In this document: positions 1 to 57,672 of the stretch, in pieces
How the letters are laid out: each line of letters starts with the position of its first letter
How positions within the stretch are numbered: the first letter of the stretch is position 1
Origin: Parabacteroides sp.
GTDB taxonomy: Bacteria > Bacteroidota > Bacteroidia > Bacteroidales > Tannerellaceae
DNA: 57,672 nucleotides
Assembly (NCBI GenBank): GCA_017937385.1
Contig: JAGBDR010000077.1
Span: 1 to 57,672 of the forward strand
Reading direction: 5' to 3'
Made by a program: the position numbers and the translations under genes
Notes under the pieces: generated by a model
Databases searched by the model: none
Seen by the model: the letters and a program-made list of their open reading frames with translations, nothing else
Told to the model about the DNA's origin: nothing

Positions 1-113
1 ATTGTTATTTACTCATTCATGTTGCATAACATACTTCTGAATGGATATGTAGGTCTTTTTATAGGATAGTCACTATACCGGCTTTGTCCATCTTTGGTTA
101 AGGAAGGCCTTTC

Positions 114-1019
114 GTGCCACGGAAATTTGCAGATGAGCCTAAATATTATGATTATAGTAAAGATAGTTTAAGTATAACAGTAAGAGCACCTTGGGGAATA
201 CAATATGTGAAATATAACTTAGACGGAACAATGGCTTCTTATAGTAGTCCTGTTAACAACTGGAATGACACATATATCTATACAGAAGAAGGTAATATTC
301 TTAAAATAGAAAGTAAAACAAATGAAGGTAATGACAGCCATTATTGTTTATTTAATTATACTAATTCTACTGTAACAAAAACTGATTATACTTATAGTAA
401 AGTATATAATAAGTTCCTTATTACAAGTAGAGATATTTTTGAATATAATAAAGATTTCATTAAATACACAATACAATTATATAACATAGATACTAATAAC
501 TGGGAGAATGAACAAAGCTATGATGTTTATAAATTAGATGATTATGGAAGAGTAATTGAAGGAGGTTGCTATGATAAAGATGGGAGATATAAAATAAGGT
601 TACAATTTTCATATACGGATAATGGCTATATACAATATGAAACGGGTGATAACAGGAATTATTCTATTCGTGAATTTACTTTTAATGACCGAAGTGATTT
701 AATTAAAGAAATATGGTATTACAAAAATGAAGATGGGAGCAAAAACTTGTCTTCTATTACAGAATACACATATACTTATCCTAATCCAACATCTAATGAA
801 AACATAAAGCAACAAGATTATAAAATATATTCTACAGAAAATGGATTGGTAATAGAGAATAATATAGGAGACAGTAATATAAAGACTTCTATTTATACAA
901 TAACAGGTCAACTACTAAGAACAATATCTATATCTGACAATAGAACAGAAATTCCATTAAATTCAGGTATTTATATTGTAGTAGCGAATAATCAATCTTA
1001 TAAAGTGAAGGTTAAGTAA
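114..1019 (+). pseudogene. C-terminal part of a T9SS-sorted secreted protein
   Basis: The last ~75 residues form a type IX secretion sorting domain: a TYPNPTSN-like entry, then IYTITGQLLRT, then a short beta hairpin ending in YKVKVK. The body is rich in Tyr and Asn with YD-repeat-like phrases such as KLDDYGRVIEG. T9SS cargo needs a Sec signal peptide, and none is present: the frame is open only from just after a TAA at 99-101 and the first usable start is GTG at 114. I therefore read it as the 3' piece of a larger gene. Base composition is much more A+T rich than the men operon, suggesting acquired DNA. A strong terminator follows at 1046-1073. The function of the parent protein is unknown. 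Confidence 0.6.
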
Positions 1020-1045
1020 AGAGAGAGAATATGTGATTCCGCATT

Positions 1046-1073
1046 AAAACTGCAACAGACTGTTGCAGTTTTT
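1046..1073 (+). terminator. Intrinsic terminator hairpin
   Basis: AAAACTGCAACAG at 1046-1058 is the exact reverse complement of 1060-1072 and runs into a T stretch. The hairpin (12-bp stem, loop GAC) sits 26 bases past the stop of the T9SS fragment and overlaps the apparent start of the next reading frame, which supports that frame being a fragment. Confidence 0.85.
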
Positions 1074-2328
1074 CCGTGAGGGGCATGATTACAATTTGTA
1101 TAATCAAATTTGTGAATCATACTCAAATGATTATATATTGCTTTCCATTATCGAACATCCGGTATTCCTTGATTTCTACAATGATTTGATGAACAAGGAA
1201 CTCGCCGGTATAGATGAAGGTGATCTGCCGGATGGTTCCAATGTTACAGGAGATATTATAAAGGTAGGCTTAAAAGACAATTATCAAGATTACGATTTGT
1301 TCTGGCCGCTTATTATCAAGGAGCAGGAAGAAGAGTTATGTCCGTCAGAAATAGAACTGAACAAACTCGCCTCCTTTACCAACTTTTCATACGAACAACT
1401 CAAAAACATCTTGGCAAAGCCAGGGGAATCTTTTATTTCACAGGCAATTCCTGTCGGTACCCAATTCAGTAAATATGAAGTAAACGCAGATTTGTGTAAT
1501 GCACATAGTTATAACGAATATTTGCAGAAAGTATTACGCATTGTCACAACACGCTTCGACAAGATCGGTCGGAATAAGCCTAAAGAACTACCCACTTTGC
1601 AAATCTACCAGCAAGGGATCATACAAGTGATTGACCGCTATATTCGAACTCGGTTATTCTCACGCCCATTCAATCCGTTTGAAGATTACAACTGGAAAAT
1701 ACTATTGCATAACGAAGGTGTTGCCACTCAACATATCGTAAAAGAAATCAGTAAAGCAATCTATTATATGCAAGAACAGGTTGATGTAACAGACGCCATC
1801 GTCGAAAAGATTTACTTTTCTTCCGTTTCTTCACTTCGGATACGGGAAAGTTACTCGCTCTGTTTGGAGAAGACAATCTATGAGAAAGTAGGCTATCCTT
1901 CCAACAAAGGAGGCTTTGAAAAAACATTCCTTGAGTTTTTGGATATGGATTCAGATGTCAATAGCTTTATCAAGATAAATGAGAACCAGCATAGTTTCGC
2001 ATCGATCCATTACATTCGGCAAGATGGTTTATTGGCGACTTATCATCCGGACTTTATGGTTTGTACCTCACAATACATCTATATTATAGAGACGAAAGGG
2101 CAAGACAAAATCCACGACAGGAATGTCCGCCAAAAACAATTGGCCACCCTTGAATGGTGCAAAAAGATCAATCAGCTGAAACCGCAATATAGAATGAACC
2201 GGGAATGGCAATATGTTTTGTTGAGTGAAAATGATTTTTATAGTTTAGAACGGAATAGTGCCACACTCACGGAAATCTGTAATTTGAACAAGGTTTCGGA
2301 AAGCGCTGCGACCGGGAATCTGTTTTAA
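1063..2328 (+). pseudogene. 3' fragment of a type III restriction endonuclease (Res) subunit
   Basis: The C-terminal quarter has a PD-(D/E)xK nuclease core: a GGFEKTFLEFLD entry, HPDFMV, then YIIETKGQ, followed by the K/Q-rich helix usual at the end of type III Res subunits. What precedes it resembles the linker region downstream of the helicase motor. The DEAD-box helicase half (about 500 residues) is absent, and the only possible start is a TTG inside the terminator of the preceding gene, so the gene is truncated at its 5' end. No Mod methyltransferase lies nearby. The fragment cannot be an ATP-dependent restriction enzyme; it could at most be a free nuclease domain. Confidence 0.65.
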
Positions 2329-2472
2329 AGAGAACATTCAAAACCCATTAAAATTCACCATTTCACACAACTGATCATACATTTCATACAATTGATTCAT
2401 TTTGATATGAAATATTTGTTGAGAAGAAATACCTTTACACAAGGGTAAAACATATAAACAAATAACAATATT

Positions 2473-3231
2473 ATGAATTTTTTTAAACGACTTTTTTCAC
2501 GACGAACAGTGAATGTAATAGGTGGTACATGCCTATGTATAACTTCTGTATTAATAACTTTGGCTCTTTTGGAACAAGCTTTACTAACAGATCATCGATA
2601 CTTAGAGATTGGAGAATATTCTAAATCGTTCAGCCCAAAAAAAGAGATCATTTTATCAAGTGATACCATACAAGGCGAAATCTTCCGTTTCAGGAATCAG
2701 CTTATCATACCTATAATAGAAATAAAACAAGATTCAATCAGAAAATATCAATCTTTTTTAAATTTCTTATCCTTAACTCCGAAGGATTCTTCTCCTGAAT
2801 TTCTCTTCAAGGAAAATATTAAGGCTTATGAAAGCATGATAATAGAAATCAACCACCACAAATTATGGATTATCGAAGCTAAAAAACATTTTTATATATT
2901 CAATGAAAACAGGAACCAACCGATTCGTACGGAACTTCCACCTTCATTCCATTTAGTTTTTCCGGAAACAGAACTATCCATATCAGGTTCAGATGCCATA
3001 GAGAGTGATGCCTATGATGAAAATAAAACGATTCATATACAGGAAAACAAGGCTGTAATCACGAATACGACTTGTTCTTCATTTTGCATGATTGATCATC
3101 AATTATTAATACAGGCACAATCTTACAATAATAACAACAACCAATACTGGCTCTATGATATGGACAACGATACAATCCAAGCCATTGAGTTCAAACCAGA
3201 CAAAAAACTGATTAGGAGGATAAGACAATGA
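2473..3231 (+). CDS. Membrane-anchored protein of unknown function
   Basis: I do not recognise this 252-residue protein. Residues ~1-12 are basic (FFKRLFSRRTVN) and ~13-35 form a single hydrophobic segment, followed by a hydrophilic region, so it should be an inner-membrane protein with its body outside the cytoplasm. The body is rich in Ile, Ser and Lys without obvious catalytic motifs. The start is ATG at 2473 after an A-rich leader. Its stop overlaps the ATG of the next (broken) lipoprotein-like frame by four bases (ATGA), so the two were translationally coupled. Composition is A+T rich like its left neighbours. Confidence 0.6.
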   Translation: MNFFKRLFSRRTVNVIGGTCLCITSVLITLALLEQALLTDHRYLEIGEYSKSFSPKKEIILSSDTIQGEIFRFRNQLIIPIIEIKQDSIRKYQSFLNFLSLTPKDSSPEFLFKENIKAYESMIIEINHHKLWIIEAKKHFYIFNENRNQPIRTELPPSFHLVFPETELSISGSDAIESDAYDENKTIHIQENKAVITNTTCSSFCMIDHQLLIQAQSYNNNNNQYWLYDMDNDTIQAIEFKPDKKLIRRIRQ

Positions 3232-3395
3232 GGAAAGTAAAATACGGTATATTCTTACTTGGATTGTGAATCTGTGGCAAAACCGGCAGTTTTTTCTGTG
3301 ATAGTTTGGTGATTTCAAATAAACAGGATACCTTTACGATAGAAAAATGGTCGTTTAACCAAAAATATTTCATAAGATATGGAAATCAAACGTGA
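3228..3395 (+). pseudogene. Broken small lipoprotein-like gene
   Basis: ATG at 3228 overlaps the preceding stop. The frame reads MRKVKYGIFLLGL, hits TGA at 3267-3269, then continues ICGKTGSFF and stays open to TGA at 3393. Read through, the N-terminus looks like a lipoprotein signal with Cys just after the hydrophobic stretch, so one nonsense mutation appears to have killed a small lipoprotein gene that was coupled to the membrane protein upstream. The rest of the parent gene appears to be lost. Identity is unknown. Confidence 0.4.
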
Positions 3396-3455
3396 CATAC
3401 GAAATCTTGATGAGATGAATATGCAGATCGGTTAATATAAAGAAAAAATAGACTC

Positions 3456-4454
3456 ATGAAAGAAGAAAACAAAATAATACTCTATCAAGACGATGATGAG
3501 ATAACCCGTGTGTCAGTGCGTTTTGCGGATGAAGATTTGTGGCTGACACAAAATCAATTGGCAGAAATTTATTGCACTACGCAACAAAACATTAGCCAAC
3601 ATGTGGACAATATATATAAGGACGGAGAACTTACCATAGAAGCAACTAACAAGAAATTCTTGTTAGTTCGACAAGAGGGAAATCGTCAGGTAAAACGTAA
3701 CATTGACCACTATAATCTTGATATGATAATTGCCCTTGGCTATCGGGTTCAATCTCAGGTCGCAACCCGTTTCCGCCGTTGGGCAACACAACGGCTTCAT
3801 GAGTATATCCAAAAGGGGTTTGCTATGGATGATGAGCGGTTGAAACAGGGTGGTAACCGTTATTTTCGTGAGTTGCTACAACGTATCAGGGATATTCGTA
3901 GCAGTGAGCGGAACTTCTATCAGCAGGTTACAGATATATATGCTACAGCCACAGACTATGATCCACGGGATGAGATGACGAAAATGTTTTTCGCTACTGT
4001 GCAAAACAAACTGCATTATGCTGTCCATGAGAATACGGCAGCGGAAGTTATCTACAACCGTGTGGACAATGAAAAGCCGTTTGTCGGTATGACAAATTTC
4101 AAAGGAAACTATGTTACAAAGGATGATGTAAAGATAGCTAAGAACTATTTGTCAGAGATTGAACTCCAGCGTTTGAATTTGCTTGTTTCCGGTTTTTTGG
4201 ACTTTGCCGAGTTCCAAGCATTGGAAATGAATCCCATGACAATGAAAGATTGGATAGAAGCACTCGACAACCAGATTATCGCTCATAAGCGGAAAGTATT
4301 GATTGGCAAGGGAAACATCTCGCATAAACAAGCGATTGAGAAGGCTGAAAAGGAGTTCGAGATTTATCGCAAACGCGAAATGAAACTGTTTGAAAGCGAT
4401 TTTGATAGGGAAATCAAAAGATTAAAGAGCAAGAATGACGATAATCCAAACTAA
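3456..4454 (+). CDS. rhuM: RhuM family protein
   Basis: This full-length 332-residue protein matches the RhuM (virulence RhuM, PF13310) family, named from Salmonella pathogenicity island 3. The N-terminus has the DEDLWLTQNQLAEIY helix-turn-helix-like region and the KKFLLVRQEGNRQVKR segment; the middle has the conserved MTKMFFATVQNKLHYA block, and the C-terminus is charged and probably helical. The biochemical function is not established; family members recur on islands next to restriction-modification and defence genes, which fits the Res remnant to the left. A very short frame (MEIKRDIRNLD...) at 3379-3435 just upstream may be a remnant. The start is ATG at 3456. Confidence 0.85.
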   Translation: MKEENKIILYQDDDEITRVSVRFADEDLWLTQNQLAEIYCTTQQNISQHVDNIYKDGELTIEATNKKFLLVRQEGNRQVKRNIDHYNLDMIIALGYRVQSQVATRFRRWATQRLHEYIQKGFAMDDERLKQGGNRYFRELLQRIRDIRSSERNFYQQVTDIYATATDYDPRDEMTKMFFATVQNKLHYAVHENTAAEVIYNRVDNEKPFVGMTNFKGNYVTKDDVKIAKNYLSEIELQRLNLLVSGFLDFAEFQALEMNPMTMKDWIEALDNQIIAHKRKVLIGKGNISHKQAIEKAEKEFEIYRKREMKLFESDFDREIKRLKSKNDDNPN

Positions 4455-4641
4455 TGGATTTATCCCGCTCCCCCTAATTTGATTCAAAAATGCAGATACA
4501 AGTCAAATTGATCAGACGTTTTTCACCCAAAATCATCGCACATTTTGCGACATTACAACAGGGCAACCGGAAGACAGCTCATATCTAAGGATAAACTAAG
4601 AAAATTACATATTGTGTGCCTGTTTTCTGCCCCACAGGTAT

Positions 4642-4649
4642 TATCTTTG
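4642..4649 (+). promoter_or_regulatory. Bacteroidetes-type promoter -7 box for the men operon
   Basis: TATCTTTG at 4642-4649 is a perfect TAnnTTTG box, 49 bases before the menD ATG, giving a leader of about 43 bases. A clear -33 TTTG is not visible at the right distance. The gap 4455-4698 holds nothing else I can identify. Confidence 0.6.
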
Positions 4650-4698
4650 CAGAAAAAGCGATCAAACGATCGCATGAGAAAGCAAACAAACATATTTT

Positions 4699-6372
4699 AT
4701 GTATTCAGATAAGAAAAACATCCTGCAACTCGTAGCCTTGCTCGTCGAGCATAACGTCAAGAAAATCGTTTTATGTCCCGGTAGCCGCAATTCACCTATC
4801 GTACATACGATTGCCAACCATCCGTTCTTCTCCTGTTATCCGGTGACGGACGAACGGAGTGCAGCGTTCTTCGCAATCGGGCTGGCGTTACATGGCGGGA
4901 GTCCGGCTGCGGTTTGCTGTACATCGGGCAGTGCATTGCTGAATATGCACCCCGCCGTATCGGAAGCGTTCTATCAGCAAGTACCGTTGGTTGTGATTTC
5001 GGCAGACCGGCCCGGCGCCTGGATCGGCCAGATGGACGGACAGACACTTCCGCAGCCCGGCGTTTTCGGTCCGCTTGTCAAAAAATCCGTCAACCTGCCA
5101 GAGATACATACCGACGAGGACGAATGGCACTGCAACCGCCTGATCAACGAAGCCCTGCTCGAACTGAACCATCACGGGAAAGGGCCGGTGCATATCAACG
5201 TGCCGATCTCGGAACCGCTGTTCCGCTTTACCGCTGAAGAATTGCCGAAGGTGCGCGTCATCACCCGTTACCAAGGGCTCAATATCTACGACCGCGAATA
5301 TACCGGGCTGATCGAACGGCTGAACAAGTACAACCGCCGCATGATCGTCGCCGGACAGATGAACCTGATTTATCTCTTCGAAAAGAAATATGCCAAACTG
5401 CTATACAAGCATTTTGCCTGGCTGACCGAACATACGGGAAACAGGACCGTTCCCGGCATCCCGGTAAAGAATTTCGATGCCGCCCTCTGTGCCCTGCCGG
5501 AAGAGAAGTTGGAGAAGATGGTTCCCGACTTGCTGATCACCTACGGCGGACATATCGTGTCGAAGCGCCTCAAACAATTCCTACGCAAGCATCCGCCCCG
5601 CGAACACTGGCACGTTTCGCTCGACGGAGAAGTGACGGATCTTTACGGTTCACTGACAACCGTCATTGAAATGGACCCGTTTGAATTTCTCGAAAAGATC
5701 GCGTACCTGTTGGATAACCGGCCGACGGAGTTCCCCCGCATCTGGGAAAACAATACCCGCGACCTGCCGCAACCGGAATTTGCCTATTCGGAAATGGCCG
5801 CCATCGGAGCCTTGATCCGGTCGTTGCCCACCCCTGCCGCCTTGCACTTAGGCAACAGTTCCGTCGTGCGCTACGCCCAGTTGTACGCGCTTCCCGAAGA
5901 GGTCGAGGTCTGTTGCAACCGAGGGACAAGCGGCATAGAAGGTTCGCTTTCGACCGCCATTGGTTACTCCGTCTGTTCAGACAAACTGAACTTCGTGGTT
6001 TTGGGCGACCTGAGTTTCTTCTATGACATGAACGCGCTCTGGAATCCCAACTTCGGCTGTAACCTGCGCATCCTGTTACTCAACAACGGAGGCGGAGAAA
6101 TCTTCCGGGCACTCCCCGGTCTGGAGATGGAAGACAAAACGCGGCGTTTCGTGACAGCTACACACAAAACATCCGCCAAAGGTTGGGCAGAAGAGCGCAA
6201 GTTCTCATACCTGCCCGTCCACAACGCCGAAGAGCTGGCAAAAGCAATGCCCGTCTTCACCCAGTCTGCCCCCCACAACCGGCCCATGCTGATGGAAGTG
6301 TTCACAGACGCAGCCGAAGACATCCGCCAACTCCAATCCTATTACCAACAACTCATAAATCATAAATCATAA
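4699..6372 (+). CDS. menD: 2-succinyl-5-enolpyruvyl-6-hydroxy-3-cyclohexene-1-carboxylate synthase
   Basis: MenD uses thiamine diphosphate to add the succinic semialdehyde unit from 2-oxoglutarate to isochorismate, the first committed step of classical menaquinone synthesis. The protein (557 aa, normal length) has the ThDP-enzyme start PGSRNSP, the VISADRP motif, and the ThDP/Mg motif [10 protein letters not shown] leading to [12 protein letters not shown]. It is first in menD-menB-menC-menE, with its own promoter ~50 bases upstream. No isochorismate synthase (menF) lies in the window; accessory DNA ends just upstream. The last residues (INHKS) and the stop are encoded by a 7-bp tandem repeat that has run into the gene. 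Confidence 0.97.
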
Positions 6373-6376
6373 ATTA
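6354..6376 (+). repeat. ATAAATC heptamer tandem repeat
   Basis: Three copies of CATAAAT in tandem with 7-bp period overlap the menD stop codon. The same unit recurs at 11309, 28131, 42532 and 43811 in both orientations. Confidence 0.8.
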
Positions 6377-6380
6377 TTTC

Positions 6381-7202
6381 ATGACAACAAGAACTTGGAC
6401 CCCCATCAAAGAATACGAAGAAATCCTGTTTGACTTCTACAACGGGATTGCCCGCATCACCATCAACCGCGAACGTTACCGCAACGCTTTCACTCCGACC
6501 ACGACGACGGAGATGAGCGATGCCCTCTACATCTGCCGCGAACGGCCGGATATCAACGTGATCGTCTTGACCGGAGCCGGTGACACGGCCTTTTGTGCCG
6601 GAGGCGATATGCACGTGAAAGGGCATGGCGGTTACATTGGGAAAGACGGGGTAGCACGGCTGAATGTGCTCGACGTACAAAAACAAATCCGCTCGATTCC
6701 GAAACCGGTAATCGCTGCCGTCAACGGTTTTGCGATCGGTGGCGGGCACGTGCTGCATGTGGTCTGTGACCTGACGATCGCTTCCGAAAACGCGATATTC
6801 GGGCAGACCGGCCCTCGCGTGGGAAGTTTCGACGCCGGATTCGGTTCCTCCTATCTGGCCCGCATCGTCGGCCAGAAGAAAGCACGTGAGATCTGGTTCC
6901 TTTGCCGCAAATACAATGCCCAAGAGGCTCTCGACATGGGCCTCGTGAACAAAGTCGTCCCGTTGAAACAGCTCGAAGACGAATATGTCAGTTGGGCAGA
7001 GGAGATGATGTTGCTCAGCCCACTTGCCCTCCGCATGATCAAGGCTGGACTCAACGCCGAACTGGACGGCCAGACCGGCATCCAGGAGCTGGCAGGCGAT
7101 GCCACCATGCTCTACTACATGACCGACGAAGCCCAGGAAGGTGGCAAAGCGTTCTTGGAGAAACGCCGCCCCCGTTTCGAAGATTATCCGAAGTTCCCTT
7201 AA
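6381..7202 (+). CDS. menB: 1,4-dihydroxy-2-naphthoyl-CoA synthase
   Basis: MenB closes the second ring of the naphthoquinone by a Dieckmann-type condensation of o-succinylbenzoyl-CoA. It is a crotonase-fold enzyme: the oxyanion-hole segments [10 protein letters not shown] and NGFAIGGGH are clear, and the [14 protein letters not shown] block carries the conserved family residues. The length (273 aa) is typical. It starts 9 bases after the menD stop and ends 14 bases before menC. The enzyme acts in the cytoplasm as a hexamer in known relatives. Confidence 0.97.
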
Positions 7203-7216
7203 ACATAGATTGCTTT

Positions 7217-8320
7217 ATGTCAAAATATGATATAGATTCTCATTATATAAAAGACTATCATATACATATAGATATCATTCCTCGATGTTTATATTTCAAA
7301 AAGCCGGTAAAGACCTCACGCGGTACTTATACACATCGGAAAAGTTGGTTTCTATGCGCCTCTTCCCGATACAACCCTATGGGGATAGGTGAGTGCGCCC
7401 CCTTGCCCGGCCTGAGTTGTGACGACATCCCCGAATACGAGACTGTGCTATCCGCTATCTGCGAGAAGTTCAATCGGACCGGTATAATCAACCTTGAGGA
7501 ACTCCGCCCCTATCCCTCCATACTGTTCGGTTTGGAGACAGCTTTCCAACACCACTTCGCAAACAGTACAACACTTTGGGTTACACGTTTTTCTCGCAGA
7601 ATCGAAGGCATTCCCATCAACGGACTGGTTTGGATGGGAAGTTACGAAGATATGGCAAGGCAGGTGGAAGAGAAACTCGAAGCCGGCTTCCGTTGCATCA
7701 AGCTGAAGATCGGGGCAATAAATTTCGACGATGAGCTGGCACTATTGAAACAGATCCGCGCCCGCTTCTCCGCCCAGGAGATCGAACTCCGGGTAGATGC
7801 CAACGGTGCATTCTCGCCCGACGAGGCAATGATGAAACTAAACCGCCTGGCGGAACTGGACATACACTCGATCGAGCAACCGATCCGTGCCGGACAATGG
7901 GAAGAGATGGCCCGGCTAACCGCTATTTCTCCCATCCCTATTGCACTTGACGAGGAACTGATCGACTGTAACACGCCGGAACAGAAACGGGAACTGCTCT
8001 CTTTCATCCGTCCGCAATACATCATCCTGAAGCCCTCCCTACACGGCGGTCTGCACGGCTGCGACGAATGGATCGAAGAAGCCCGGAAATTGCAGATCGG
8101 ATGGTGGGCCACTTCGGCCCTGGAATCGAATATCGGCCTGAACGCCATTGCACAATGGTGTTCAACTTACGACTGGTCTTACGAGAACATGCTCCCGCAA
8201 GGATTAGGCACAGGAGAAATTTTCACGAACAACTGCGAACGGCTCTCAATCGTACGCAATGGGCACCTCTGGATATATCCTCCGGATACGGATGTCAGAA
8301 AATCTTTTGCATCATGGTGA
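7217..8320 (+). CDS. menC: o-Succinylbenzoate synthase
   Basis: MenC dehydrates SHCHC to o-succinylbenzoate. It is an enolase-superfamily barrel: IKLKIG holds the KxK acid/base lysine, then the metal ligands appear as RVDANGAF, SIEQPI and ALDEEL, and LKPSLHGG carries the second lysine. A longer frame is open upstream inside menB, but the ATG at 7217 gives the proper N-terminus (MSKYDIDSHY) and 367 residues. The stop overlaps the menE start (ATGGTGA), so the two are translationally coupled. Confidence 0.95.
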   Translation: MSKYDIDSHYIKDYHIHIDIIPRCLYFKKPVKTSRGTYTHRKSWFLCASSRYNPMGIGECAPLPGLSCDDIPEYETVLSAICEKFNRTGIINLEELRPYPSILFGLETAFQHHFANSTTLWVTRFSRRIEGIPINGLVWMGSYEDMARQVEEKLEAGFRCIKLKIGAINFDDELALLKQIRARFSAQEIELRVDANGAFSPDEAMMKLNRLAELDIHSIEQPIRAGQWEEMARLTAISPIPIALDEELIDCNTPEQKRELLSFIRPQYIILKPSLHGGLHGCDEWIEEARKLQIGWWATSALESNIGLNAIAQWCSTYDWSYENMLPQGLGTGEIFTNNCERLSIVRNGHLWIYPPDTDVRKSFASW

Positions 8321-9348
8321 TAAACGATGATTTACAAACCTTTTTAGCCGACTGGAAGTCCGCCTCTCCCTACCTGGAAGTACAGACTTCCGGCTCGACC
8401 GGCACGCCCAAGCGGATCACGGTCCGCAAGGAACAGATGATGAACAGCGCCCGCCTCACCTGCGAATACTTGGGATTACGGCAGAGAGACAAAGCGCTTC
8501 TCTGTATGCCGCTCCGGTACATTGCCGGGAAGATGATGGTCGTCCGCTCGCTCGTGGCCGGGTTGGACCTGGTCGTGCGCGAGCCGTCCGGGCATCCGAT
8601 GGCCGACAGCGACCTGCCACCGCTCCGGTTCGCCGCCATGGTCCCGTTGCAAGTGTACAACACGCTGCAAGTGCCGGAAGAACGGGAACGCCTCTGCCAA
8701 ACCGACATCCTGATCATCGGCGGCGGTTCCATCGACCGTGAATTAGAGGAGCGGATACAAAAATTGCCGATCCGCGCCTATTCCACCTACGGAATGACAG
8801 AAACGCTTTCGCACATCGCCCTCCGGCGGTTGAACGGGCCGGAGGCGTCTACCTATTACACGCCTTTTCCGTCTGTCAAACTATCTCTCTCGGCAGACCG
8901 GACATTGGTGATAGACGCTCCGCTTGTTTCCGACGAAACACTCGTCACGAACGATGTCGCTGAACTGCTCCCGGACGGCCGTTTCCGCATCTTAGGCAGG
9001 AAAGACAACATCATCAACAGCGGCGGCATCAAGATACAGGCGGAAGAGGTTGAAGAGGCGTTGCGCGCCGTCATTCCAGGCGGCTTCGCCGTTACCTCCG
9101 TTCCAGACCCGAAATTCGGAGAAGCGATGGTCCTGCTGGTTGCCGGAGAAGAAGACGCTGGAATGTTCGCACGCATCGGACCGATATTACCCCATTACCA
9201 GCACCCGAAACACATCTTCCGGGTCGAAGCCATTCCCCTTACCGGAAACGGCAAGATCGACCGGGCGGCGTGCCGCAGGCTGGCGAAACAATTGAGAAAT
9301 GGACAATGGACAATTGACAATTATTTTAAAAACATTATATTAATATGA
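8314..9348 (+). CDS. menE: o-Succinylbenzoate-CoA ligase
   Basis: MenE activates o-succinylbenzoate with ATP and CoA, feeding MenB. It is a short adenylate-forming enzyme (344 aa): the AMP-binding P-loop TSGSTGTPKR, the YSTYGMTET motif, and the C-terminal hinge and lysine GNGKIDRAA are all present. The start is ATG at 8314, overlapping menC. The C-terminal extension NGQWTIDNYF is encoded by an intergenic (CAWTKGA) heptamer repeat and so is not part of the ancestral protein. The stop overlaps the next ATG by four bases. Confidence 0.93.
   Translation: MVINDDLQTFLADWKSASPYLEVQTSGSTGTPKRITVRKEQMMNSARLTCEYLGLRQRDKALLCMPLRYIAGKMMVVRSLVAGLDLVVREPSGHPMADSDLPPLRFAAMVPLQVYNTLQVPEERERLCQTDILIIGGGSIDRELEERIQKLPIRAYSTYGMTETLSHIALRRLNGPEASTYYTPFPSVKLSLSADRTLVIDAPLVSDETLVTNDVAELLPDGRFRILGRKDNIINSGGIKIQAEEVEEALRAVIPGGFAVTSVPDPKFGEAMVLLVAGEEDAGMFARIGPILPHYQHPKHIFRVEAIPLTGNGKIDRAACRRLAKQLRNGQWTIDNYFKNIILI
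9297..9324 (+). repeat. CAATTGA/CAATGGA heptamer repeat inside menE
   Basis: ATGGACAATGGACAATTGACAA is a 7-bp-period repeat of the same family as the large inverted copy at 15691-15770. Here it encodes the last residues of MenE. Confidence 0.75.
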
Positions 9349-11312
9349 AGTATTTATCAATCTTTGCTTCCGCTCTTCTCGCCACAGCGTCCGCCTACGG
9401 ACAAAGTGGCGAAAGTTGCCGGACGGCACCCGACCCGACTCTACAGAAGCCGGAGTTATACGCAGGTTACGACTGCGTAAACCTGCTTGACAGTACCGCT
9501 GTGACCGTACAACCTACCGGTTCCGGCTCCTTCACGGTCTGCAAGGTCGTCAAAGTCATGAACACGCAGGGAGCTGTCGCCAACCGCATCCTGAAATACG
9601 ATTACGACCCGCTGACAGCACATGCCGAGTTCCATCGCGTCACCCTTTACAAGGCCAACGGTGATGTCATCAACCTCGACATCACCCAGCAACAGGACTA
9701 TGCCGCTCCGGCACGTGCTATCTACTGGGGAGCACGGCAAATCATGATGGAAGTAGGCAGTCTCGAACCGGGTGACATCATCGACTATCAAATCGACAAG
9801 AAAGGGTTCACCTATGCCTTGTTGGCTTCCGGCACAGGCGATGACGAATCCCGTTTCATCCCGCCCATGCGCGGGCAGTTCTACGACATCGTCCCCTTCT
9901 GGGCGACCGAACCGACCGTCCGCAAGGTCTATAAGGTCAGCATTCCGATGGAAAAAGAGATGCAGTTCCAGTTCTACCAAGGCGAATGTACCTCTTCCAT
10001 GCGCTATGAGGAGGGTCGGAAGTCCTATACGTTCGTCAGCACGGACATCCTGCCGACCCGACGCGAACCCAACATGGTCGACCTGTTCGACGCCGCGCCG
10101 AAGCTGATGATGTCCAGCACACCGCGCTGGCAGGACAAATCCCTTTGGTTCAACAAAGTGAACGAAGATTACGGCAGTTTCAACGCCATCCCCGAAGCCC
10201 AGAAGAAAGTGGACGAACTGGTGAAAGGCAAAAAGACGGAAATGGAGAAGATCGCCGTCCTCACCCATTGGGTGGCCGACAACATCCGCTACTCCGGCAT
10301 CTCGATGGGCAAGGGTGAAGGCTACACGCTGCACAACCTGAAAATGAACTACACGGACCGTTGCGGTGTCTGCAAGGACATTGCCGGCACGCTGATCGCC
10401 TTCCTGCGCATGGCAGGCTTCGAAGCCTACCCGGCGATGACGATGGCGGGCAGCCGCGTGGAAAGCATTCCCGCCGACCACTTCAACCATTGCGTCGCCG
10501 TCGTGAAACTTTCCACCGGGACCTATATGCCGCTCGACCCGACCTGGGTTCCTTTCTGTCGCGAATTGTGGAGCAGCGCCGAGCAGCAACAGAACTATCT
10601 GCCGGGCGTTCCCGAAGGTTCCGACCTCTGCCTCACACCGGTTTCCGCACCGGAAAACCATTACGTCCGCATCAAGGCCGACAACAAGCTGGATGCCAAA
10701 GGCACGCTGACCGGACAATTCACGATCACGGCCGAAGGGCAGTCGGACAGCAACATCCGCCGCATCTTCACTTCCGGCTGGCAGTCGCAGTGGCAGGCCG
10801 CATTGGAAAGCCAACTTCTTGCCGTATCACCCAAAGCCCGCCTCGTCAGCGTAGACTATGGCAAAGATCCGAAGAACTACCAGGCGGCGCCGATCAAAAT
10901 GACATTCCGCTACGAAATCCCAGGCTATGCCCTTCCGGGAGAAGGCGAAATGCTGTTCAAGCCGCTCGTGATGAACAACCTCTACAACCAAGTCAAAAGC
11001 TACCTGCGCATCAACACCGATCTCGAAGAACGCCAATACGGCTTCAAGGACGGATGTTCCCGTTTGGTCGAACTGGATGAAACGATCCAGCTTCCCGCCG
11101 GCTACACGATGGCAAGCGAAGGAAAAGAGGAGAACCAACAGAGCACTGCCGCCGACTTTGAAGGAAGTCTTCACCAGAACGGCAACAAGGTGGAATTGCA
11201 CCAGCGGTTAGCCTTGAAAAAGCGCGTCTATGAGGCAAGCGACTGGAGCGGTTTCCGCAATGCCGTGAACGCACATAAGTCTTTCGGCGATTACATCGTC
11301 ATCAAACGATAA
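9345..11312 (+). CDS. Secreted DUF3857/transglutaminase-like protein
   Basis: This 655-residue exported protein has a signal peptide (cleavage near SAYGQ, residue ~20), an N-terminal DUF3857 beta domain (~50-250) and a transglutaminase-like domain with an intact triad: Cys343 in RCGVCKD, His382 in FNHCVAV and Asp398 in PLDPTW. The C-terminal ~200 residues are beta-rich. Family members are common in Bacteroidetes; the substrate is not known, and the fold could be protease, amidase or transglutaminase. Its ATG overlaps the menE stop (ATGA), so it is expressed with the men operon although no role in quinone synthesis is apparent. Confidence 0.85.
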   Translation: MKYLSIFASALLATASAYGQSGESCRTAPDPTLQKPELYAGYDCVNLLDSTAVTVQPTGSGSFTVCKVVKVMNTQGAVANRILKYDYDPLTAHAEFHRVTLYKANGDVINLDITQQQDYAAPARAIYWGARQIMMEVGSLEPGDIIDYQIDKKGFTYALLASGTGDDESRFIPPMRGQFYDIVPFWATEPTVRKVYKVSIPMEKEMQFQFYQGECTSSMRYEEGRKSYTFVSTDILPTRREPNMVDLFDAAPKLMMSSTPRWQDKSLWFNKVNEDYGSFNAIPEAQKKVDELVKGKKTEMEKIAVLTHWVADNIRYSGISMGKGEGYTLHNLKMNYTDRCGVCKDIAGTLIAFLRMAGFEAYPAMTMAGSRVESIPADHFNHCVAVVKLSTGTYMPLDPTWVPFCRELWSSAEQQQNYLPGVPEGSDLCLTPVSAPENHYVRIKADNKLDAKGTLTGQFTITAEGQSDSNIRRIFTSGWQSQWQAALESQLLAVSPKARLVSVDYGKDPKNYQAAPIKMTFRYEIPGYALPGEGEMLFKPLVMNNLYNQVKSYLRINTDLEERQYGFKDGCSRLVELDETIQLPAGYTMASEGKEENQQSTAADFEGSLHQNGNKVELHQRLALKKRVYEASDWSGFRNAVNAHKSFGDYIVIKR

Positions 11313-11345
11313 ATCATAAATCATAATTCATAAATCATAAATGAA
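11309..11345 (+). repeat. ATAAATC heptamer repeat
   Basis: Five imperfect copies of (A)TAAATC with 7-bp period fill the whole gap between the two DUF3857 genes, from the stop codon of the first to the start of the second. Confidence 0.75.
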
Positions 11346-12989
11346 ATGAGAGCTAACAAACAAACGTTCGCCTTCCTCCTTTGCCTGCTGCTGATGGCTA
11401 CGACAGCCTTCGGAGCACCGGAAGCCGAATATAAGAAACTGGCAAAGACCTGGACGCTCCATGCGGATGGCAGCCAGGAGTTCCGCTACAACATGGAACT
11501 GACACTTTTCACCCATACAGCCATGAACGGTACATACGGAGAAAGTTTCATCGTGTACAATCCCGAATACCAGGAGTTGAAGATCCACTCGTCCTACACC
11601 CGGCAGAAAGACGGCACGATCGTCCGCACGCCGGACAACGCTTTCGTGGAAGTCCTCCCCCGCAATGCAGCCGACGCACCGGCTTACAACCACCTGAAAG
11701 AGATGGTCGTGGTCCACACTGGGCTGGAGTTGGGCGCAACGATCTACCTCGATTACTCCGTCACCTCCAAACCGGGTTATCTGCCGGAGGTAGACCTTTT
11801 CGAAGAACTGCTCCAATCCTCTCCCGTCAAGGAATACACGTTGACAGTCGTAACCCCCGAAGCGAAAGAGCTTGCCTACACGTTGGCGAACCACCCGGCA
11901 AAAGCCTCTGTCAAACAATCCAACGGAACCCGTACGACCAGCTGGACGTTGCGGAACCTGCCTGCCTCTTCCCGCGCACCGTTCGTTTCGGTTCGGAATG
12001 GTGACGTGCCTTTCCTGGCTGCCACGACCTACGCCTCTCAAGAGGATGCACAGGCCACCCTGTTCAAACAGTTCGATCCGGCCAACAACCTGCAACTCGC
12101 TACCTTGGCGGAAAGCCTGACCGAAGGCAAGGCCAAAGACGAAGAAAAGCTGAAAACGATCCTCACCTACACCATCGAGCACTTTGCCGGCAACCCACTG
12201 ACACTGGAACAGACCGGCTATCGCCTCCGTCCTGCCGAAGCCGTCCTAAGCACCGCCTACGGTACGGAAGCCGAAAAGGCGAACCTGCTCGCAGGCTTGC
12301 TGAACGGTGCCGGTTTCAAGGCAGAACCTGTGGTAACCTACCGGGCCGATGCCGACAAAGGATTCGCATTGAAAGCCATTGACCGGATACTTGTCTCCTG
12401 CCGGGTAAACGGGGAAGACTATCTGTTCTCGCCCCTTTCCACCCGTCGCCCGACAACGATGAAAGCGACAGCACAGGACTACTCAATCAAGAGCGACATC
12501 ACAATCCGCTTCAAGGAGGGAAAAGTGACAACCGCTACCCAAGAATCGGTCGGCAAAGCATTGCTCCCCTATTTCACGGCAAGTAGCAAAGAAAGCAACC
12601 AGACAACGGATTTGAACATACAGAACGGCTATGCCACCCTTGTCTTAAACGATGCCGCCGCCGGTTTCGCACACCTGCCCTACGGCAACCTGAACAGCCA
12701 GCGGAAAGAGAACCTGTTGATCCCGCGCCCCGTCAGCGAAGTGTACACCTACACGATCGAATGTCCTGAAAACATGGAACTGCGCACGCCGGAAACCGAC
12801 AAGACCATCCGCAATGCCGCCGGCAGCCTGGCTATCACCGTCCGGAAAAACGGACGCACGGCTACCGTCACCCGCAGCCTGGAGTTGAACAAACAGCTCT
12901 ATACGCCTGCCGAATACAAGGAACTGCGCCAGCTCCTGACAGAATGGAGCGATGTGAACGGAAAGACACTTCTGTTTTCAATACAATAA
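11346..12989 (+). CDS. Secreted DUF3857 protein with a degenerate transglutaminase domain
   Basis: A signal peptide (cleavage after TTAFGA, residue ~24) precedes a DUF3857 domain (~30-230) and a region matching the layout of a transglutaminase domain. Where active relatives have GxCKDKA, this protein reads YGTEAEKANLLAGLL, so the nucleophilic Cys is missing and the His/Asp positions are not convincing either. It is probably a non-catalytic partner of the protein encoded upstream, from which it is separated only by a repeat. The length is 547 aa. A hairpin at 12998-13040 may terminate the men-DUF3857 transcript. Confidence 0.8.
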   Translation: MRANKQTFAFLLCLLLMATTAFGAPEAEYKKLAKTWTLHADGSQEFRYNMELTLFTHTAMNGTYGESFIVYNPEYQELKIHSSYTRQKDGTIVRTPDNAFVEVLPRNAADAPAYNHLKEMVVVHTGLELGATIYLDYSVTSKPGYLPEVDLFEELLQSSPVKEYTLTVVTPEAKELAYTLANHPAKASVKQSNGTRTTSWTLRNLPASSRAPFVSVRNGDVPFLAATTYASQEDAQATLFKQFDPANNLQLATLAESLTEGKAKDEEKLKTILTYTIEHFAGNPLTLEQTGYRLRPAEAVLSTAYGTEAEKANLLAGLLNGAGFKAEPVVTYRADADKGFALKAIDRILVSCRVNGEDYLFSPLSTRRPTTMKATAQDYSIKSDITIRFKEGKVTTATQESVGKALLPYFTASSKESNQTTDLNIQNGYATLVLNDAAAGFAHLPYGNLNSQRKENLLIPRPVSEVYTYTIECPENMELRTPETDKTIRNAAGSLAITVRKNGRTATVTRSLELNKQLYTPAEYKELRQLLTEWSDVNGKTLLFSIQ

Positions 12990-12997
12990 AGGGAGAT

Positions 12998-13040
12998 GGC
13001 CTGTGTCAGAAGGCGCCTACAGCGCTTTTCGACACAGGCC
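12998..13040 (+). terminator. Long hairpin with REP-like inner stem
   Basis: GGCCTGTGTC at 12998-13007 pairs with GACACAGGCC at 13031-13040; the inner AAGGCGC-CTACA-GCGCTTT forms a second stem. The inner stem, its CTACA loop and the flanking TTCGACACA match the hairpin at 47606-47632, so it belongs to a dispersed repeat family. It lies 8 bases past a stop codon and may act as a terminator. Confidence 0.6.
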
Positions 13041-13051
13041 CGCCCTATTTA

Positions 13052-13141
13052 AGGATCTTTGAATAGGCATTCATAACCCCTTTGAATGGGCATTCAAAGA
13101 TCCTTACAATAGGCATTCAAAGGCCCTTACAATCGGAGTCT
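13052..13141. repeat. Palindromic GGCATTCA repeats
   Basis: Three imperfect ~24-bp units carry the palindrome TTTGAATGGGCATTCAAA or a variant. The layout is like the ATTCCATGCCCATGGAAT units at 16791 and 37618. The rest of the 12990-13203 gap shows no gene. Confidence 0.6.
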
Positions 13142-13203
13142 TTATAATTCACGTTTTTGACATATTATCCCTATCATTTTAATCATTCTAAAATAACTCA
13201 AAT

Positions 13204-15696
13204 ATGAAACTACTAAATCTAACCGCCGCCCTCCTTATCGGAGGAGCCCTGCAAGCACAAAATCCTTTGCCGGCCATTCATCCGCAGCCACAGGAGGTCA
13301 CGCTCTCGACCAACCGGTTGAAAGCCCCTCATGGATTTACCCTTTCCGGCATCAAGAATCCGGATGAAGATGCCCTGCGCGTAATCAGGCAGGCATTGCC
13401 GGTAACAAACAATTCCGAAGCATTGCCACTCACGATAACAGGACTGAAAGGGCAAGCCCCCGAACTGCAACGCTCCGGAGCCTACCGCCTGACGATTACG
13501 GTTGAAGGAGTCGACATCGCAGTCGCCGACAACCGCGGTCTTTTCTACGCAGCGCAGACTTTACAACAATTGGTCCAAACCGACGGGCAAGGCCATGCGA
13601 CACTACCGCTCGGCACCATCTCCGACTATCCGGATGTCGCCTACCGGGGAACCGTCGAAGGCTTCTACGGCGACCCTTGGAGCCATGCCGACCGGATCGA
13701 ACAACTCCGTTTCTACGGCAAGATGAAGATGAACACCTACATCTACGGACCGAAGGACGATCCTTACCACAGCTCCCCGAACTGGCGCAAGCCCTATCCG
13801 GAAAAGGAAGCGGCACAAATCAAAGACCTCGTCAAGGAAGCCGCTGCCAACAAAGTGGATTTCGTCTGGGCGGTCCATCCGGGACTGGACATCCAATGGA
13901 CGGATGAAGACCGGATGAACGTGCTGAACAAGTTCGGGATGATGTACGACTTGGGAGTCCGCTCCTTCGCCGTCTTCTTCGATGACATTTCCGGTGAAGG
14001 GGCCAAGGCGGACAAACAGGCCGATTTGCTCAACTTCCTGCAAAAGGAATTTATCGAGAAGAAAGAGGGCGTCAGTCCGCTGATCATGTGCCCGACCGAA
14101 TACAACCGCGCCTGGGCAGGAAGCAACTATTTGGATGTGCTGGGCCGAACGCTCGACCCGGCGATCCACGTGATGTGGACCGGTAACAGCGTGATCCACG
14201 ACATCACGCTCGAAGGGCAGGAATGGGTGAACAAGCGGATCCAGCGTCCGTCATACGTCTGGTGGAATTTCCCGGTCAGCGACTACTGTCGTGATCACTT
14301 GTTGATGGGATCGTCTTACGGGCTCGATCCGAATGCGGCACACGCCATGTCCGGCTTCGTTGCCAACCCGATGGAACGGGCGGAAGCCTCCAAAGTGGCC
14401 CTTTACGGAGTGGCCGATTATGCCTGGAACATGAAAGCCTACGATCCCGAAAGCGACTTCGCCGAAGCTTGCCGTTACGTTTTGCCGGAAGCACCGGAAG
14501 CCTTCCGGACGTTCTGTGAGAATAACTGCGATCCGGGTCCTAACGGCCATCGCTACCGCCGCGACGAATCCGTCCGCTATGCCGGTTATGCCGGAGCTTT
14601 CCTGAATGACTTCCGTCAGCACAACTATAATGCGGATGCCGCCGACCAGATGAACCGATTGTTCGCCGAGATCACAGCCGCTCCGGCTGCCATCGAAACC
14701 AGCCGCAACAAGGCACTGATAGACGAAATCAAACCGTGGCTGATGCAGTTCCACCTGTTAGGGAAAGCCGGGCAAATGGCTATCCGGACCGCCGAAGCCG
14801 GACAAGGCGAGGATCGGGCCGCCACCTGGCAATCCTATCTGTCGCTCACATCCTTGCTCGACAGTATGCGCACCATCGACCGGACCTACAACCAGAATCC
14901 GTACCAGAAAGGAGTAAAAGTAGGTTCGCGCGTCCTGACTCCGTTCGTGCAGGAGATACACGCCGGCGTCGAGAGCAACCTCCTGTTTGCCGGTCAGGCA
15001 GATGCCACCACCCGAATGAGCAAGGCTGCTATCCTGACAGATATCGAACAATTGAAATACCAGCCGTTGAAAGAAAGTAAGGACCAAATCGGCTACAACC
15101 GCCTGAATGAAGTGTTGCGCATCGAGCCGGGACAGTCTTTCGGGCTCACCTGGGAATTGCAGAAAGAGGCGACCTCCTTCAGCTTCAGCCTGCCCAAGAG
15201 CATAAACAGCGGGCGGGTATTCGAATGGTCTGCCGACGGCAAACAATGGACGACGATTTCCGATATCCCCGCCGACCAGGCCCGCTTCAAGCTGGAAAAG
15301 ATTGCTCCCGAAGCACGTTATATCCGCATGCGGAACGCAACGGACAAACAGATGCAAATCTACCTGTATGAGTTTGCCGTAACGACAAAGGAAGACACCA
15401 GCATCGACCCGGTCCGCCTGATGTACGACAAGAACCTGGAATCGGCCCATACGTTAGCCGCCGCCGGACGCATCACGCTGGAAAAAGGGAACGGTTCGCT
15501 CGAACTCTTCTTGTCCGGCTCCCCATGCAGCCAAGTCATTGTGGAAGGCACACCTTTGAAAGGAAAAGCCAGACAGGTACTCTATTCCGGCCCGGCCAAT
15601 TACATCAAACTGGAAAAGGAAACATTGGAAAAGGTAAAGGCAGTGGAACTGCATAACACTGGAACAACTTCCATCCAAATCCACGAGATTAATTGA
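13204..15696 (+). CDS. GH84 beta-N-acetylglucosaminidase (O-GlcNAcase-like)
   Basis: This 830-residue exported glycosidase has a signal peptide (~1-19), a GH20b-like alpha/beta domain (~25-140) and a GH84 barrel starting GTVEGFYGDPW. The paired catalytic aspartates are Asp260-Asp261 in VFFDDISGEGA, matching the Asp-Asp of the Bacteroides thetaiotaomicron O-GlcNAcase BtGH84. A helical domain and a discoidin-like (F5/8 type C) region (~630-740, with YIRMRNATDKQ) follow. By family knowledge it removes terminal beta-GlcNAc by substrate-assisted catalysis, here probably from host glycans in the periplasm or at the surface. It is monocistronic, and its stop lies in an inverted heptamer repeat. Confidence 0.93.
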   Translation: MKLLNLTAALLIGGALQAQNPLPAIHPQPQEVTLSTNRLKAPHGFTLSGIKNPDEDALRVIRQALPVTNNSEALPLTITGLKGQAPELQRSGAYRLTITVEGVDIAVADNRGLFYAAQTLQQLVQTDGQGHATLPLGTISDYPDVAYRGTVEGFYGDPWSHADRIEQLRFYGKMKMNTYIYGPKDDPYHSSPNWRKPYPEKEAAQIKDLVKEAAANKVDFVWAVHPGLDIQWTDEDRMNVLNKFGMMYDLGVRSFAVFFDDISGEGAKADKQADLLNFLQKEFIEKKEGVSPLIMCPTEYNRAWAGSNYLDVLGRTLDPAIHVMWTGNSVIHDITLEGQEWVNKRIQRPSYVWWNFPVSDYCRDHLLMGSSYGLDPNAAHAMSGFVANPMERAEASKVALYGVADYAWNMKAYDPESDFAEACRYVLPEAPEAFRTFCENNCDPGPNGHRYRRDESVRYAGYAGAFLNDFRQHNYNADAADQMNRLFAEITAAPAAIETSRNKALIDEIKPWLMQFHLLGKAGQMAIRTAEAGQGEDRAATWQSYLSLTSLLDSMRTIDRTYNQNPYQKGVKVGSRVLTPFVQEIHAGVESNLLFAGQADATTRMSKAAILTDIEQLKYQPLKESKDQIGYNRLNEVLRIEPGQSFGLTWELQKEATSFSFSLPKSINSGRVFEWSADGKQWTTISDIPADQARFKLEKIAPEARYIRMRNATDKQMQIYLYEFAVTTKEDTSIDPVRLMYDKNLESAHTLAAAGRITLEKGNGSLELFLSGSPCSQVIVEGTPLKGKARQVLYSGPANYIKLEKETLEKVKAVELHNTGTTSIQIHEIN

Positions 15697-15770
15697 CAAT
15701 TGACAATGGACAATTGACAATTGTGTCGCAAAACATTTAATTGTCAATTGTCAATTGTCCATTGTCAATT
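15691..15770. terminator. Inverted heptamer repeat between convergent genes
   Basis: AATTGACAATTGACAATGG... at 15691-15723 is the near-exact reverse complement of 15739-15770. It forms a >30-bp stem with loop TGTCGCAAAACATT and lies between the converging GH84 and oxidoreductase genes, so it could terminate both. Each arm is made of 7-bp units (CAATTGA or CAATGGA). Confidence 0.7.
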
Positions 15771-15773
15771 CTT

Positions 15774-16751
15774 TCAGTCCATCGGGAACCGCACCCCCCA
15801 TTCCTCCCGGAGGTCGTCCAACAGTTGCATGACGTGCAACGTCTCCGCATGCGGCATATAAGGCGTTTCGATCTTTCCTGCGCGGATCGCATCGATCGAG
15901 GCCTGCACCTGATATTCGAAACCGGTTATCTGTGGCGGACAGGTATAGCGGGCCACCTCCTCATGATTGATTGAATAGACGATTGCCTGTTGCGGGTTGT
16001 TGATATTGTCAACGATTATATATCCTTTATCTCCCGAAATAATGCCCTGCCGGTCATTCGCACAAAAGGCGGTCATCTGCAATACAGCCATCCGATGATT
16101 CCGATACACAAAAGTGATGCTGCTCTGTAAATCCACACCCGTCTCCCCTTTCACACAGGCAGAAGTAATCCCCGTGATCTCCGTACCGAAAAGCATCCTT
16201 GCAAAATTGATCGGGTAGACACCGATATCCAGCAAAGCGCCGCCACACAGCTCCGGTTTGGCGATGCGCTCTTTCTCGGCAATCGGATAGCCGATATGGG
16301 CCGTCAGCATCATCACATGTCCGATCGTCCCGCCCTCGACCAGCTCGCGGATCGTTTCGGAAAAAGGCATATAACGGGTCCAAATCGCCTCGGTCAGGAA
16401 AACCCGTTTCTCTTTCGACAGGCGTATCAAGGCTTCCGCCTGTTTGGCATTGGCGGTAAATGCTTTTTCGCACAGGACCGGTTTCCCTTTCTCAAGGCAC
16501 ATCCTCGCCTGTTCATAATGGTGGGAATGCGGGGTGGCGATATAAATCAGCTGCACTTCAGGGTCATCCACCAACTCTTCGTATGAGCCGTATGCCCGTG
16601 TAAAACCCCATTCATGGGCAAAGCCTTCGGCATTTTCCCGGTTACGGGATGCGACTGCATAGGGTTCAACCCCTTCCATATCGCGCAACGTATGCGCCAT
16701 CTTGCGGGCGATATGCCCGGCTCCGATAATACCTATTCTAAAACGTTCCAT
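15774..16751 (-). CDS. Gfo/Idh/MocA family NAD(P)-dependent oxidoreductase
   Basis: The N-terminal Rossmann fold starts RIGIIGAGHIARKMAH, and the family motif appears as VLCEKAFTAN with the catalytic Lys. The C-terminal alpha/beta substrate domain contains GGALLDIGVYPINFA. I chose the ATG at 16751 because AAGGAGAACTA precedes it directly; a longer frame would start inside an intergenic hairpin. The length of 325 aa fits the family, which oxidises or reduces sugars, inositols or dihydrodiols. There is no signal peptide, so it should be cytoplasmic. The substrate cannot be deduced. It is downstream of, but separated by a terminator from, the BlaI operon. Confidence 0.9.
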   Translation of the reverse strand: MERFRIGIIGAGHIARKMAHTLRDMEGVEPYAVASRNRENAEGFAHEWGFTRAYGSYEELVDDPEVQLIYIATPHSHHYEQARMCLEKGKPVLCEKAFTANAKQAEALIRLSKEKRVFLTEAIWTRYMPFSETIRELVEGGTIGHVMMLTAHIGYPIAEKERIAKPELCGGALLDIGVYPINFARMLFGTEITGITSACVKGETGVDLQSSITFVYRNHRMAVLQMTAFCANDRQGIISGDKGYIIVDNINNPQQAIVYSINHEEVARYTCPPQITGFEYQVQASIDAIRAGKIETPYMPHAETLHVMQLLDDLREEWGVRFPMD

Positions 16752-16790
16752 TAGTTCTCCTTTTTTTGCCGGGTAAATATACAACAAAAA

Positions 16791-16830
16791 TTCCATGCCC
16801 ATGAAATTTTTATTTCATAAGCATGGAATT
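16791..16830. terminator. 40-bp hairpin
   Basis: ATTCCATGC (16791-16799) and ATGAAAT (16802-16808) pair with ATTTCAT (16813-16819) and GCATGGAAT (16822-16830). This lies just past the stop of the propeller lipoprotein gene and before the oxidoreductase start. The arms are the same palindrome family as 37618-37719. Confidence 0.7.
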
Positions 16831-16853
16831 CAAAAGCGATGGCCATATAAATC

Positions 16854-18089
16854 TTACTCCATAATCGCCACTACCGGATTGTCCTCCTCACCCACCTGCT
16901 TCAAAGCGGCCACTTCGGCAGGAATATCCGTCTTGCCGGCGTTCTCCTCAAACCAGGCAACAACCTCCTCGGCAGGGAGAACGGCGGCAAACTCGCCGGA
17001 AACAGAAACCGATAGAGGATGTAAGGGAAGAAAGCCGTTCATATCATCGGTGATCTTGTCGTCGAACGGGCAGACTTTGACGCTTCCGTCCGCTTTCCGG
17101 TAAAGAGCATTATAGGTCTTCCGCTTGTCGTTATAGACATTCGTCATAAAACGGAAAAGAATCACATGTTCGTTTTCCAAAAAGATAGTCGGATAGATGG
17201 CATCCTTCTTGTCTTCGAAACGCTCAGGGTAAGCCCAACCGTGTGTACCCAAATCCAATACGCGCACAGGCCGCAACGCTTCCCCAGCCGACACCTGATA
17301 AATCGTATCGTTGTAAGACTGACGGAAATAGAGCGATTCGCCCGCATGCCAGAAACAACTGTTGCCAAGTGAATAGGCCGCCAATTTGTTGTCCTTATAT
17401 TTTATGACCATCATACCATCCGCTCCACTTTTCAGGACCGAGATGAAAGCGATGTCGTTGGGAGTAACCGCCCCGTCATCTTTCTGTTCCGCCAACAATG
17501 TATCTACGCGGACAATCTCATCTCCACGAAACAATGCGACATACGCAGGCAGGCTGTCGGTAGCCGGATAATAACCAGCGATAAGGTCTGCATCCAGATA
17601 ATCAAACACAGCCCTTGCAGGAAATACACCGGCCGGAATCGGAGAAGTCCAGATTTGATCAAACTTGCCGTCCGTCCCATAAAAAACAATATCTTTCTTC
17701 CAGCCGGGAAAGCTCAATTGGTCGGTGTACGGATTCTGCCATCCCCCGTAAACGTTCGAATAGCCTTCGGGATCATTGCCCACATGTCCTATCGAACGGA
17801 CAAAACGCCCCGTCCGTTTGTCAAACAACTGGCAACGGTCCCGTCCGCTTGTCACGACAATCCAGTCATTCAAGACCGTTGCATGTGCCCCCTGCCCGAC
17901 CAAACAACTATCGGTCGTCTCCAATGCGACATAGCGTATTTTCTTGAAACAGTCGGAAGCCTTTAACTCTGTCTGATTGTCAAAAGCAACTCCCAAAGGG
18001 ATGGTTTCGAGCTTCATTTCCTTTGTCCCATCCCCGCCACAAGCGGCAAGAAAGAGACATGCCATTGCCATACACACTTGATTTTTCAT
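16854..18089 (-). CDS. 6-bladed beta-propeller lipoprotein (BF3164-like)
   Basis: A lipoprotein signal (CLFLAACGG, Cys ~17) is followed by the hallmark start of Bacteroidetes 6-bladed propeller lipoproteins: IRYVALETTDSCLVG, then RDRCQLFDKRTGRFVRSIG and the GNDPEGYSNVYGG turn. The length is 411 aa. It should sit in a membrane facing the periplasm or surface; no enzymatic function is known for the family. It is the third gene of a BlaI - BlaR1-like - lipoprotein operon (7 bases after the metallopeptidase gene), so it may be the effector or sensor partner of that system. Confidence 0.85.
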   Translation of the reverse strand: MKNQVCMAMACLFLAACGGDGTKEMKLETIPLGVAFDNQTELKASDCFKKIRYVALETTDSCLVGQGAHATVLNDWIVVTSGRDRCQLFDKRTGRFVRSIGHVGNDPEGYSNVYGGWQNPYTDQLSFPGWKKDIVFYGTDGKFDQIWTSPIPAGVFPARAVFDYLDADLIAGYYPATDSLPAYVALFRGDEIVRVDTLLAEQKDDGAVTPNDIAFISVLKSGADGMMVIKYKDNKLAAYSLGNSCFWHAGESLYFRQSYNDTIYQVSAGEALRPVRVLDLGTHGWAYPERFEDKKDAIYPTIFLENEHVILFRFMTNVYNDKRKTYNALYRKADGSVKVCPFDDKITDDMNGFLPLHPLSVSVSGEFAAVLPAEEVVAWFEENAGKTDIPAEVAALKQVGEEDNPVVAIME

Positions 18090-18096
18090 ACAATTC

Positions 18097-19494
18097 TTAT
18101 TTTATTTGAGAAGATACCTTTTTCGTCGTGATCAGGATTACACCTCCGTTCGCTTTCTGTCCATACGCTTTGATGGCGTTCTCGTCTTTCATGACCGTTA
18201 TCGACTTGATTTCATTCGTATTGACCTGACTCAGATCCCCCGCACATTCAACACCGTCAATTATGACAAGCGGGTCCGGCTTGGAATAGCGGACACTCGG
18301 AATGGAAGAATGCCTTTTGTTCGATTGAAAATCCAGCGTCCTGGGGAACAACGTATCCCGTCTGACAATATCAAACACCTTTCCATCCTGTAGCTTCGTC
18401 GAGCCATGACCGACAACAACCACCTCCCCATGAGGCTCCAAGTTGACCGCCATCTCGATTTTCGGTTTATCCTTGCGTGCCGGCTTTTTGTCCGCCGGTT
18501 TCTGTTCTGTCAATTTTTGATCCGCACTCTTTTTGTCTTGTTGATACACAAGGGATTCTGGGAGTTCTACATCCGCAATCATTTCCAACTGCCGGGAGAT
18601 CTCAGGACGGGCGAATGCGACGACGGTTACGGCCGCAAGTGGAAGTACATAAAGGAACTTCAGGCGGGCCCAAGGGTTTGATTTCTGTTTTAACATCATG
18701 GTAATCCGATTTTTAAGTTTACTATGGTTGAAGCTGTTTGCCATAGAGGTGAAACGCTGGCTTCCAACAGCTTTCTTAATCAACAGCAATTGATAATGAC
18801 GGGCATCCACGCCATGCGCGATCACCTGTTCATCGGCCTCATACTCATGCACATTTTGCAATTCCTGTTTGAGCAGCCAGGCTGCGGGATTGAACCAATG
18901 CAGGACGGTGCAACATCCCGCCAACCACATATCCAGAGAATGGCAAGCCTTGATATGCGCCCGTTCGTGTGCCAGGATTTCCGCTCCACTCTCCTCCATG
19001 TCGATACGGGAAATGACTACATATTTCATCCAGCTGAACGGCGGGTTCGTCCGTTCGGTCACGACAAGCCGCGTCCCGTCCTCCAACACAGTCACCTCTC
19101 CCGCATGAATCAGCCGGACGATCTGCCAGACGGAATAGAGAAACCGCCCCGTAAAAAAGAGGCATCCGCCGATATAGGCCGCAAACAGGATCATCAACCC
19201 CAGCGGAAAGTCTCCCGCTTCCGTCTCCCCGACAGGTGCGTCTGCCATTTGCAACAATTGCTCCATGTCGAACATCGCACGCTGCACGAGAGTCGGCTCC
19301 TCTGTCGTAAACCGCACAAAAGGAATCGTTACCGAAAAAGCAATCACGCTGAGGAGCGCCATCCGGTTGAAACGATGGAACGTGTCCCGGCTCAAAAACA
19401 GGCGGTAAAACAAGTAAAACACGGCCAGGCAACAAGTTGATTTCATTATGAAGACTAAAAATGTTCCCACGGTAAAAAAATAAGAATTAAACAA
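18097..19494 (-). CDS. BlaR1/MecR1-type M56 membrane metallopeptidase with TonB-plug-like tail
   Basis: The N-terminus has transmembrane helices at ~10-30, ~35-55 and ~95-120. The cytoplasmic zinc site HERAH (His176-His180) and the downstream Glu in HEYEADEQ match M56 peptidases, which cleave the BlaI-type repressor on signal. A further transmembrane segment (LYVLPLAAVTVVAFA) leads to a Lys/Pro linker and a C-terminal domain ending PLVIIDGVECAG...ITVMKDENAIKAYG...GGVILITTKK, a TonB receptor plug-like domain in place of the penicillin-binding sensor of BlaR1. The gene lies 5 bases after blaI. I expect it to sense an envelope signal; the ligand is unknown. Confidence 0.88.
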   Translation of the reverse strand: MFNSYFFTVGTFLVFIMKSTCCLAVFYLFYRLFLSRDTFHRFNRMALLSVIAFSVTIPFVRFTTEEPTLVQRAMFDMEQLLQMADAPVGETEAGDFPLGLMILFAAYIGGCLFFTGRFLYSVWQIVRLIHAGEVTVLEDGTRLVVTERTNPPFSWMKYVVISRIDMEESGAEILAHERAHIKACHSLDMWLAGCCTVLHWFNPAAWLLKQELQNVHEYEADEQVIAHGVDARHYQLLLIKKAVGSQRFTSMANSFNHSKLKNRITMMLKQKSNPWARLKFLYVLPLAAVTVVAFARPEISRQLEMIADVELPESLVYQQDKKSADQKLTEQKPADKKPARKDKPKIEMAVNLEPHGEVVVVGHGSTKLQDGKVFDIVRRDTLFPRTLDFQSNKRHSSIPSVRYSKPDPLVIIDGVECAGDLSQVNTNEIKSITVMKDENAIKAYGQKANGGVILITTKKVSSQIK

Positions 19495-19499
19495 TCAAG

Positions 19500-19874
19500 T
19501 TACAAAGCCCCATTGTCAATCGCCTTTATCAGGTCTTTCAGCTCATCCACCGAAATCTCCTCTTCTTTCACCAAGGAGGAGATAACACCGAGGTAGGAAT
19601 TGTTGAAATACTTAGCGACAACGTTCTTCAACGTAGTCCGGCTATAATCGGCTTCCGTCACGATCGCATAATACTGGTAGGTATTGCCAAACGTATGATG
19701 CGCCAGGAAGCCTTTCTCTTCCAATCCACGTACAATCGTGGAAAGGGTATTGAAATGAGGCTTCGGCTCGTCATAAAATTCAAGCAATTGCTTAACGAAC
19801 AAAGGACCTTTCGTCCAGAAATACCCCATAATTTCTTCTTCTCTTGTAGTCAGTCGTTTCATGCTGTTTTTCAT
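19500..19874 (-). CDS. BlaI/MecI/CopY family repressor
   Basis: This 124-residue winged-helix repressor (RLTTREEEIMGYFWTKGPLFV, then HFNTLSTIVRGLEEKGFL as recognition helix) has a C-terminal dimerisation tail. BlaI proteins bind TACA- or TAGT-type palindromes and are inactivated by proteolysis by the BlaR1-like partner encoded 5 bases downstream. The promoter -7 box ends only 8 bases before the first ATG, so the start may instead be the second Met (19862, giving 120 aa). Palindromic and phased repeats over the promoter (19902-19960) are the likely operators, which means autoregulation. Confidence 0.92.
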   Translation of the reverse strand: MKNSMKRLTTREEEIMGYFWTKGPLFVKQLLEFYDEPKPHFNTLSTIVRGLEEKGFLAHHTFGNTYQYYAIVTEADYSRTTLKNVVAKYFNNSYLGVISSLVKEEEISVDELKDLIKAIDNGAL

Positions 19875-19882
19875 TTGTCCGG

Positions 19883-19960
19883 CAAATATAACTAAAAAAA
19901 ATAGTTCGCAAACTATTTCGGTTCGTTTTTAAACTATTTCGATTCGTTTTTAAACTATCG
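19883..19960 (-). promoter_or_regulatory. blaI promoter with operator palindrome and 21-bp phased repeats
   Basis: On the minus strand TATATTTG (19883-19890) is a perfect -7 box and TTTG (19909-19912) a -33 box with an 18-bp spacer. The palindrome TAGTTCGCAAACTA (19902-19915) covers the -33 box. Upstream, AAACTAT repeats at 19910, 19931 and 19952, exactly 21 bp apart, with the intervening TTCG-TTCGTTTTT also repeated. This looks like an array of BlaI-type operators on one face of the helix. Confidence 0.7.
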
Positions 19961-20489
19961 ATAGTAGTTAGTGGAGTATTATGACATGGGGGACAGTGTA
20001 GCTGCGATGGATTTGTTGTATTCGACGTTGAATAAGGATTGCCTATAGGCTTATTGTCATTTTCTTCTCAAACCCCATTGGTCCAAATCGAAACTACTCT
20101 GCCATCTAATTTGATTTTATACCCCATATATTCCAAATTACACTATAGGGTAATATTTTTTAAGAAACAGAAGATTTGATAATGGTTTGTTTTTCAGCCA
20201 TATAAGAAATACCCTACTTTTTTGGGGGGGATATTGTATATTTGTGGTCTTGCATTTGTGGAAGAGGGTAAAGATTTTTTTTGGGCATAAAAAGAGGCTG
20301 TGTCGCAAATTATCATTTACTCTACCACAGCCACAATCCATGTAATAACGATAGCATCACGCCCTACAGCTACCTCAGAGATCCACCAAAGAAACTGATA
20401 ATGAAACAAAGTTAGGCATATTCTCCTTCCCCCCCAAAAAAAATTGGATTCGGAGAATTTGCAATAGATATTATACCTTATATACTTTG
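19961..20489. other. Intergenic region with dispersed-repeat copy and hairpin
   Basis: This 529-base gap has no convincing gene. 20073-20170 is a copy (minus orientation) of a ~100-bp repeat also found at 46455-46555. A degenerate terminator-like hairpin (GGCTGTG 20296-20302 / CACAGCC 20326-20332) is related in sequence to the one at 26286-26330. A 25-codon open stretch near 19972 (EYYDMGDSVAAMDLLYS) may be a gene remnant but is unidentified. Confidence 0.5.
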
Positions 20490-21788
20490 CTATGGACAAA
20501 AAAACTTTTTCGAATAATTTTTACTTTTTACTATGTATATTCCAGGTAGTCCTACTCGAATCTCCATATTTCCTGCATTTACAATCTTTCTATCCACCAA
20601 TCTTCCAGACAGATCATAAACAAATACCTCTGTTTCCGGCCCATTATTTACTATTAATATATTTCTATCCTTTACCCGAACATCTAAATACTTATTATTC
20701 GTCACAATTTCATTAGATGTGTAATCTGAATAAGACTTCCATATCGGATAATATTGACCATTATCAAAAATCTTATCTTCAAGAACATATAAAGTGTCTC
20801 CTTCTAACACTTGTGCCCAAATTTGTTCCGTATCATCAAACAAATAACCGGTATATTTATCACACCTTATATCTACTCCGGGTTTTAACTTAAATCCAAC
20901 ATCTTTCATTATTCCCAATGAAACCTTCCCCAAATGATTAACAGCTCTGTTATCCCTCCAACTATACGCATAGAATTTATCGTCTGTCTTCCAAAACGCA
21001 TTCGAAAAATGCCCAACATATAATTGTATCGGTTGCCCCCCATTTGCCATCATTGCATTTTCTCCAGAATAGAAATGCGTAACAAGCCCAAGATCATCAG
21101 AAGGATACCTATAATAACCAGGTTTATATTCATATGGCTCGTCTGATATCCACGAATAAGGATATACCTTATGATCCCGCTCATTCCAAAATACACTATG
21201 GAATATTTCATGTGCTATCACTTCTGCAAGATACAAACCTTCATACAGTTCCCCATCTTCCAATGTATAATGTACATTCTCATTTTTTTCAATATCTACA
21301 TCTATAATCAAACCAGCCCAAGTAGATGACTTCCCTTCTTGTACACCTTTTAATCTTCCAGAATAACAATATGCCGTTCCTCCACAATTTTTATAATTTA
21401 TAAAAACAGGAAAAGTATAAGGTATTTCAACATCCTTTTGATACATTCGTGCAACAAGGCGAAGACATTCCTCAAATTTAGGGTTTTCAGGAGCTCTATA
21501 ATAACGATCTTTATCCTCTTGTTTCGCGAAAACGCCGTTTTCATCTCCTATAAAAAATATAAAATTGCCTTCTTGTACTACTTTATAGACATTATACGGA
21601 TTTAGTCCTTTTAGATCTAAACGCCTATTCGTTTGAATGTCAAACCTACTCCTGATAACTCTATCAAAAACATCAGCATAATCGTAATCAGGAGGTAAAA
21701 CCTGTGAATTAACATTGCTTACAACAAGCAAGCACAAAATAATTATTGCAATTACCTTTTTTATCAAATACTTATCTGTTTTATTCAT
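20490..21788 (-). CDS. T9SS-sorted zinc-metalloprotease-like protein
   Basis: A signal peptide (IAIIILCLLVVSNVNSQ, cleavage ~30) precedes a domain with HEIFH (His193-His197) followed by SVFWNERDH, so a gluzincin/metzincin-like HExxH zinc site with a candidate third His is present. The C-terminal ~75 residues are a T9SS sorting domain (VFVYDLSGRLVDRKI...GLPGIYIVKS). I chose the ATG at 21788, which directly starts the signal peptide (432 aa); another ATG lies 12 codons upstream. The protein should be secreted or surface-anchored. I cannot assign a peptidase family. It follows the GIY-YIG-like gene closely and is A+T rich, hence probably acquired. Confidence 0.7.
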   Translation of the reverse strand: MNKTDKYLIKKVIAIIILCLLVVSNVNSQVLPPDYDYADVFDRVIRSRFDIQTNRRLDLKGLNPYNVYKVVQEGNFIFFIGDENGVFAKQEDKDRYYRAPENPKFEECLRLVARMYQKDVEIPYTFPVFINYKNCGGTAYCYSGRLKGVQEGKSSTWAGLIIDVDIEKNENVHYTLEDGELYEGLYLAEVIAHEIFHSVFWNERDHKVYPYSWISDEPYEYKPGYYRYPSDDLGLVTHFYSGENAMMANGGQPIQLYVGHFSNAFWKTDDKFYAYSWRDNRAVNHLGKVSLGIMKDVGFKLKPGVDIRCDKYTGYLFDDTEQIWAQVLEGDTLYVLEDKIFDNGQYYPIWKSYSDYTSNEIVTNNKYLDVRVKDRNILIVNNGPETEVFVYDLSGRLVDRKIVNAGNMEIRVGLPGIYIVKSKNYSKKFFCP

Positions 21789-21826
21789 AACAATCACTTT
21801 CTTATCAGTAGTAAAACAATTCATAA

Positions 21827-22417
21827 TTAGCTATTTTCCCCGTTTCTATTCAAAACAACCTTATAATCGTACTGACTTTTTTTACAGGCATCTATAATTG
21901 CACTTTCAACTTTCTTGAAATCACAATTCAACAGTTCCGTCGCCACCTGCATTTTCCCGTCATGAAAGTAGTCTAATTGATAAGAATACGAACATAATCT
22001 CATTTTTACAAGTTCTTCTATTTTTCCCGCACATTTACTTTTTACAGCAAACTTAATCTTCCAATCATTTAAATCAGCATAATAAGTTCTATTAAGAGAT
22101 TCTTCTCTAATTCTAATGTCATGTGTAAAACCTATTTTACATAAATTCTTTCTTTCACTAACAGCCACATATATAAATCCCTCTTCATTTGACCGTTGAG
22201 AGAATCTTAAATAAGCTGTATTACATTGCGGACAATGCCCTGAACGAGTCCTCATCGTATGACCATTTTTACATGGTTTTGTATTATACGCAATTAATTT
22301 ATTAGTTCTTTTCATTATAGGATAATACATCGACTGTGTCATCCCTAAAGCATCGAATGTATCTTCCTTCGACAAACCTTGGGAATGTAGGAAAAGCAAT
22401 TGTTCTTTGGTTAGCAT
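21827..22417 (-). CDS. HTH, zinc-ribbon and GIY-YIG/T5orf172-like protein
   Basis: The N-terminus (~1-35) resembles a helix-turn-helix (SKEDTFDALGMTQSMYYPIM). A treble-clef zinc ribbon follows (CKNGHTMRTRSGHCPQC, ~49-65), then a T5orf172-type GIY-YIG-like domain (~80-185) starting GFIYVAVSERKNLCKIGFTH with a following RIREESLN helix. Such domains occur in phage and mobile-element proteins and may be DNA nucleases; the catalytic Arg/Glu set is only partly recognisable. Zinc ribbons of this kind bind DNA or RNA. It lies 47 bases downstream of a candidate structured RNA and just upstream of the secreted metalloprotease-like gene. Confidence 0.65.
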   Translation of the reverse strand: MLTKEQLLFLHSQGLSKEDTFDALGMTQSMYYPIMKRTNKLIAYNTKPCKNGHTMRTRSGHCPQCNTAYLRFSQRSNEEGFIYVAVSERKNLCKIGFTHDIRIREESLNRTYYADLNDWKIKFAVKSKCAGKIEELVKMRLCSYSYQLDYFHDGKMQVATELLNCDFKKVESAIIDACKKSQYDYKVVLNRNGENS

Positions 22418-22463
22418 ATTATTCTTCTTTTATATTCCTGTCCTCCCGGAAAGATTATCAAAT

Positions 22464-22691
22464 AAAAAAGCGTGAGGACCATCGTCTACTACTGTACTGA
22501 GGCTCTCGACTGCCCACTAACCAATAATAGAAAATAGTCCCACGCTTTATGCACGTATATAGTCTACCCATCAACAGGCAGATATATAACAACACAAGCG
22601 TAGGAAGCCATTTTGCTATTATCTTGGTTAGTTGAAATTGTCGAGATTTCAGTACAAGATAATATCGAAACGCTTCTACGTTATTTTCAAT
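22464..22691 (-). ncRNA. Candidate structured non-coding RNA (~228 nt)
   Basis: On the minus strand a perfect -7 box (22698-22705) is followed by ~225 bases with nested stems and then a terminator. The visible stems, from 5' to 3', are as follows. GTAGAAGC/GCTTCCTAC encloses ATTATCTTG/CAAGATAAT. TATCTGCCT/GGGTAGACTATA follows. AAAGCGTGGGAC (22537-22548) then pairs with GTCCTCACGCTTT (22467-22479), with CTATTA/TAGTAG inside, ending in six T. There is no convincing codon structure. Housekeeping RNAs were considered: RNase P, SRP and tmRNA signatures are absent; 6S RNA cannot be excluded. Confidence 0.6.
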
Positions 22692-22697
22692 ACGTTG

Positions 22698-22727
22698 CAA
22701 ATATAGGGATTTTTTCGCTTTTGCAAT
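22698..22727 (-). promoter_or_regulatory. Promoter of the candidate RNA
   Basis: TATATTTG (22698-22705) matches TAnnTTTG exactly; ATTG (22724-22727) stands 18 bp upstream, the same spacing as in the blaI promoter. Confidence 0.6.
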
Positions 22728-22743
22728 TGTTATCCATAAAAAT

Positions 22744-22817
22744 ATAACCATATCCGCCGGAAAATATCACGATATTTCTTCGGAAATACAGCAATATCTT
22801 CAGGCAGATATGGTTAT
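22744..22817 (-). terminator. Terminator-like inverted repeat after the DUF3987 gene
   Basis: ATAACCATATC (22744-22754) pairs exactly with GATATGGTTAT (22807-22817), with AAATATC/GATATTT nested inside. On the minus strand it is followed by TATATTTTTATGG. It separates the primase-like gene from the RNA promoter. Confidence 0.6.
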
Positions 22818-22902
22818 TGACGACTCCCCCCTCTCAAATTAAGGATTCTCGTAGGAGAGAGACAAATGGACAAATGGACAACCTCCTAATATAAAAGGAA
22901 AA

Positions 22903-24966
22903 TTATGCGCCCGTTTTGTCCTGAGATTCATTCTGGAGGCATTCCGTTTTTTGGTAACGTTGCAAATGCTTTTTCAACACGCCGCGCTTTACCCACTTTT
23001 TCAACGCGCGTTGGGCGGTCTTCGGACTAACCCCTTCGACTGCTTCGAAAAGTTTTGACACATCTTTGAAAGCGAACTCGCAAGGGAGTTTCTTATAAAG
23101 GTGTGCATACTCCAATTCTGAGCCCACGCCCCCGCTTTTCACTTCGGGCAACAGGGTCAACAAACGGATATTTTGCTGGATCAGATAGTCGCCCCATGTG
23201 ATGACCAACCGTATGATATCGTCGGGGATGTCATACCGCCCACTGGGTTTATCCTCCTTGAAGAAGGCAAATACAGTCAATGCCATAGCCATCCGGACAG
23301 CTATCTCCGGATATCTTCTAATGGAACTTGTCAAAGCATCCCCCAAAAACTTGGCATATCTCTGTTCTGCAGGGATTATGAAATCATCCACAAGGCGTGC
23401 GCTTTCACGTGTCAGCCGCAGGCGGAACTCATGGGTGCTGGCATATTGGGCAAATGTCAGCGCACGGCCTTCGACAGCTTTCTTTCGATCATAATGGTCA
23501 TCAGCCTTGCCGCAGTAGCTTTCCAAAAGTATATAAGGGCTCTCGGGCAAGAAAATAGTGGCGAAACGGCTGACCAAACCGTCTTCCTTGTTGCCAAAGA
23601 AACGTTGTGCTTGTGCCGGTGTCCCTGCGATCAGCAATGCTCCCTTAGGAAATGATACACTCACATCCCCTCGGGAAAGCGTATGTGAACCGACCGGTTC
23701 GTTCCCAAACAAAGCACGGAGAGTGGGCGACAACGACATATCTTTCAAGTTCAGCGTGAAATCCATCTCCGAAGCATACAACAGCACGGGTATGGAATTA
23801 TTTATCGCAAGCTGTTTAATCAACTTGTTTTGGGATATGTTGGGCGACAAGGCGATTCGAGCAATCTCGACATCTTCCGGTTCGGAACCACAACCACAAT
23901 CCTCCGATTCGCACTCTTTCATACATTTCTTCCACTCTTTCTTTTCATCCTCTCTTTTCCTCTGCTCCGCGCGTGACCTACTTTCAACAGTGTCGGCATA
24001 GACTTTAAAAATCTCATGCGCTTTGTCGATGCAGCTCTTCCCCGAAGCGGCTTCACCTATGACATTCATAAATATATGAGGATAGATTATCTTTTCCCTA
24101 TACACACATTCCACCTTTCCCATCATGGCTCCACAAGCGGTCAGCAACCCCATCACCGACGTGAAACGCACTTCTTGGGTAGCCAAGGGATCCACCACGT
24201 AATCAAAAAAGCCATCGGGGATATACGGGCGCAAAGCCTCCGCATCCGGACAAGGAGCATTCAACAGTTCCTCTTCATCCCAATCTTCTTCTTCCGGATC
24301 TTCATCGATGTTTTTTGCTTTATGTCCTTTTGTCCATTTGTCCATTTTCGCAGAGGATTTTTTTTGCTTTATCCCATGATCCGAGGCATAACGGGCATAT
24401 ACGTCGTCAACGGTTTCGTTTATCTCCCTGTCATCAAAATCGGGTTCTGCATGTTTACTGCAAACCCACTCCTTCACAAGTTCTTTGTCAAAACCATTTT
24501 GGTTACAACACGTTGCCAACGGAACCAACGTATTGTGGCGATTGCCACGAACCCAATTCAAATTGCTATCAGCTTCAGCCAAATATCGGCTGACTCTTTC
24601 ACTTTCTGTCATCTCATTATCAATATTAAAATTTGAATAATCATTTTGCTTCAGCCACAAGGCTCCGGATAGATCCAAAGCTATCGCATCCGGGTTATAA
24701 TAGCCATCGGGATCATAACTCAAAACCATCAGCCGGGTAATGTCCTTACAAGCCGAGTCCGCTTTCACGCCCAAGGCATATTCAAAGTAATCCATGCAGG
24801 ATTGGTATGCGGAAGAGAAATCCAGCTTGCACACAGGGCTATATTTAACCAGTAGATGTACCCCTTTTCCACTCAAGCTTTTGCAAGCCATGACAACACA
24901 GGCTATTTGTTTCGCTTTATCAATAAGATCCTCTATACCATCCATATGGTCAAAATCAAGCATCAT
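22903..24966 (-). CDS. DUF3987/BT4734-like primase-helicase, C-terminal part of a frameshifted gene
   Basis: The start of this frame (MMLDFDHMDG, conserved in the BT4734/VirE N-terminal primase-like domain) is really the middle of that domain, whose first part is in another frame at 24963-25265. A DUF3987 domain (~235-600) follows, with a Walker A-like GEAASGKS near residue 300 and an acidic/Cys insert (CESEDCGCGSEPED). A winged-helix-like tail ends the protein. Such proteins are common in Bacteroidales together with DUF4248 and an HU-like protein, both present here. Role: probably DNA replication or priming of mobile DNA; this is inference. A terminator-like repeat follows at 22744-22817. 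Confidence 0.8.
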   Translation of the reverse strand: MMLDFDHMDGIEDLIDKAKQIACVVMACKSLSGKGVHLLVKYSPVCKLDFSSAYQSCMDYFEYALGVKADSACKDITRLMVLSYDPDGYYNPDAIALDLSGALWLKQNDYSNFNIDNEMTESERVSRYLAEADSNLNWVRGNRHNTLVPLATCCNQNGFDKELVKEWVCSKHAEPDFDDREINETVDDVYARYASDHGIKQKKSSAKMDKWTKGHKAKNIDEDPEEEDWDEEELLNAPCPDAEALRPYIPDGFFDYVVDPLATQEVRFTSVMGLLTACGAMMGKVECVYREKIIYPHIFMNVIGEAASGKSCIDKAHEIFKVYADTVESRSRAEQRKREDEKKEWKKCMKECESEDCGCGSEPEDVEIARIALSPNISQNKLIKQLAINNSIPVLLYASEMDFTLNLKDMSLSPTLRALFGNEPVGSHTLSRGDVSVSFPKGALLIAGTPAQAQRFFGNKEDGLVSRFATIFLPESPYILLESYCGKADDHYDRKKAVEGRALTFAQYASTHEFRLRLTRESARLVDDFIIPAEQRYAKFLGDALTSSIRRYPEIAVRMAMALTVFAFFKEDKPSGRYDIPDDIIRLVITWGDYLIQQNIRLLTLLPEVKSGGVGSELEYAHLYKKLPCEFAFKDVSKLFEAVEGVSPKTAQRALKKWVKRGVLKKHLQRYQKTECLQNESQDKTGA

Positions 24967-25265
24967 AATACCGGAAACAGTATATTCTGAATCTTTTGTT
25001 CGCCTGCCGGGAAAAAAGCATGAGGGGTAATAGCCGGGATACCATATTCTTTCTTCCGTTGGTAATCCTTCAAATCTCCCTCTTCTAATGATACCCTTGC
25101 CTCTTCTGTAAGCGCCTTCAAATCAAGCGTCTTTCGGTTGATCACTTTTCTTCCTCTCTGTACAACAGTATACAGATCATCAATTGATATTTCCGCACAA
25201 TGTTCATACGCGTGCGCATGAGCGAAATAAGAAAAGGCAAAATCCATATAATTATTCATTGCCAT
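24963..25265 (-). CDS. N-terminal part of the frameshifted BT4734/VirE-DUF3987 gene
   Basis: This 100-residue frame carries the beginning of the BT4734/VirE N-terminal domain (LKDYQRKKEYGIPAITPHAFF). After PAGEQK it leaves the true frame and stops at 24963. Reading one base back at CAAAAG (near 24994-25000) gives DSEYTVSGIMMLDFDHMDG, continuing straight into the downstream frame, so the two make one gene of about 785 residues. The cause may be a real 1-bp deletion, a programmed -1 slip with tRNA-Lys (AAG to AAA), or an assembly error. It overlaps the DUF4248 gene by 14 bases. Confidence 0.7.
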   Translation of the reverse strand: MAMNNYMDFAFSYFAHAHAYEHCAEISIDDLYTVVQRGRKVINRKTLDLKALTEEARVSLEEGDLKDYQRKKEYGIPAITPHAFFPAGEQKIQNILFPVL

Positions 25266-25494
25266 TCATTTTAAAATTATTAATAATATCATCATCCGGT
25301 TCCCCCACATGGTCTATAATGCAGGCAACCTGTTTAGGTGTCAACACTTTCTGATAAGGTTTCCACCCCAGAAGCTCCAACTTGCGCCGGAGAGGTTCAA
25401 TACGCATCCAACTTGCCAATTTCTGCTGTGCAGTTTTTGGCTTGTCTGTTGGGAAGTAGGCCAACGCTAATTCTTTTATAATTAATGTTTTCAT
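25252..25494 (-). CDS. DUF4248 family small protein
   Basis: This 80-residue protein beginning MKTLIIKELALAYFP with the HTH-like RRKLELLGWKPYQKVLTPKQVA is typical of DUF4248, found almost only in Bacteroidales next to VirE/DUF3987 genes. I chose the internal ATG at 25494, which matches the family start; a longer frame adds 24 residues without family support. It probably binds DNA, but this is not established. It is first in the minus-strand pair with the primase-like gene and divergent from the HU-like gene. Confidence 0.8.
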   Translation of the reverse strand: MKTLIIKELALAYFPTDKPKTAQQKLASWMRIEPLRRKLELLGWKPYQKVLTPKQVACIIDHVGEPDDDIINNFKMNGNE

Positions 25495-25564
25495 ATTAAT
25501 GAAATTAAATATGCCGCAATATAGCCAATAAGAAATAAAACCTCTTTTTCTTTTGATTCTATCC

Positions 25565-25638
25565 AAACTCTTCGTGGCTTTTCATTTCTCTAACCCAGAC
25601 TTTTTTTTGAGTTTTTTAAAAATTTCAAACTCTTCGTG
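25565..25638. repeat. Pair of 12-bp direct repeats AAACTCTTCGTG
   Basis: AAACTCTTCGTG occurs at 25565-25576 and 25627-25638, 62 bp apart, each followed by a related CTNTTC, in the control region between the divergent DUF4248 and HU-like genes. They could be protein-binding sites. Confidence 0.5.
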
Positions 25639-25756
25639 TCTCTTCTTGGGTAATCCATTATATTTGTACTTTCCCTATTCTATTTTTTTAACAAAATAAT
25701 TATCCGATTAAGCGGGGAACATCCTTGTTGTTCCACACCAAGTTATTCTCTATCAA

Positions 25757-25764
25757 TATATTTG
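25757..25764 (+). promoter_or_regulatory. -7 box for the HU-like gene
   Basis: TATATTTG matches TAnnTTTG, 60 bases before the ATG. Another TATATTTG lies at 25659-25666. No clear -33 box is seen for either. Confidence 0.45.
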
Positions 25765-25823
25765 TATCATAATAAAAAGATATATATGTCTTTTGTCAAT
25801 GTTTCATTTAAATTGTTTAGGTT

Positions 25824-26270
25824 ATGGCTTTAAAGTATCGTTTAGTCCAAAGGAAGGACATGAGTAAAGATGCCGCTGAGGGGGCAAAGAAGTTTTACGG
25901 GAGTGTTTCCGCTACGGGGACATTGGGTTTTGACCAGATTTGTTCAAGTATCTCGGCTTACAGTACGGCTTCTCCGGGGGACGTCAAACTGGTGTTGGAC
26001 GGTCTGGTGTTTGTGGCTTCTGAGGCGTTGCTCAGAGGCGAAGTGGTTCAGTTAGGGGAATTGGGGAATTTCCAGTTGAAGATGAGCAGCACGGGGACAG
26101 ATACGGCGGCAGACTATGAGGCTTCCATGCTCAGCCGTCCGCATATCGTATTCCGTCCGAGCATCCGGTTGAAAACGGCAGTGGCGCGAGTCAGCGTGGA
26201 GAAGTGGCCGACCGTCTCCGGTACGACCGGTTCAGGCGGTGGTGAAGAAGAACGTCCGGGCGAATTATAG
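25824..26270 (+). CDS. HU-like DNA-binding protein
   Basis: The 148-residue protein starts MALKYRLVQRKD with the HU-type core (VVQLGELGNFQL, then RPHIVFRPSIRLK as the DNA-contacting arm) and a Gly/Glu-rich acidic tail. This is the long HU-related family that accompanies DUF4248 and VirE/DUF3987 genes in Bacteroidales. It should bind DNA as a dimer and bend or coat it. It is transcribed divergently from that pair and ends with a strong hairpin at 26286-26330. Confidence 0.88.
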   Translation: MALKYRLVQRKDMSKDAAEGAKKFYGSVSATGTLGFDQICSSISAYSTASPGDVKLVLDGLVFVASEALLRGEVVQLGELGNFQLKMSSTGTDTAADYEASMLSRPHIVFRPSIRLKTAVARVSVEKWPTVSGTTGSGGGEEERPGEL

Positions 26271-26285
26271 GTCGTAGGGATGCTA

Positions 26286-26330
26286 AAAGAGGCTGTGTCG
26301 TAATGTGATCAATTACTCTACAGCCTCTTT
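26286..26330. terminator. Bidirectional terminator
   Basis: AAAGAGGCTGT (26286-26296) pairs with ACAGCCTCTTT (26320-26330). It has T-rich tails on both strands and lies between convergent genes. The sequence is related to the hairpin at 20296-20332. Confidence 0.85.
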
Positions 26331-26353
26331 CTCTGTTTTAAATAGAAAACACC

Positions 26354-27241
26354 TTATTCTATGGTGCTGATCGTGGAAATCATACCAAACTTTTCGTTGT
26401 CGTTCAGGTTCCAGATTACTTCACCTTTATCGTTGATTTCGAATACTTGAGGGCTGTTGGCCTCTACTGCATTCTTGTCGTGTCCCTGCCAGTTGCAGAC
26501 ATACAAGCCGCCATCCTTTGCAGGAAGCAGCCCGGCTACGAAAAACAGGCGGGCACCTTTGATATCATTTTCCCCGAAACGGCGGACCACTTCACCCTTA
26601 TCAAGATTCACTTCCATCAGAGAATGACCGTCACCACAGGCAACCCAATGGTTTCCATTTGCCAATGCCAATGTTGTGAAAGGAGTCCCTTCCAAGCGGG
26701 TGATCTTCACGACTTCGCCTTTCGGAGAGATCTCACGCACGTCGGAAGTGGCAAAAAGAGGCATCAGGTAATTGCCGCGGGCATTCTTGTTCAACTGACG
26801 GAACTGGGCATGCGGATGCTCGATACCGGTTTCATATTCCGTACGCGACAGGATTTCGCCTTTCGGGCTTACCTCCATGATAACAGCCGGATGACCTACC
26901 CAGCCCAAGAGATAATTACCGTCCGGCAACACGCGGGCCGTCTGCATCTCGCAGGTATCAGGAGCTGCGATATTCCAGATTTCCTGATGGTTGCGGTCGA
27001 TCAGCTTCGCACCTCTGGCATAAGCGAAAAGAATGTTTCCATCGGGAGTGGCGACAGCCGAGTTGCATTCCCACCCTTTTTCAAGAGGATGTTCCCATTC
27101 TACCTGCTTGGTGTTCTTATCGATAATCACAATCTTGCTCCAGCCGGAACCACCCAACAGCAATTTTTCTGTTTTCTTCTCGCAGGAAGTAGCGGTCACC
27201 AGCAACAATGCGGAACAGAGATAAGTAAATATTTTACGCAT
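26354..27241 (-). CDS. Beta-propeller lipoprotein, last gene of the cytochrome/Dha cluster
   Basis: A lipoprotein signal (LLLVTATSCEKK, Cys ~20) is followed by repeated blade-like phrases (PDGNILFAYARG, PDGNYLLGWVG, ISPKGEVVKITRLEG, INDKGEVIWNL), giving a propeller of 6-7 blades related to arylsulfotransferase/PQQ-like repeats. No catalytic residues are recognised. The length is 295 aa. It starts 4 bases after the LsrF-like gene, so it belongs to the same transcript, and it could bind the substrate or escort electron transfer in the periplasm. The function is unknown. Confidence 0.75.
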   Translation of the reverse strand: MRKIFTYLCSALLLVTATSCEKKTEKLLLGGSGWSKIVIIDKNTKQVEWEHPLEKGWECNSAVATPDGNILFAYARGAKLIDRNHQEIWNIAAPDTCEMQTARVLPDGNYLLGWVGHPAVIMEVSPKGEILSRTEYETGIEHPHAQFRQLNKNARGNYLMPLFATSDVREISPKGEVVKITRLEGTPFTTLALANGNHWVACGDGHSLMEVNLDKGEVVRRFGENDIKGARLFFVAGLLPAKDGGLYVCNWQGHDKNAVEANSPQVFEINDKGEVIWNLNDNEKFGMISTISTIE

Positions 27242-27245
27242 ACGA

Positions 27246-28118
27246 TTACTTCGATAAGTCTTTGAACATTTCGAAACCTTGTTCCGGAGTCAAGCCTTCG
27301 TGTACGACAGCATGTACGGCCTGGATCATGGCGGCGGGGTTTTCGCTCTGGAAAACGTTACGTCCCATATCGACACCGGCAGCTCCGTCGTTGACAGCTT
27401 TGTAGCAAAGTTCGAGTGCTTCATTCTCAGGCAGTTTCTTACCGCCGGCGATCACTACAGGAACCGGACAAGCGGCTGCTACCTTTTCGAAGCCGTCGCA
27501 ATAGTAAGTCTTCACGATAGAAGCACCGTTTTCAGCACATACACGTGATGCGAGTGCGAAATAGCGGGAGTCACGCGCCATCTGTTTGCCGACAGCTGTC
27601 ACACCCATGACAGGAATGCCATAGCGGTTACCCAGGTCGACTGCTTCCACCAGATTGGCAGCTGTAATCGCTTCCTGCTCGCCATCGCCGGCAGCGAACA
27701 TGACTGCCATAGCGGATGCGTTACAACGGATTGCATCTTCCACGTCGATCAGAACGTTACGGTTCAACTCTGTCAGAATGGTCGTACCGGCATCCGAACG
27801 AAGGCAAACCGGTTTGTTGATGTTTGCGGGGATGGAAGTCTGCAAGATACCACGTGTACACATGATACAGTCTGCATACTGCACAAGGGGAACGATATTC
27901 AGGTCGATACGTTCCAAACCGGAAGTCGGCCCCATGATAAATCCGTGGTCGAACGCCAACATGACGGCACGGCCGGTTTTCGGGTTAAAAATACGAGAGA
28001 GGCGGTCTTTCATACCCCAAGAGTAGTTAGACGCACCTTTTACATGAAAATTGTCAAATTGAGAAGTCTGTCCAAAACCGAAGTTGTTTGCTTCTCTGAA
28101 ACCATCCATATCTGGCAT
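27246..28118 (-). CDS. lsrF: LsrF-type 3-hydroxy-5-phosphonooxypentane-2,4-dione thiolase / class I aldolase
   Basis: The family start (MPDMDGFREANNFGF) and the barrel motifs LAFDHGFIMGP, IVKTYYCDGF (Schiff-base Lys) and VVIAGGKK match LsrF, which in Escherichia coli transfers an acetyl group from the AI-2-derived phosphodione to CoA. The length (290 aa) is typical. No LsrK, LsrG or Lsr transporter is nearby; instead it follows DhaK and DhaL, so the substrate here may be a phosphorylated ketose or dione made by that kinase. The upstream gap is a heptamer-repeat hairpin. Confidence 0.88.
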   Translation of the reverse strand: MPDMDGFREANNFGFGQTSQFDNFHVKGASNYSWGMKDRLSRIFNPKTGRAVMLAFDHGFIMGPTSGLERIDLNIVPLVQYADCIMCTRGILQTSIPANINKPVCLRSDAGTTILTELNRNVLIDVEDAIRCNASAMAVMFAAGDGEQEAITAANLVEAVDLGNRYGIPVMGVTAVGKQMARDSRYFALASRVCAENGASIVKTYYCDGFEKVAAACPVPVVIAGGKKLPENEALELCYKAVNDGAAGVDMGRNVFQSENPAAMIQAVHAVVHEGLTPEQGFEMFKDLSK

Positions 28119-28130
28119 AGCAAAAAGAAT

Positions 28131-28215
28131 TATGATTTATGAATTATGAATTATTTGATTTATGATTTATGATTTATGATCGACGCATAAATCATAAATC
28201 ATAAATCATAAATTT
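28131..28215. repeat. Inverted ATTTATG heptamer repeat between dhaL and lsrF
   Basis: Tandem ATTTATG units on one arm face ATAAATC units on the other around the loop CGACG, giving a stem of more than 20 bp between two genes of one operon. It may set the relative level of lsrF. Confidence 0.75.
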
Positions 28216-28830
28216 TTAAAGCGCTTGCGCGAACGACTCAAACATACAGCTCCAGGAAGTAGCTCCGCTGTCGGCATAACCGATGGAGCGTTCACCGTAG
28301 TTGCGGGCACGACCGAAGTTGGCCTTCATTTCCACGGTCGAAGCAGCACCGGCAAGGGCGGCTTTCGCTCCGGCTTCAAGGATTTCCTTGATGTCGTCCG
28401 ACGGGCATGCCTGGATCGCTTCTACAGCCGGGATCAGGGCGTCCATCATAGTCTTGTCGCCTTTCTGTGCCTTGGTCTGTTTCTGCACGTTGGCAAGGCC
28501 ACCGGCAAACATGGCTTTCACGGCGGTTGCGTCCAGTTCCGTTCCGGAAGCATGGTCACTCATGCCCAAGAAGAAAGCACCCAACAGCGTACTGGTGGAA
28601 CCGCTTACCTGCAACATGACGTCAAAGCCCATATCGTTCAGCATGGCTTTGAACTCCGTGCCTTTCTGTGCCGTAGCGACAATCGCAGACATGGCTGTCA
28701 CGATGGCCTGGCCGTGGTCGCCGTCACCGATAACGGCATCCAGTTTAGAGAATTCGTCTTCACGTTCTTTGATGTTCTTCAAGGCGTTGTCGAGCATCGC
28801 CTTGAAGTTTTCAATAGTCAGTTGTTTCAT
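28216..28830 (-). CDS. dhaL: Dihydroxyacetone kinase subunit DhaL (ADP/ATP-binding)
   Basis: DhaL binds the nucleotide for phosphorylation of the substrate held by DhaK. The Mg-nucleotide motif DAVIGDGDHGQ and the later GSTSTLLGAFFLG and RARNYGERSIGYADSGATS segments are intact. I chose the ATG at 28830 (204 aa), 7 bases after dhaK; upstream codons in the frame overlap dhaK. No DhaM phosphotransferase gene is present, so an ATP-dependent reaction is more likely than PTS coupling. The natural substrate may be a C4-C6 ketose rather than dihydroxyacetone. Confidence 0.92.
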   Translation of the reverse strand: MKQLTIENFKAMLDNALKNIKEREDEFSKLDAVIGDGDHGQAIVTAMSAIVATAQKGTEFKAMLNDMGFDVMLQVSGSTSTLLGAFFLGMSDHASGTELDATAVKAMFAGGLANVQKQTKAQKGDKTMMDALIPAVEAIQACPSDDIKEILEAGAKAALAGAASTVEMKANFGRARNYGERSIGYADSGATSWSCMFESFAQAL

Positions 28831-28837
28831 ACCTTGT

Positions 28838-29854
28838 TTATTTACCGATTGTTGTCCAGTAAGGTGCATCAGCACGTTTGTTTTTCAGATAGTCGATATG
28901 ATCTTCGTCGAGGATAGCCATGATCATCTGGAAACCGGCCTGTTCTTGTACAGTCAGGATTTCCTGGATACGGCTCACTACAACCTGCAGGCCACGCGCT
29001 TCCAATTCCTTGTAGGCTTTGCGGAAGATGATGTTCAATTCCATGTGGGTAGTCGCTCCTACGCCATTGATGATAAGCATCATCTTGTCGCCGGCTTTCG
29101 GCTTGAGCTGCTGGCAAAGCAAGTCTACCATTTCGGCAGCTGTATCATCGGCTGATACAAGCGGTTTCTGTCCGCCACCGCCTTCGCCGTGCTGTCCCAT
29201 ACCGATCTCCATGATGCCCTGAGGCAGGTCGGTGATCGTACCGCCGTTCTGCGGATGCGTACAAGAACGCATGGCAACAGCCAAAGTTGCAACGTTGTTG
29301 TTATAGCGTTCTGCGATTTCAACCAATTCGTCCAGTGTCTTGCCCTCTTCTGCCGCAGCGCCCAGGATCTTATACAAAGGCACGCAACCGGCCAGACCGC
29401 GACGGTCGTTGATGTCGGCACCGATACCGGCACTGATATCGTCGTGAGTCAGCACTTGCTTTACTTTGATACCTACACGTTCTGCCAACTGGCAAGCCAT
29501 GTTTGCGCTCATCACGTCGCCGGAATGGTTCAATACGACCAACAGGATACCGGCTTCACGCTTCATCAACTGCAAAGCCTGGAACAGACGCTGTGCACCG
29601 GGAGCCGCAAAGATGTCGCCCACAACAGAGCAGTCCAACATACCTTCGCCTACGAATCCGCTCAATGCAGGTTCATGGCCGGAACCGCCCAATGTCACGA
29701 TAGCCACTTTGTCTTCACTCTTCGGGTTGGCACGTACAACGATATTTTCACCGCCCAACTTCACCTGATCCGGATAGGCCAATACATAACCTTCCAACAA
29801 TTCGGGTGTTATCTGTTCAGGATCATTTATAAATTTTGTCTTGATGTCTGACAT
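28838..29854 (-). CDS. dhaK: Dihydroxyacetone kinase subunit DhaK
   Basis: DhaK carries the substrate covalently as a hemiaminal on a His, here in GMGQHGEGG. The GGSGHEPALSG loop, the LNHSGDVMSA segment and the DDISAG region match the family. The length is 338 aa, slightly shorter than the E. coli protein. It is encoded 39 bases after the VOC gene and upstream of dhaL. Relatives in this superfamily phosphorylate dihydroxyacetone, erythrulose and other short ketoses, so the exact substrate is open. Confidence 0.93.
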   Translation of the reverse strand: MSDIKTKFINDPEQITPELLEGYVLAYPDQVKLGGENIVVRANPKSEDKVAIVTLGGSGHEPALSGFVGEGMLDCSVVGDIFAAPGAQRLFQALQLMKREAGILLVVLNHSGDVMSANMACQLAERVGIKVKQVLTHDDISAGIGADINDRRGLAGCVPLYKILGAAAEEGKTLDELVEIAERYNNNVATLAVAMRSCTHPQNGGTITDLPQGIMEIGMGQHGEGGGGQKPLVSADDTAAEMVDLLCQQLKPKAGDKMMLIINGVGATTHMELNIIFRKAYKELEARGLQVVVSRIQEILTVQEQAGFQMIMAILDEDHIDYLKNKRADAPYWTTIGK

Positions 29855-29893
29855 GGTATTTTCCTCCTTTATTTAATTATGTTATTACTACGA

Positions 29894-30208
29894 TTATTTA
29901 ACTTCCATGATTTCGATGGCGATACCTTCTTCTTCGATAAAGGCGATCGTCAGATGTTCGTCGCATACAGCCGGGCCGAAAATCACTTTCTTGCCTTTCA
30001 GTTCTTCTTCCAAGGAAGGAACAGTGTAAGCGATGTGTCCCTGTTTCTGTACCAATTCGGGCAGGCAGCTTCCTTCTTCGAATTTCAGGAATTCGATGCG
30101 GTTCGGACTTTTGCTGTAATCTGTCAACCAAACGCTCAAACCTTCGTTAAACACTGCGCCTTCTACTTGTTCTGTCGTTACGATACCGACGTGATTAAAT
30201 GTTCTCAT
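29894..30208 (-). CDS. VOC (glyoxalase) superfamily protein
   Basis: This 104-residue single VOC module (MRTFNHVGIVTT..., HIAYTVPSLEEE, IEIMEV) keeps the metal-ligand pattern His/Glu of vicinal-oxygen-chelate enzymes: His in NHVGIV, His in GHIAYTV, Glu near the end. Such proteins act as lyases, isomerases or epimerases on carbonyl compounds. Between the haem-assembly gene and dhaK it may isomerise or epimerise the carbonyl intermediate. It has no signal peptide. Confidence 0.8.
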   Translation of the reverse strand: MRTFNHVGIVTTEQVEGAVFNEGLSVWLTDYSKSPNRIEFLKFEEGSCLPELVQKQGHIAYTVPSLEEELKGKKVIFGPAVCDEHLTIAFIEEEGIAIEIMEVK

Positions 30209-30238
30209 GACTCATTCATTTTAAGTGTTTGTACTATT

Positions 30239-32695
30239 TTATTCGTTATCAGTTTTCTCTAAACCTATCTGTTTCCATCTTCTATAGGAAAGGGCTGCCA
30301 ACACCATGACGATCCCTAACGCGATATAAAGATAGATGAATATTCCATACACATGATCATTTTGGCCGTATGAATGCATTCCGCTCAGGAAATAATTGAC
30401 ACCGAAGAAAGTCATCAGCACGGAGGCAAACGCAATCACGGATGTCAAGTTGAACAGCCAAAGGTTATTCCAACGTTTCACCAGATGGAGATGAGTCACC
30501 ACGGCATAGACCACCATCGTGATCAGCGCCCAAGTCTCCTTCGGGTCCCACCCCCAGTAACGCCCCCAGGACTCATTCGCCCAGACAGCCCCGAGGAAAG
30601 TACCGACAGTCATCAAGGCAAGCCCTACCCAAAGCGCCATCTCATTGACAAGGCTCAGTTCGGTGATACGGGCTTTCAATATCTCTTGGTTCTTTTTTCC
30701 CATGACAGCCATCATCACCATGTCGGTCAACCCGATCAGGCAACTGATACCGAAGAAACCGTAAGCGGCGACAATGACCGCCACATGAAACATCAACCAC
30801 GGCGATTTCAGAACCGGCACGAGCGGATTGATCTCCGGGTCCATCCAGTTCAGGCCGGACACGAAAAGGATAATGCCCCCAAACAAGGTAGCCAGTGCAA
30901 ACGTGATCGTACTGCGGCGTGCGAACAACAACCCGGCCAGGACCGTCGCCCATCCCACGTAGACCATCGTTTCATAAGAATTGCTCCAAGGAGCGTAGCC
31001 GCCGATATACCAACGCATCCCCATACCGAACATATGATAATGGAAGACCACCAACACGCCGATCCCCAACAACCATACGGCAACCTTCATCCAGCGGCTC
31101 CGGCTGAACAACATCGCAAAAGATACCAACAACAAGCATCCACCCAAAACCAGATACCCAATCTTGCAATAGCGGAAAATATCCATCTTGTTATATTTCA
31201 ATTCGGCCTGTATCCGCTTCGGGCTGATGTCGAGCGCCTTGCTTTTGGCTTGCTGGTAGGTGTCGATCATGCTGACCACTTCGTCGGCTTTCGTCCAATC
31301 ACCATTCTTCAATCCATCCTGCACCTCTCCCAAGTACCAGTCGAAAATACGGGAAACAAACATGGAATCTTTGCCACTGAACGCCGAGAGGTCGTCACCG
31401 GGCGCATACCATTTATGATTCGGATCGTTCTCTTCCGGAAAGAGATTCAGCATCTGACGATTGATCAACTGATGGAAAATGTTCAGCTGTTCGTCCAGTT
31501 TCATCAGGTCCTTGTCGAAACGGGTCCGCTGGGCAGGCATTTTGTTATAGGCCTCCTCCAACTTCTCCTGCAACTTATAGTTGCCGTTGCTGTCGAACAC
31601 CTGGATATAGGCGCACTCGCCATCCGTCAGATCGAAACAGGCCGCCAGCTCCGGATTGGACAGGGCGATAAAAGGAACGCGCATCCACATATCCGGCATG
31701 GCCAAAAGGCTCAAAAGGAACTGGTCGGAGTTCAACTTGCCAATCTTATCCGACTTATGGAGTTTGCGGAGAATCTCCGAAGAAAAAGTGTTGACCGGCA
31801 TCATGCGGCCGTTGCCCGACTGGATCGGAAGAGCTCCGAAACGGGCAGCGTGTTCCGGGCTGACCACATACTTTTGTACAGCATCAAGCATCGGGGATGC
31901 TTGTTCTTTGCCATTTGCAGACAGGGAAACAGCCAAAAGCACAAGCGACAGGACCGTTCCGGAAGTCGCCTTGCGCAGTTCTTTCAAACGGCGGCTCTGA
32001 CGCATGAAGCGAGAGTGCCTGCCGACCAGACAAAGCACCAAGCCGATAACCAACAGAAGATAACCGGCATAGGTAATGTTCCGCCCCGCCACATCGCGGT
32101 TGACGGAAAGGATGGTTCCGTGTTCATCCGGGTCGTATGAGGCCTGGAAGAAACGATAACCTTTTACATCCAATACGTTATTCATAAAGATCCGCTCCTC
32201 ACGGTCCTCCCCGTCCACATGGACAATCACTTCGCTCTCGTAGGAAGAGGGGCTGGCGGAACCGGGATAGCGGGTTAAGGTGAATTTCTTCAGTTCAACG
32301 GAAAAAGGCAGGGTATGAAAAGTTGTGTTTTCGGAAGTACGGACAGTGATCTGGTCACTTGTCTCCCCTTCACGCAAATGCAGGATTCCTTCTTCGCCGA
32401 AAAGGAAAGAGGTCAAGGCGCCGAGAAGGATCACGATAAAGGCGAAATGAGTCAGGATCAGTCCCCATTTGCCACGTTTCAAGTATTGGTGTTTAAGAGT
32501 AGCCGCAAGAAAGTTGACGACTAAAAGGAATTGGAGCAAGAAAAACAGCGGGGAATAATAAACCATCGCTTTGGCTGCTGCCGTACCGTGATACTTTTCG
32601 ATGAAAGTAGCAACGGCCAAGCCAAAGGCATACACCAGTAACAAAACGATCGTCGTTACAAAGGAAGAGAAAAATCTTTCAAGATTTGTTTTCAT
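30239..32695 (-). CDS. ccsBA: CcsB(ResB)-CcsA fusion, system II cytochrome c assembly protein
   Basis: System II assembly exports haem and ligates it to CxxCH motifs. The N-terminal ResB part has three helices in ~10-110 and a periplasmic domain; after a further helix (~220) comes a periplasmic insert (~260-490) with GRMMPVNTFSSEILRKLH typical of Bacteroidetes. The C-terminal CcsA part has about eight helices and the haem-handling WGWDPKETWALI motif, with conserved His residues on flanking helices. It is 818 aa long. It lies in a cluster with two genes that carry CxxCH sites, which are its evident clients. Confidence 0.93.
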   Translation of the reverse strand: MKTNLERFFSSFVTTIVLLLVYAFGLAVATFIEKYHGTAAAKAMVYYSPLFFLLQFLLVVNFLAATLKHQYLKRGKWGLILTHFAFIVILLGALTSFLFGEEGILHLREGETSDQITVRTSENTTFHTLPFSVELKKFTLTRYPGSASPSSYESEVIVHVDGEDREERIFMNNVLDVKGYRFFQASYDPDEHGTILSVNRDVAGRNITYAGYLLLVIGLVLCLVGRHSRFMRQSRRLKELRKATSGTVLSLVLLAVSLSANGKEQASPMLDAVQKYVVSPEHAARFGALPIQSGNGRMMPVNTFSSEILRKLHKSDKIGKLNSDQFLLSLLAMPDMWMRVPFIALSNPELAACFDLTDGECAYIQVFDSNGNYKLQEKLEEAYNKMPAQRTRFDKDLMKLDEQLNIFHQLINRQMLNLFPEENDPNHKWYAPGDDLSAFSGKDSMFVSRIFDWYLGEVQDGLKNGDWTKADEVVSMIDTYQQAKSKALDISPKRIQAELKYNKMDIFRYCKIGYLVLGGCLLLVSFAMLFSRSRWMKVAVWLLGIGVLVVFHYHMFGMGMRWYIGGYAPWSNSYETMVYVGWATVLAGLLFARRSTITFALATLFGGIILFVSGLNWMDPEINPLVPVLKSPWLMFHVAVIVAAYGFFGISCLIGLTDMVMMAVMGKKNQEILKARITELSLVNEMALWVGLALMTVGTFLGAVWANESWGRYWGWDPKETWALITMVVYAVVTHLHLVKRWNNLWLFNLTSVIAFASVLMTFFGVNYFLSGMHSYGQNDHVYGIFIYLYIALGIVMVLAALSYRRWKQIGLEKTDNE

Positions 32696-32713
32696 TTACT
32701 GTTTTCATTATTT

Positions 32714-32753
32714 TGGACACCGCCTGTTCCAAAAGAGGAACAGGCCATGTCCA
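32714..32753. other. Intercistronic hairpin
   Basis: TGGACA and CCTGTTCC (32714-32730) pair with GGAACAGG and TGTCCA (32737-32753) around loop AAAAGA, with a 3x3 internal loop. There is no T tract on the minus strand, so it is more likely an mRNA-processing or stability element between the large haem protein and ccsBA than a full terminator. Confidence 0.55.
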
Positions 32754-32774
32754 AACATTTTAAAGCACGATTTA

Positions 32775-35700
32775 TCAATCTTCAATGATCATACGGAAGC
32801 CGACATTGAACACACGCTGGTACGGATAGTAAGCCTTACGTGTATAGGAAGCCGCATACTTCGGACGGTCGATATAAGAACCGCCACGGGCCACCTTGTA
32901 TTCGGATGTCTCTTTCGTCTTTTCATTATACGGATACGATACATAGTCGGAACGAGTCCATTCAGCTACGTTTCCGTGCATGCTGTACAGACCGAACGGG
33001 TTGGCTTCGTATGCCTTGCCGCCGACCTGAACCAAGTTGCCGTCGTCTACGCTTTCTTCTTTCGGAAGGAACGTATAGTATTTATACCACGGGTTGGTCT
33101 TCACCATCGGCTGCGGGTCTACACCGTAAACGGCAAACAACAGTGTCGTCTTGTCTGCCAGGTTGTCCTTCTTGCCGAAGTCCGTGTGCATGTCACCATA
33201 CCAGAAGTCCTGGTCGCTACCGGCGCGGCAAGCCCACTCCCACTGCGCTTCGGTCGGAAGCGTAATGTTCAAACCGGTCTTTTCGCTGACTTTCCGGCAG
33301 AATTCCATCGCATCGTTGTAGCTGACACGGATCACAGGCTGTTCCGGTTTGTTGGCCGGATATCCCTGGTTCACATGGTCCTTCCATTGCTGGTCTACAT
33401 AACGGCTGTCATGATCCGGGAATACAGTCTGGAACTGTTCGTTGGTCGTTTCCAGTTCTGCCATCCAGAATCCTTTGCTGATCTTCACCTTGGCTGTCGG
33501 ACGTACATCCGGTTCACCCTGATAGCTACCCATTACAAATTCGCCGGCAGGAATACGGACGAAGTTCACCTTCACACCCGGAGCGATCTCGACCACTTTG
33601 CGGGTTTCCGGTTCCTTGGCCAACATTTCCTTGATCCGGTCGGCACCGAACGGCCAGCCTTTCACCTTCACGGCCTTTTCCTTTACAGGAGCGGCCTTTT
33701 CAGGCATTTCCGGAGTGATCGGACCTTGCTTCTTCAAGTAATCGGCATAGTCGGCGATTTCCTTCTTCCAATCGACACCGGCGCCGTTTGCATACTTGTC
33801 GGTCAATTCCTTACGACGTTTGATCTGGTCGAATCCTTTATACGGGATCATATTCAGTACGTTCGCATTGAAATAACCTTTGTCAGGAGCGTTATAGTCG
33901 ATCCAGTTGTAAAGCGTCTTCCATTCCTTATCGGTCAGTTTCACGTTGTGATGGCCTTTCTTCAACAGGCGGACCAATTCACTGGTGTTAGGATGATATT
34001 CGTACGGCTGCAAAACAACCATATCGCCTTCACCACCCTGGCGATGCACATACGGATGCAGGTTCAAATATGACAATCCATATCCTCTCTCGTCTTTCTT
34101 TCCACCACGCAGGTCGAACGCTTTTCCTTCACCATTGTGACAAGCGATACAAGCGCGATCCAGGATCGGCTGCATTTCCAGGTCGAACGTGAAAGAACGG
34201 ACGCCACCTTCCGGCGGAGTCAAGGCAGACGGCGCCTTCTGCGAAGCGATCACACGCTTCGGTATCGCAATCTGGTTCTGGTCTTCGTGGCAACCGATAC
34301 AGGAAACCACTTCACCCGGCTGACCTGTCACCCAACTTCGCATCCACTGGATGGCAACCCCGTCTTTATCCAACGGCTGAATAGAGATCGGCGTATTGGC
34401 AGGAGCCTTGAAGATCACGGAACCGTCTTCTTCGACAGGAACCGTACCCAACAGACGTTTGATATCCCAACCGGACTGGATTCCGTGCCAGTTGTGGTCG
34501 GAACGTGTCTTCACATAAGCATATTCGTATGCATGCAGACGCAAAGACTTGACGGTTCCGCGAGGAATGCCTCTCAAACCTTCTCCTTCATAAATATCCT
34601 GAATAAAGAAGGTTGCTTCCTTTTCATTCAGTTTCACACGGTCGGGAATAGCCGGAGGCGTATTCGTCTTGCGCACCAATATCGGGCTGATGTATCCTTC
34701 GCCTTCTGCCTGCATCAAGCAAGTCACGTTGTCATAGACATCCACCAGATAAAGACCCCACAAAGCCTGCGGATCCAACTTGGCTGCCACCAAGAAATAC
34801 TTGTCGTTCAGCGGAGTCGGTTTGATGAACTGCGGCCATACGCCGTTCACCAACTGGTCTTTGATCAGTTCCTGAACCGGACGGTTACGGTGAGGGATTT
34901 CCTGTACCATACCGGCGGTGCTCTTACGTCCCTTAGTCGGGTCGAAAACAATCAGACGGCCGGAACGTGCCACACCGTGGTGGCCGGAGATGATACCCAC
35001 GAAAGCCGAGCCGTGGCCGGGTAAGGGCTGCACGTCGAACGTACTGTTCGGGAACATCGCGCCACTACCGTAGAGGGCTTTGTTTTCCGTTCCGTCCGGG
35101 TTCATGTGCATCACGATACGGGAATAATAGTGTGTCAAGTCGGTGTACTCCCAACGGGTGTACATCACGCGACCGTTATTCATGATCACCGGATTCCAGT
35201 TGGCATCCTGGTCGAATGTCAAACGGCGCAAGCTCTTGTCTTTCGGATCATACAACACCATATTGCCGACAGGGTCATCACCGCTCACGCAAGGAACCCC
35301 CTGGTAACCGATATTGGAAATCGCGATCACACGGCCGTCAGGCAGATAGGTTCCGTCGTAAAATTCCAGATCCGGCTCGTCATTTTCTACCAGCGGCTTG
35401 AAGCCTGTTCCGTCCAGATTCACTTCATAGACGTTCCAACGCTTGTCATCCTGCGTCTGGGTGAACATGACGCGGTCACCGTTCCAATGCAGCTTCAAAT
35501 CGGCAATGGAAGAACCGTTTTTCGGTTTGTAGACCTGGCGCATCTTTATATCGCCGCGCAAGTTGGAGAGCTCGACAATTTCAGCATCGAAACCTGAACG
35601 GGCGGCAGATTCCTGGTTACTCCAGTTGTTTGCCTGTGTACCCAAGGACGGCGACATGATGAAATGTGCATCCGAACCGACCTTGAAACGGGCCGCTACG

Positions 35701-36770
35701 ATCTTGTCTGCATCCAACAACGGGTTTGCCAACAAGATGGCGCGTTTATATTCCAACGCTTTCTTCGCGTCGGCCATGGCCTGCTCATTCTTGGAATAAA
35801 TTCCATTGAACCCTTTCTTATCCAAACGGATCAATTCGTTCAGCATCGGTTCATATTTGGCGGCGTCATAGCCTTTCTGTTTCTTCATATCGGCAAAAGC
35901 CAGCTTGACAGCCTCGACGTTCAGCCAATCCAAATCTCTTTGAAGAGCCGCCAGATCCTGGATTTCCTTGATCAGTTCCAGATATTTGCGGACCTGCGTC
36001 TCAAAATCCTGCTCATTGGCAATCTGTTTAGCCTGATTCGCATAGTAAGTGCCATCTTTCAGCGTAGCGATCGCCTTTTCCAACGCCTGCTTTTCCACAG
36101 AAGCGTCCGGAGTGACCAACCAAGTGTCGAAACCGCCCAAGATCGGATCCATCTCACCGATCTCATTCGGATATCCGGCGTTCAGTTCTTCCGCAATCTT
36201 ACCCGGCTGAACATTTACCGCCTGGAAATAAACACTACCTCCGCTCGACGAGTCGTCAATCCCGACCTCGGCTTCAAAACGGACATACTGGTTGTTGATC
36301 GGATAGACGAGCGTTCCGTTCGCATGACAGAACACGCCGTGCTTGTATTCCTTTCCGTTGATCACAATCTCATGATCGTATGCGTTGGTGTTCAGTTTGG
36401 GTTTCGCCCAACCTGCCACGCCATATTCATACGGAACTTCATCCAACCATACGGAAGTACCGTCTGCTTTGATCAGACGTGCGTTCGCCCAAACAGCCTG
36501 GTCATAGTCCGTACCGTCGGGACCACCGGAAGTGATCAGGACCAGCTTATCCACGCCTTTCAAGTCGACCACGAAAGGTTCCGCTTTCGCTTTGTGTTTC
36601 ATCCAAGTCGAACTGATCGGCATTCCGGATTTCTTCAGCTTTGCCAAAACCTCCGTCTTTGCCTTAACAGAAGCATCAATCCACGTTTCCACCTTCTTCT
36701 GCTTGGGGCCGGCTGACACCATAACAGAAGAAGACAGAAGGAGTGATACTAATAAATAGTATTTGTTCAT
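32775..36770 (-). CDS. Hydrazine synthase alpha-like multidomain haem protein with NPCBM-like and FGE-like domains
   Basis: The 1331-residue exported protein has a signal peptide (~1-20), an NPCBM-like carbohydrate-binding domain (~55-175; PFVVDLKGVDKLVLITSG) and a helical linker. A TolB/WD-like propeller (~330-720) and a region like hydrazine synthase alpha follow, with two c-haem sites: CIGCH (Cys824) and CIACH (Cys874). An FGE/sulfatase-modifying-factor domain (~1067-1331; IPAGEFVMGS, PTEAQWEWACRAG, GNVAEWTRS, ARGGSYIDR) ends it. The FGE domain lacks the catalytic cysteines after GGS, so it is probably a binding module. It should be a periplasmic di-haem redox protein matured by the CcsBA protein encoded next in the cluster; the substrate is unknown. 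Confidence 0.82.
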   Translation of the reverse strand: MNKYYLLVSLLLSSSVMVSAGPKQKKVETWIDASVKAKTEVLAKLKKSGMPISSTWMKHKAKAEPFVVDLKGVDKLVLITSGGPDGTDYDQAVWANARLIKADGTSVWLDEVPYEYGVAGWAKPKLNTNAYDHEIVINGKEYKHGVFCHANGTLVYPINNQYVRFEAEVGIDDSSSGGSVYFQAVNVQPGKIAEELNAGYPNEIGEMDPILGGFDTWLVTPDASVEKQALEKAIATLKDGTYYANQAKQIANEQDFETQVRKYLELIKEIQDLAALQRDLDWLNVEAVKLAFADMKKQKGYDAAKYEPMLNELIRLDKKGFNGIYSKNEQAMADAKKALEYKRAILLANPLLDADKIVAARFKVGSDAHFIMSPSLGTQANNWSNQESAARSGFDAEIVELSNLRGDIKMRQVYKPKNGSSIADLKLHWNGDRVMFTQTQDDKRWNVYEVNLDGTGFKPLVENDEPDLEFYDGTYLPDGRVIAISNIGYQGVPCVSGDDPVGNMVLYDPKDKSLRRLTFDQDANWNPVIMNNGRVMYTRWEYTDLTHYYSRIVMHMNPDGTENKALYGSGAMFPNSTFDVQPLPGHGSAFVGIISGHHGVARSGRLIVFDPTKGRKSTAGMVQEIPHRNRPVQELIKDQLVNGVWPQFIKPTPLNDKYFLVAAKLDPQALWGLYLVDVYDNVTCLMQAEGEGYISPILVRKTNTPPAIPDRVKLNEKEATFFIQDIYEGEGLRGIPRGTVKSLRLHAYEYAYVKTRSDHNWHGIQSGWDIKRLLGTVPVEEDGSVIFKAPANTPISIQPLDKDGVAIQWMRSWVTGQPGEVVSCIGCHEDQNQIAIPKRVIASQKAPSALTPPEGGVRSFTFDLEMQPILDRACIACHNGEGKAFDLRGGKKDERGYGLSYLNLHPYVHRQGGEGDMVVLQPYEYHPNTSELVRLLKKGHHNVKLTDKEWKTLYNWIDYNAPDKGYFNANVLNMIPYKGFDQIKRRKELTDKYANGAGVDWKKEIADYADYLKKQGPITPEMPEKAAPVKEKAVKVKGWPFGADRIKEMLAKEPETRKVVEIAPGVKVNFVRIPAGEFVMGSYQGEPDVRPTAKVKISKGFWMAELETTNEQFQTVFPDHDSRYVDQQWKDHVNQGYPANKPEQPVIRVSYNDAMEFCRKVSEKTGLNITLPTEAQWEWACRAGSDQDFWYGDMHTDFGKKDNLADKTTLLFAVYGVDPQPMVKTNPWYKYYTFLPKEESVDDGNLVQVGGKAYEANPFGLYSMHGNVAEWTRSDYVSYPYNEKTKETSEYKVARGGSYIDRPKYAASYTRKAYYPYQRVFNVGFRMIIED

Positions 36771-36798
36771 GTAATAAGTTATAAGGTGTTATTACTTA

Positions 36799-37560
36799 TC
36801 ATAACGAAGCTTTCGTGTTGGTGAAACGCAGACCATCATTATCATGGTAGCATGCCCATTCATCAACAATAGCACCTTCAGGACCAGCCATCATAAAGTG
36901 GAAAGATTCCAACTTTTTCAGGCGAAGAACATCACCTACATTCTGTACGACAAAGTTTTTGCTCTTGATCGCACCGTGAGTAGCAGGAATAGCGGGAGCA
37001 TTAGGTGTTTCATCACCGATTTCGGAGAAGTTGTATACCCATCCCTTTTCAACCATCCAGGATTCATGCTTAGCAGGGAATTTAGTCTTCACGTGGGCAT
37101 GTTCGGGGATCATCTGTCCCGGGAGCAGATAGATGGCGTGGGCAAAGTAGCCGTATTCAGGATCGTTGATCCAGAAAATACCACCCATACCTACGTTTTC
37201 AAAATCGCCCAGGCCGAAGTCTGTCACCCACATGTCCTTAGCCATCAAGTCGGTGAAAGGAACACCGTAGAAAGCGAACATGTCTTTCATTGCCTCCATG
37301 GCAACATCCTGTTGGAACTTGCCGTCTTTGTAGAAGTCGGCATTTGTGTACTTTTTAGAATACTTCATCTCTTTATTATTTTTACAGTTAGCAGTATTGT
37401 TACATGCATTCTTACAATTGTCTCCGCACTGTTCGGTGCATTGTCCTTCGCCTGCTGCGGCGCAACAGGTAGCTTCACCCGTAGAAGTTTTGCAGTTACA
37501 TGAAGCCATCGAAAGCAAAAGCGCTCCCATAGCGGCTGATTTCATAAAATTCTTTTTCAT
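36799..37560 (-). CDS. Cys-rich cupin lipoprotein
   Basis: A lipobox (LLLSMASCNC) starts a Cys-rich N-terminal segment (about ten Cys in ~45 residues, such as CNCK, TCC, QCGDNC, CNNTANCK). A cupin barrel follows (~65-250) whose metal site reads EHAHVKTKFPAKHES, resembling the D-lyxose isomerase type of sugar-isomerase cupin. The second motif has HFMMAGPEG. The length is 253 aa. It is predicted to be a periplasm-facing lipoprotein that binds a metal and perhaps a sugar, with extra metal or disulfide chemistry in the Cys region. It is encoded between the RidA-like protein and the large haem protein. Confidence 0.75.
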   Translation of the reverse strand: MKKNFMKSAAMGALLLSMASCNCKTSTGEATCCAAAGEGQCTEQCGDNCKNACNNTANCKNNKEMKYSKKYTNADFYKDGKFQQDVAMEAMKDMFAFYGVPFTDLMAKDMWVTDFGLGDFENVGMGGIFWINDPEYGYFAHAIYLLPGQMIPEHAHVKTKFPAKHESWMVEKGWVYNFSEIGDETPNAPAIPATHGAIKSKNFVVQNVGDVLRLKKLESFHFMMAGPEGAIVDEWACYHDNDGLRFTNTKASL

Positions 37561-37617
37561 TTTTCTCTTGTTTATTTAGTTAATACTATTTATGATTCGA
37601 TCCAAACAGAACTATCA

Positions 37618-37719
37618 CCCGATGCCTATGGGATTTCAGTTCCATGCCTATGGAATTTTTGTCCGATGCCCATGGAACTTTTATTCCATGCCCATGGAAT
37701 TTCTATTCGATGGCAATCC
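37618..37719. repeat. Four tandem 22-23-bp palindromic repeats
   Basis: The units TTCCATGCCYATGGAATTTTT (variants) stand head to tail, each a palindrome around CATGG. The last unit supplies the stop codon of the RidA-like gene. Related units lie at 16791-16830 and 13052-13141. Confidence 0.75.
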
Positions 37720-38797
37720 CTTCTATCTCTACCAGCAATTCATTCCGGCACACATCCGCCCACATGTAGGAAATCGGGATATTCAATCGATACCCTTCCA
37801 GTAACCGGTGTGCCTCTTCATAGAAGGACTTTTCTTTCAGATAGACGCGCAGCATCTTGAGTTTCGCCTGGCCGATCAGCTGGTCGATGTTCTCCATCGT
37901 AATGCGGATCTGGCGTTCGAGCCCGACCCCGATCAGGCTTTCTTCCCCACGGATAGCGGCCGTACCGGAAATATACACGATCCGGCGACCGTCGAAAGTC
38001 ATGCTTTTCGCCCGCTCGAACTTCGGCGTGGCTTTCTTCTGCTGGGCGGCTTCGAGGACCTGGTCCGAATAGGCATGGGCGGCCACCTGCAACTTATTGT
38101 CGATCGGAGTGGCATAACACTCGGGACGGGCAAATACAGCCGCGTCCAGATCAACCAATATGCCACCCAGATTGGCGCCGATACCGGTAGCTGCCGGATA
38201 GCCGTTGTTCCAGTCCGTCTTTCCATAGAAATCGGCACGAGCGTTATTGAACATCTGGTAATGTTGGTCCGGCCCGTCGAAACTGGTAATCCGCTCGATG
38301 TAGTTCCACTGGCGGATAATGTTGTTTATCGGGAAACCTTCGCGGCGCATCACCTCTCCTGTCATGTGAAAGACTTCGGCCGATTGTTGCTGGATGCCGA
38401 AATCGACCACATTGCCGTGGAAGCCGCCCGCAAAAAGGAAGCGGCCGTCGGCATTTTCCAGTACGACATACGGGAAACCGCCGTGGCGCCGGAAAGTAAG
38501 GTGATCGTTCTCATCCGTTTTGTAGCTGTGGGCTTCCAGGATCAGCCCGGTATTCAGAGGGGGCTGGGAGACGTAGCTCAACACCGGCTCATGATTACCG
38601 TAGAACTTACGGATCTTCTCGCGCAGCATGATACGACGGGAGACATACTGCTCATTGTCGCTGGGCATACCGAAAAATGCCAGGCGGAGAATCTGCTCGT
38701 CCTGGGGCAACTGTGCCAGCAAGGCGTCTACCATCTCACCGAAAGCTGCCAGCCCGGTCGTATAGATATTATAATGTATTTTATCGCAATAATTCAT
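37703..38797 (-). CDS. RidA/chorismatase-fold protein
   Basis: The C-terminal ~120 residues form a YjgF/RidA-like domain (YISGTAAIRGEESLIGVGLERQ, then RVYLKEKS) and the N-terminal half resembles the chorismatase (FkbO/Hyg5) layout: GGFPYVVLENADGRFLFAGG and RQWNYIERI. The length is 364 aa. Chorismatases hydrolyse chorismate; RidA proteins hydrolyse imines/enamines. No clear decision is possible from sequence alone. There is no signal peptide, so it is cytoplasmic. Its start overlaps the cytochrome gene stop by four bases (tight coupling). The C-terminus (EIEGIAIE) runs into a palindromic repeat array. Confidence 0.7.
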   Translation of the reverse strand: MNYCDKIHYNIYTTGLAAFGEMVDALLAQLPQDEQILRLAFFGMPSDNEQYVSRRIMLREKIRKFYGNHEPVLSYVSQPPLNTGLILEAHSYKTDENDHLTFRRHGGFPYVVLENADGRFLFAGGFHGNVVDFGIQQQSAEVFHMTGEVMRREGFPINNIIRQWNYIERITSFDGPDQHYQMFNNARADFYGKTDWNNGYPAATGIGANLGGILVDLDAAVFARPECYATPIDNKLQVAAHAYSDQVLEAAQQKKATPKFERAKSMTFDGRRIVYISGTAAIRGEESLIGVGLERQIRITMENIDQLIGQAKLKMLRVYLKEKSFYEEAHRLLEGYRLNIPISYMWADVCRNELLVEIEGIAIE

Positions 38798-40569
38798 AAA
38801 GAATTCACATATTCGGTTAATGCTTCAATCTCTTTCTCCGAAACTTTCTTCTCGATACCGTGTTTATGGACACTGAACACCTCTTTCATGGTTGCGGCAC
38901 GCCCGTCGAACAGATAGGGAGCCGTACGCCACACCTCACGCAAAGTCGGCGTGTCCCACCCTTTTTCAAACTCGATGTCTTCCCCGATCCGGTGATACTT
39001 CATATCCGTATAGTACACACCGCTGTGGCATTCGCCGCATTTCAGCTTTTCGAACACCTTCTGCCCTTCCTTGGCCAAGTCGGACAACTCGCCATTCACC
39101 AAGTAAGGACTGGGCACGGGACGAAGCGACTTCAGGTAGGCGTCCACGCAAACGGCATCCTCTTCCGAGACTTCAAAGAACTGGATGAAGTTGAATCCTG
39201 CCCGCACAGCCCGTTCCGCATGTTCACGGATACCGGAAATCATGTTGGGAGGAGTCACATGGCTGAAGAGCATGCTTTTGCAGTTCTTGGAGTTGCCGAC
39301 ACCGTCGTTCATCAAGTCCCAGTTCATGCCGTCGGTACGTCCGTCTCCGGGATGGCAACCGTTGCAGCTCTGCCAGTTCTGGAAGCAATGGGACGCATCG
39401 TTGAAATATCGTTCGCCTTTATTTTCAGGCGTTTCTTCCCGGTCGGGATTCAAATTGACAGATGTCACCTCGTTTGTCTGCGTGTCCAATATGTTCAGGA
39501 CATCGGCAAAATAAGTCGGGACAATCAGCCGGTCGCCGGCAAGGACCATATTGCGGGGACCGTTTCCCTGCAACGGGATCCGTTCACGAAGGCCATACAA
39601 GAAAGTCAGGTCATAGTCCAGCATCGCCTTATTGGGATAGTTCAGAAACTTCTCCAGCATCGCCTTATGGTCGATCACGCTGACTTCGTGCGTCCCCGAA
39701 TGGGAGATGAAGACCGACTCATCGTTGCAGGCAATGCTCCAGATACCGGCAGCTCCCCGCTCCGGCTCGTCCACGACAATCGCCCCCAAGAACTCCTGCT
39801 TGTCGACATCGATCACACTGAAAGCGCTCGTGTTCATCCAACCCTGTTGCAATTGCGAAGTCGGCACGGTGAAACGTCCCAAGTTGTGCGATACATATAT
39901 ATATTTACCGTCGGGAGTGATACAGATTCCCCGCAGGGCGTTGCTTCCGTTTGCCAGCTGGATGTCCTTAACCTTCGTGAACCCGTCCATTTCAATCACG
40001 GAGACACAGGCGGCCACATAGTCGACATCAGCCCGTTGGGCGGGCAGGAAGTTCGTGACGAACAGATATTTGCCATCCTTGCTGAACACGGCGGACCTCG
40101 GTTCGCGCAACACTTTCGCCGTACGGGTTACCTTCCGTTCAACCGGATCGACCTCGGAGATCGTCGCCTGGAACTGGTTACATACATAGATATGTTTCTT
40201 GTCCGGTCCAAGCATCGGATGACAAGCACCCGAACCGGTCGGGATCGAAGCCTCTACCTGGCCCGATTCGAGCGACAGGATCTGCAAATGGCCCATCGTG
40301 CCGAAAGTCGTCACATACGCCTTGTCGCCATCCACCAGGATGCCCGTAGGCGCTTCGTCCATCGGAAAAGAACGCAACAACGTTTTACCATCAGGCGAAA
40401 AGACATCAACCCGCTTTACTCCTTTGTCAGTCATCAACAACTCACCTTTCGCATTCGTCACAACATCTGTCGGAAAGAACGGTGGGTTGCCTGCTGAAGC
40501 AAAGGAAATACAACAGCAGGCAAAGCAAGCCACCAGTGAGTTTTTAAACATGTATTTTCGTGTATTCAT
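38794..40569 (-). CDS. YncE-like propeller fused to MauG/cytochrome c peroxidase-like di-haem domain
   Basis: A signal peptide (~1-26; VACFACCCISFASA) is followed by a YncE-like propeller (~30-370; repeated PDGKYIYVSHN-type blades). A di-haem domain (~385-591) follows with CNGCH (Cys402) and CGECH (Cys511), plus the signature TPTLREVWRTAPYLFDGRAAT of the MauG/CcpA family. Such enzymes reduce peroxide or oxidise protein or small-molecule substrates. Here the propeller probably presents a substrate. It is 591 aa long. It lies 5 bases after the IclR gene and overlaps the next start, so it is the second gene of the run. Confidence 0.87.
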   Translation of the reverse strand: MNTRKYMFKNSLVACFACCCISFASAGNPPFFPTDVVTNAKGELLMTDKGVKRVDVFSPDGKTLLRSFPMDEAPTGILVDGDKAYVTTFGTMGHLQILSLESGQVEASIPTGSGACHPMLGPDKKHIYVCNQFQATISEVDPVERKVTRTAKVLREPRSAVFSKDGKYLFVTNFLPAQRADVDYVAACVSVIEMDGFTKVKDIQLANGSNALRGICITPDGKYIYVSHNLGRFTVPTSQLQQGWMNTSAFSVIDVDKQEFLGAIVVDEPERGAAGIWSIACNDESVFISHSGTHEVSVIDHKAMLEKFLNYPNKAMLDYDLTFLYGLRERIPLQGNGPRNMVLAGDRLIVPTYFADVLNILDTQTNEVTSVNLNPDREETPENKGERYFNDASHCFQNWQSCNGCHPGDGRTDGMNWDLMNDGVGNSKNCKSMLFSHVTPPNMISGIREHAERAVRAGFNFIQFFEVSEEDAVCVDAYLKSLRPVPSPYLVNGELSDLAKEGQKVFEKLKCGECHSGVYYTDMKYHRIGEDIEFEKGWDTPTLREVWRTAPYLFDGRAATMKEVFSVHKHGIEKKVSEKEIEALTEYVNSL

Positions 40570-40574
40570 GGTAA

Positions 40575-41384
40575 TTATATTTTTTTTGCTTTACTATACC
40601 CTAATTCAAGAGAAATCGTCTGTGCCACTTTCTTTATACAATCGGCCGATGTCCGTACCACCTCTTTCGACAACCGGTCTTTCGGCCCCGAAATCCAGAT
40701 AGCCCCGCACGGATATCCCGTATAATTGAAGATCGGCGCCCCGATGCAGATCACACCGTTCAACTCTTCCTCATTATCCATCGCATAGCCCCAATTCCGG
40801 ACTTTCTCGAGTTCCTCTAAGTAGGCCTCCCGAGAGGTGATGGTCCGGGCATTGTAGCGCGTAAACTCCATATAAGACAAATACCGGTTCCGGACGGTAT
40901 TCGGCAGATAGGCCATGATCGCCTTTCCCGGAGCCGAACAATGCAAGTCGAACGATTTTCCCGGCGAGAGGACAAAACGGAACGTATGATGTCCCTGCGC
41001 CTGCTCGATAAAAATACCTTTCCGGTCTCCCAGCACGCCGAAACAGGCCGTCTCTTTCACCTGGTCGCGCAAATCACGCAAGCGAGGCAAAACCGTTTCC
41101 AGCAAATTGTGTTCGTTCAGCGATCTGAAGCCCAAAGTTAGTAATTTGCGGGACAACTTGTATCGTTTTGTGTCTTCATTATACATCAAATAATCCAGAC
41201 GCACCAACGTATTCAAAATACGATAGGCCGTCGTCTGCGAAATATCAAGGGCCGACTTGATTTCCTGAAGCGTATCACCCTGGGTGTGAAGCGACAAGTA
41301 CTCAAGTACAGCAATCCCTTTCTCGAGATTCGGAACCTTGTAGTTCTCTTCTGCTTTTTCCATATTTGAAATTACGCTTTCCAT
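40575..41384 (-). CDS. IclR family transcriptional regulator
   Basis: The N-terminal winged helix (~18-75; KGIAVLEYLSLH, TLQEIKSALDISQTTAYRILNTLVRLDYL) and the C-terminal IclR effector domain (~90-262; FRFVLSPGKSFDLHCSAPGKAIMAYLP, GAPIFNYTGYPCGAIWISGP) are typical. The length is 269 aa; an internal Met at codon 8 is another possible start. It is the first gene of the run and probably controls it: a perfect TGAAAT-ATC-ATTTCA palindrome sits between the -7 box and the start. IclR proteins usually sense aromatic, sugar-acid or glyoxylate-type effectors; the effector is unknown here. Confidence 0.93.
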   Translation of the reverse strand: MESVISNMEKAEENYKVPNLEKGIAVLEYLSLHTQGDTLQEIKSALDISQTTAYRILNTLVRLDYLMYNEDTKRYKLSRKLLTLGFRSLNEHNLLETVLPRLRDLRDQVKETACFGVLGDRKGIFIEQAQGHHTFRFVLSPGKSFDLHCSAPGKAIMAYLPNTVRNRYLSYMEFTRYNARTITSREAYLEELEKVRNWGYAMDNEEELNGVICIGAPIFNYTGYPCGAIWISGPKDRLSKEVVRTSADCIKKVAQTISLELGYSKAKKI

Positions 41385-41387
41385 ATT

Positions 41388-41419
41388 TGAAATATCATTT
41401 CAGATTTGGAACAAATATA
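41388..41419 (-). promoter_or_regulatory. Promoter and operator of the iclR-cytochrome operon
   Basis: TATATTTG on the minus strand (41412-41419) is a perfect -7 box. TGAAATATCATTTCA (41388-41402) is a perfect 6-3-6 palindrome over the predicted transcription start, and a half-site TTTGAAAT with the same CCATA lead lies at 41366-41373. No -33 TTTG is seen at the right distance, which fits a weak or activated promoter. Confidence 0.65.
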
Positions 41420-41538
41420 AAAGAGAACGAAGAAATGTCGGCAGGATGTTTGCAAAAATTAGTTAAGTATGTCGTAAAACACAAAACAAGGGAGATTTGG
41501 CAATGGAAATTGCCAAATCCTTTAACGATAATCGCCTT

Positions 41539-42531
41539 TTACTTATCGATTGTATGGGCGGGAACACCGTCGAATGTCATCTTAACCGGATGGATAAATC
41601 CATTCTCATCGAATGTCATCCGGTCAATGCAAGTCACACGGTGGTCGCGGGCTGTGTCGTCCAGCGGACGGCGGTGGTAGACGATGTAATAATCTTCGGT
41701 ATTCGGGACGTGCAATACGGAATGATGCCCGGCGCCCCGTGCAATCGTCGAATCCTGCTGGAGAATCGTGGCCACCCGGTCGAACGGTCCGAAAGGCGAA
41801 TCGGAAATCGCGTATGCGACACAATAATCGGGACCGGTCCAGCCTCCCTCGCTCCACATGAAATAGTATTTCCCGTTTTTCTTGAACATGAACGGGCCTT
41901 CCACATATTTATCAGGTGTCACCTCTTTATAGACCGTCCCGTCTTCAAAAGGAACCAACCCGGTAAAGTCGTCGTTCAGGCGGACCACATTACAGTGTCC
42001 CCAACCGCCGTAATACATATAATAACGGCCATCGTCGTCACGGAACACGAACTGGTCGATCGGCTGTGCCCCGTTCACGATCTCGTTGATAAGCGGTTTG
42101 CCCAACAGATCTTTGTAGGGACCCTCCGGACGGTCGCTGACGGCCACCCCGATTCCTCCCACTTCGCCCTCATGCACGTCATTGGCTCCGAAGAAGAAAT
42201 AATAGTGGCCGTCCTTACGGATGACAGACGGCGCCCACATCGCTTTCTTCGCCCATTTCACGGCGGAGGTGTCGAGCACAGACGCATGCTTCGTCCAATT
42301 CACCAAATCTTTGGACGAGAAACAGTCGAAATAGGTCTGTTTCTCATACACATCGCTCCAAGTCGGAAATATCCAATAGGTGTCACCGTAAATAATTCCC
42401 TCCGGGTCGGCATACCATCCCTCGAACACCGGATTACCACTGGTCACATCGGCAACTGCCTCCTGCTGTTGTTTCGGCTGGCCGCACGCTACGAATGCGG
42501 CTGCACACAATAGGGTAAAAGATTTCTTCAT
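41539..42531 (-). CDS. GH43-like glycoside hydrolase lipoprotein
   Basis: A lipobox (AAAFVACGQ, Cys16) is followed by a five-bladed propeller typical of clan GH-F: the catalytic base Asp42 in WYADPEG, the pKa-setting Asp in PIDQFVFRDDDG and the general acid Glu in YVEGPFMFKK. The length (330 aa) fits a single-domain GH43. Family members release arabinose, xylose or galactose from plant or host glycans; the specificity is not visible. It is anchored in a membrane. It has its own unit between the IclR promoter region and a heptamer repeat. Confidence 0.88.
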   Translation of the reverse strand: MKKSFTLLCAAAFVACGQPKQQQEAVADVTSGNPVFEGWYADPEGIIYGDTYWIFPTWSDVYEKQTYFDCFSSKDLVNWTKHASVLDTSAVKWAKKAMWAPSVIRKDGHYYFFFGANDVHEGEVGGIGVAVSDRPEGPYKDLLGKPLINEIVNGAQPIDQFVFRDDDGRYYMYYGGWGHCNVVRLNDDFTGLVPFEDGTVYKEVTPDKYVEGPFMFKKNGKYYFMWSEGGWTGPDYCVAYAISDSPFGPFDRVATILQQDSTIARGAGHHSVLHVPNTEDYYIVYHRRPLDDTARDHRVTCIDRMTFDENGFIHPVKMTFDGVPAHTIDK

Positions 42532-42600
42532 TTATGATTTATGATTTATGATTTATGTAACAAAAAAACGATCCAAACAAAAATCATAAATCATAAATTT
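42532..42600. repeat. Inverted ATTTATG heptamer repeat
   Basis: Four ATTTATG units at one side and AAATCATAAATCATAAAT at the other form an inverted repeat around ~30 bases in the gap between sdaA and the GH43 gene. Confidence 0.75.
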
Positions 42601-42602
42601 TT

Positions 42603-43808
42603 TCATTTCTGTTCCATATTCTTAGCCAACCCGCCCTCGGATGTTTCCTTGTAAAGGCTCGGCAGGTCGTTCCCGGTCTGGCGCATCACTTCGACTACCT
42701 GGTCGAAACTGACCCGGTGTTTGCCGTCGGAGAAGTTGGAGAAAGTGTTCGCATCCAATGCGCGGGCAGCGGCAAAGGCATTTCGTTCGATACAGGGAAT
42801 CTGGACCAGTCCGCAAACCGGGTCGCAAGTCAGCCCCAAATGATGTTCCAAGCCCATTTCGGCCGCATACTCGATCTGTGCCGGCGTCCCGCCAAACAAC
42901 TGGCTGGCCGCTCCTGCCGCCATCGCACAAGCCACACCGACTTCTCCCTGGCAACCGACCTCGGCTCCCGATACGGAGGCATTCGTGCGCACCACATTGC
43001 CAAACAAACCGGCCGTCGCCAACGCACGCAAAATGCGGGAGTCACGGAAATCACGGGACTCTTTCAGATGATAGAGCACAGCCGGCATAACTCCGCAGGA
43101 ACCGCAAGTCGGGGCAGTCACGATCTGGCCTCCGCAAGCATTCTCCTCGGAAACGGCCAGCGCATACGCATATACCATCCCACGGCTCTTGATACTGCTG
43201 CCATATCCTTTGGCACGGATCATATAGTCGGATGCCTTGCGCCGGATTCCCAAACCGCCGGGCAAAATGCCTTCCGCTTCAAGCCCGTTGCGGACCGCCT
43301 GTTGCATGACCTCCCACACCTCGGCCAGATAATCCCATATCTGCGGCCCCTCGCACTGTTCGACATACTCCCAATAAGAATGGCCGGTTTTCTCACACCA
43401 AGCCTGTATGTCCTTGATGGTATGCATTTCGTAGACCTGTTCCTGTGTCAGCTCGTTGTAGGTTTCGTTTGCCAATGTTCCTCCCCCGATACTGTAAATC
43501 GTCCAGTTGTCCAGCTCCTTGCCGCTTGCGTCAAACGACTGGAACCGGATTCCATTCGGATGGAAAGGCAGGAACACTTTCGGTTCCCAAATGATGGTAG
43601 TTTTGCCCACCGGATTCAACACTTCAAGAATGGCCGCATCCGTCATGTGGCCTTTACCTGTAGCCGCCAGACTGCCATAGAGCGTGACATCAAACCGTAC
43701 CGCCTCCCGGTTACGTTCCAAAAATATCCGGGCAGCACGCATCGGGCCCATCGTATGGCTACTGGACGGTCCGTGACCGATCCGGTATATTTGTTTGATT
43801 GATTCCAT
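42603..43808 (-). CDS. sdaA: L-serine ammonia-lyase (iron-sulfur)
   Basis: This enzyme deaminates serine to pyruvate with a [4Fe-4S] cluster. The beta-domain start GHGPSSSHTMGPMRAA is followed by cluster-binding cysteines in APTCGSCG, AEVGCQGEVG and CDPVCGLVQIPC. Alpha and beta parts are fused in one chain of 401 aa. It is oxygen-sensitive in known relatives, fitting an anaerobe. It stands alone, with heptamer repeats on both sides. It is cytoplasmic. Confidence 0.95.
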   Translation of the reverse strand: MESIKQIYRIGHGPSSSHTMGPMRAARIFLERNREAVRFDVTLYGSLAATGKGHMTDAAILEVLNPVGKTTIIWEPKVFLPFHPNGIRFQSFDASGKELDNWTIYSIGGGTLANETYNELTQEQVYEMHTIKDIQAWCEKTGHSYWEYVEQCEGPQIWDYLAEVWEVMQQAVRNGLEAEGILPGGLGIRRKASDYMIRAKGYGSSIKSRGMVYAYALAVSEENACGGQIVTAPTCGSCGVMPAVLYHLKESRDFRDSRILRALATAGLFGNVVRTNASVSGAEVGCQGEVGVACAMAAGAASQLFGGTPAQIEYAAEMGLEHHLGLTCDPVCGLVQIPCIERNAFAAARALDANTFSNFSDGKHRVSFDQVVEVMRQTGNDLPSLYKETSEGGLAKNMEQK

Positions 43809-43810
43809 TG

Positions 43811-43909
43811 TTTTGAGATTTATGATTTGCGATTAAAATTCACGATTTAAATTTATGATTTATGATTTTTGATTTATGCGGTGATACGATTTTATAAATC
43901 AAAAATCTC
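43811..43909. repeat. ATTTATG-type repeats with hairpin
   Basis: Degenerate ATTTATG/ATTTGCG/ATTTACG units end in GATTTTTGATTTAT facing ATAAATCAAAAATC, a stem of 14 bp, between sdaA and the acyltransferase gene. Confidence 0.65.
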
Positions 43910-45022
43910 TCACACTTTCAAGAAAATCCGCTGGCGATACAAGAAATACAAGAATCCCCAACAGACGGCAATATAACCTATCGCCCCCACCAACGGTTGC
44001 GCGGCTTCCGGCATCCACCCGACAAGACCGCCAAACAACGCGTCGGAAGTAAAAGAGAAATTGATGAACCGCTGGGCCAGATAGATCGTAATGGAATTTA
44101 CGCCGATCACCTGAAAGAAAAATGTCCATCTTTTCCATTCCAACACATCGACGATATAATAGAACAGCGCAAACATCCACACCGAATAGGCTCCGACCAC
44201 ACAGACAAACGAGCTACTCCACAACTTCTTGTTGATCGGGAATACCATGTTCCACAACAAGCCGACTGCCAGCAACAAAGCTCCTGCCACAACCATATAC
44301 AGTACTTTCCGGGTTTCTGTCAGCCCCTCTTTCTTCAACTGGATCCACTCGCCGGTAAACATTCCCAACATAGCCGTCACGATCCCCGGTAGTGTCGACA
44401 ACAACCCCTCCGGATCAAAAAATCCTTGATGCAGACGTCCCGGCAACAACATCCGGTCCACATAGCCAACCCAGTTGCCTTCCAACGTGAACGGACCAGC
44501 CTCGGCACCCGGTACCGGAATGAAAGCCATCCAAACCCAATAGCCGACCAAAATCGCCCCGGCAATCCAAGCCCGGACAGAAGTACGCAAATTGACAAAC
44601 AACAACGCCGCAAACATCCATCCTAACCCGATACGCGCCAAGACACTGGCACAACGTAAGTTTGCAAAGTCAAACTGCAACAGTCCGTTATAGATACACC
44701 CCAACAACACCAACGTAATCCCCCGGCGAATAATCTTCCTGTATATCTCCGCCTCCGTCTTCCCCTGTTCCCGTTGCTTCTTCAACGAGAAAGGGAACGA
44801 AATGCCGGCAATAAAAAGAAAGAGCGGAAAGATCGTGTCATGATGCCTCAGTCCATTCCACTCCACATGTCCCATCTGCTCGGCAATCTCCTGAAAAAAA
44901 GCATTCGGAAACAGCGTCGCCAATGCAACAAAAAGGGAAGCTCCTCCCATAATAAAGAACATATCAAACCCTCTCAGGGCATCCAGCGACAACAACCGCC
45001 GGGATTGTTTTTGTTTTTCCAT
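43910..45022 (-). CDS. HGSNAT-like (DUF5009) membrane acyltransferase
   Basis: This 370-residue protein with about ten hydrophobic helices starts with LLSLDALRGFDMFFIMGGAS and has the conserved HHDTIFPLFLFIAGISFPFS, matching the heparan-alpha-glucosaminide N-acetyltransferase-like family (NagX, DUF5009/DUF1624). Members move acetyl groups across the membrane onto amino sugars. No partner gene is adjacent, so the substrate is not defined, though a nearby GH84 suggests amino-sugar metabolism in the region. It is an inner-membrane protein. Confidence 0.88.
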   Translation of the reverse strand: MEKQKQSRRLLSLDALRGFDMFFIMGGASLFVALATLFPNAFFQEIAEQMGHVEWNGLRHHDTIFPLFLFIAGISFPFSLKKQREQGKTEAEIYRKIIRRGITLVLLGCIYNGLLQFDFANLRCASVLARIGLGWMFAALLFVNLRTSVRAWIAGAILVGYWVWMAFIPVPGAEAGPFTLEGNWVGYVDRMLLPGRLHQGFFDPEGLLSTLPGIVTAMLGMFTGEWIQLKKEGLTETRKVLYMVVAGALLLAVGLLWNMVFPINKKLWSSSFVCVVGAYSVWMFALFYYIVDVLEWKRWTFFFQVIGVNSITIYLAQRFINFSFTSDALFGGLVGWMPEAAQPLVGAIGYIAVCWGFLYFLYRQRIFLKV

Positions 45023-45184
45023 ACTATTATATAAATTATTATTGTACCTATATAACGAGATTATTACTTATTCATATTCACATAACCTATACACAAAGTT
45101 CGTTACAATTCTTCAGATTTGCAAACGGTTTTCCAATATCATGGGCAAAATCGACCTATCTTTCATCAATATCCCCTACAAACA

Positions 45185-45215
45185 AAGAACGCAGGCCCCT
45201 TTTACGACCTGCGCT
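45185..45215 (-). terminator. Hairpin after the truncated aldo/keto reductase
   Basis: AGAACGCAGG (45185-45194) pairs with CCTGCGCTCT (45206-45215) with one mismatch. On the minus strand it is followed by a T-rich stretch. It probably was the terminator of the gene that is now a fragment at 45262-45501. Confidence 0.55.
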
Positions 45216-45261
45216 CTTCCCCGGCTCATCCCTGTATGATGTTTCCACCGAAACGGTGTGT

Positions 45262-45501
45262 TCAAGTCATACGACCTTCCTGACAGGGACGATCGAGCAG
45301 TGCGAACAGGGTGCGGTTCTGGTTGAAACTCTCCTTGCGGAACTGCGGCATGGAGGCACGGTAATCGATAGCGGCATCAAAACGGCTGTCAGCGGTATAA
45401 TAGGTCGTCAACACGCCATTGGCAAGGGGCGAGAAAGCGACGAAACCTACCCCCAATTCCTCAAGCACAGGGAAAAGCCGTTCGTGGTGGCGTGCCATCA
45501 T
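45262..45501 (-). pseudogene. Internal fragment of an aldo/keto reductase
   Basis: The 79-residue frame ARHHERLFPVLEELGVGFVA FSPLANG matches the middle of an AKR12/13-type aldo/keto reductase (the strand and helix after the catalytic half). Both ends are missing: the N-terminal ~180 residues with the Asp/Tyr/Lys/His catalytic tetrad and the C-terminal cofactor loop. The truncation point abuts the promoter of the AraC gene on the other strand, so this looks like a scar left when the redox island was inserted or rearranged. Confidence 0.7.
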
Positions 45502-45538
45502 GGAATATTTCTATTTTCTCTATATAACTGAAAACGTG

Positions 45539-45546
45539 TATCTTTG
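45539..45546 (+). promoter_or_regulatory. -7 box for the first araC gene
   Basis: TATCTTTG matches TAnnTTTG. A TTTC -33-like element ends 20 bp upstream. The predicted transcript start is ~45553, close before the ATG at 45560. Confidence 0.6.
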
Positions 45547-45559
45547 CAACCAATATAAA

Positions 45560-46405
45560 ATGAGGTTGACGATGGAAGAACAGAAAAATATAGTAGTAGC
45601 CGACTCGTTGCGGCATCTGAGAGGTAACAACTACAGTTTCTTCTGCGATGATGACTGTTGCAATGAGTATCTGGTTCATGCTTTCTGTACAGGGGGCTTT
45701 TGCCGGTTTGCGTTCAACGGGCGGGAATTTGAATTGCGTGAGGGCGATCTCATGATCGTGCGCAAAGGCAAGCTGATAGAGTGGATGCAGCCTTCGGCCG
45801 ATTTCAAGGTGAAGATCATCTATATCACGTCGGATTTCATAAACCTCTGTACGCCTCAGAGCAACTACGGCACAAAAGGGCAGCTTGCCCTCTTTCTCAA
45901 CCCTGTAATGCACCTCACGCCGGAGCAACAGGAGGTGTGCCGCAGTGACTTCCGGATGGTGGAGCAACGCCTCGGCGACACCGGGCACCACTTCCGCCGC
46001 GATATGCTCATTGCCACCGTGCAGATGCTCATCCTCGATTTCTTTGATTTCCACTCGCATCTTTACGATGAAACGGACATCTCCACCCAAAGTGCCGCCA
46101 TCATGAACCGTTTCCTCACGATGCTGGAAGACGGTACGTATCGCCAGCACCGCGAGGTGTCATACTATGCCGACCGCCTCTGCGTCACGTCCAAATACCT
46201 TTCCGAAGTATCGAAAAAGGTGAGCGGCTACGCGGCCAACTACTGGATAAACCGCTACACCGCCCTCGACATTGCCCGGCTCCTGAAAGACAAATCCCTG
46301 TCTTTCGTCCGCATTTCCGATCTGTTCGGATTCTCGTCACCAGCCTATTTCAGCCGTTATGTACAGCGCAATTTAGGAATGAACCCGACGGAGTATCGGG
46401 AATGA
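45560..46405 (+). CDS. AraC family regulator
   Basis: This 281-residue regulator has an N-terminal cupin-like effector domain (~15-140; GGFCRFAFNGREFELREGDLMIVRKG) and a C-terminal double HTH (~190-280; YADRLCVTSKYLSEVSKKVSG, then FGFSSPAYFSRYVQRNLGMNPTEYR). The frame is open far upstream, but the promoter at 45539 makes ATG 45560 (or 45572) the real start. It stands before the truncated alcohol dehydrogenase, its probable former target, and the operator-like palindrome at 46443. Confidence 0.9.
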   Translation: MRLTMEEQKNIVVADSLRHLRGNNYSFFCDDDCCNEYLVHAFCTGGFCRFAFNGREFELREGDLMIVRKGKLIEWMQPSADFKVKIIYITSDFINLCTPQSNYGTKGQLALFLNPVMHLTPEQQEVCRSDFRMVEQRLGDTGHHFRRDMLIATVQMLILDFFDFHSHLYDETDISTQSAAIMNRFLTMLEDGTYRQHREVSYYADRLCVTSKYLSEVSKKVSGYAANYWINRYTALDIARLLKDKSLSFVRISDLFGFSSPAYFSRYVQRNLGMNPTEYRE

Positions 46406-46442
46406 CACTCCAGATGTCAAGTTACCATAACACCCAAAAATG

Positions 46443-46458
46443 AGTTTGTTAACAAACT
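46443..46458. promoter_or_regulatory. 16-bp perfect palindrome
   Basis: AGTTTGTTAACAAACT lies between the araC stop and the dehydrogenase remnant. It could be an operator; no T tract follows, so it is not a normal terminator. Confidence 0.45.
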
Positions 46459-46555
46459 GCAATAGTTTATTAAAAAATATTACCCTTGCATGTAATTTGA
46501 ATTAAATGGGGTAGAAAATCGAATTTTATGGGGAGATAGTTTCGATTTGGACCAA
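46455..46555 (+). repeat. Copy of a ~100-bp dispersed repeat
   Basis: This stretch aligns with the reverse complement of 20073-20170. Shared blocks include TAAAAAATATTACCCT, TGTAATTTG, ATGGGGTA, AAAATC and TAGTTTCGATTTGGACCAAT. It ends at the breakpoint of the truncated alcohol dehydrogenase. Confidence 0.7.
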
Positions 46556-47484
46556 TTGGAGTACAGGAAGGTACACGTTTGGTACGGGAGAACACGATTG
46601 AGTTCATCCTCGCCGTGGGCGGCGGGTCGGTCATTGATTGCTGCAAGATCGTGTCGGCACAGGCACGGATGGACGAGGATATATGGGACGCCTGGTATGT
46701 GCATCACCGCCTGCCCACCGAATTTATCCCGATGGGAGCTGTCGTCACCACATCGGGTACGGGAGCCGAGCAGAACAACGGAGCCGTGATCACCCACGAA
46801 GAAAAGAAGTTGAAACAGCCGTTGTTCGGTGCCTACCATTCTTTTGCCGTACTGGACAGCGACCTGACGAAGACACTGCCCATGAAGCAGGTCATCAGCG
46901 GGGCGTTCGACACGCTGTCGCATTGCATGGAAACTTACATGGGCAAGCCGCAAAACACGAACCTAAGCGATGAGATCAACGAGGCCATCATGCGGAATGT
47001 CGTGAAGAACCTGCGGGCCCTCATTGCCAATCCCGATGATGACTTCGCCCGTAGCGAACTGATGTGGGCGTCGGCAATGGCGGAGAACGGTATGCTGAAA
47101 TTAGGCAAGCAGACCGACTTCCAGTGCCACATGATCGAGCACGCCGTAGGTGCCTACACCGACTGCAATCACGGACAAGGACTGGCGGTCATCCATCCCA
47201 CTCTCTACCGCCATCTGCTGGACGAGGGCAAGGAGAAGCTGGCACGTATGGCAGAAACGGTATGGGGCGTAAAAGGAGAAACTACCGAAGAGACAGCCGT
47301 ACAAGGTATCGATGCGCTCGAATCATTCATCCGGGAAATCGGATTGCCCACGCACTGGAGTGAAATGGGCATCACGGACGAAACCGTATTGCGTGCCGCT
47401 GCCGACACCTGCTTCCTCACGCCAGGATGCTGCAAGTCATTCTCAAGGGATGAGATTTTTGAAATATTGAAAGCATGTAAGTGA
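46540..47484 (+). pseudogene. 5'-truncated iron-containing alcohol dehydrogenase
   Basis: From VQEGTRLVRENTIEFILAVG onward the frame matches butanol-dehydrogenase-like Fe-ADHs (YqhD/BdhA type): AVGGGSVID nucleotide loop, TTSGTGAEQN, and metal ligands in FDTLSHCMETYM, CHMIEHAVGAY and CNHGQG. About 80 N-terminal residues are missing; the frame upstream hits TAG at 46537 and the junction lies in the dispersed repeat. The only start available is TTG 46579. The Rossmann-like first strands are lost, so activity is doubtful. It follows an araC gene. Confidence 0.8.
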
Positions 47485-47526
47485 AATGTTACTATAAGGG
47501 TGCTGCTATACGTAAATGACTTATAT

Positions 47527-47874
47527 TCATTGCTGTACCCTTACAGGGTACAAACTTGGTGGGAAGGATACACCTCCCCCAGGTTGAAACCTGGGGCTAT
47601 TATGCAAGGCACCTACAGTGCCTTTCGACACACCTCCTTTATTGTCTTCCTTATATATACATGCCAATCCTCGCAGGATTTCAATTTCATTGTCTTCCAA
47701 ACGTGTCTCCGGTTCTCCTGCTTTGGCTTCCGTCTGTATGCAGATGTTGTTTTGCTCTTGAAACAGCCGTATGACTTCATGGGGCGAGACATGATAGCGT
47801 CCGGCAATGAAACAAACAACTTCATCACGATACAATTCTTCGGGAAATTCCATATCATCCGTCATCCTCTTCAT
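47527..47874 (-). CDS. Small conserved-looking protein with repeat-derived C-terminus
   Basis: I do not know the function. The first ~75 residues (MTDDMEFPEELYRDEVVCFI AGRYHVSP) are acidic and helical and look like a small domain that ends near ACIYKEDNKGG. The last ~35 residues (from about SKGTVGALHNS) are encoded by a REP-like element, so the original gene was shorter. ATG 47874 is preceded by a perfect -7 box; ATG 47865 is also possible. It is transcribed divergently from the second araC gene, so the two may be linked. Confidence 0.6.
   Translation of the reverse strand: MKRMTDDMEFPEELYRDEVVCFIAGRYHVSPHEVIRLFQEQNNICIQTEAKAGEPETRLEDNEIEILRGLACIYKEDNKGGVSKGTVGALHNSPRFQPGGGVSFPPSLYPVRVQQ
47534..47638. 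repeat. REP-like element with three hairpins
   Basis: TGTACCCT/AGGGTACA (47534-47552), CCCCAGGT/ACCTGGGG (47577-47596) and AAGGCAC-CTACA-GTGCCTT (47606-47624) follow in series, with ACACCTCC at both sides of the last two. The third hairpin matches that at 13011-13028. This is the kind of element spread by REP-associated tyrosine transposases. Confidence 0.7.
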
Positions 47875-47888
47875 CGATTGTTTTATTG

Positions 47889-47896
47889 CAAAGTTA
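47889..47896 (-). promoter_or_regulatory. -7 box for the small minus-strand gene
   Basis: TAACTTTG on the minus strand matches TAnnTTTG; the predicted start of transcription lies ~8 bases before ATG 47874. Confidence 0.55.
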
Positions 47897-47994
47897 AGGC
47901 GAAGCAGAAAGACCGATGTGACAATAAGTGGGATGTTCATACCTGTTTTACTGATTTTGTGTGTCTGCCTTTCGTCTGTTAACTGGGAATGGAG

Positions 47995-48002
47995 TATCTT
48001 TG
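47995..48002 (+). promoter_or_regulatory. -7 box for the second araC gene
   Basis: TATCTTTG matches TAnnTTTG; TTTC (47970-47973) is a -33 candidate with 21-bp spacing. It fixes the start at ATG 48031 rather than 47989. Confidence 0.6.
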
Positions 48003-48030
48003 CGCTTATCATTCAAACGGATACAAGATT

Positions 48031-48927
48031 ATGAGCAAAATATTGAAAGTAAAAAACGTGGGTGATTACAATGGTTATCTCGGACAGACTGATAGGCATC
48101 CGTTAGTCAGTGTCATCGACTATACCGAAGTGTCGCCCATCCGCCATAGTCTGAATAATTATAGTGTATACGGAATGTTCATGCACGAACATTTGCCGGT
48201 GGAGCTGACTTACGGTTGCGGCAAGTACGACTATAAAAGCGGTACGCTTATCTGTGTAGCTCCCGGACAGATAGGCGGTAAGGAGGATAATGGCGAACGG
48301 ATCGATTTGGACAGATGGGCGTTGTTGTTCCACCCGGATTTGCTACATGGCACACCGCTTGAAAAGACCATCAAGGAATGTACGTTCTTCGACTACCACA
48401 TCAATGAAGCCCTGCACATGACAAACGAGGAACGGGATATTTTTGTGTCGCTGATGCGACAGATAAAGAATGAGTTGGCAAACAACCGTGATGCTTTTCA
48501 AGACCGTATCATCGTGGAATACATCGGTCTGCTGCTCAACTACTGTATGCGTTTCTACAATCGGCAGTTTATCACACGCAAGTTGGAAAACTCGGATATC
48601 CTGATGAAATTCAACGCCTTGTTGCGTGACTACTTCGAGGAGAAACGGCAGCTTTCCTTAGGTTTGCCCACTGTCCAATACTGCGCTGACAAACTTTGTA
48701 TGTCACCCAACTATTTCGGTGACCTGATAAAAAAAGCCACAGGCGACACGGCAAGCAACCACATCCGCCAATACATCATCCGACAGGCAAAAAATGAACT
48801 GGCAACTGGTGCCACCATTGCGCAAGTGGCTTATGGATTAGGATTTGAATATCCCCAACATTTTAGCCGGATGTTCAAGAAGCAGACGGGATATGCGCCT
48901 AAAGATTTACATCGTCTACCACGATGA
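48031..48927 (+). CDS. AraC family regulator
   Basis: This 298-residue protein has an N-terminal sensing domain (~20-150; SVYGMFMHEHLPVELTYGCG, TLICVAPGQIGG) and a C-terminal AraC double HTH (~205-295; CADKLCMSPNYFGDLIKKATG, then IAQVAYGLGFEYPQHFSRMF). It converges on the aldo/keto reductase operon (89 bases between stops), which it probably regulates, as in similar islands of Bacteroidales. The start follows a -7 box at 47995. Confidence 0.92.
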   Translation: MSKILKVKNVGDYNGYLGQTDRHPLVSVIDYTEVSPIRHSLNNYSVYGMFMHEHLPVELTYGCGKYDYKSGTLICVAPGQIGGKEDNGERIDLDRWALLFHPDLLHGTPLEKTIKECTFFDYHINEALHMTNEERDIFVSLMRQIKNELANNRDAFQDRIIVEYIGLLLNYCMRFYNRQFITRKLENSDILMKFNALLRDYFEEKRQLSLGLPTVQYCADKLCMSPNYFGDLIKKATGDTASNHIRQYIIRQAKNELATGATIAQVAYGLGFEYPQHFSRMFKKQTGYAPKDLHRLPR

Positions 48928-49016
48928 AGACCTCCATGTTGGGGATAAATCGGGACCGTCGGAGTTGTTCACGTTCCGAGTACCGTTCCGTTGGAAGAGG
49001 GGTTAGTTCATTATTC

Positions 49017-49976
49017 TTAATCTTTCATCGGTGACATCCCGAATCGCTGTACCTGCTCATACGTGGCGTTGAAGAATCGCTGTTCCTTGTTGAGCGAACG
49101 CATGGACTGCATTTCTTCATCGGTCAGTTTGAAGTCGAATATCTGTATGTTCTCCTTGATATAGTCGGGATTGGTGGCACCGGGGATGACGGAAAATCCC
49201 TCCTGGATGTGCCAACGCAGAATGACTTGTGCCGCCGACTTACCGTGTGACTCAGCTATTTTCATAATCGTGGGATCTTTCAACAAAGCTCCTTGACTCA
49301 TGGCACCGCCCAATGGGAACCAGCATTCCACCTGTATGCCGTTGGCTTTTGCCTTTTCGCGCATGGCGACACGCTGCGCATACGGATGGCACTCTATCTG
49401 GAGCACGGCAGGCTTGATGCGGGCTTCTTTCATAATGTAGTTGAACACCGAATCGTTCGCATCGAAGTTACTGATGCCGAGGGCGCGTACCTTGCCGGCT
49501 TCCACCGCACGCTCCATGTCACGCCAGGCACCTACGAAGTCGCCCACAGGCTGGTGGACATAGAGCAGGTCTATGTAATCCGTACCCAACCGTTTCAACA
49601 TCTTGTCAATGGCCTCCGCCGTCTTGCCTTCGCCGTATTCGGTAGGCCATAGCTTGCTGGTAATCCATACCTCACTGCGTGGCACACCGCTTTCCTTCAC
49701 GGCTTGCCCCACACCGCGCTCGTCGTCGTAGGCATGGGCGGTGTCGATATGGCGGTAGCCCGCCCGCAACGCCGTGAGGCACGACTGTTTACACACTTCA
49801 TCGGAACCTTGCTGGAAAGTTCCCAGTCCGAAACGCGGCATCAGCACGCCATTGTTGAGTTTTACCACGGGTACATTCGCCGTTGTCCTACCTGCATCTT
49901 CCTGTGCTCCTACGGGGAGGACGCTGCCACACAACACTACGGCTGCCGACAGCAATAAATTCCAGATTGTCTTCAT
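49017..49976 (-). CDS. Exported aldo/keto reductase
   Basis: A Sec signal peptide (~1-24; LLLSAAVVLCGSVLPVGAQ) precedes a full AKR barrel: GLGTFQQG, the Asp/Tyr of DTAHAYDDE, the Lys of WITSKLWP, the His of LLYVHQP, and the SNF and IPGATNPDYIKEN cofactor loops. It is 319 aa long. AKRs normally use cytoplasmic NADPH, so export is odd; it may carry bound cofactor or take electrons from its operon partners. It is the last gene of the 54.8-49.0 kb operon. Confidence 0.9.
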   Translation of the reverse strand: MKTIWNLLLSAAVVLCGSVLPVGAQEDAGRTTANVPVVKLNNGVLMPRFGLGTFQQGSDEVCKQSCLTALRAGYRHIDTAHAYDDERGVGQAVKESGVPRSEVWITSKLWPTEYGEGKTAEAIDKMLKRLGTDYIDLLYVHQPVGDFVGAWRDMERAVEAGKVRALGISNFDANDSVFNYIMKEARIKPAVLQIECHPYAQRVAMREKAKANGIQVECWFPLGGAMSQGALLKDPTIMKIAESHGKSAAQVILRWHIQEGFSVIPGATNPDYIKENIQIFDFKLTDEEMQSMRSLNKEQRFFNATYEQVQRFGMSPMKD

Positions 49977-50012
49977 ACTCTATATATAATTCAGAGGGTT
50001 TCCGTCTGCCTT

Positions 50013-50852
50013 TTATTTCCAATTCATAAACATCCGGGTCGTCTCTGCGTCGTGATGGTCGAAGAAGAGGCTGTGTCCGGTGTCAAGTTTAGCGATCTGA
50101 CACATCTCCTCGTCGGTCAGCTCGAAGTCGAAGATGTCGAGGTTCTGTTGCATACGCTCCACGTGGGTGGACTTCGGGATGATGATCACGCCGCGCTGGA
50201 TGAGCCAGCGGAGTGCCACTTGCGCCACGCTTTTACCATGCAGGGCAGCGATATGCGCCAGCGTCTCGTTGGTGAACAGATTGCCCCGGCCCTCGGCGAA
50301 AGGTCCCCACGACATGATATGTGTGCCGAACTCTTCCATAATCTTCTGCGACTCCACCTGCTGGTTGAAGACGTGCGTTTCCACTTGGTTCACGGCGGGG
50401 ACAATCTCCATGTTGCTGGCCAGGTCGATGAAGTGGTCGGGATAGAAATTCGACACACCGATGGCCCGCAATTTTCCCTCCTTGCAGGCATCTTGCATGG
50501 CGCGGTAGGCACCGTAGCGGTCGCAGAATGGCTGGTGAAGCAACATCAGGTCGATGTAATCGGTCTGCAACTTGTGCAAACTCTCGTCGATGGATGCTTT
50601 CGCTTTCTCGTAGCCGTAATTGGATATCCACACCTTACTGACAAGGAAGATCTCCTTGCGGCCGATACCGCTCTTCTTCACGGCGTTGCCCACGCCCTCC
50701 TCATTGTGGTAAGCTTGTGCCGTGTCGATCATGCGGTAGCCCACGCGCAGGGCGTCCGACACACAGCGTTCACACTCCTCAGGCGATACCTGATACACTC
50801 CATAACCCATTTGCGGCATTTCGATGCCGTTATTCAATTTCACGTAATTCAT
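50013..50852 (-). CDS. Cytosolic aldo/keto reductase (2,5-diketo-gluconate reductase type)
   Basis: This 279-residue AKR5-type enzyme has no signal peptide: KLNNGIEMPQMGYGVYQ, DTAQAYHNEE (Asp, Tyr), FLVSKVW (Lys), LMLLHQPFCD (His) and IPKSTHVERMQQN for the NADPH phosphate. It reduces aldehydes or ketones with NADPH; the substrate is unknown. It lies 36 bases before the exported homologue and 97 bases after the Fe-S one. Compared with the exported copy it shares the same catalytic core, so the pair probably arose from related genes for the two compartments. Confidence 0.92.
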   Translation of the reverse strand: MNYVKLNNGIEMPQMGYGVYQVSPEECERCVSDALRVGYRMIDTAQAYHNEEGVGNAVKKSGIGRKEIFLVSKVWISNYGYEKAKASIDESLHKLQTDYIDLMLLHQPFCDRYGAYRAMQDACKEGKLRAIGVSNFYPDHFIDLASNMEIVPAVNQVETHVFNQQVESQKIMEEFGTHIMSWGPFAEGRGNLFTNETLAHIAALHGKSVAQVALRWLIQRGVIIIPKSTHVERMQQNLDIFDFELTDEEMCQIAKLDTGHSLFFDHHDAETTRMFMNWK

Positions 50853-50949
50853 ATTCTTTTGTTTTTAGATTGTTCTTTATTTTTTTGTTGCCAAACGAAT
50901 CCGCGAGAAAAATGTCTCGGACGAATATGGGAAAGGAACCCTGTTTCTC

Positions 50950-52359
50950 CTACAATTTTTCCTTTTTAAGTTGCTCCACAAAATGGTCGATCCGCTGCAT
51001 CTGTGCCGGGATGTCGATACTCTGCGGGCAATGATGCACGCACTGGTTGCAGCCGATACAATGATTCGCCTGACGCAGGCGCGGTACACTGCGATCGTAG
51101 CCCACCAGGAAAGCACGCCGGGCTTTCCGATAGTTCTCGTCTTGCGAAGAGGAGATCACGTTGCCCTCGTTAATGCACTTGTTGTAATGGACGAAGATAC
51201 CCGAAATGTCCAGTCCGTAAGGACACGGCATACAATACTGGCACGCCGTACAGGGAACCGAGGGGTATTTCAGCATGGTCTGCACCGTATCTTCGAGCAA
51301 GGCGAACTCCTCGTCCGTACAGGGGTCGAGCGGTGCAAACGTGCGGATGTTATCCTGCAAATGCTCCATGTAGGTCATGCCGCTCAGCACAGTCAGTACC
51401 CGGGGAAACGAACCGGCAAAACGAAACGCCCACGAGGCAATGCTCTCTTCGGGACGAAATTGTTTGAGGCGAGCGTTCAGATGGTCGGTCAATCCGGCCA
51501 GGCGGCCGCCTAATAACGGCTCCATGACCACCACGGGGATGTTCCGCCTGTCCAGTTCTGTATAAAGGTATTCGGCATTGAAATTCCGACCCGACGCATG
51601 ACGGTAGTCCATGTAGTTCATCTGAATCTGCACAAAATCCCAATGAAACTCGTCATGGCGCGAGAGCAGGTAGTCGAATGCCCGGATATCGCCGTGGTAG
51701 GAGAAGCCCAAATTGCGGATGCGTCCCGCCTCGCGCTCTTTCAATAGGAAATCGAGCAGGTCATTGTCGAAAAAACGCTCCATCAACGTAGGCAGCCCCT
51801 CTCCCATCCCGACGATATGCAACAGGTAATAGTCAATGTAATCCGTCTGCAAGTCACGGAAAGAGTTGCGATACATCTGCACGGAAGCGTCGAACAATTC
51901 CTGCGGCGACAGCCCTTGCCCGACCAGCCGGTGGTTGGACATCTTGGTAGCAATGTAATAGGAATTGCGCGGGTGCCGTTTCAGTGCAATGCCCGTTGCT
52001 TTCTCCGAAAGTCCCTGGCAATAAGGCGGAGCAGTGTCGAAATAGTTGATGCCATGTGCAAGGGCATAATCAATCAATTCATTGACGGCCTCCTGATCGA
52101 TGACCTCGCCGTTGCCGTCGTCAACAGGTTTCATGGGCCAGCGCATACAGCCGTAACCTAATACGGAAACCTTTTCACCGGTTTTCGGATTAGTACGGTA
52201 ACTCATACTGTCGGTCGGCACTTCTCCCTGTGCCATCCGGCCTGCGGCCATCGAATGGTTCTTCCTGTCACAGCCGGCCAAGGCGGTTGATGTGGCGGCT
52301 GTACCGATACCGAGACGTTTCAGGAACTCCCGGCGGTTTATATCCTTTTGTTCACTCAT
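50950..52359 (-). CDS. Tat-exported aldo/keto reductase with 4Fe-4S domain
   Basis: A twin-arginine signal (NRREFLKRLGIG, then a lipobox-like ALAGCDR) leads to an AKR barrel (~55-330; GYGCMRWP, NYFDTAPPYCQG, YYIATKMS, YYLLHIVG). The C-terminal ferredoxin-like domain has CTACQYCMPCPYG (~375) and CIGCNQCVHHCPQ (~445), i.e. two cluster motifs. The length is 469 aa. Tat export fits cofactor insertion before transport. The Fe-S clusters suggest it takes electrons from the membrane Fe-S protein encoded 11 bases upstream. Confidence 0.92.
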   Translation of the reverse strand: MSEQKDINRREFLKRLGIGTAATSTALAGCDRKNHSMAAGRMAQGEVPTDSMSYRTNPKTGEKVSVLGYGCMRWPMKPVDDGNGEVIDQEAVNELIDYALAHGINYFDTAPPYCQGLSEKATGIALKRHPRNSYYIATKMSNHRLVGQGLSPQELFDASVQMYRNSFRDLQTDYIDYYLLHIVGMGEGLPTLMERFFDNDLLDFLLKEREAGRIRNLGFSYHGDIRAFDYLLSRHDEFHWDFVQIQMNYMDYRHASGRNFNAEYLYTELDRRNIPVVVMEPLLGGRLAGLTDHLNARLKQFRPEESIASWAFRFAGSFPRVLTVLSGMTYMEHLQDNIRTFAPLDPCTDEEFALLEDTVQTMLKYPSVPCTACQYCMPCPYGLDISGIFVHYNKCINEGNVISSSQDENYRKARRAFLVGYDRSVPRLRQANHCIGCNQCVHHCPQSIDIPAQMQRIDHFVEQLKKEKL

Positions 52360-52370
52360 AGTCTTCTATT

Positions 52371-53882
52371 TTATATGATTCGATGCCGTTCATGTCCTTC
52401 AACGTAGATGGCGCTGAACGGACGTGCCGGACACAGGTTCTCGCAAGCTCCGCAACCGATACAACGCTCGGTATTCACCACTGGGATTCGGGGTGAATCG
52501 TCCTCGTCCGGATCGGACGGGACCATCTGTATGGCTCCTGCCGGACAATGCCGGGCGCAGTTGCCGCAATCCACGCCATCCGTCAGCGGGACGCAGTTCT
52601 CCTTTACCCACACGGCATGACCGATCTGGATGGCAGACTTATCGGCTACCGTAATTTTCAGGATAGCCCCCGCCGGACAGACCTCCGAACACTTCGTGCA
52701 TTCCGGGCGGCAATACCCCCGTTCGTAGGAGGCCTCCGGCTGCATCAGGGTTTTCAGGTCCGTCGAGGGGCGCAGCACATCGTTGGGACAAACCGATACA
52801 CAGAGTTGGCAGGCCGTACAATGCGTGGCCACGTTGCGCAGGCTCTTTGCTCCGGGAGGAACGATCGGGGTGGCACGGCCGGGTATTTTCTTGTCGACAA
52901 TGGCGGCCAGTCCGCCGTCTACTTTTTTCTCCTGCGCTTTCAGCGTAGCCGTGGCAGTAACGAGAGCCGTGGCCGTCAGGAAACTACGGCGAGTGTTATC
53001 GGCCTGCTCACTTCCGGTTCTTTGTCCGGTATACTCTGTCATCGGGCCTTTCTTCCTTTTCGTTCTCAACCGGAATCCGATAGCCCCGTGCTTGCAAGTG
53101 CCGATGCAGTCCATACATGCCACACACCGGCTGTAATCTACCTGATGTCCTTTGCCATCCATACATGCCGCCTTGCATTTGCGTGCACAGAGACCGCACC
53201 GGTTGCATTTGCTCTCGTCGATCGTGATTCGGAACAACGAGAAACGGGAAAGGAACCCAAGCACCGTTCCTACCAGGCAAATCGTGTTACAGTAGGTCCG
53301 TCCGTTCCGCCATGCCAATACGCCTATTATAAGAAAAGTGAGGATTGCGATCAGGAACGTAGGCAGGCCCTTCATCCACACCTCCGTTTCATAGAAAGCA
53401 TAGCTGTCCGCCCGTTCGGCGAAGTAAGCCAGCAGATTGTTTCCCCAACGATATAGCGGAGCGAAAAGATTGGAAGCGATACGCCCGTAAGTGCTATATG
53501 GAGCAAGTACAGCCACAAACGAGCCTATGCCGGCAATCAGGTTCCCGATGAACACTCCCAACACACCGTAGCGCAGCCACTTCCTTTCCGGAGAATAGGA
53601 AAAACGGTATTTCATCTTTTTCCGTTTACCACTTATCCATGATACGATGTCCTGCATCACGCCTAACGGACAGATGACCGAACAATAGATCCTACCGAAC
53701 AATAGCGTCAGCAGAACCAGTGCGACAATCACACCCACATTCAAGACAAGCAGCGCAGGCAGGAACTGTATTTTCGCCGTCCATCCCAACCACGCGTGTA
53801 TTGTTCCCGTAAAATCGAGAAACAGGGCCGTGACTGCAATGAAAAACAGCACGGCAAGTGTCAGTCTTATTTTTCTCAACAT
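52371..53882 (-). CDS. NapH-like membrane Fe-S protein fused to a NapG-like ferredoxin with internal Tat motif
   Basis: The N-terminal half has four to five helices and the NapH/NosR-type loops RIYCSVICPLG and RTYCNTICLVG, followed by ferredoxin motifs CNRCGLCARKC and CVACMDCIGTC (~220-265). Then comes NTRRSFLTATALV (~295), a twin-arginine signal in the middle of the chain, followed by a NapG-like part with four more cluster motifs (CTACQLC, CTKCSEVC, CGNCARHC, CIGCGACENLC). The length is 503 aa. It would pass quinol electrons to periplasmic partners. The internal Tat motif marks a fusion of two ancestral genes. Confidence 0.88.
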   Translation of the reverse strand: MLRKIRLTLAVLFFIAVTALFLDFTGTIHAWLGWTAKIQFLPALLVLNVGVIVALVLLTLLFGRIYCSVICPLGVMQDIVSWISGKRKKMKYRFSYSPERKWLRYGVLGVFIGNLIAGIGSFVAVLAPYSTYGRIASNLFAPLYRWGNNLLAYFAERADSYAFYETEVWMKGLPTFLIAILTFLIIGVLAWRNGRTYCNTICLVGTVLGFLSRFSLFRITIDESKCNRCGLCARKCKAACMDGKGHQVDYSRCVACMDCIGTCKHGAIGFRLRTKRKKGPMTEYTGQRTGSEQADNTRRSFLTATALVTATATLKAQEKKVDGGLAAIVDKKIPGRATPIVPPGAKSLRNVATHCTACQLCVSVCPNDVLRPSTDLKTLMQPEASYERGYCRPECTKCSEVCPAGAILKITVADKSAIQIGHAVWVKENCVPLTDGVDCGNCARHCPAGAIQMVPSDPDEDDSPRIPVVNTERCIGCGACENLCPARPFSAIYVEGHERHRII

Positions 53883-53899
53883 ATCGTTTCCTTTCGAGA

Positions 53900-54838
53900 T
53901 TAAAATTGATTGTTCGCCCGCTTGATGTCCATCAACGAAATGTGTTCGTTGCGGTAACGCGCATTCGGATTCACTTCACCACGTCTTAACAACGGGTCGG
54001 TTTCGTTTTTGGCAAACTGGATGGATTTCTGCGGACAGTTCTGTATGCAAGCAAAGCAGAACTCGCAATCACCCTGCATCTTCACGCCCTGCGAGGTCAA
54101 TTCATAGTTTCCGCGTGGACAGACGGAAACGCAGGCACCGTAGCCTATGCAGGTATCGGTCACAGTGAAATACTTCTCGCTTTTCATCAGGAAACCGATT
54201 TCGGGATCCAGTCCTGTATATGCCATAAAGCCCCGATGCATTTCCCGTTCTTCCTCTGTCACCGGCTCGTGCCAACATTTCCGGGCAGTAAGGTCTGTGG
54301 TTATCTTTTGCAAATTCTCCGGGATTTTTTTGTCGATCAGGATCTGTTTGTTCATATCGAAGTTCGGTAGCCAGTTGTCTACCATGACAAGCGTGTTGAT
54401 ATAGTCGAACGCATTGCCGGCTTTCCGCGAAATTCCGTCCCATATCTCCACTGCATCACACTTCCTCGCGCCGTATGTGAGAATGGCAAACTTGTAGGCG
54501 GCTTTCAGTTTTGCTTTCTGGATGAACTGACGGACCATATAGGGCGGCATGTGCCCATAGATGGGATAGACAAGCCCGATTTCATCCGCCTCAATCTCAA
54601 ACGTCTTTTGCTTCATCAGTTGCGGAATACTCAACAATTCCGCACCCTCCTTTGCCAACTGCCGCGCTACATACAGACAGTTGCCCGTACCTGTGAAATA
54701 TAAGATGATACGCTTCTTCACATTCTCCCTGCAAGATGCCAGCGAGAACAGCCCTGAGGAGGCGGCAGCACTGCTGATAACGGCAGTTCCCATGCACTTC
54801 AAAACATCCCGGCGACTGATTTTATCATTCGTATTCAT
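53900..54838 (-). CDS. EFR1-type flavodoxin-ferredoxin with Tat/lipoprotein signal
   Basis: Residues ~8-35 carry SRRDVLKCMG and a lipobox-like SLASC, so the protein is probably Tat-exported and lipid-anchored. A flavodoxin domain follows (FMN loop YFTGTGNCLYVA), then two 4Fe-4S motifs (CIGYGACVSVCPRG, CEFCFACIQNCPQ), as in EFR1 ferrodoxins. I chose ATG 54838 (312 aa). A perfect -7 box lies ~42 bases upstream, making it the first gene of the five-gene redox operon. It should shuttle electrons in the periplasm to the exported reductases. Confidence 0.88.
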   Translation of the reverse strand: MNTNDKISRRDVLKCMGTAVISSAAASSGLFSLASCRENVKKRIILYFTGTGNCLYVARQLAKEGAELLSIPQLMKQKTFEIEADEIGLVYPIYGHMPPYMVRQFIQKAKLKAAYKFAILTYGARKCDAVEIWDGISRKAGNAFDYINTLVMVDNWLPNFDMNKQILIDKKIPENLQKITTDLTARKCWHEPVTEEEREMHRGFMAYTGLDPEIGFLMKSEKYFTVTDTCIGYGACVSVCPRGNYELTSQGVKMQGDCEFCFACIQNCPQKSIQFAKNETDPLLRRGEVNPNARYRNEHISLMDIKRANNQF

Positions 54839-54879
54839 ACACCTGATATTCAATGGTTATTGCAATCTGTTATTTTTCG

Positions 54880-54887
54880 CAAAGATA
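54880..54887 (-). promoter_or_regulatory. -7 box of the redox operon
   Basis: TATCTTTG on the minus strand matches TAnnTTTG; the leader to ATG 54838 is about 35 bases. Confidence 0.6.
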
Positions 54888-54896
54888 GAGGACGGC

Positions 54897-55202
54897 TTAA
54901 AGAATGGACTTATACAAAATACGGAGTGTTGTATCATTTTTACGGGTGTTTTTTGTTGTATCGGGAATAGGCTTAACCCAAACAGATTTAAAGGGAAAAG
55001 ACAGCGCACACAGGAATATGATTCCTTCATACAGAATTTTTCCTATGTACGCAGTGCTCTCCACGTCAATCCCAGCTTTCACGCCGCTCCCACAAGCGAA
55101 TTTCACAGCCGTGAGCGCATGGCGGAAAGTCAAGGCGACAATTGTATTTGCGTCGCCAGGCAGTTCGCCGGACTCTGCCACGAGCAAGTTTTTCTGTGCC
55201 GT
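54897..55202 (-). pseudogene. Fimbrillin-family gene remnant
   Basis: On the minus strand TAQKNLLVAESGELPGDAN followed by LTFRHALTAVKFACGSG is the conserved N-terminal domain block of fimbrillin (Mfa/FimA-like) lipoproteins. There is no start, no signal peptide (TAA at 55203-55205) and the sequence degenerates after KAGIDVES. So only ~60 recognisable residues of a ~300-400-residue pilin gene remain, at the boundary between the redox island and the next element. Confidence 0.6.
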
Positions 55203-55252
55203 TTATTTGGCTCGATTTTTGCGGTCAAATGAACGAACCGTCCAAAAACAGA

Positions 55253-55292
55253 TTAGGCTGTAATGCCTATTTTTCAGTGCATTACAGCCTAA
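55253..55292. terminator. Bidirectional 14-bp perfect hairpin
   Basis: TTAGGCTGTAATGC (55253-55266) pairs exactly with GCATTACAGCCTAA (55279-55292), with the loop CTATTTTTCAGT. Confidence 0.75.
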
Positions 55293-55318
55293 TACAATAA
55301 TTAGTTATCTAATCGCTT

Positions 55319-55535
55319 ATTCCTCTATTGCAGCCTGCGCCACTTTCATATACGATTATTTCCCAATAGGTTACATTACCGGTGTATGTGAAGTGTATGC
55401 GCTTTGGTATGACTTTTTTCTAAAGCTGCTACTTTCTTAGCATTATTATTCTATCGCAGCTTGGGCCACTTCTATCACATTATGAATATCAGATGGTTAC
55501 AACGCTTTTGTATGTGTTTGGTATGTATTTTCTGA
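55319..55535. repeat. Two imperfect ~90-bp direct repeats
   Basis: CTCTATTGCAGCCTGCGCCACTT at 55324 and TTCTATCGCAGCTTGGGCCACTT at 55449 start copies ~125 bp apart that also share GGTTACA...GTATGTG...TTTGGTATG. On the minus strand both encode VAQAAIE before a stop. The 55203-55620 gap holds no intact gene. Confidence 0.6.
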
Positions 55536-55620
55536 TATAAGAATATGACAAATATGAAGACTAATCATTGTACGTTTTGCAATGCAAACATCGCACGTAC
55601 ATTATTATATATAGTAGATA

Positions 55621-56073
55621 TTACCTCCTCTCTTCTAAAAGTTTTATGATTCTGTCTTTGTCATCCAAGTGGGATTCAAGGCGTGTTATCTGCATTTTCA
55701 AATTCTCTATCTGTTCTCTCAGAAGTTTGATAACTTTCTTTTGAGATTCGACTTCCGCTTGTTCTTTGGATAGCTGTGATGCCAGTTCTGCTTCACCTAT
55801 TATATTATGGGCATTCCCTTGCAAGGAGACTGCCGCCAAATGAGCGGAAATCTGCTGCGGAACAGGACAGAACAACGAGAAGAAGTTATAGTCCAAAGCC
55901 TCACTCACTTTGACCAGTCGGCTGGTTTCCATGGTTTCCCTATCCAATATACGATTGACATGCTGTTGGGTCACACCGATTCGACGCCCCAACTCGGATT
56001 TGGAAATACCAAGTTCGACACGCCGTTTCTCAATTTCGGCACCCACATGCACACGTTTGATGTTTATTTCCAT
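55621..56073 (-). CDS. XRE-family HTH regulator with coiled-coil tail
   Basis: Residues ~10-65 form a Cro/C1-type HTH (IEKRRVELGISKSELGRRIG, VTQQHVNRILD). The C-terminal half (~95-150) is a strong Leu-zipper-like coiled coil (KEQAEVESQKKVIKLLREQI). The length is 150 aa. It is divergent from a set of small genes and a primase and is probably the repressor of this mobile element. Confidence 0.88.
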   Translation of the reverse strand: MEINIKRVHVGAEIEKRRVELGISKSELGRRIGVTQQHVNRILDRETMETSRLVKVSEALDYNFFSLFCPVPQQISAHLAAVSLQGNAHNIIGEAELASQLSKEQAEVESQKKVIKLLREQIENLKMQITRLESHLDDKDRIIKLLEERR

Positions 56074-56218
56074 AGACGTAAATCATTAAACAGAGATTAA
56101 ACCAAAAAACATCAAATATTTATTTGGCTACCTAAACATTATTATGTTACTTTGCAAGCGTTATACACTCGATTGGTATATGCAAAGTTAAACATTAGAC
56201 ATTAAATATCCAAACATT
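56074..56218. promoter_or_regulatory. Divergent control region of the right-end element
   Basis: This stretch lies between the XRE gene and the first rightward gene. TTACTTTG (56149-56156) is one base off TAnnTTTG for the plus strand. AATATTTG is a minus-strand candidate near 56113-56120. GGCTACCTAAACATTATTATG at 56126-56146 recurs in permuted form at 56744-56768. A 15-codon frame starts at 56144 but has no other support. Confidence 0.45.
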
Positions 56219-56410
56219 ATGGCAGAAATTGTGGTAAAAATCCGTCCTGCTCTCACCGCCCTCAAAATCGGTGAGTCAATCACCTTCCCCATTTCCAAGT
56301 TGAAAAGTGTCCGTACCCAAGCCTCCGAACTGGGTGCCATCTACAACCGGCAGTATAAGACACAAACCAACAGGGAGAATATGACTATCACTGTAAAGCG
56401 TATTGATTGA
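56219..56410 (+). CDS. Small conserved-type protein of the mobile element
   Basis: This 63-residue basic protein (ALKIGESITFPISKLKSVRT, QASELGAIYNRQYKT) has a short beta-hairpin-plus-helix pattern. Proteins of this kind occur in the early region of Bacteroidales integrative elements, but I cannot name a family. The ATG follows CAAACATT, the leader seen before other genes here. It is probably co-transcribed with the next three genes. Confidence 0.7.
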   Translation: MAEIVVKIRPALTALKIGESITFPISKLKSVRTQASELGAIYNRQYKTQTNRENMTITVKRID

Positions 56411-56429
56411 GCGGTTTAATTATACGGAT

Positions 56430-56735
56430 ATGAAAATACTCCAAGTCTTAGACCGGCTGGTCCCATACGATGCTTTTCTAAACGACCTTGCAGCCAGGAT
56501 TGTCGGAATGATGAAGGCTGACAACAACGACCCTGAATTTGTTAGCCAAAGAAAGGCGTATGAGCTGTTTGGAAGGCGCAATGTCGAAAGATGGAAACGA
56601 CAAGGGAAAATTGTATCTTACAAAAGACCCGGAAAAGTGGAATACAGGACTTCTGACCTCCGTCTTTTACAGCGCACCGTACAAGATTACATTGAACCGC
56701 CATCACATAAAGAAAGCGGTAATAATAAGAAATAA
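56430..56735 (+). CDS. Small DNA-binding protein (excisionase/MerR-like HTH)
   Basis: The C-terminal half (RKAYELFGRRNVERWKRQGK, then YRTSDLRLLQ) resembles a winged HTH of the excisionase/MerR type; the N-terminal ~45 residues are helical. I chose ATG 56430 (101 aa) because the only earlier option is TTG 56403, inside the previous gene. It may control replication or excision of the element. Confidence 0.7.
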   Translation: MKILQVLDRLVPYDAFLNDLAARIVGMMKADNNDPEFVSQRKAYELFGRRNVERWKRQGKIVSYKRPGKVEYRTSDLRLLQRTVQDYIEPPSHKESGNNKK

Positions 56736-56756
56736 ACGGAATAAGTAAACATTATT

Positions 56757-56819
56757 ATGGCTACCTATTCGATAATATCAAAACTTTCAATGTTAGGTAT
56801 TGAAAGTACAACAAGATAG
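56757..56819 (+). CDS. Possible 20-residue micro-ORF
   Basis: ATGGCTACCTATTCG... encodes 20 residues (MATYSIISKLSMLGIESTTR) directly after the leader AAACATTATT that also precedes other starts in this element. The only support is this shared leader and the position between two genes. Confidence 0.25.
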   Translation: MATYSIISKLSMLGIESTTR

Positions 56820-56848
56820 GGTCTCCCCTAATAATAAAGCAATGACAA

Positions 56849-57052
56849 ATGAAGGAATTAAAGCCAACATGTGACCCCGATGGTGTCTATTCAGTCAAAC
56901 GCACGTGTGCGGAACTGGGCGTAAGCCACAAGACACTCCGCAAGTATAGGGATAACGGCTACATCAAGCCGCTCAATCCCCAAAACCTTAGCCGTCCCAA
57001 ATACTCCGGACAGTCAATCATTGAATGTTGGAACCTTCTCAAAACATTATGA
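56849..57052 (+). CDS. Excisionase-like/MerR-like HTH protein
   Basis: This 67-residue protein shows a single winged HTH: YSVKRTCAELGVSHKTLRKY, then RDNGYIKPL and RPKYSGQSIIECW, the pattern of excisionase (Xis/MerR-fold) proteins in Bacteroidales integrative elements. The stop overlaps the primase ATG by four bases (ATGA), so the two are translated together. Confidence 0.8.
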   Translation: MKELKPTCDPDGVYSVKRTCAELGVSHKTLRKYRDNGYIKPLNPQNLSRPKYSGQSIIECWNLLKTL

Positions 57053-57672
57053 TAAGCGAATCCACCATCAATAAAGTCAGGAACCTTGCCATAGAGGATA
57101 TACTCAAACCCTACGTCAGACTTTCACGAAAAGGATCGACGTTGATGGGGCTTTGTCCTTACCATTCGGAACGGACAGGCTCGTTTGCAGTCACTCCCGG
57201 AAAGAACCTGTTCCACTGTTTCAGTTGTAACCGTAGTGGGGACGGCATCACTTTCATTATGGAAAAGGAGAACCTGACCTTTATGGAGGCTGTAACCTTT
57301 ATTGCCAAGAACAACGGCATACCGATAGAATATTCAGATGAAGAACGTAGCGAAGATGAATTGGCGGAAGCCAAACACAAGGAATCACTCTTGATTGCCC
57401 TCGACCATCTCCAACGTTTTTTCGTGGAAAACCTTAGAGTGGCGATGCCGGAGGAAGACCAGACAGCTCGTGAGTATGCTTACGGCAGATGGTCGGAAGA
57501 GTTCTGTTCCATCGCAGGTATTGGTTTCGCTCCCAAGGATGGAAACACATTCATGGAGTATTGCCGAACAAAAGGGCTCAATGAGGAATTCCTTTTTGAA
57601 CTTGGGATATTGAAGCGCAATGAGGATGGCAGCATATATGCCATGTTCCGGCAACGCATCATGATTCCCATC
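57049..57672 (+). CDS. DnaG-type CHC2 zinc-finger primase, partial at window end
   Basis: The frame starts at ATG 57049 (MISESTINKVRNLAIEDILK) and stays open to the last base, 208 residues so far. The CHC2 zinc finger is complete: CPYH, then CFSC spaced by GKNLFH, followed by GDGITFIMEKENLTFMEAV. The following region leads towards the TOPRIM domain, which lies beyond the window. It lays RNA primers for element replication. It is the fourth annotated gene of the rightward set, coupled to the HTH gene before it. Confidence 0.93.
   Translation, partial: MISESTINKVRNLAIEDILKPYVRLSRKGSTLMGLCPYHSERTGSFAVTPGKNLFHCFSCNRSGDGITFIMEKENLTFMEAVTFIAKNNGIPIEYSDEERSEDELAEAKHKESLLIALDHLQRFFVENLRVAMPEEDQTAREYAYGRWSEEFCSIAGIGFAPKDGNTFMEYCRTKGLNEEFLFELGILKRNEDGSIYAMFRQRIMIPI

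Follow-up and report, generated by a model that had tools for sequence, protein, structure and literature searches.

We identified a cluster of eleven genes in a Parabacteroides sp. contig (JAGBDR010000077.1) that suggests, from the sequences of its predicted proteins, that a hydrazine synthase (HZS)-family haem complex has been recruited to sugars rather than nitrogen in some gut Bacteroidales. We see an even chance that the cluster serves to break down a sugar or a sugar-derived hydroxy-ketone, combining an HZS-like complex with a cupin, DhaKL and LsrF. More specifically, and more tentatively, a periplasmic HZS-family cytochrome complex may oxidise sugars to diketoses, and a new route made up of a lyxose-isomerase-like lipoprotein, DhaKL and LsrF may yield DHAP and an acyl-CoA.

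All eleven genes lie on the minus strand at 26354-41384 of the window, by which we mean the whole 57,672-nt stretch of DNA that was analysed. They are given here in order of transcription.

40575..41384, minus strand: IclR-family regulator, first gene (PF01614 1.9e-41, PF09339 2e-10)
38794..40569, minus strand: HZS beta-gamma-like fusion, propeller and di-haem domain (NF052342 hydrazine_BC 4.6e-31; 5c2v_C, 5c2v_B)
37703..38797, minus strand: FkbO/Hyg5 chorismatase-like (RidA-fold) protein (TIGR04444 1.4e-26, below cut-off; 5ag3 3.2e-15)
36799..37560, minus strand: lipoprotein cupin, D-lyxose/D-mannose isomerase family
32775..36770, minus strand: NPCBM, HZS-alpha-like (propeller, middle domain, haem motifs) and FGE-type domain
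30239..32695, minus strand: CcsBA (ResB and CcsB) cytochrome c assembly protein (PF01578 8.7e-35, PF05140 3.2e-23)
29894..30208, minus strand: short VOC-like protein (weak glyoxalase-I match, 0.014; invariant H6/E39/H58/E99)
28838..29854, minus strand: DhaK-type dihydroxyacetone kinase subunit (PF02733 2.5e-97)
28216..28830, minus strand: DhaL-type subunit, 204 aa (PF02734 2.5e-38)
27246..28118, minus strand: LsrF, 3-hydroxy-5-phosphonooxypentane-2,4-dione thiolase family (NF006081 439.7 bits)
26354..27241, minus strand: Mal s 1-like beta-propeller lipoprotein, last gene (PF22701 1.2e-67, 3no2_A 9.7e-120)
26286..26330, no strand assigned: terminator-like hairpin directly past the last gene (inverted repeat, 19-nt arms, 84% complementary)

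The first-pass annotation had described an eleven-gene minus-strand run from the IclR gene to the propeller lipoprotein, with several 4-bp overlaps or gaps below 10 bases, and both descriptions were confirmed. The IclR and beta-gamma genes are 5 bp apart, the beta-gamma and RidA-like genes overlap by 4 bp, and LsrF and the propeller gene are separated by 4 bp. The DhaK/DhaL gap is 7 bp with a DhaL start at 28830; the listed open reading frame starts at 28875, and the 28830 start gives 204 aa, as in several relatives. The remaining six junctions measure 28-142 bp each. The end previously given for the run, 41419, is 35 bases past the IclR start (41384). A scan with what we take to be the Bacteroides promoter consensus gave four matches in the whole window and none inside the cluster; at least four matches occurred in 5/100 shuffles. 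The earlier family assignments stand, and three of them were made sharper: the YncE-MauG fusion is HZS beta-gamma, the cupin belongs to the D-lyxose isomerase family and the RidA-like protein is FkbO/Hyg5 chorismatase-like. The VOC call is tentative; the protein has no Pfam match, and its H6, E39, H58 and E99 are invariant in 12/12.

The alpha-like and beta-gamma-like proteins are, as predicted by profile and structure comparison, a complete HZS-like set with homologues of all three subunits. The haem-protein families assigned earlier hold, but this full set had been missed. The beta-gamma-like protein contains two CxxCH motifs (residues 402 and 511) and scored 107.7 bits against hydrazine_BC, where the cut-off of 1250 was not reached. 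It matched the hydrazine synthase structure (5c2v_C 2.2e-18, 5c2v_B 9.5e-16), and profile comparison matched both subunits within the single fused protein (5c2v_B 2.2e-31, 5c2v_C 1.1e-26). Matches to HZS beta and gamma, in models and structures alike, cover both halves, and on that ground we dropped the simple YncE-MauG reading of this gene. When the propeller part was taken by itself, the surface-layer propeller 1l0q outscored the HZS match. The alpha-like protein also contains two CxxCH motifs (residues 824 and 874). It is homologous to HZS alpha by profile and by fold, with a fold match that spans 551 residues, and has the same architecture of propeller, middle domain and C-terminal di-haem region. 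Its score against the NCBIfam HZS alpha model was 46.2 bits, short of the cut-off of 800, and the portion of the profile alignment examined ends before the HZS alpha Tyr591/Zn site. A formylglycine enzyme reading of the alpha fusion was dropped because the catalytic Cys pair, which we take to be C-terminal, is absent: the last 46 residues contain no Cys, and the FGE-type domain holds only C1158 and C1181.

We compared the cluster to known HZS systems. It shares with hydrazine synthase of anammox bacteria (PDB 5C2V) the alpha fold, the beta propeller, homology to the di-haem gamma subunit and a pair of haem motifs in alpha as well as in gamma. It differs in the replacement of gamma His144 by Ile, the added NPCBM and FGE-type domains, the sugar-type operon and the non-anammox host. 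Sections of Hagglund et al. 2025 (PMC12758564) describe HZS-like clades I-IV outside anammox bacteria, with co-located alpha and fused beta-gamma homologues of unassigned function, and name Bacteroidota for beta-gamma. The same sections place a beta-gamma fusion in Ca. Scalindua japonica and present such homologues as a main clue to the origin of hydrazine synthase. Clades I-III are described there with Trp at the His144 position and FG-GAP/CRTAC1 neighbours, whereas the cluster has Ile; the main text does not contain the words sugar and carbohydrate, whereas the cluster is a sugar-type operon. We found no description of the cluster in the open-access PMC literature (bioRxiv lay outside this scope).

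The cupin has a complete His-His-Glu-His metal site and a fold matching the D-lyxose isomerase family, in a model with a pLDDT of only 58; this call was made among the families in the structure listing compared, and other families are possible. It shares its fold and four metal ligands with D-lyxose/D-mannose isomerases (7NZO, 2Y0O), but differs in being a lipoprotein with a Cys-rich leader in a cytochrome operon. Because the N-terminal extension is missing in 10/73 homologues and a lipobox-like pattern occurs in 57/73, a periplasmic site is not universal among them. No signal peptide was seen by eye in the chorismatase-like protein, in which Cys350 and Glu357 are invariant (7/7) and align with the Hyg5-type sequence. 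DhaK and DhaL carry Dak1 and Dak2 domains on separate subunits, and both miss the NCBIfam equivalog cut-offs (288.6 vs 406.25 and 133.6 vs 138.3 bits). LsrF clears its NF006081 cut-off of 297 and has K203 invariant in 9/9, presumably the catalytic Lys203. It is identical to E. coli LsrF in 150/287 aligned columns (52%). As in the E. coli lsr (AI-2) pathway LsrK-LsrG-LsrF, a kinase precedes the thiolase; the cluster differs in having DhaKL for LsrK, no LsrG or Lsr transporter and an added haem complex.

These parts can be arranged into a candidate pathway. The extra NPCBM and FGE-type domains would bind a sugar or deoxy-sugar, from which the HZS-like complex would take electrons in the periplasm. 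The cupin would shift the carbonyl by aldose-ketose isomerisation to give a 2,4-diketose of the type HOCH2-CO-CHOH-CO-R, which would then enter the cell. DhaKL would phosphorylate the CH2OH beside the ketone, and LsrF would cut C3-C4 to give DHAP and a second product, R-CO-CoA if it acts as a thiolase or an aldehyde if it acts as an aldolase. Sections of PMC8016206 and PMC6410053 give DHAP and acetyl-CoA as the E. coli LsrF products. Electrons could pass to menaquinone via an NrfH-FGE cytochrome whose gene lies at another site in this genome. CcsBA was found as a single copy in this genome; we dropped the idea that it is dedicated to the HZS-like pair because the genome also encodes that NrfH-type cytochrome, which carries a fused FGE domain (G000:C12). 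Oxidation, uptake and mode of cleavage, all proposed in the first-pass annotation, are steps that we infer; the cluster contains no transporter or electron carrier. The candidate pathway assigns no step to the chorismatase-like or VOC-like protein.

Several genera share the gene content of the cluster, which occurs in two different orders; it is therefore conserved more than expected by chance. Of the 49 well-covered loci with both genes, 39 have alpha ahead of DhaK and 10 have the opposite order, and an IclR homologue is present in 45/60 well-covered loci. Using identity cut-offs that were chosen after a gap in identities was seen, close DhaK (at least 71%) occurs in seven genomes, the same seven that have close LsrF (at least 67%), and all fall within the 8/247 with close beta-gamma (at least 56%). 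The hypergeometric probability of this co-occurrence is 7.8e-13, with related genomes counted as independent. The link between the haem genes and DhaKL-LsrF, named in the first-pass annotation as the point on which its reading could fail, is thus strongly supported by conserved neighbourhood, two gene orders and co-occurrence. In a phylum-wide sample, 4/395 genomes matched at E <= 1e-60 (its own genome, its own genus and two distant ones). DhaK and LsrF are missing in 10/12 tested genomes with haem genes, and the DhaKL-LsrF pathway is therefore not obligatory. The haem/cupin half is the core, and the DhaKL-LsrF-VOC half is an add-on missing from some lineages. At locus L023, that half seems to be replaced by an FGGY kinase, a dehydrogenase and DeoC; a second HZS-like pair there adjoins the FGGY kinase, a Zn-dehydrogenase, DeoC and GHs.

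Relative to Bacteroidales polysaccharide utilisation loci, SusC/SusD, GHs or HTCS adjoin the cluster in some lineages but not the window's copy. SusC-SusD-DUF4959/5126/5000-DUF4998 stand in line 0.4 kb upstream of the cluster in L097, and SusC-SusD lie 0.5 kb upstream in L109, Pfam-confirmed in both; L106, L073 and L118 also have SusC and SusD matches. GH31, GH36 and HTCS lie near the cluster in the B. cellulosilyticus group, GH36 in L061/L095 and GH29/GH95 in L147. SusC/SusD or glycosidase neighbours occur in only 21/91 loci, a raw count with no background rate. No SusC/SusD or glycosidase of the representative set lies alongside the window's copy. With two SusC and two SusD representatives, the window gave no SusD and only a short plug-like match 8 kb off (18118-18276). 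The HZS-like pairs L148, L149, L151 and L152 have no SusC/SusD or glycosidase neighbour. By eye, the L152 pair adjoins ribosomal protein genes. The sugar-type pathway proposed earlier is supported by the D-lyxose-isomerase-family cupin and by the glycan-utilisation neighbours in some other lineages.

We considered whether the HZS-like complex still acts on nitrogen compounds in the gut, namely NO, hydroxylamine or hydrazine. Its three subunit homologues and paired haem motifs fit this idea, which we judge highly improbable given the sugar-type partner genes and the replacement of gamma His144. By pairwise alignment and the numbering in PMC12758564, the His144 position is Ile444 in the beta-gamma-like protein and Ile in 80/80 homologues, and Cys165, the extra haem bond, falls in an alignment gap. 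Defence against peroxide or reactive carbonyls, by a CCP/MauG-like peroxidase with carbonyl-disposal enzymes, is improbable. DhaKL, LsrF and VOC proteins all act on carbonyls, and profile comparison finds a di-haem CCP-like domain (3o5c 2.9e-9). The CCP/MauG distal-pocket Trp, however, is Ile in the window and in 80/80 close homologues and Ile or Val in intermediate ones, and is kept only in six divergent Bacteroidales homologues; a nutritional role is favoured by the IclR and HTCS regulators and by the SusCD genes that adjoin the cluster in some lineages.

The cluster might instead provide a non-Lsr route for autoinducer-2/1-deoxypentosone, which we consider unlikely. The cupin would turn DPD into 3,5-dihydroxy-2,4-pentanedione, DhaKL would form P-HPD directly, LsrF would release DHAP and acetyl-CoA, and the haem complex would make or clear related dicarbonyls. 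The close homology of LsrF to its E. coli counterpart fits this route, and LsrG and LsrK could be replaced by a ketol isomerase with DhaKL acting after it, but the cluster has no AI-2 receptor or transporter, and the haem complex, NPCBM domain and polysaccharide-locus neighbours are left unaccounted for. Biosynthesis, in which LsrF would condense DhaKL-made DHAP, the chorismatase-like enzyme would supply an aromatic and the haem complex would finish an exported product, is quite improbable. It draws on the resemblance of the RidA-like protein to chorismatase and on the LsrF relatives MJ0400 and BagB/FevI, which we take to act in biosynthesis. Against it, the RidA-like protein scores 93.5 bits against TIGR04444 (cut-off 325), its gene was not found in 14/60 well-covered loci, and PUL-type neighbours and regulators occur in some lineages. 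The chorismatase-like family is commoner than the cluster (29/247 genomes), and at 12 loci elsewhere its neighbours were scattered and pointed to no clear function.

If a catabolic sugar route is correct, c-type cytochromes would take part in the sugar metabolism of anaerobes that degrade glycans. If, more specifically, the HZS-family complex oxidises sugars to diketoses, a common ancestry would be suggested for this complex and the anammox enzyme that forms N-N bonds. The cluster's other parts narrow the possible substrates of HZS-like homologues and make their function testable in cultured Bacteroidales; named, cultured carriers include Parabacteroides goldsteinii, P. gordonii, Bacteroides salyersiae and B. 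cellulosilyticus. Part of a gut metagenome study (PMC12784710) reports hydrazine synthase K20934, with Clostridium as a possible host and Bacteroides as a possible reservoir of anammox-associated genes. The K20934 counts in that part might reflect such homologues rather than anammox.

The first-pass annotation had described eleven minus-strand genes running from an IclR gene to a propeller lipoprotein, several with short junctions. Both points were confirmed, and the case for the cluster is stronger than had been claimed. The window makes up contig C81, part of a 3.73-Mb source assembly (128 contigs, 90.5% complete), and contains the following features:

26354-41384, minus strand: the eleven-gene cluster
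28127-28215, between dhaL and lsrF: AT-rich imperfect ATTTATG repeats, able to form long hairpins
20490-26270, adjoining the cluster at its 3' end: genes of the sort carried by integrated elements in Bacteroidales (an HU-like and a VirE/DUF3987-like protein, judged by eye)

Four of the ten junctions overlap or span at most 7 bp, provided that DhaL begins at 28830, and the other six measure 28-142 bp. A hairpin lies 3' of the final gene. Parabacteroides massiliensis provides the closest named match (94% identity) to the gene for beta-gamma which, like alpha, is a hydrazine synthase (HZS)-like haem protein.

We examined the neighbourhoods of beta-gamma relatives. One scan of genome contigs yielded 264, of which the best 80 were retained; partner genes were counted within 10-kb flanks.

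Partner genes in the 60 loci whose downstream sequence covers at least 9.9 kb. Counts marked "undercount" are too low, since the operon runs on past the 10-kb flank.
Cupin: 60
Alpha: 60
DhaK: 49
VOC: 48
Chorismatase-like: 46
IclR: 45
CcsBA: 42
DhaL: 27 (undercount)
LsrF: 20 (undercount)
Propeller: 13 (undercount)

Two gene orders were found. Alpha precedes DhaK in 39 loci and follows it in 10 (L103, L105-L109, L111, L112, L114 and L115), the latter in B. cellulosilyticus, B. nordii and relatives, Alistipes, Millionella and Rikenella. Pairwise distances for eight partner genes correlated with those for beta-gamma (r 0.68-0.91, calculated without a control gene).

The cluster has a patchy distribution. 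In a sample of 247 Bacteroidales genomes, taken as one set across the searches because identifiers and totals agree, 15 encode a relative of beta-gamma (E <= 1e-20) and eight encode a close one (at least 56% identity). Close DhaK (at least 71%) and close LsrF (at least 67%) each occur in seven, using cut-offs chosen after a gap in the identities was seen. These are the same seven genomes, some of them congeners, and all fall within the eight with close beta-gamma; the eighth is 61% complete. Distant DhaK (33-37%) occurs in six further genomes and distant LsrF (43%) in one. In two genomes whose beta-gamma identity is intermediate (49% and 47%), neither enzyme was found in a close form. Where loci lacked DhaK (12 genomes), neither enzyme was detected at E <= 1e-20 in 10 genomes, and both were present in two. 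Thus, close DhaK and close LsrF accompany each other and, within this sample, occur only where the haem genes do, and the haem-cupin core (alpha, beta-gamma and cupin) can stand alone without them. The proposed adjacency of haem and DhaKL-LsrF genes extends beyond this strain (DhaK in 49/60 loci, LsrF in at least 20/60).

We compared beta-gamma with known HZS groups, using the numbering for gamma His144 in PMC12758564. That position, occupied by Trp in CCP/MauG, corresponds to Ile444 in the window's protein. Ile444 is kept in all 80 close homologues, as are Cys395 and Trp399 shortly before the first haem motif; intermediate forms carry Ile (3/4) or Val (1/4). At this key residue the family is unlike both anammox HZS and clades I-III as described there. 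Six divergent beta-gamma genes from other Bacteroidales (L032-L037) encode Trp at this position together with three haem motifs, resembling clade III by comparison of features rather than by a tree. These six genes also have recurring neighbours. The cluster is a variant of HZS-like complexes, an already known group without an assigned function. A ruminant gut metagenome study (PMC12784710) reported K20934 hydrazine synthase, suggesting Clostridium as its host and Bacteroides as a potential reservoir for genes associated with anammox; homologues of the HZS-like type might account for that finding.

Among the cytoplasmic enzymes, LsrF passed its NCBIfam cut-off (439.7 against 297) and shares the same residue with E. 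coli LsrF in 150 of 287 aligned columns. DhaK and DhaL contain their respective Pfam domains and did not reach the NCBIfam equivalog cut-offs. The chorismatase-like protein resembles FkbO/Hyg5, yet scores far under the family cut-off. The VOC-like protein is weakly placed in its family, and its H6, E39, H58 and E99 are invariant in 12/12.

DhaK-type kinases act on a CH2OH adjacent to a ketone. A ketol isomerase ahead of DhaK and LsrF would supply the required HOCH2-CO- end. LsrF converts P-HPD to DHAP and acetyl-CoA, according to PMC8016206 and PMC6410053. Taken together, these activities suggest a 2,4-diketose as the simplest common intermediate, with oxidation as the step that would fall naturally to the haem complex. 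The redox and carbonyl pathway proposed earlier is partly supported: the haem/DhaK-LsrF association and in-line SusC-SusD genes at two loci favour it, and the oxidation step is one that we infer.

At those loci, genes in line with beta-gamma end 0.4 kb (L097: SusC, SusD and a DUF4959/5126/5000, DUF4998 series) or 0.5 kb (L109: SusC-SusD) upstream. This arrangement outweighs the carbohydrate-type genes found near 21/91 loci with 13 representatives, because that count has no background rate. None of the representative genes lies beside the cluster in the window. Members of the B. cellulosilyticus group carry GH31, GH36 and a hybrid two-component regulator upstream; GH29 and GH95 occur at L147 and five sulfatase-like genes at L146. 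The HZS-like pair of L152 adjoins ribosomal protein genes (by eye). A second alpha/beta-gamma pair (L023:2763-12271) lies behind two DUF6905 genes and the genes for an FGGY kinase, a Zn-dehydrogenase and DeoC, and is followed by GH43 and GH2; this locus appears to use the same kinase and aldolase logic, built from different parts.

In the window's own genome, a NapC/NrfH-type multihaem cytochrome (L205:4755-6338, G000:C12) carries a fused FGE domain, which is related to the FGE domain of alpha (27% identity, 8e-20). Its neighbours are Gfo/Idh/MocA oxidoreductases, a Tat-signal TIM-barrel isomerase and a GH2-like gene (by eye); NrfA was searched for and not found. Judged from its gene content, this is probably a second cytochrome-linked sugar locus, and electrons might exit through the cytochrome. 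Elsewhere, a chorismatase-like homologue (L199:8436-9587) lies directly downstream of genes that by eye look like araA, araD and ribulokinase.
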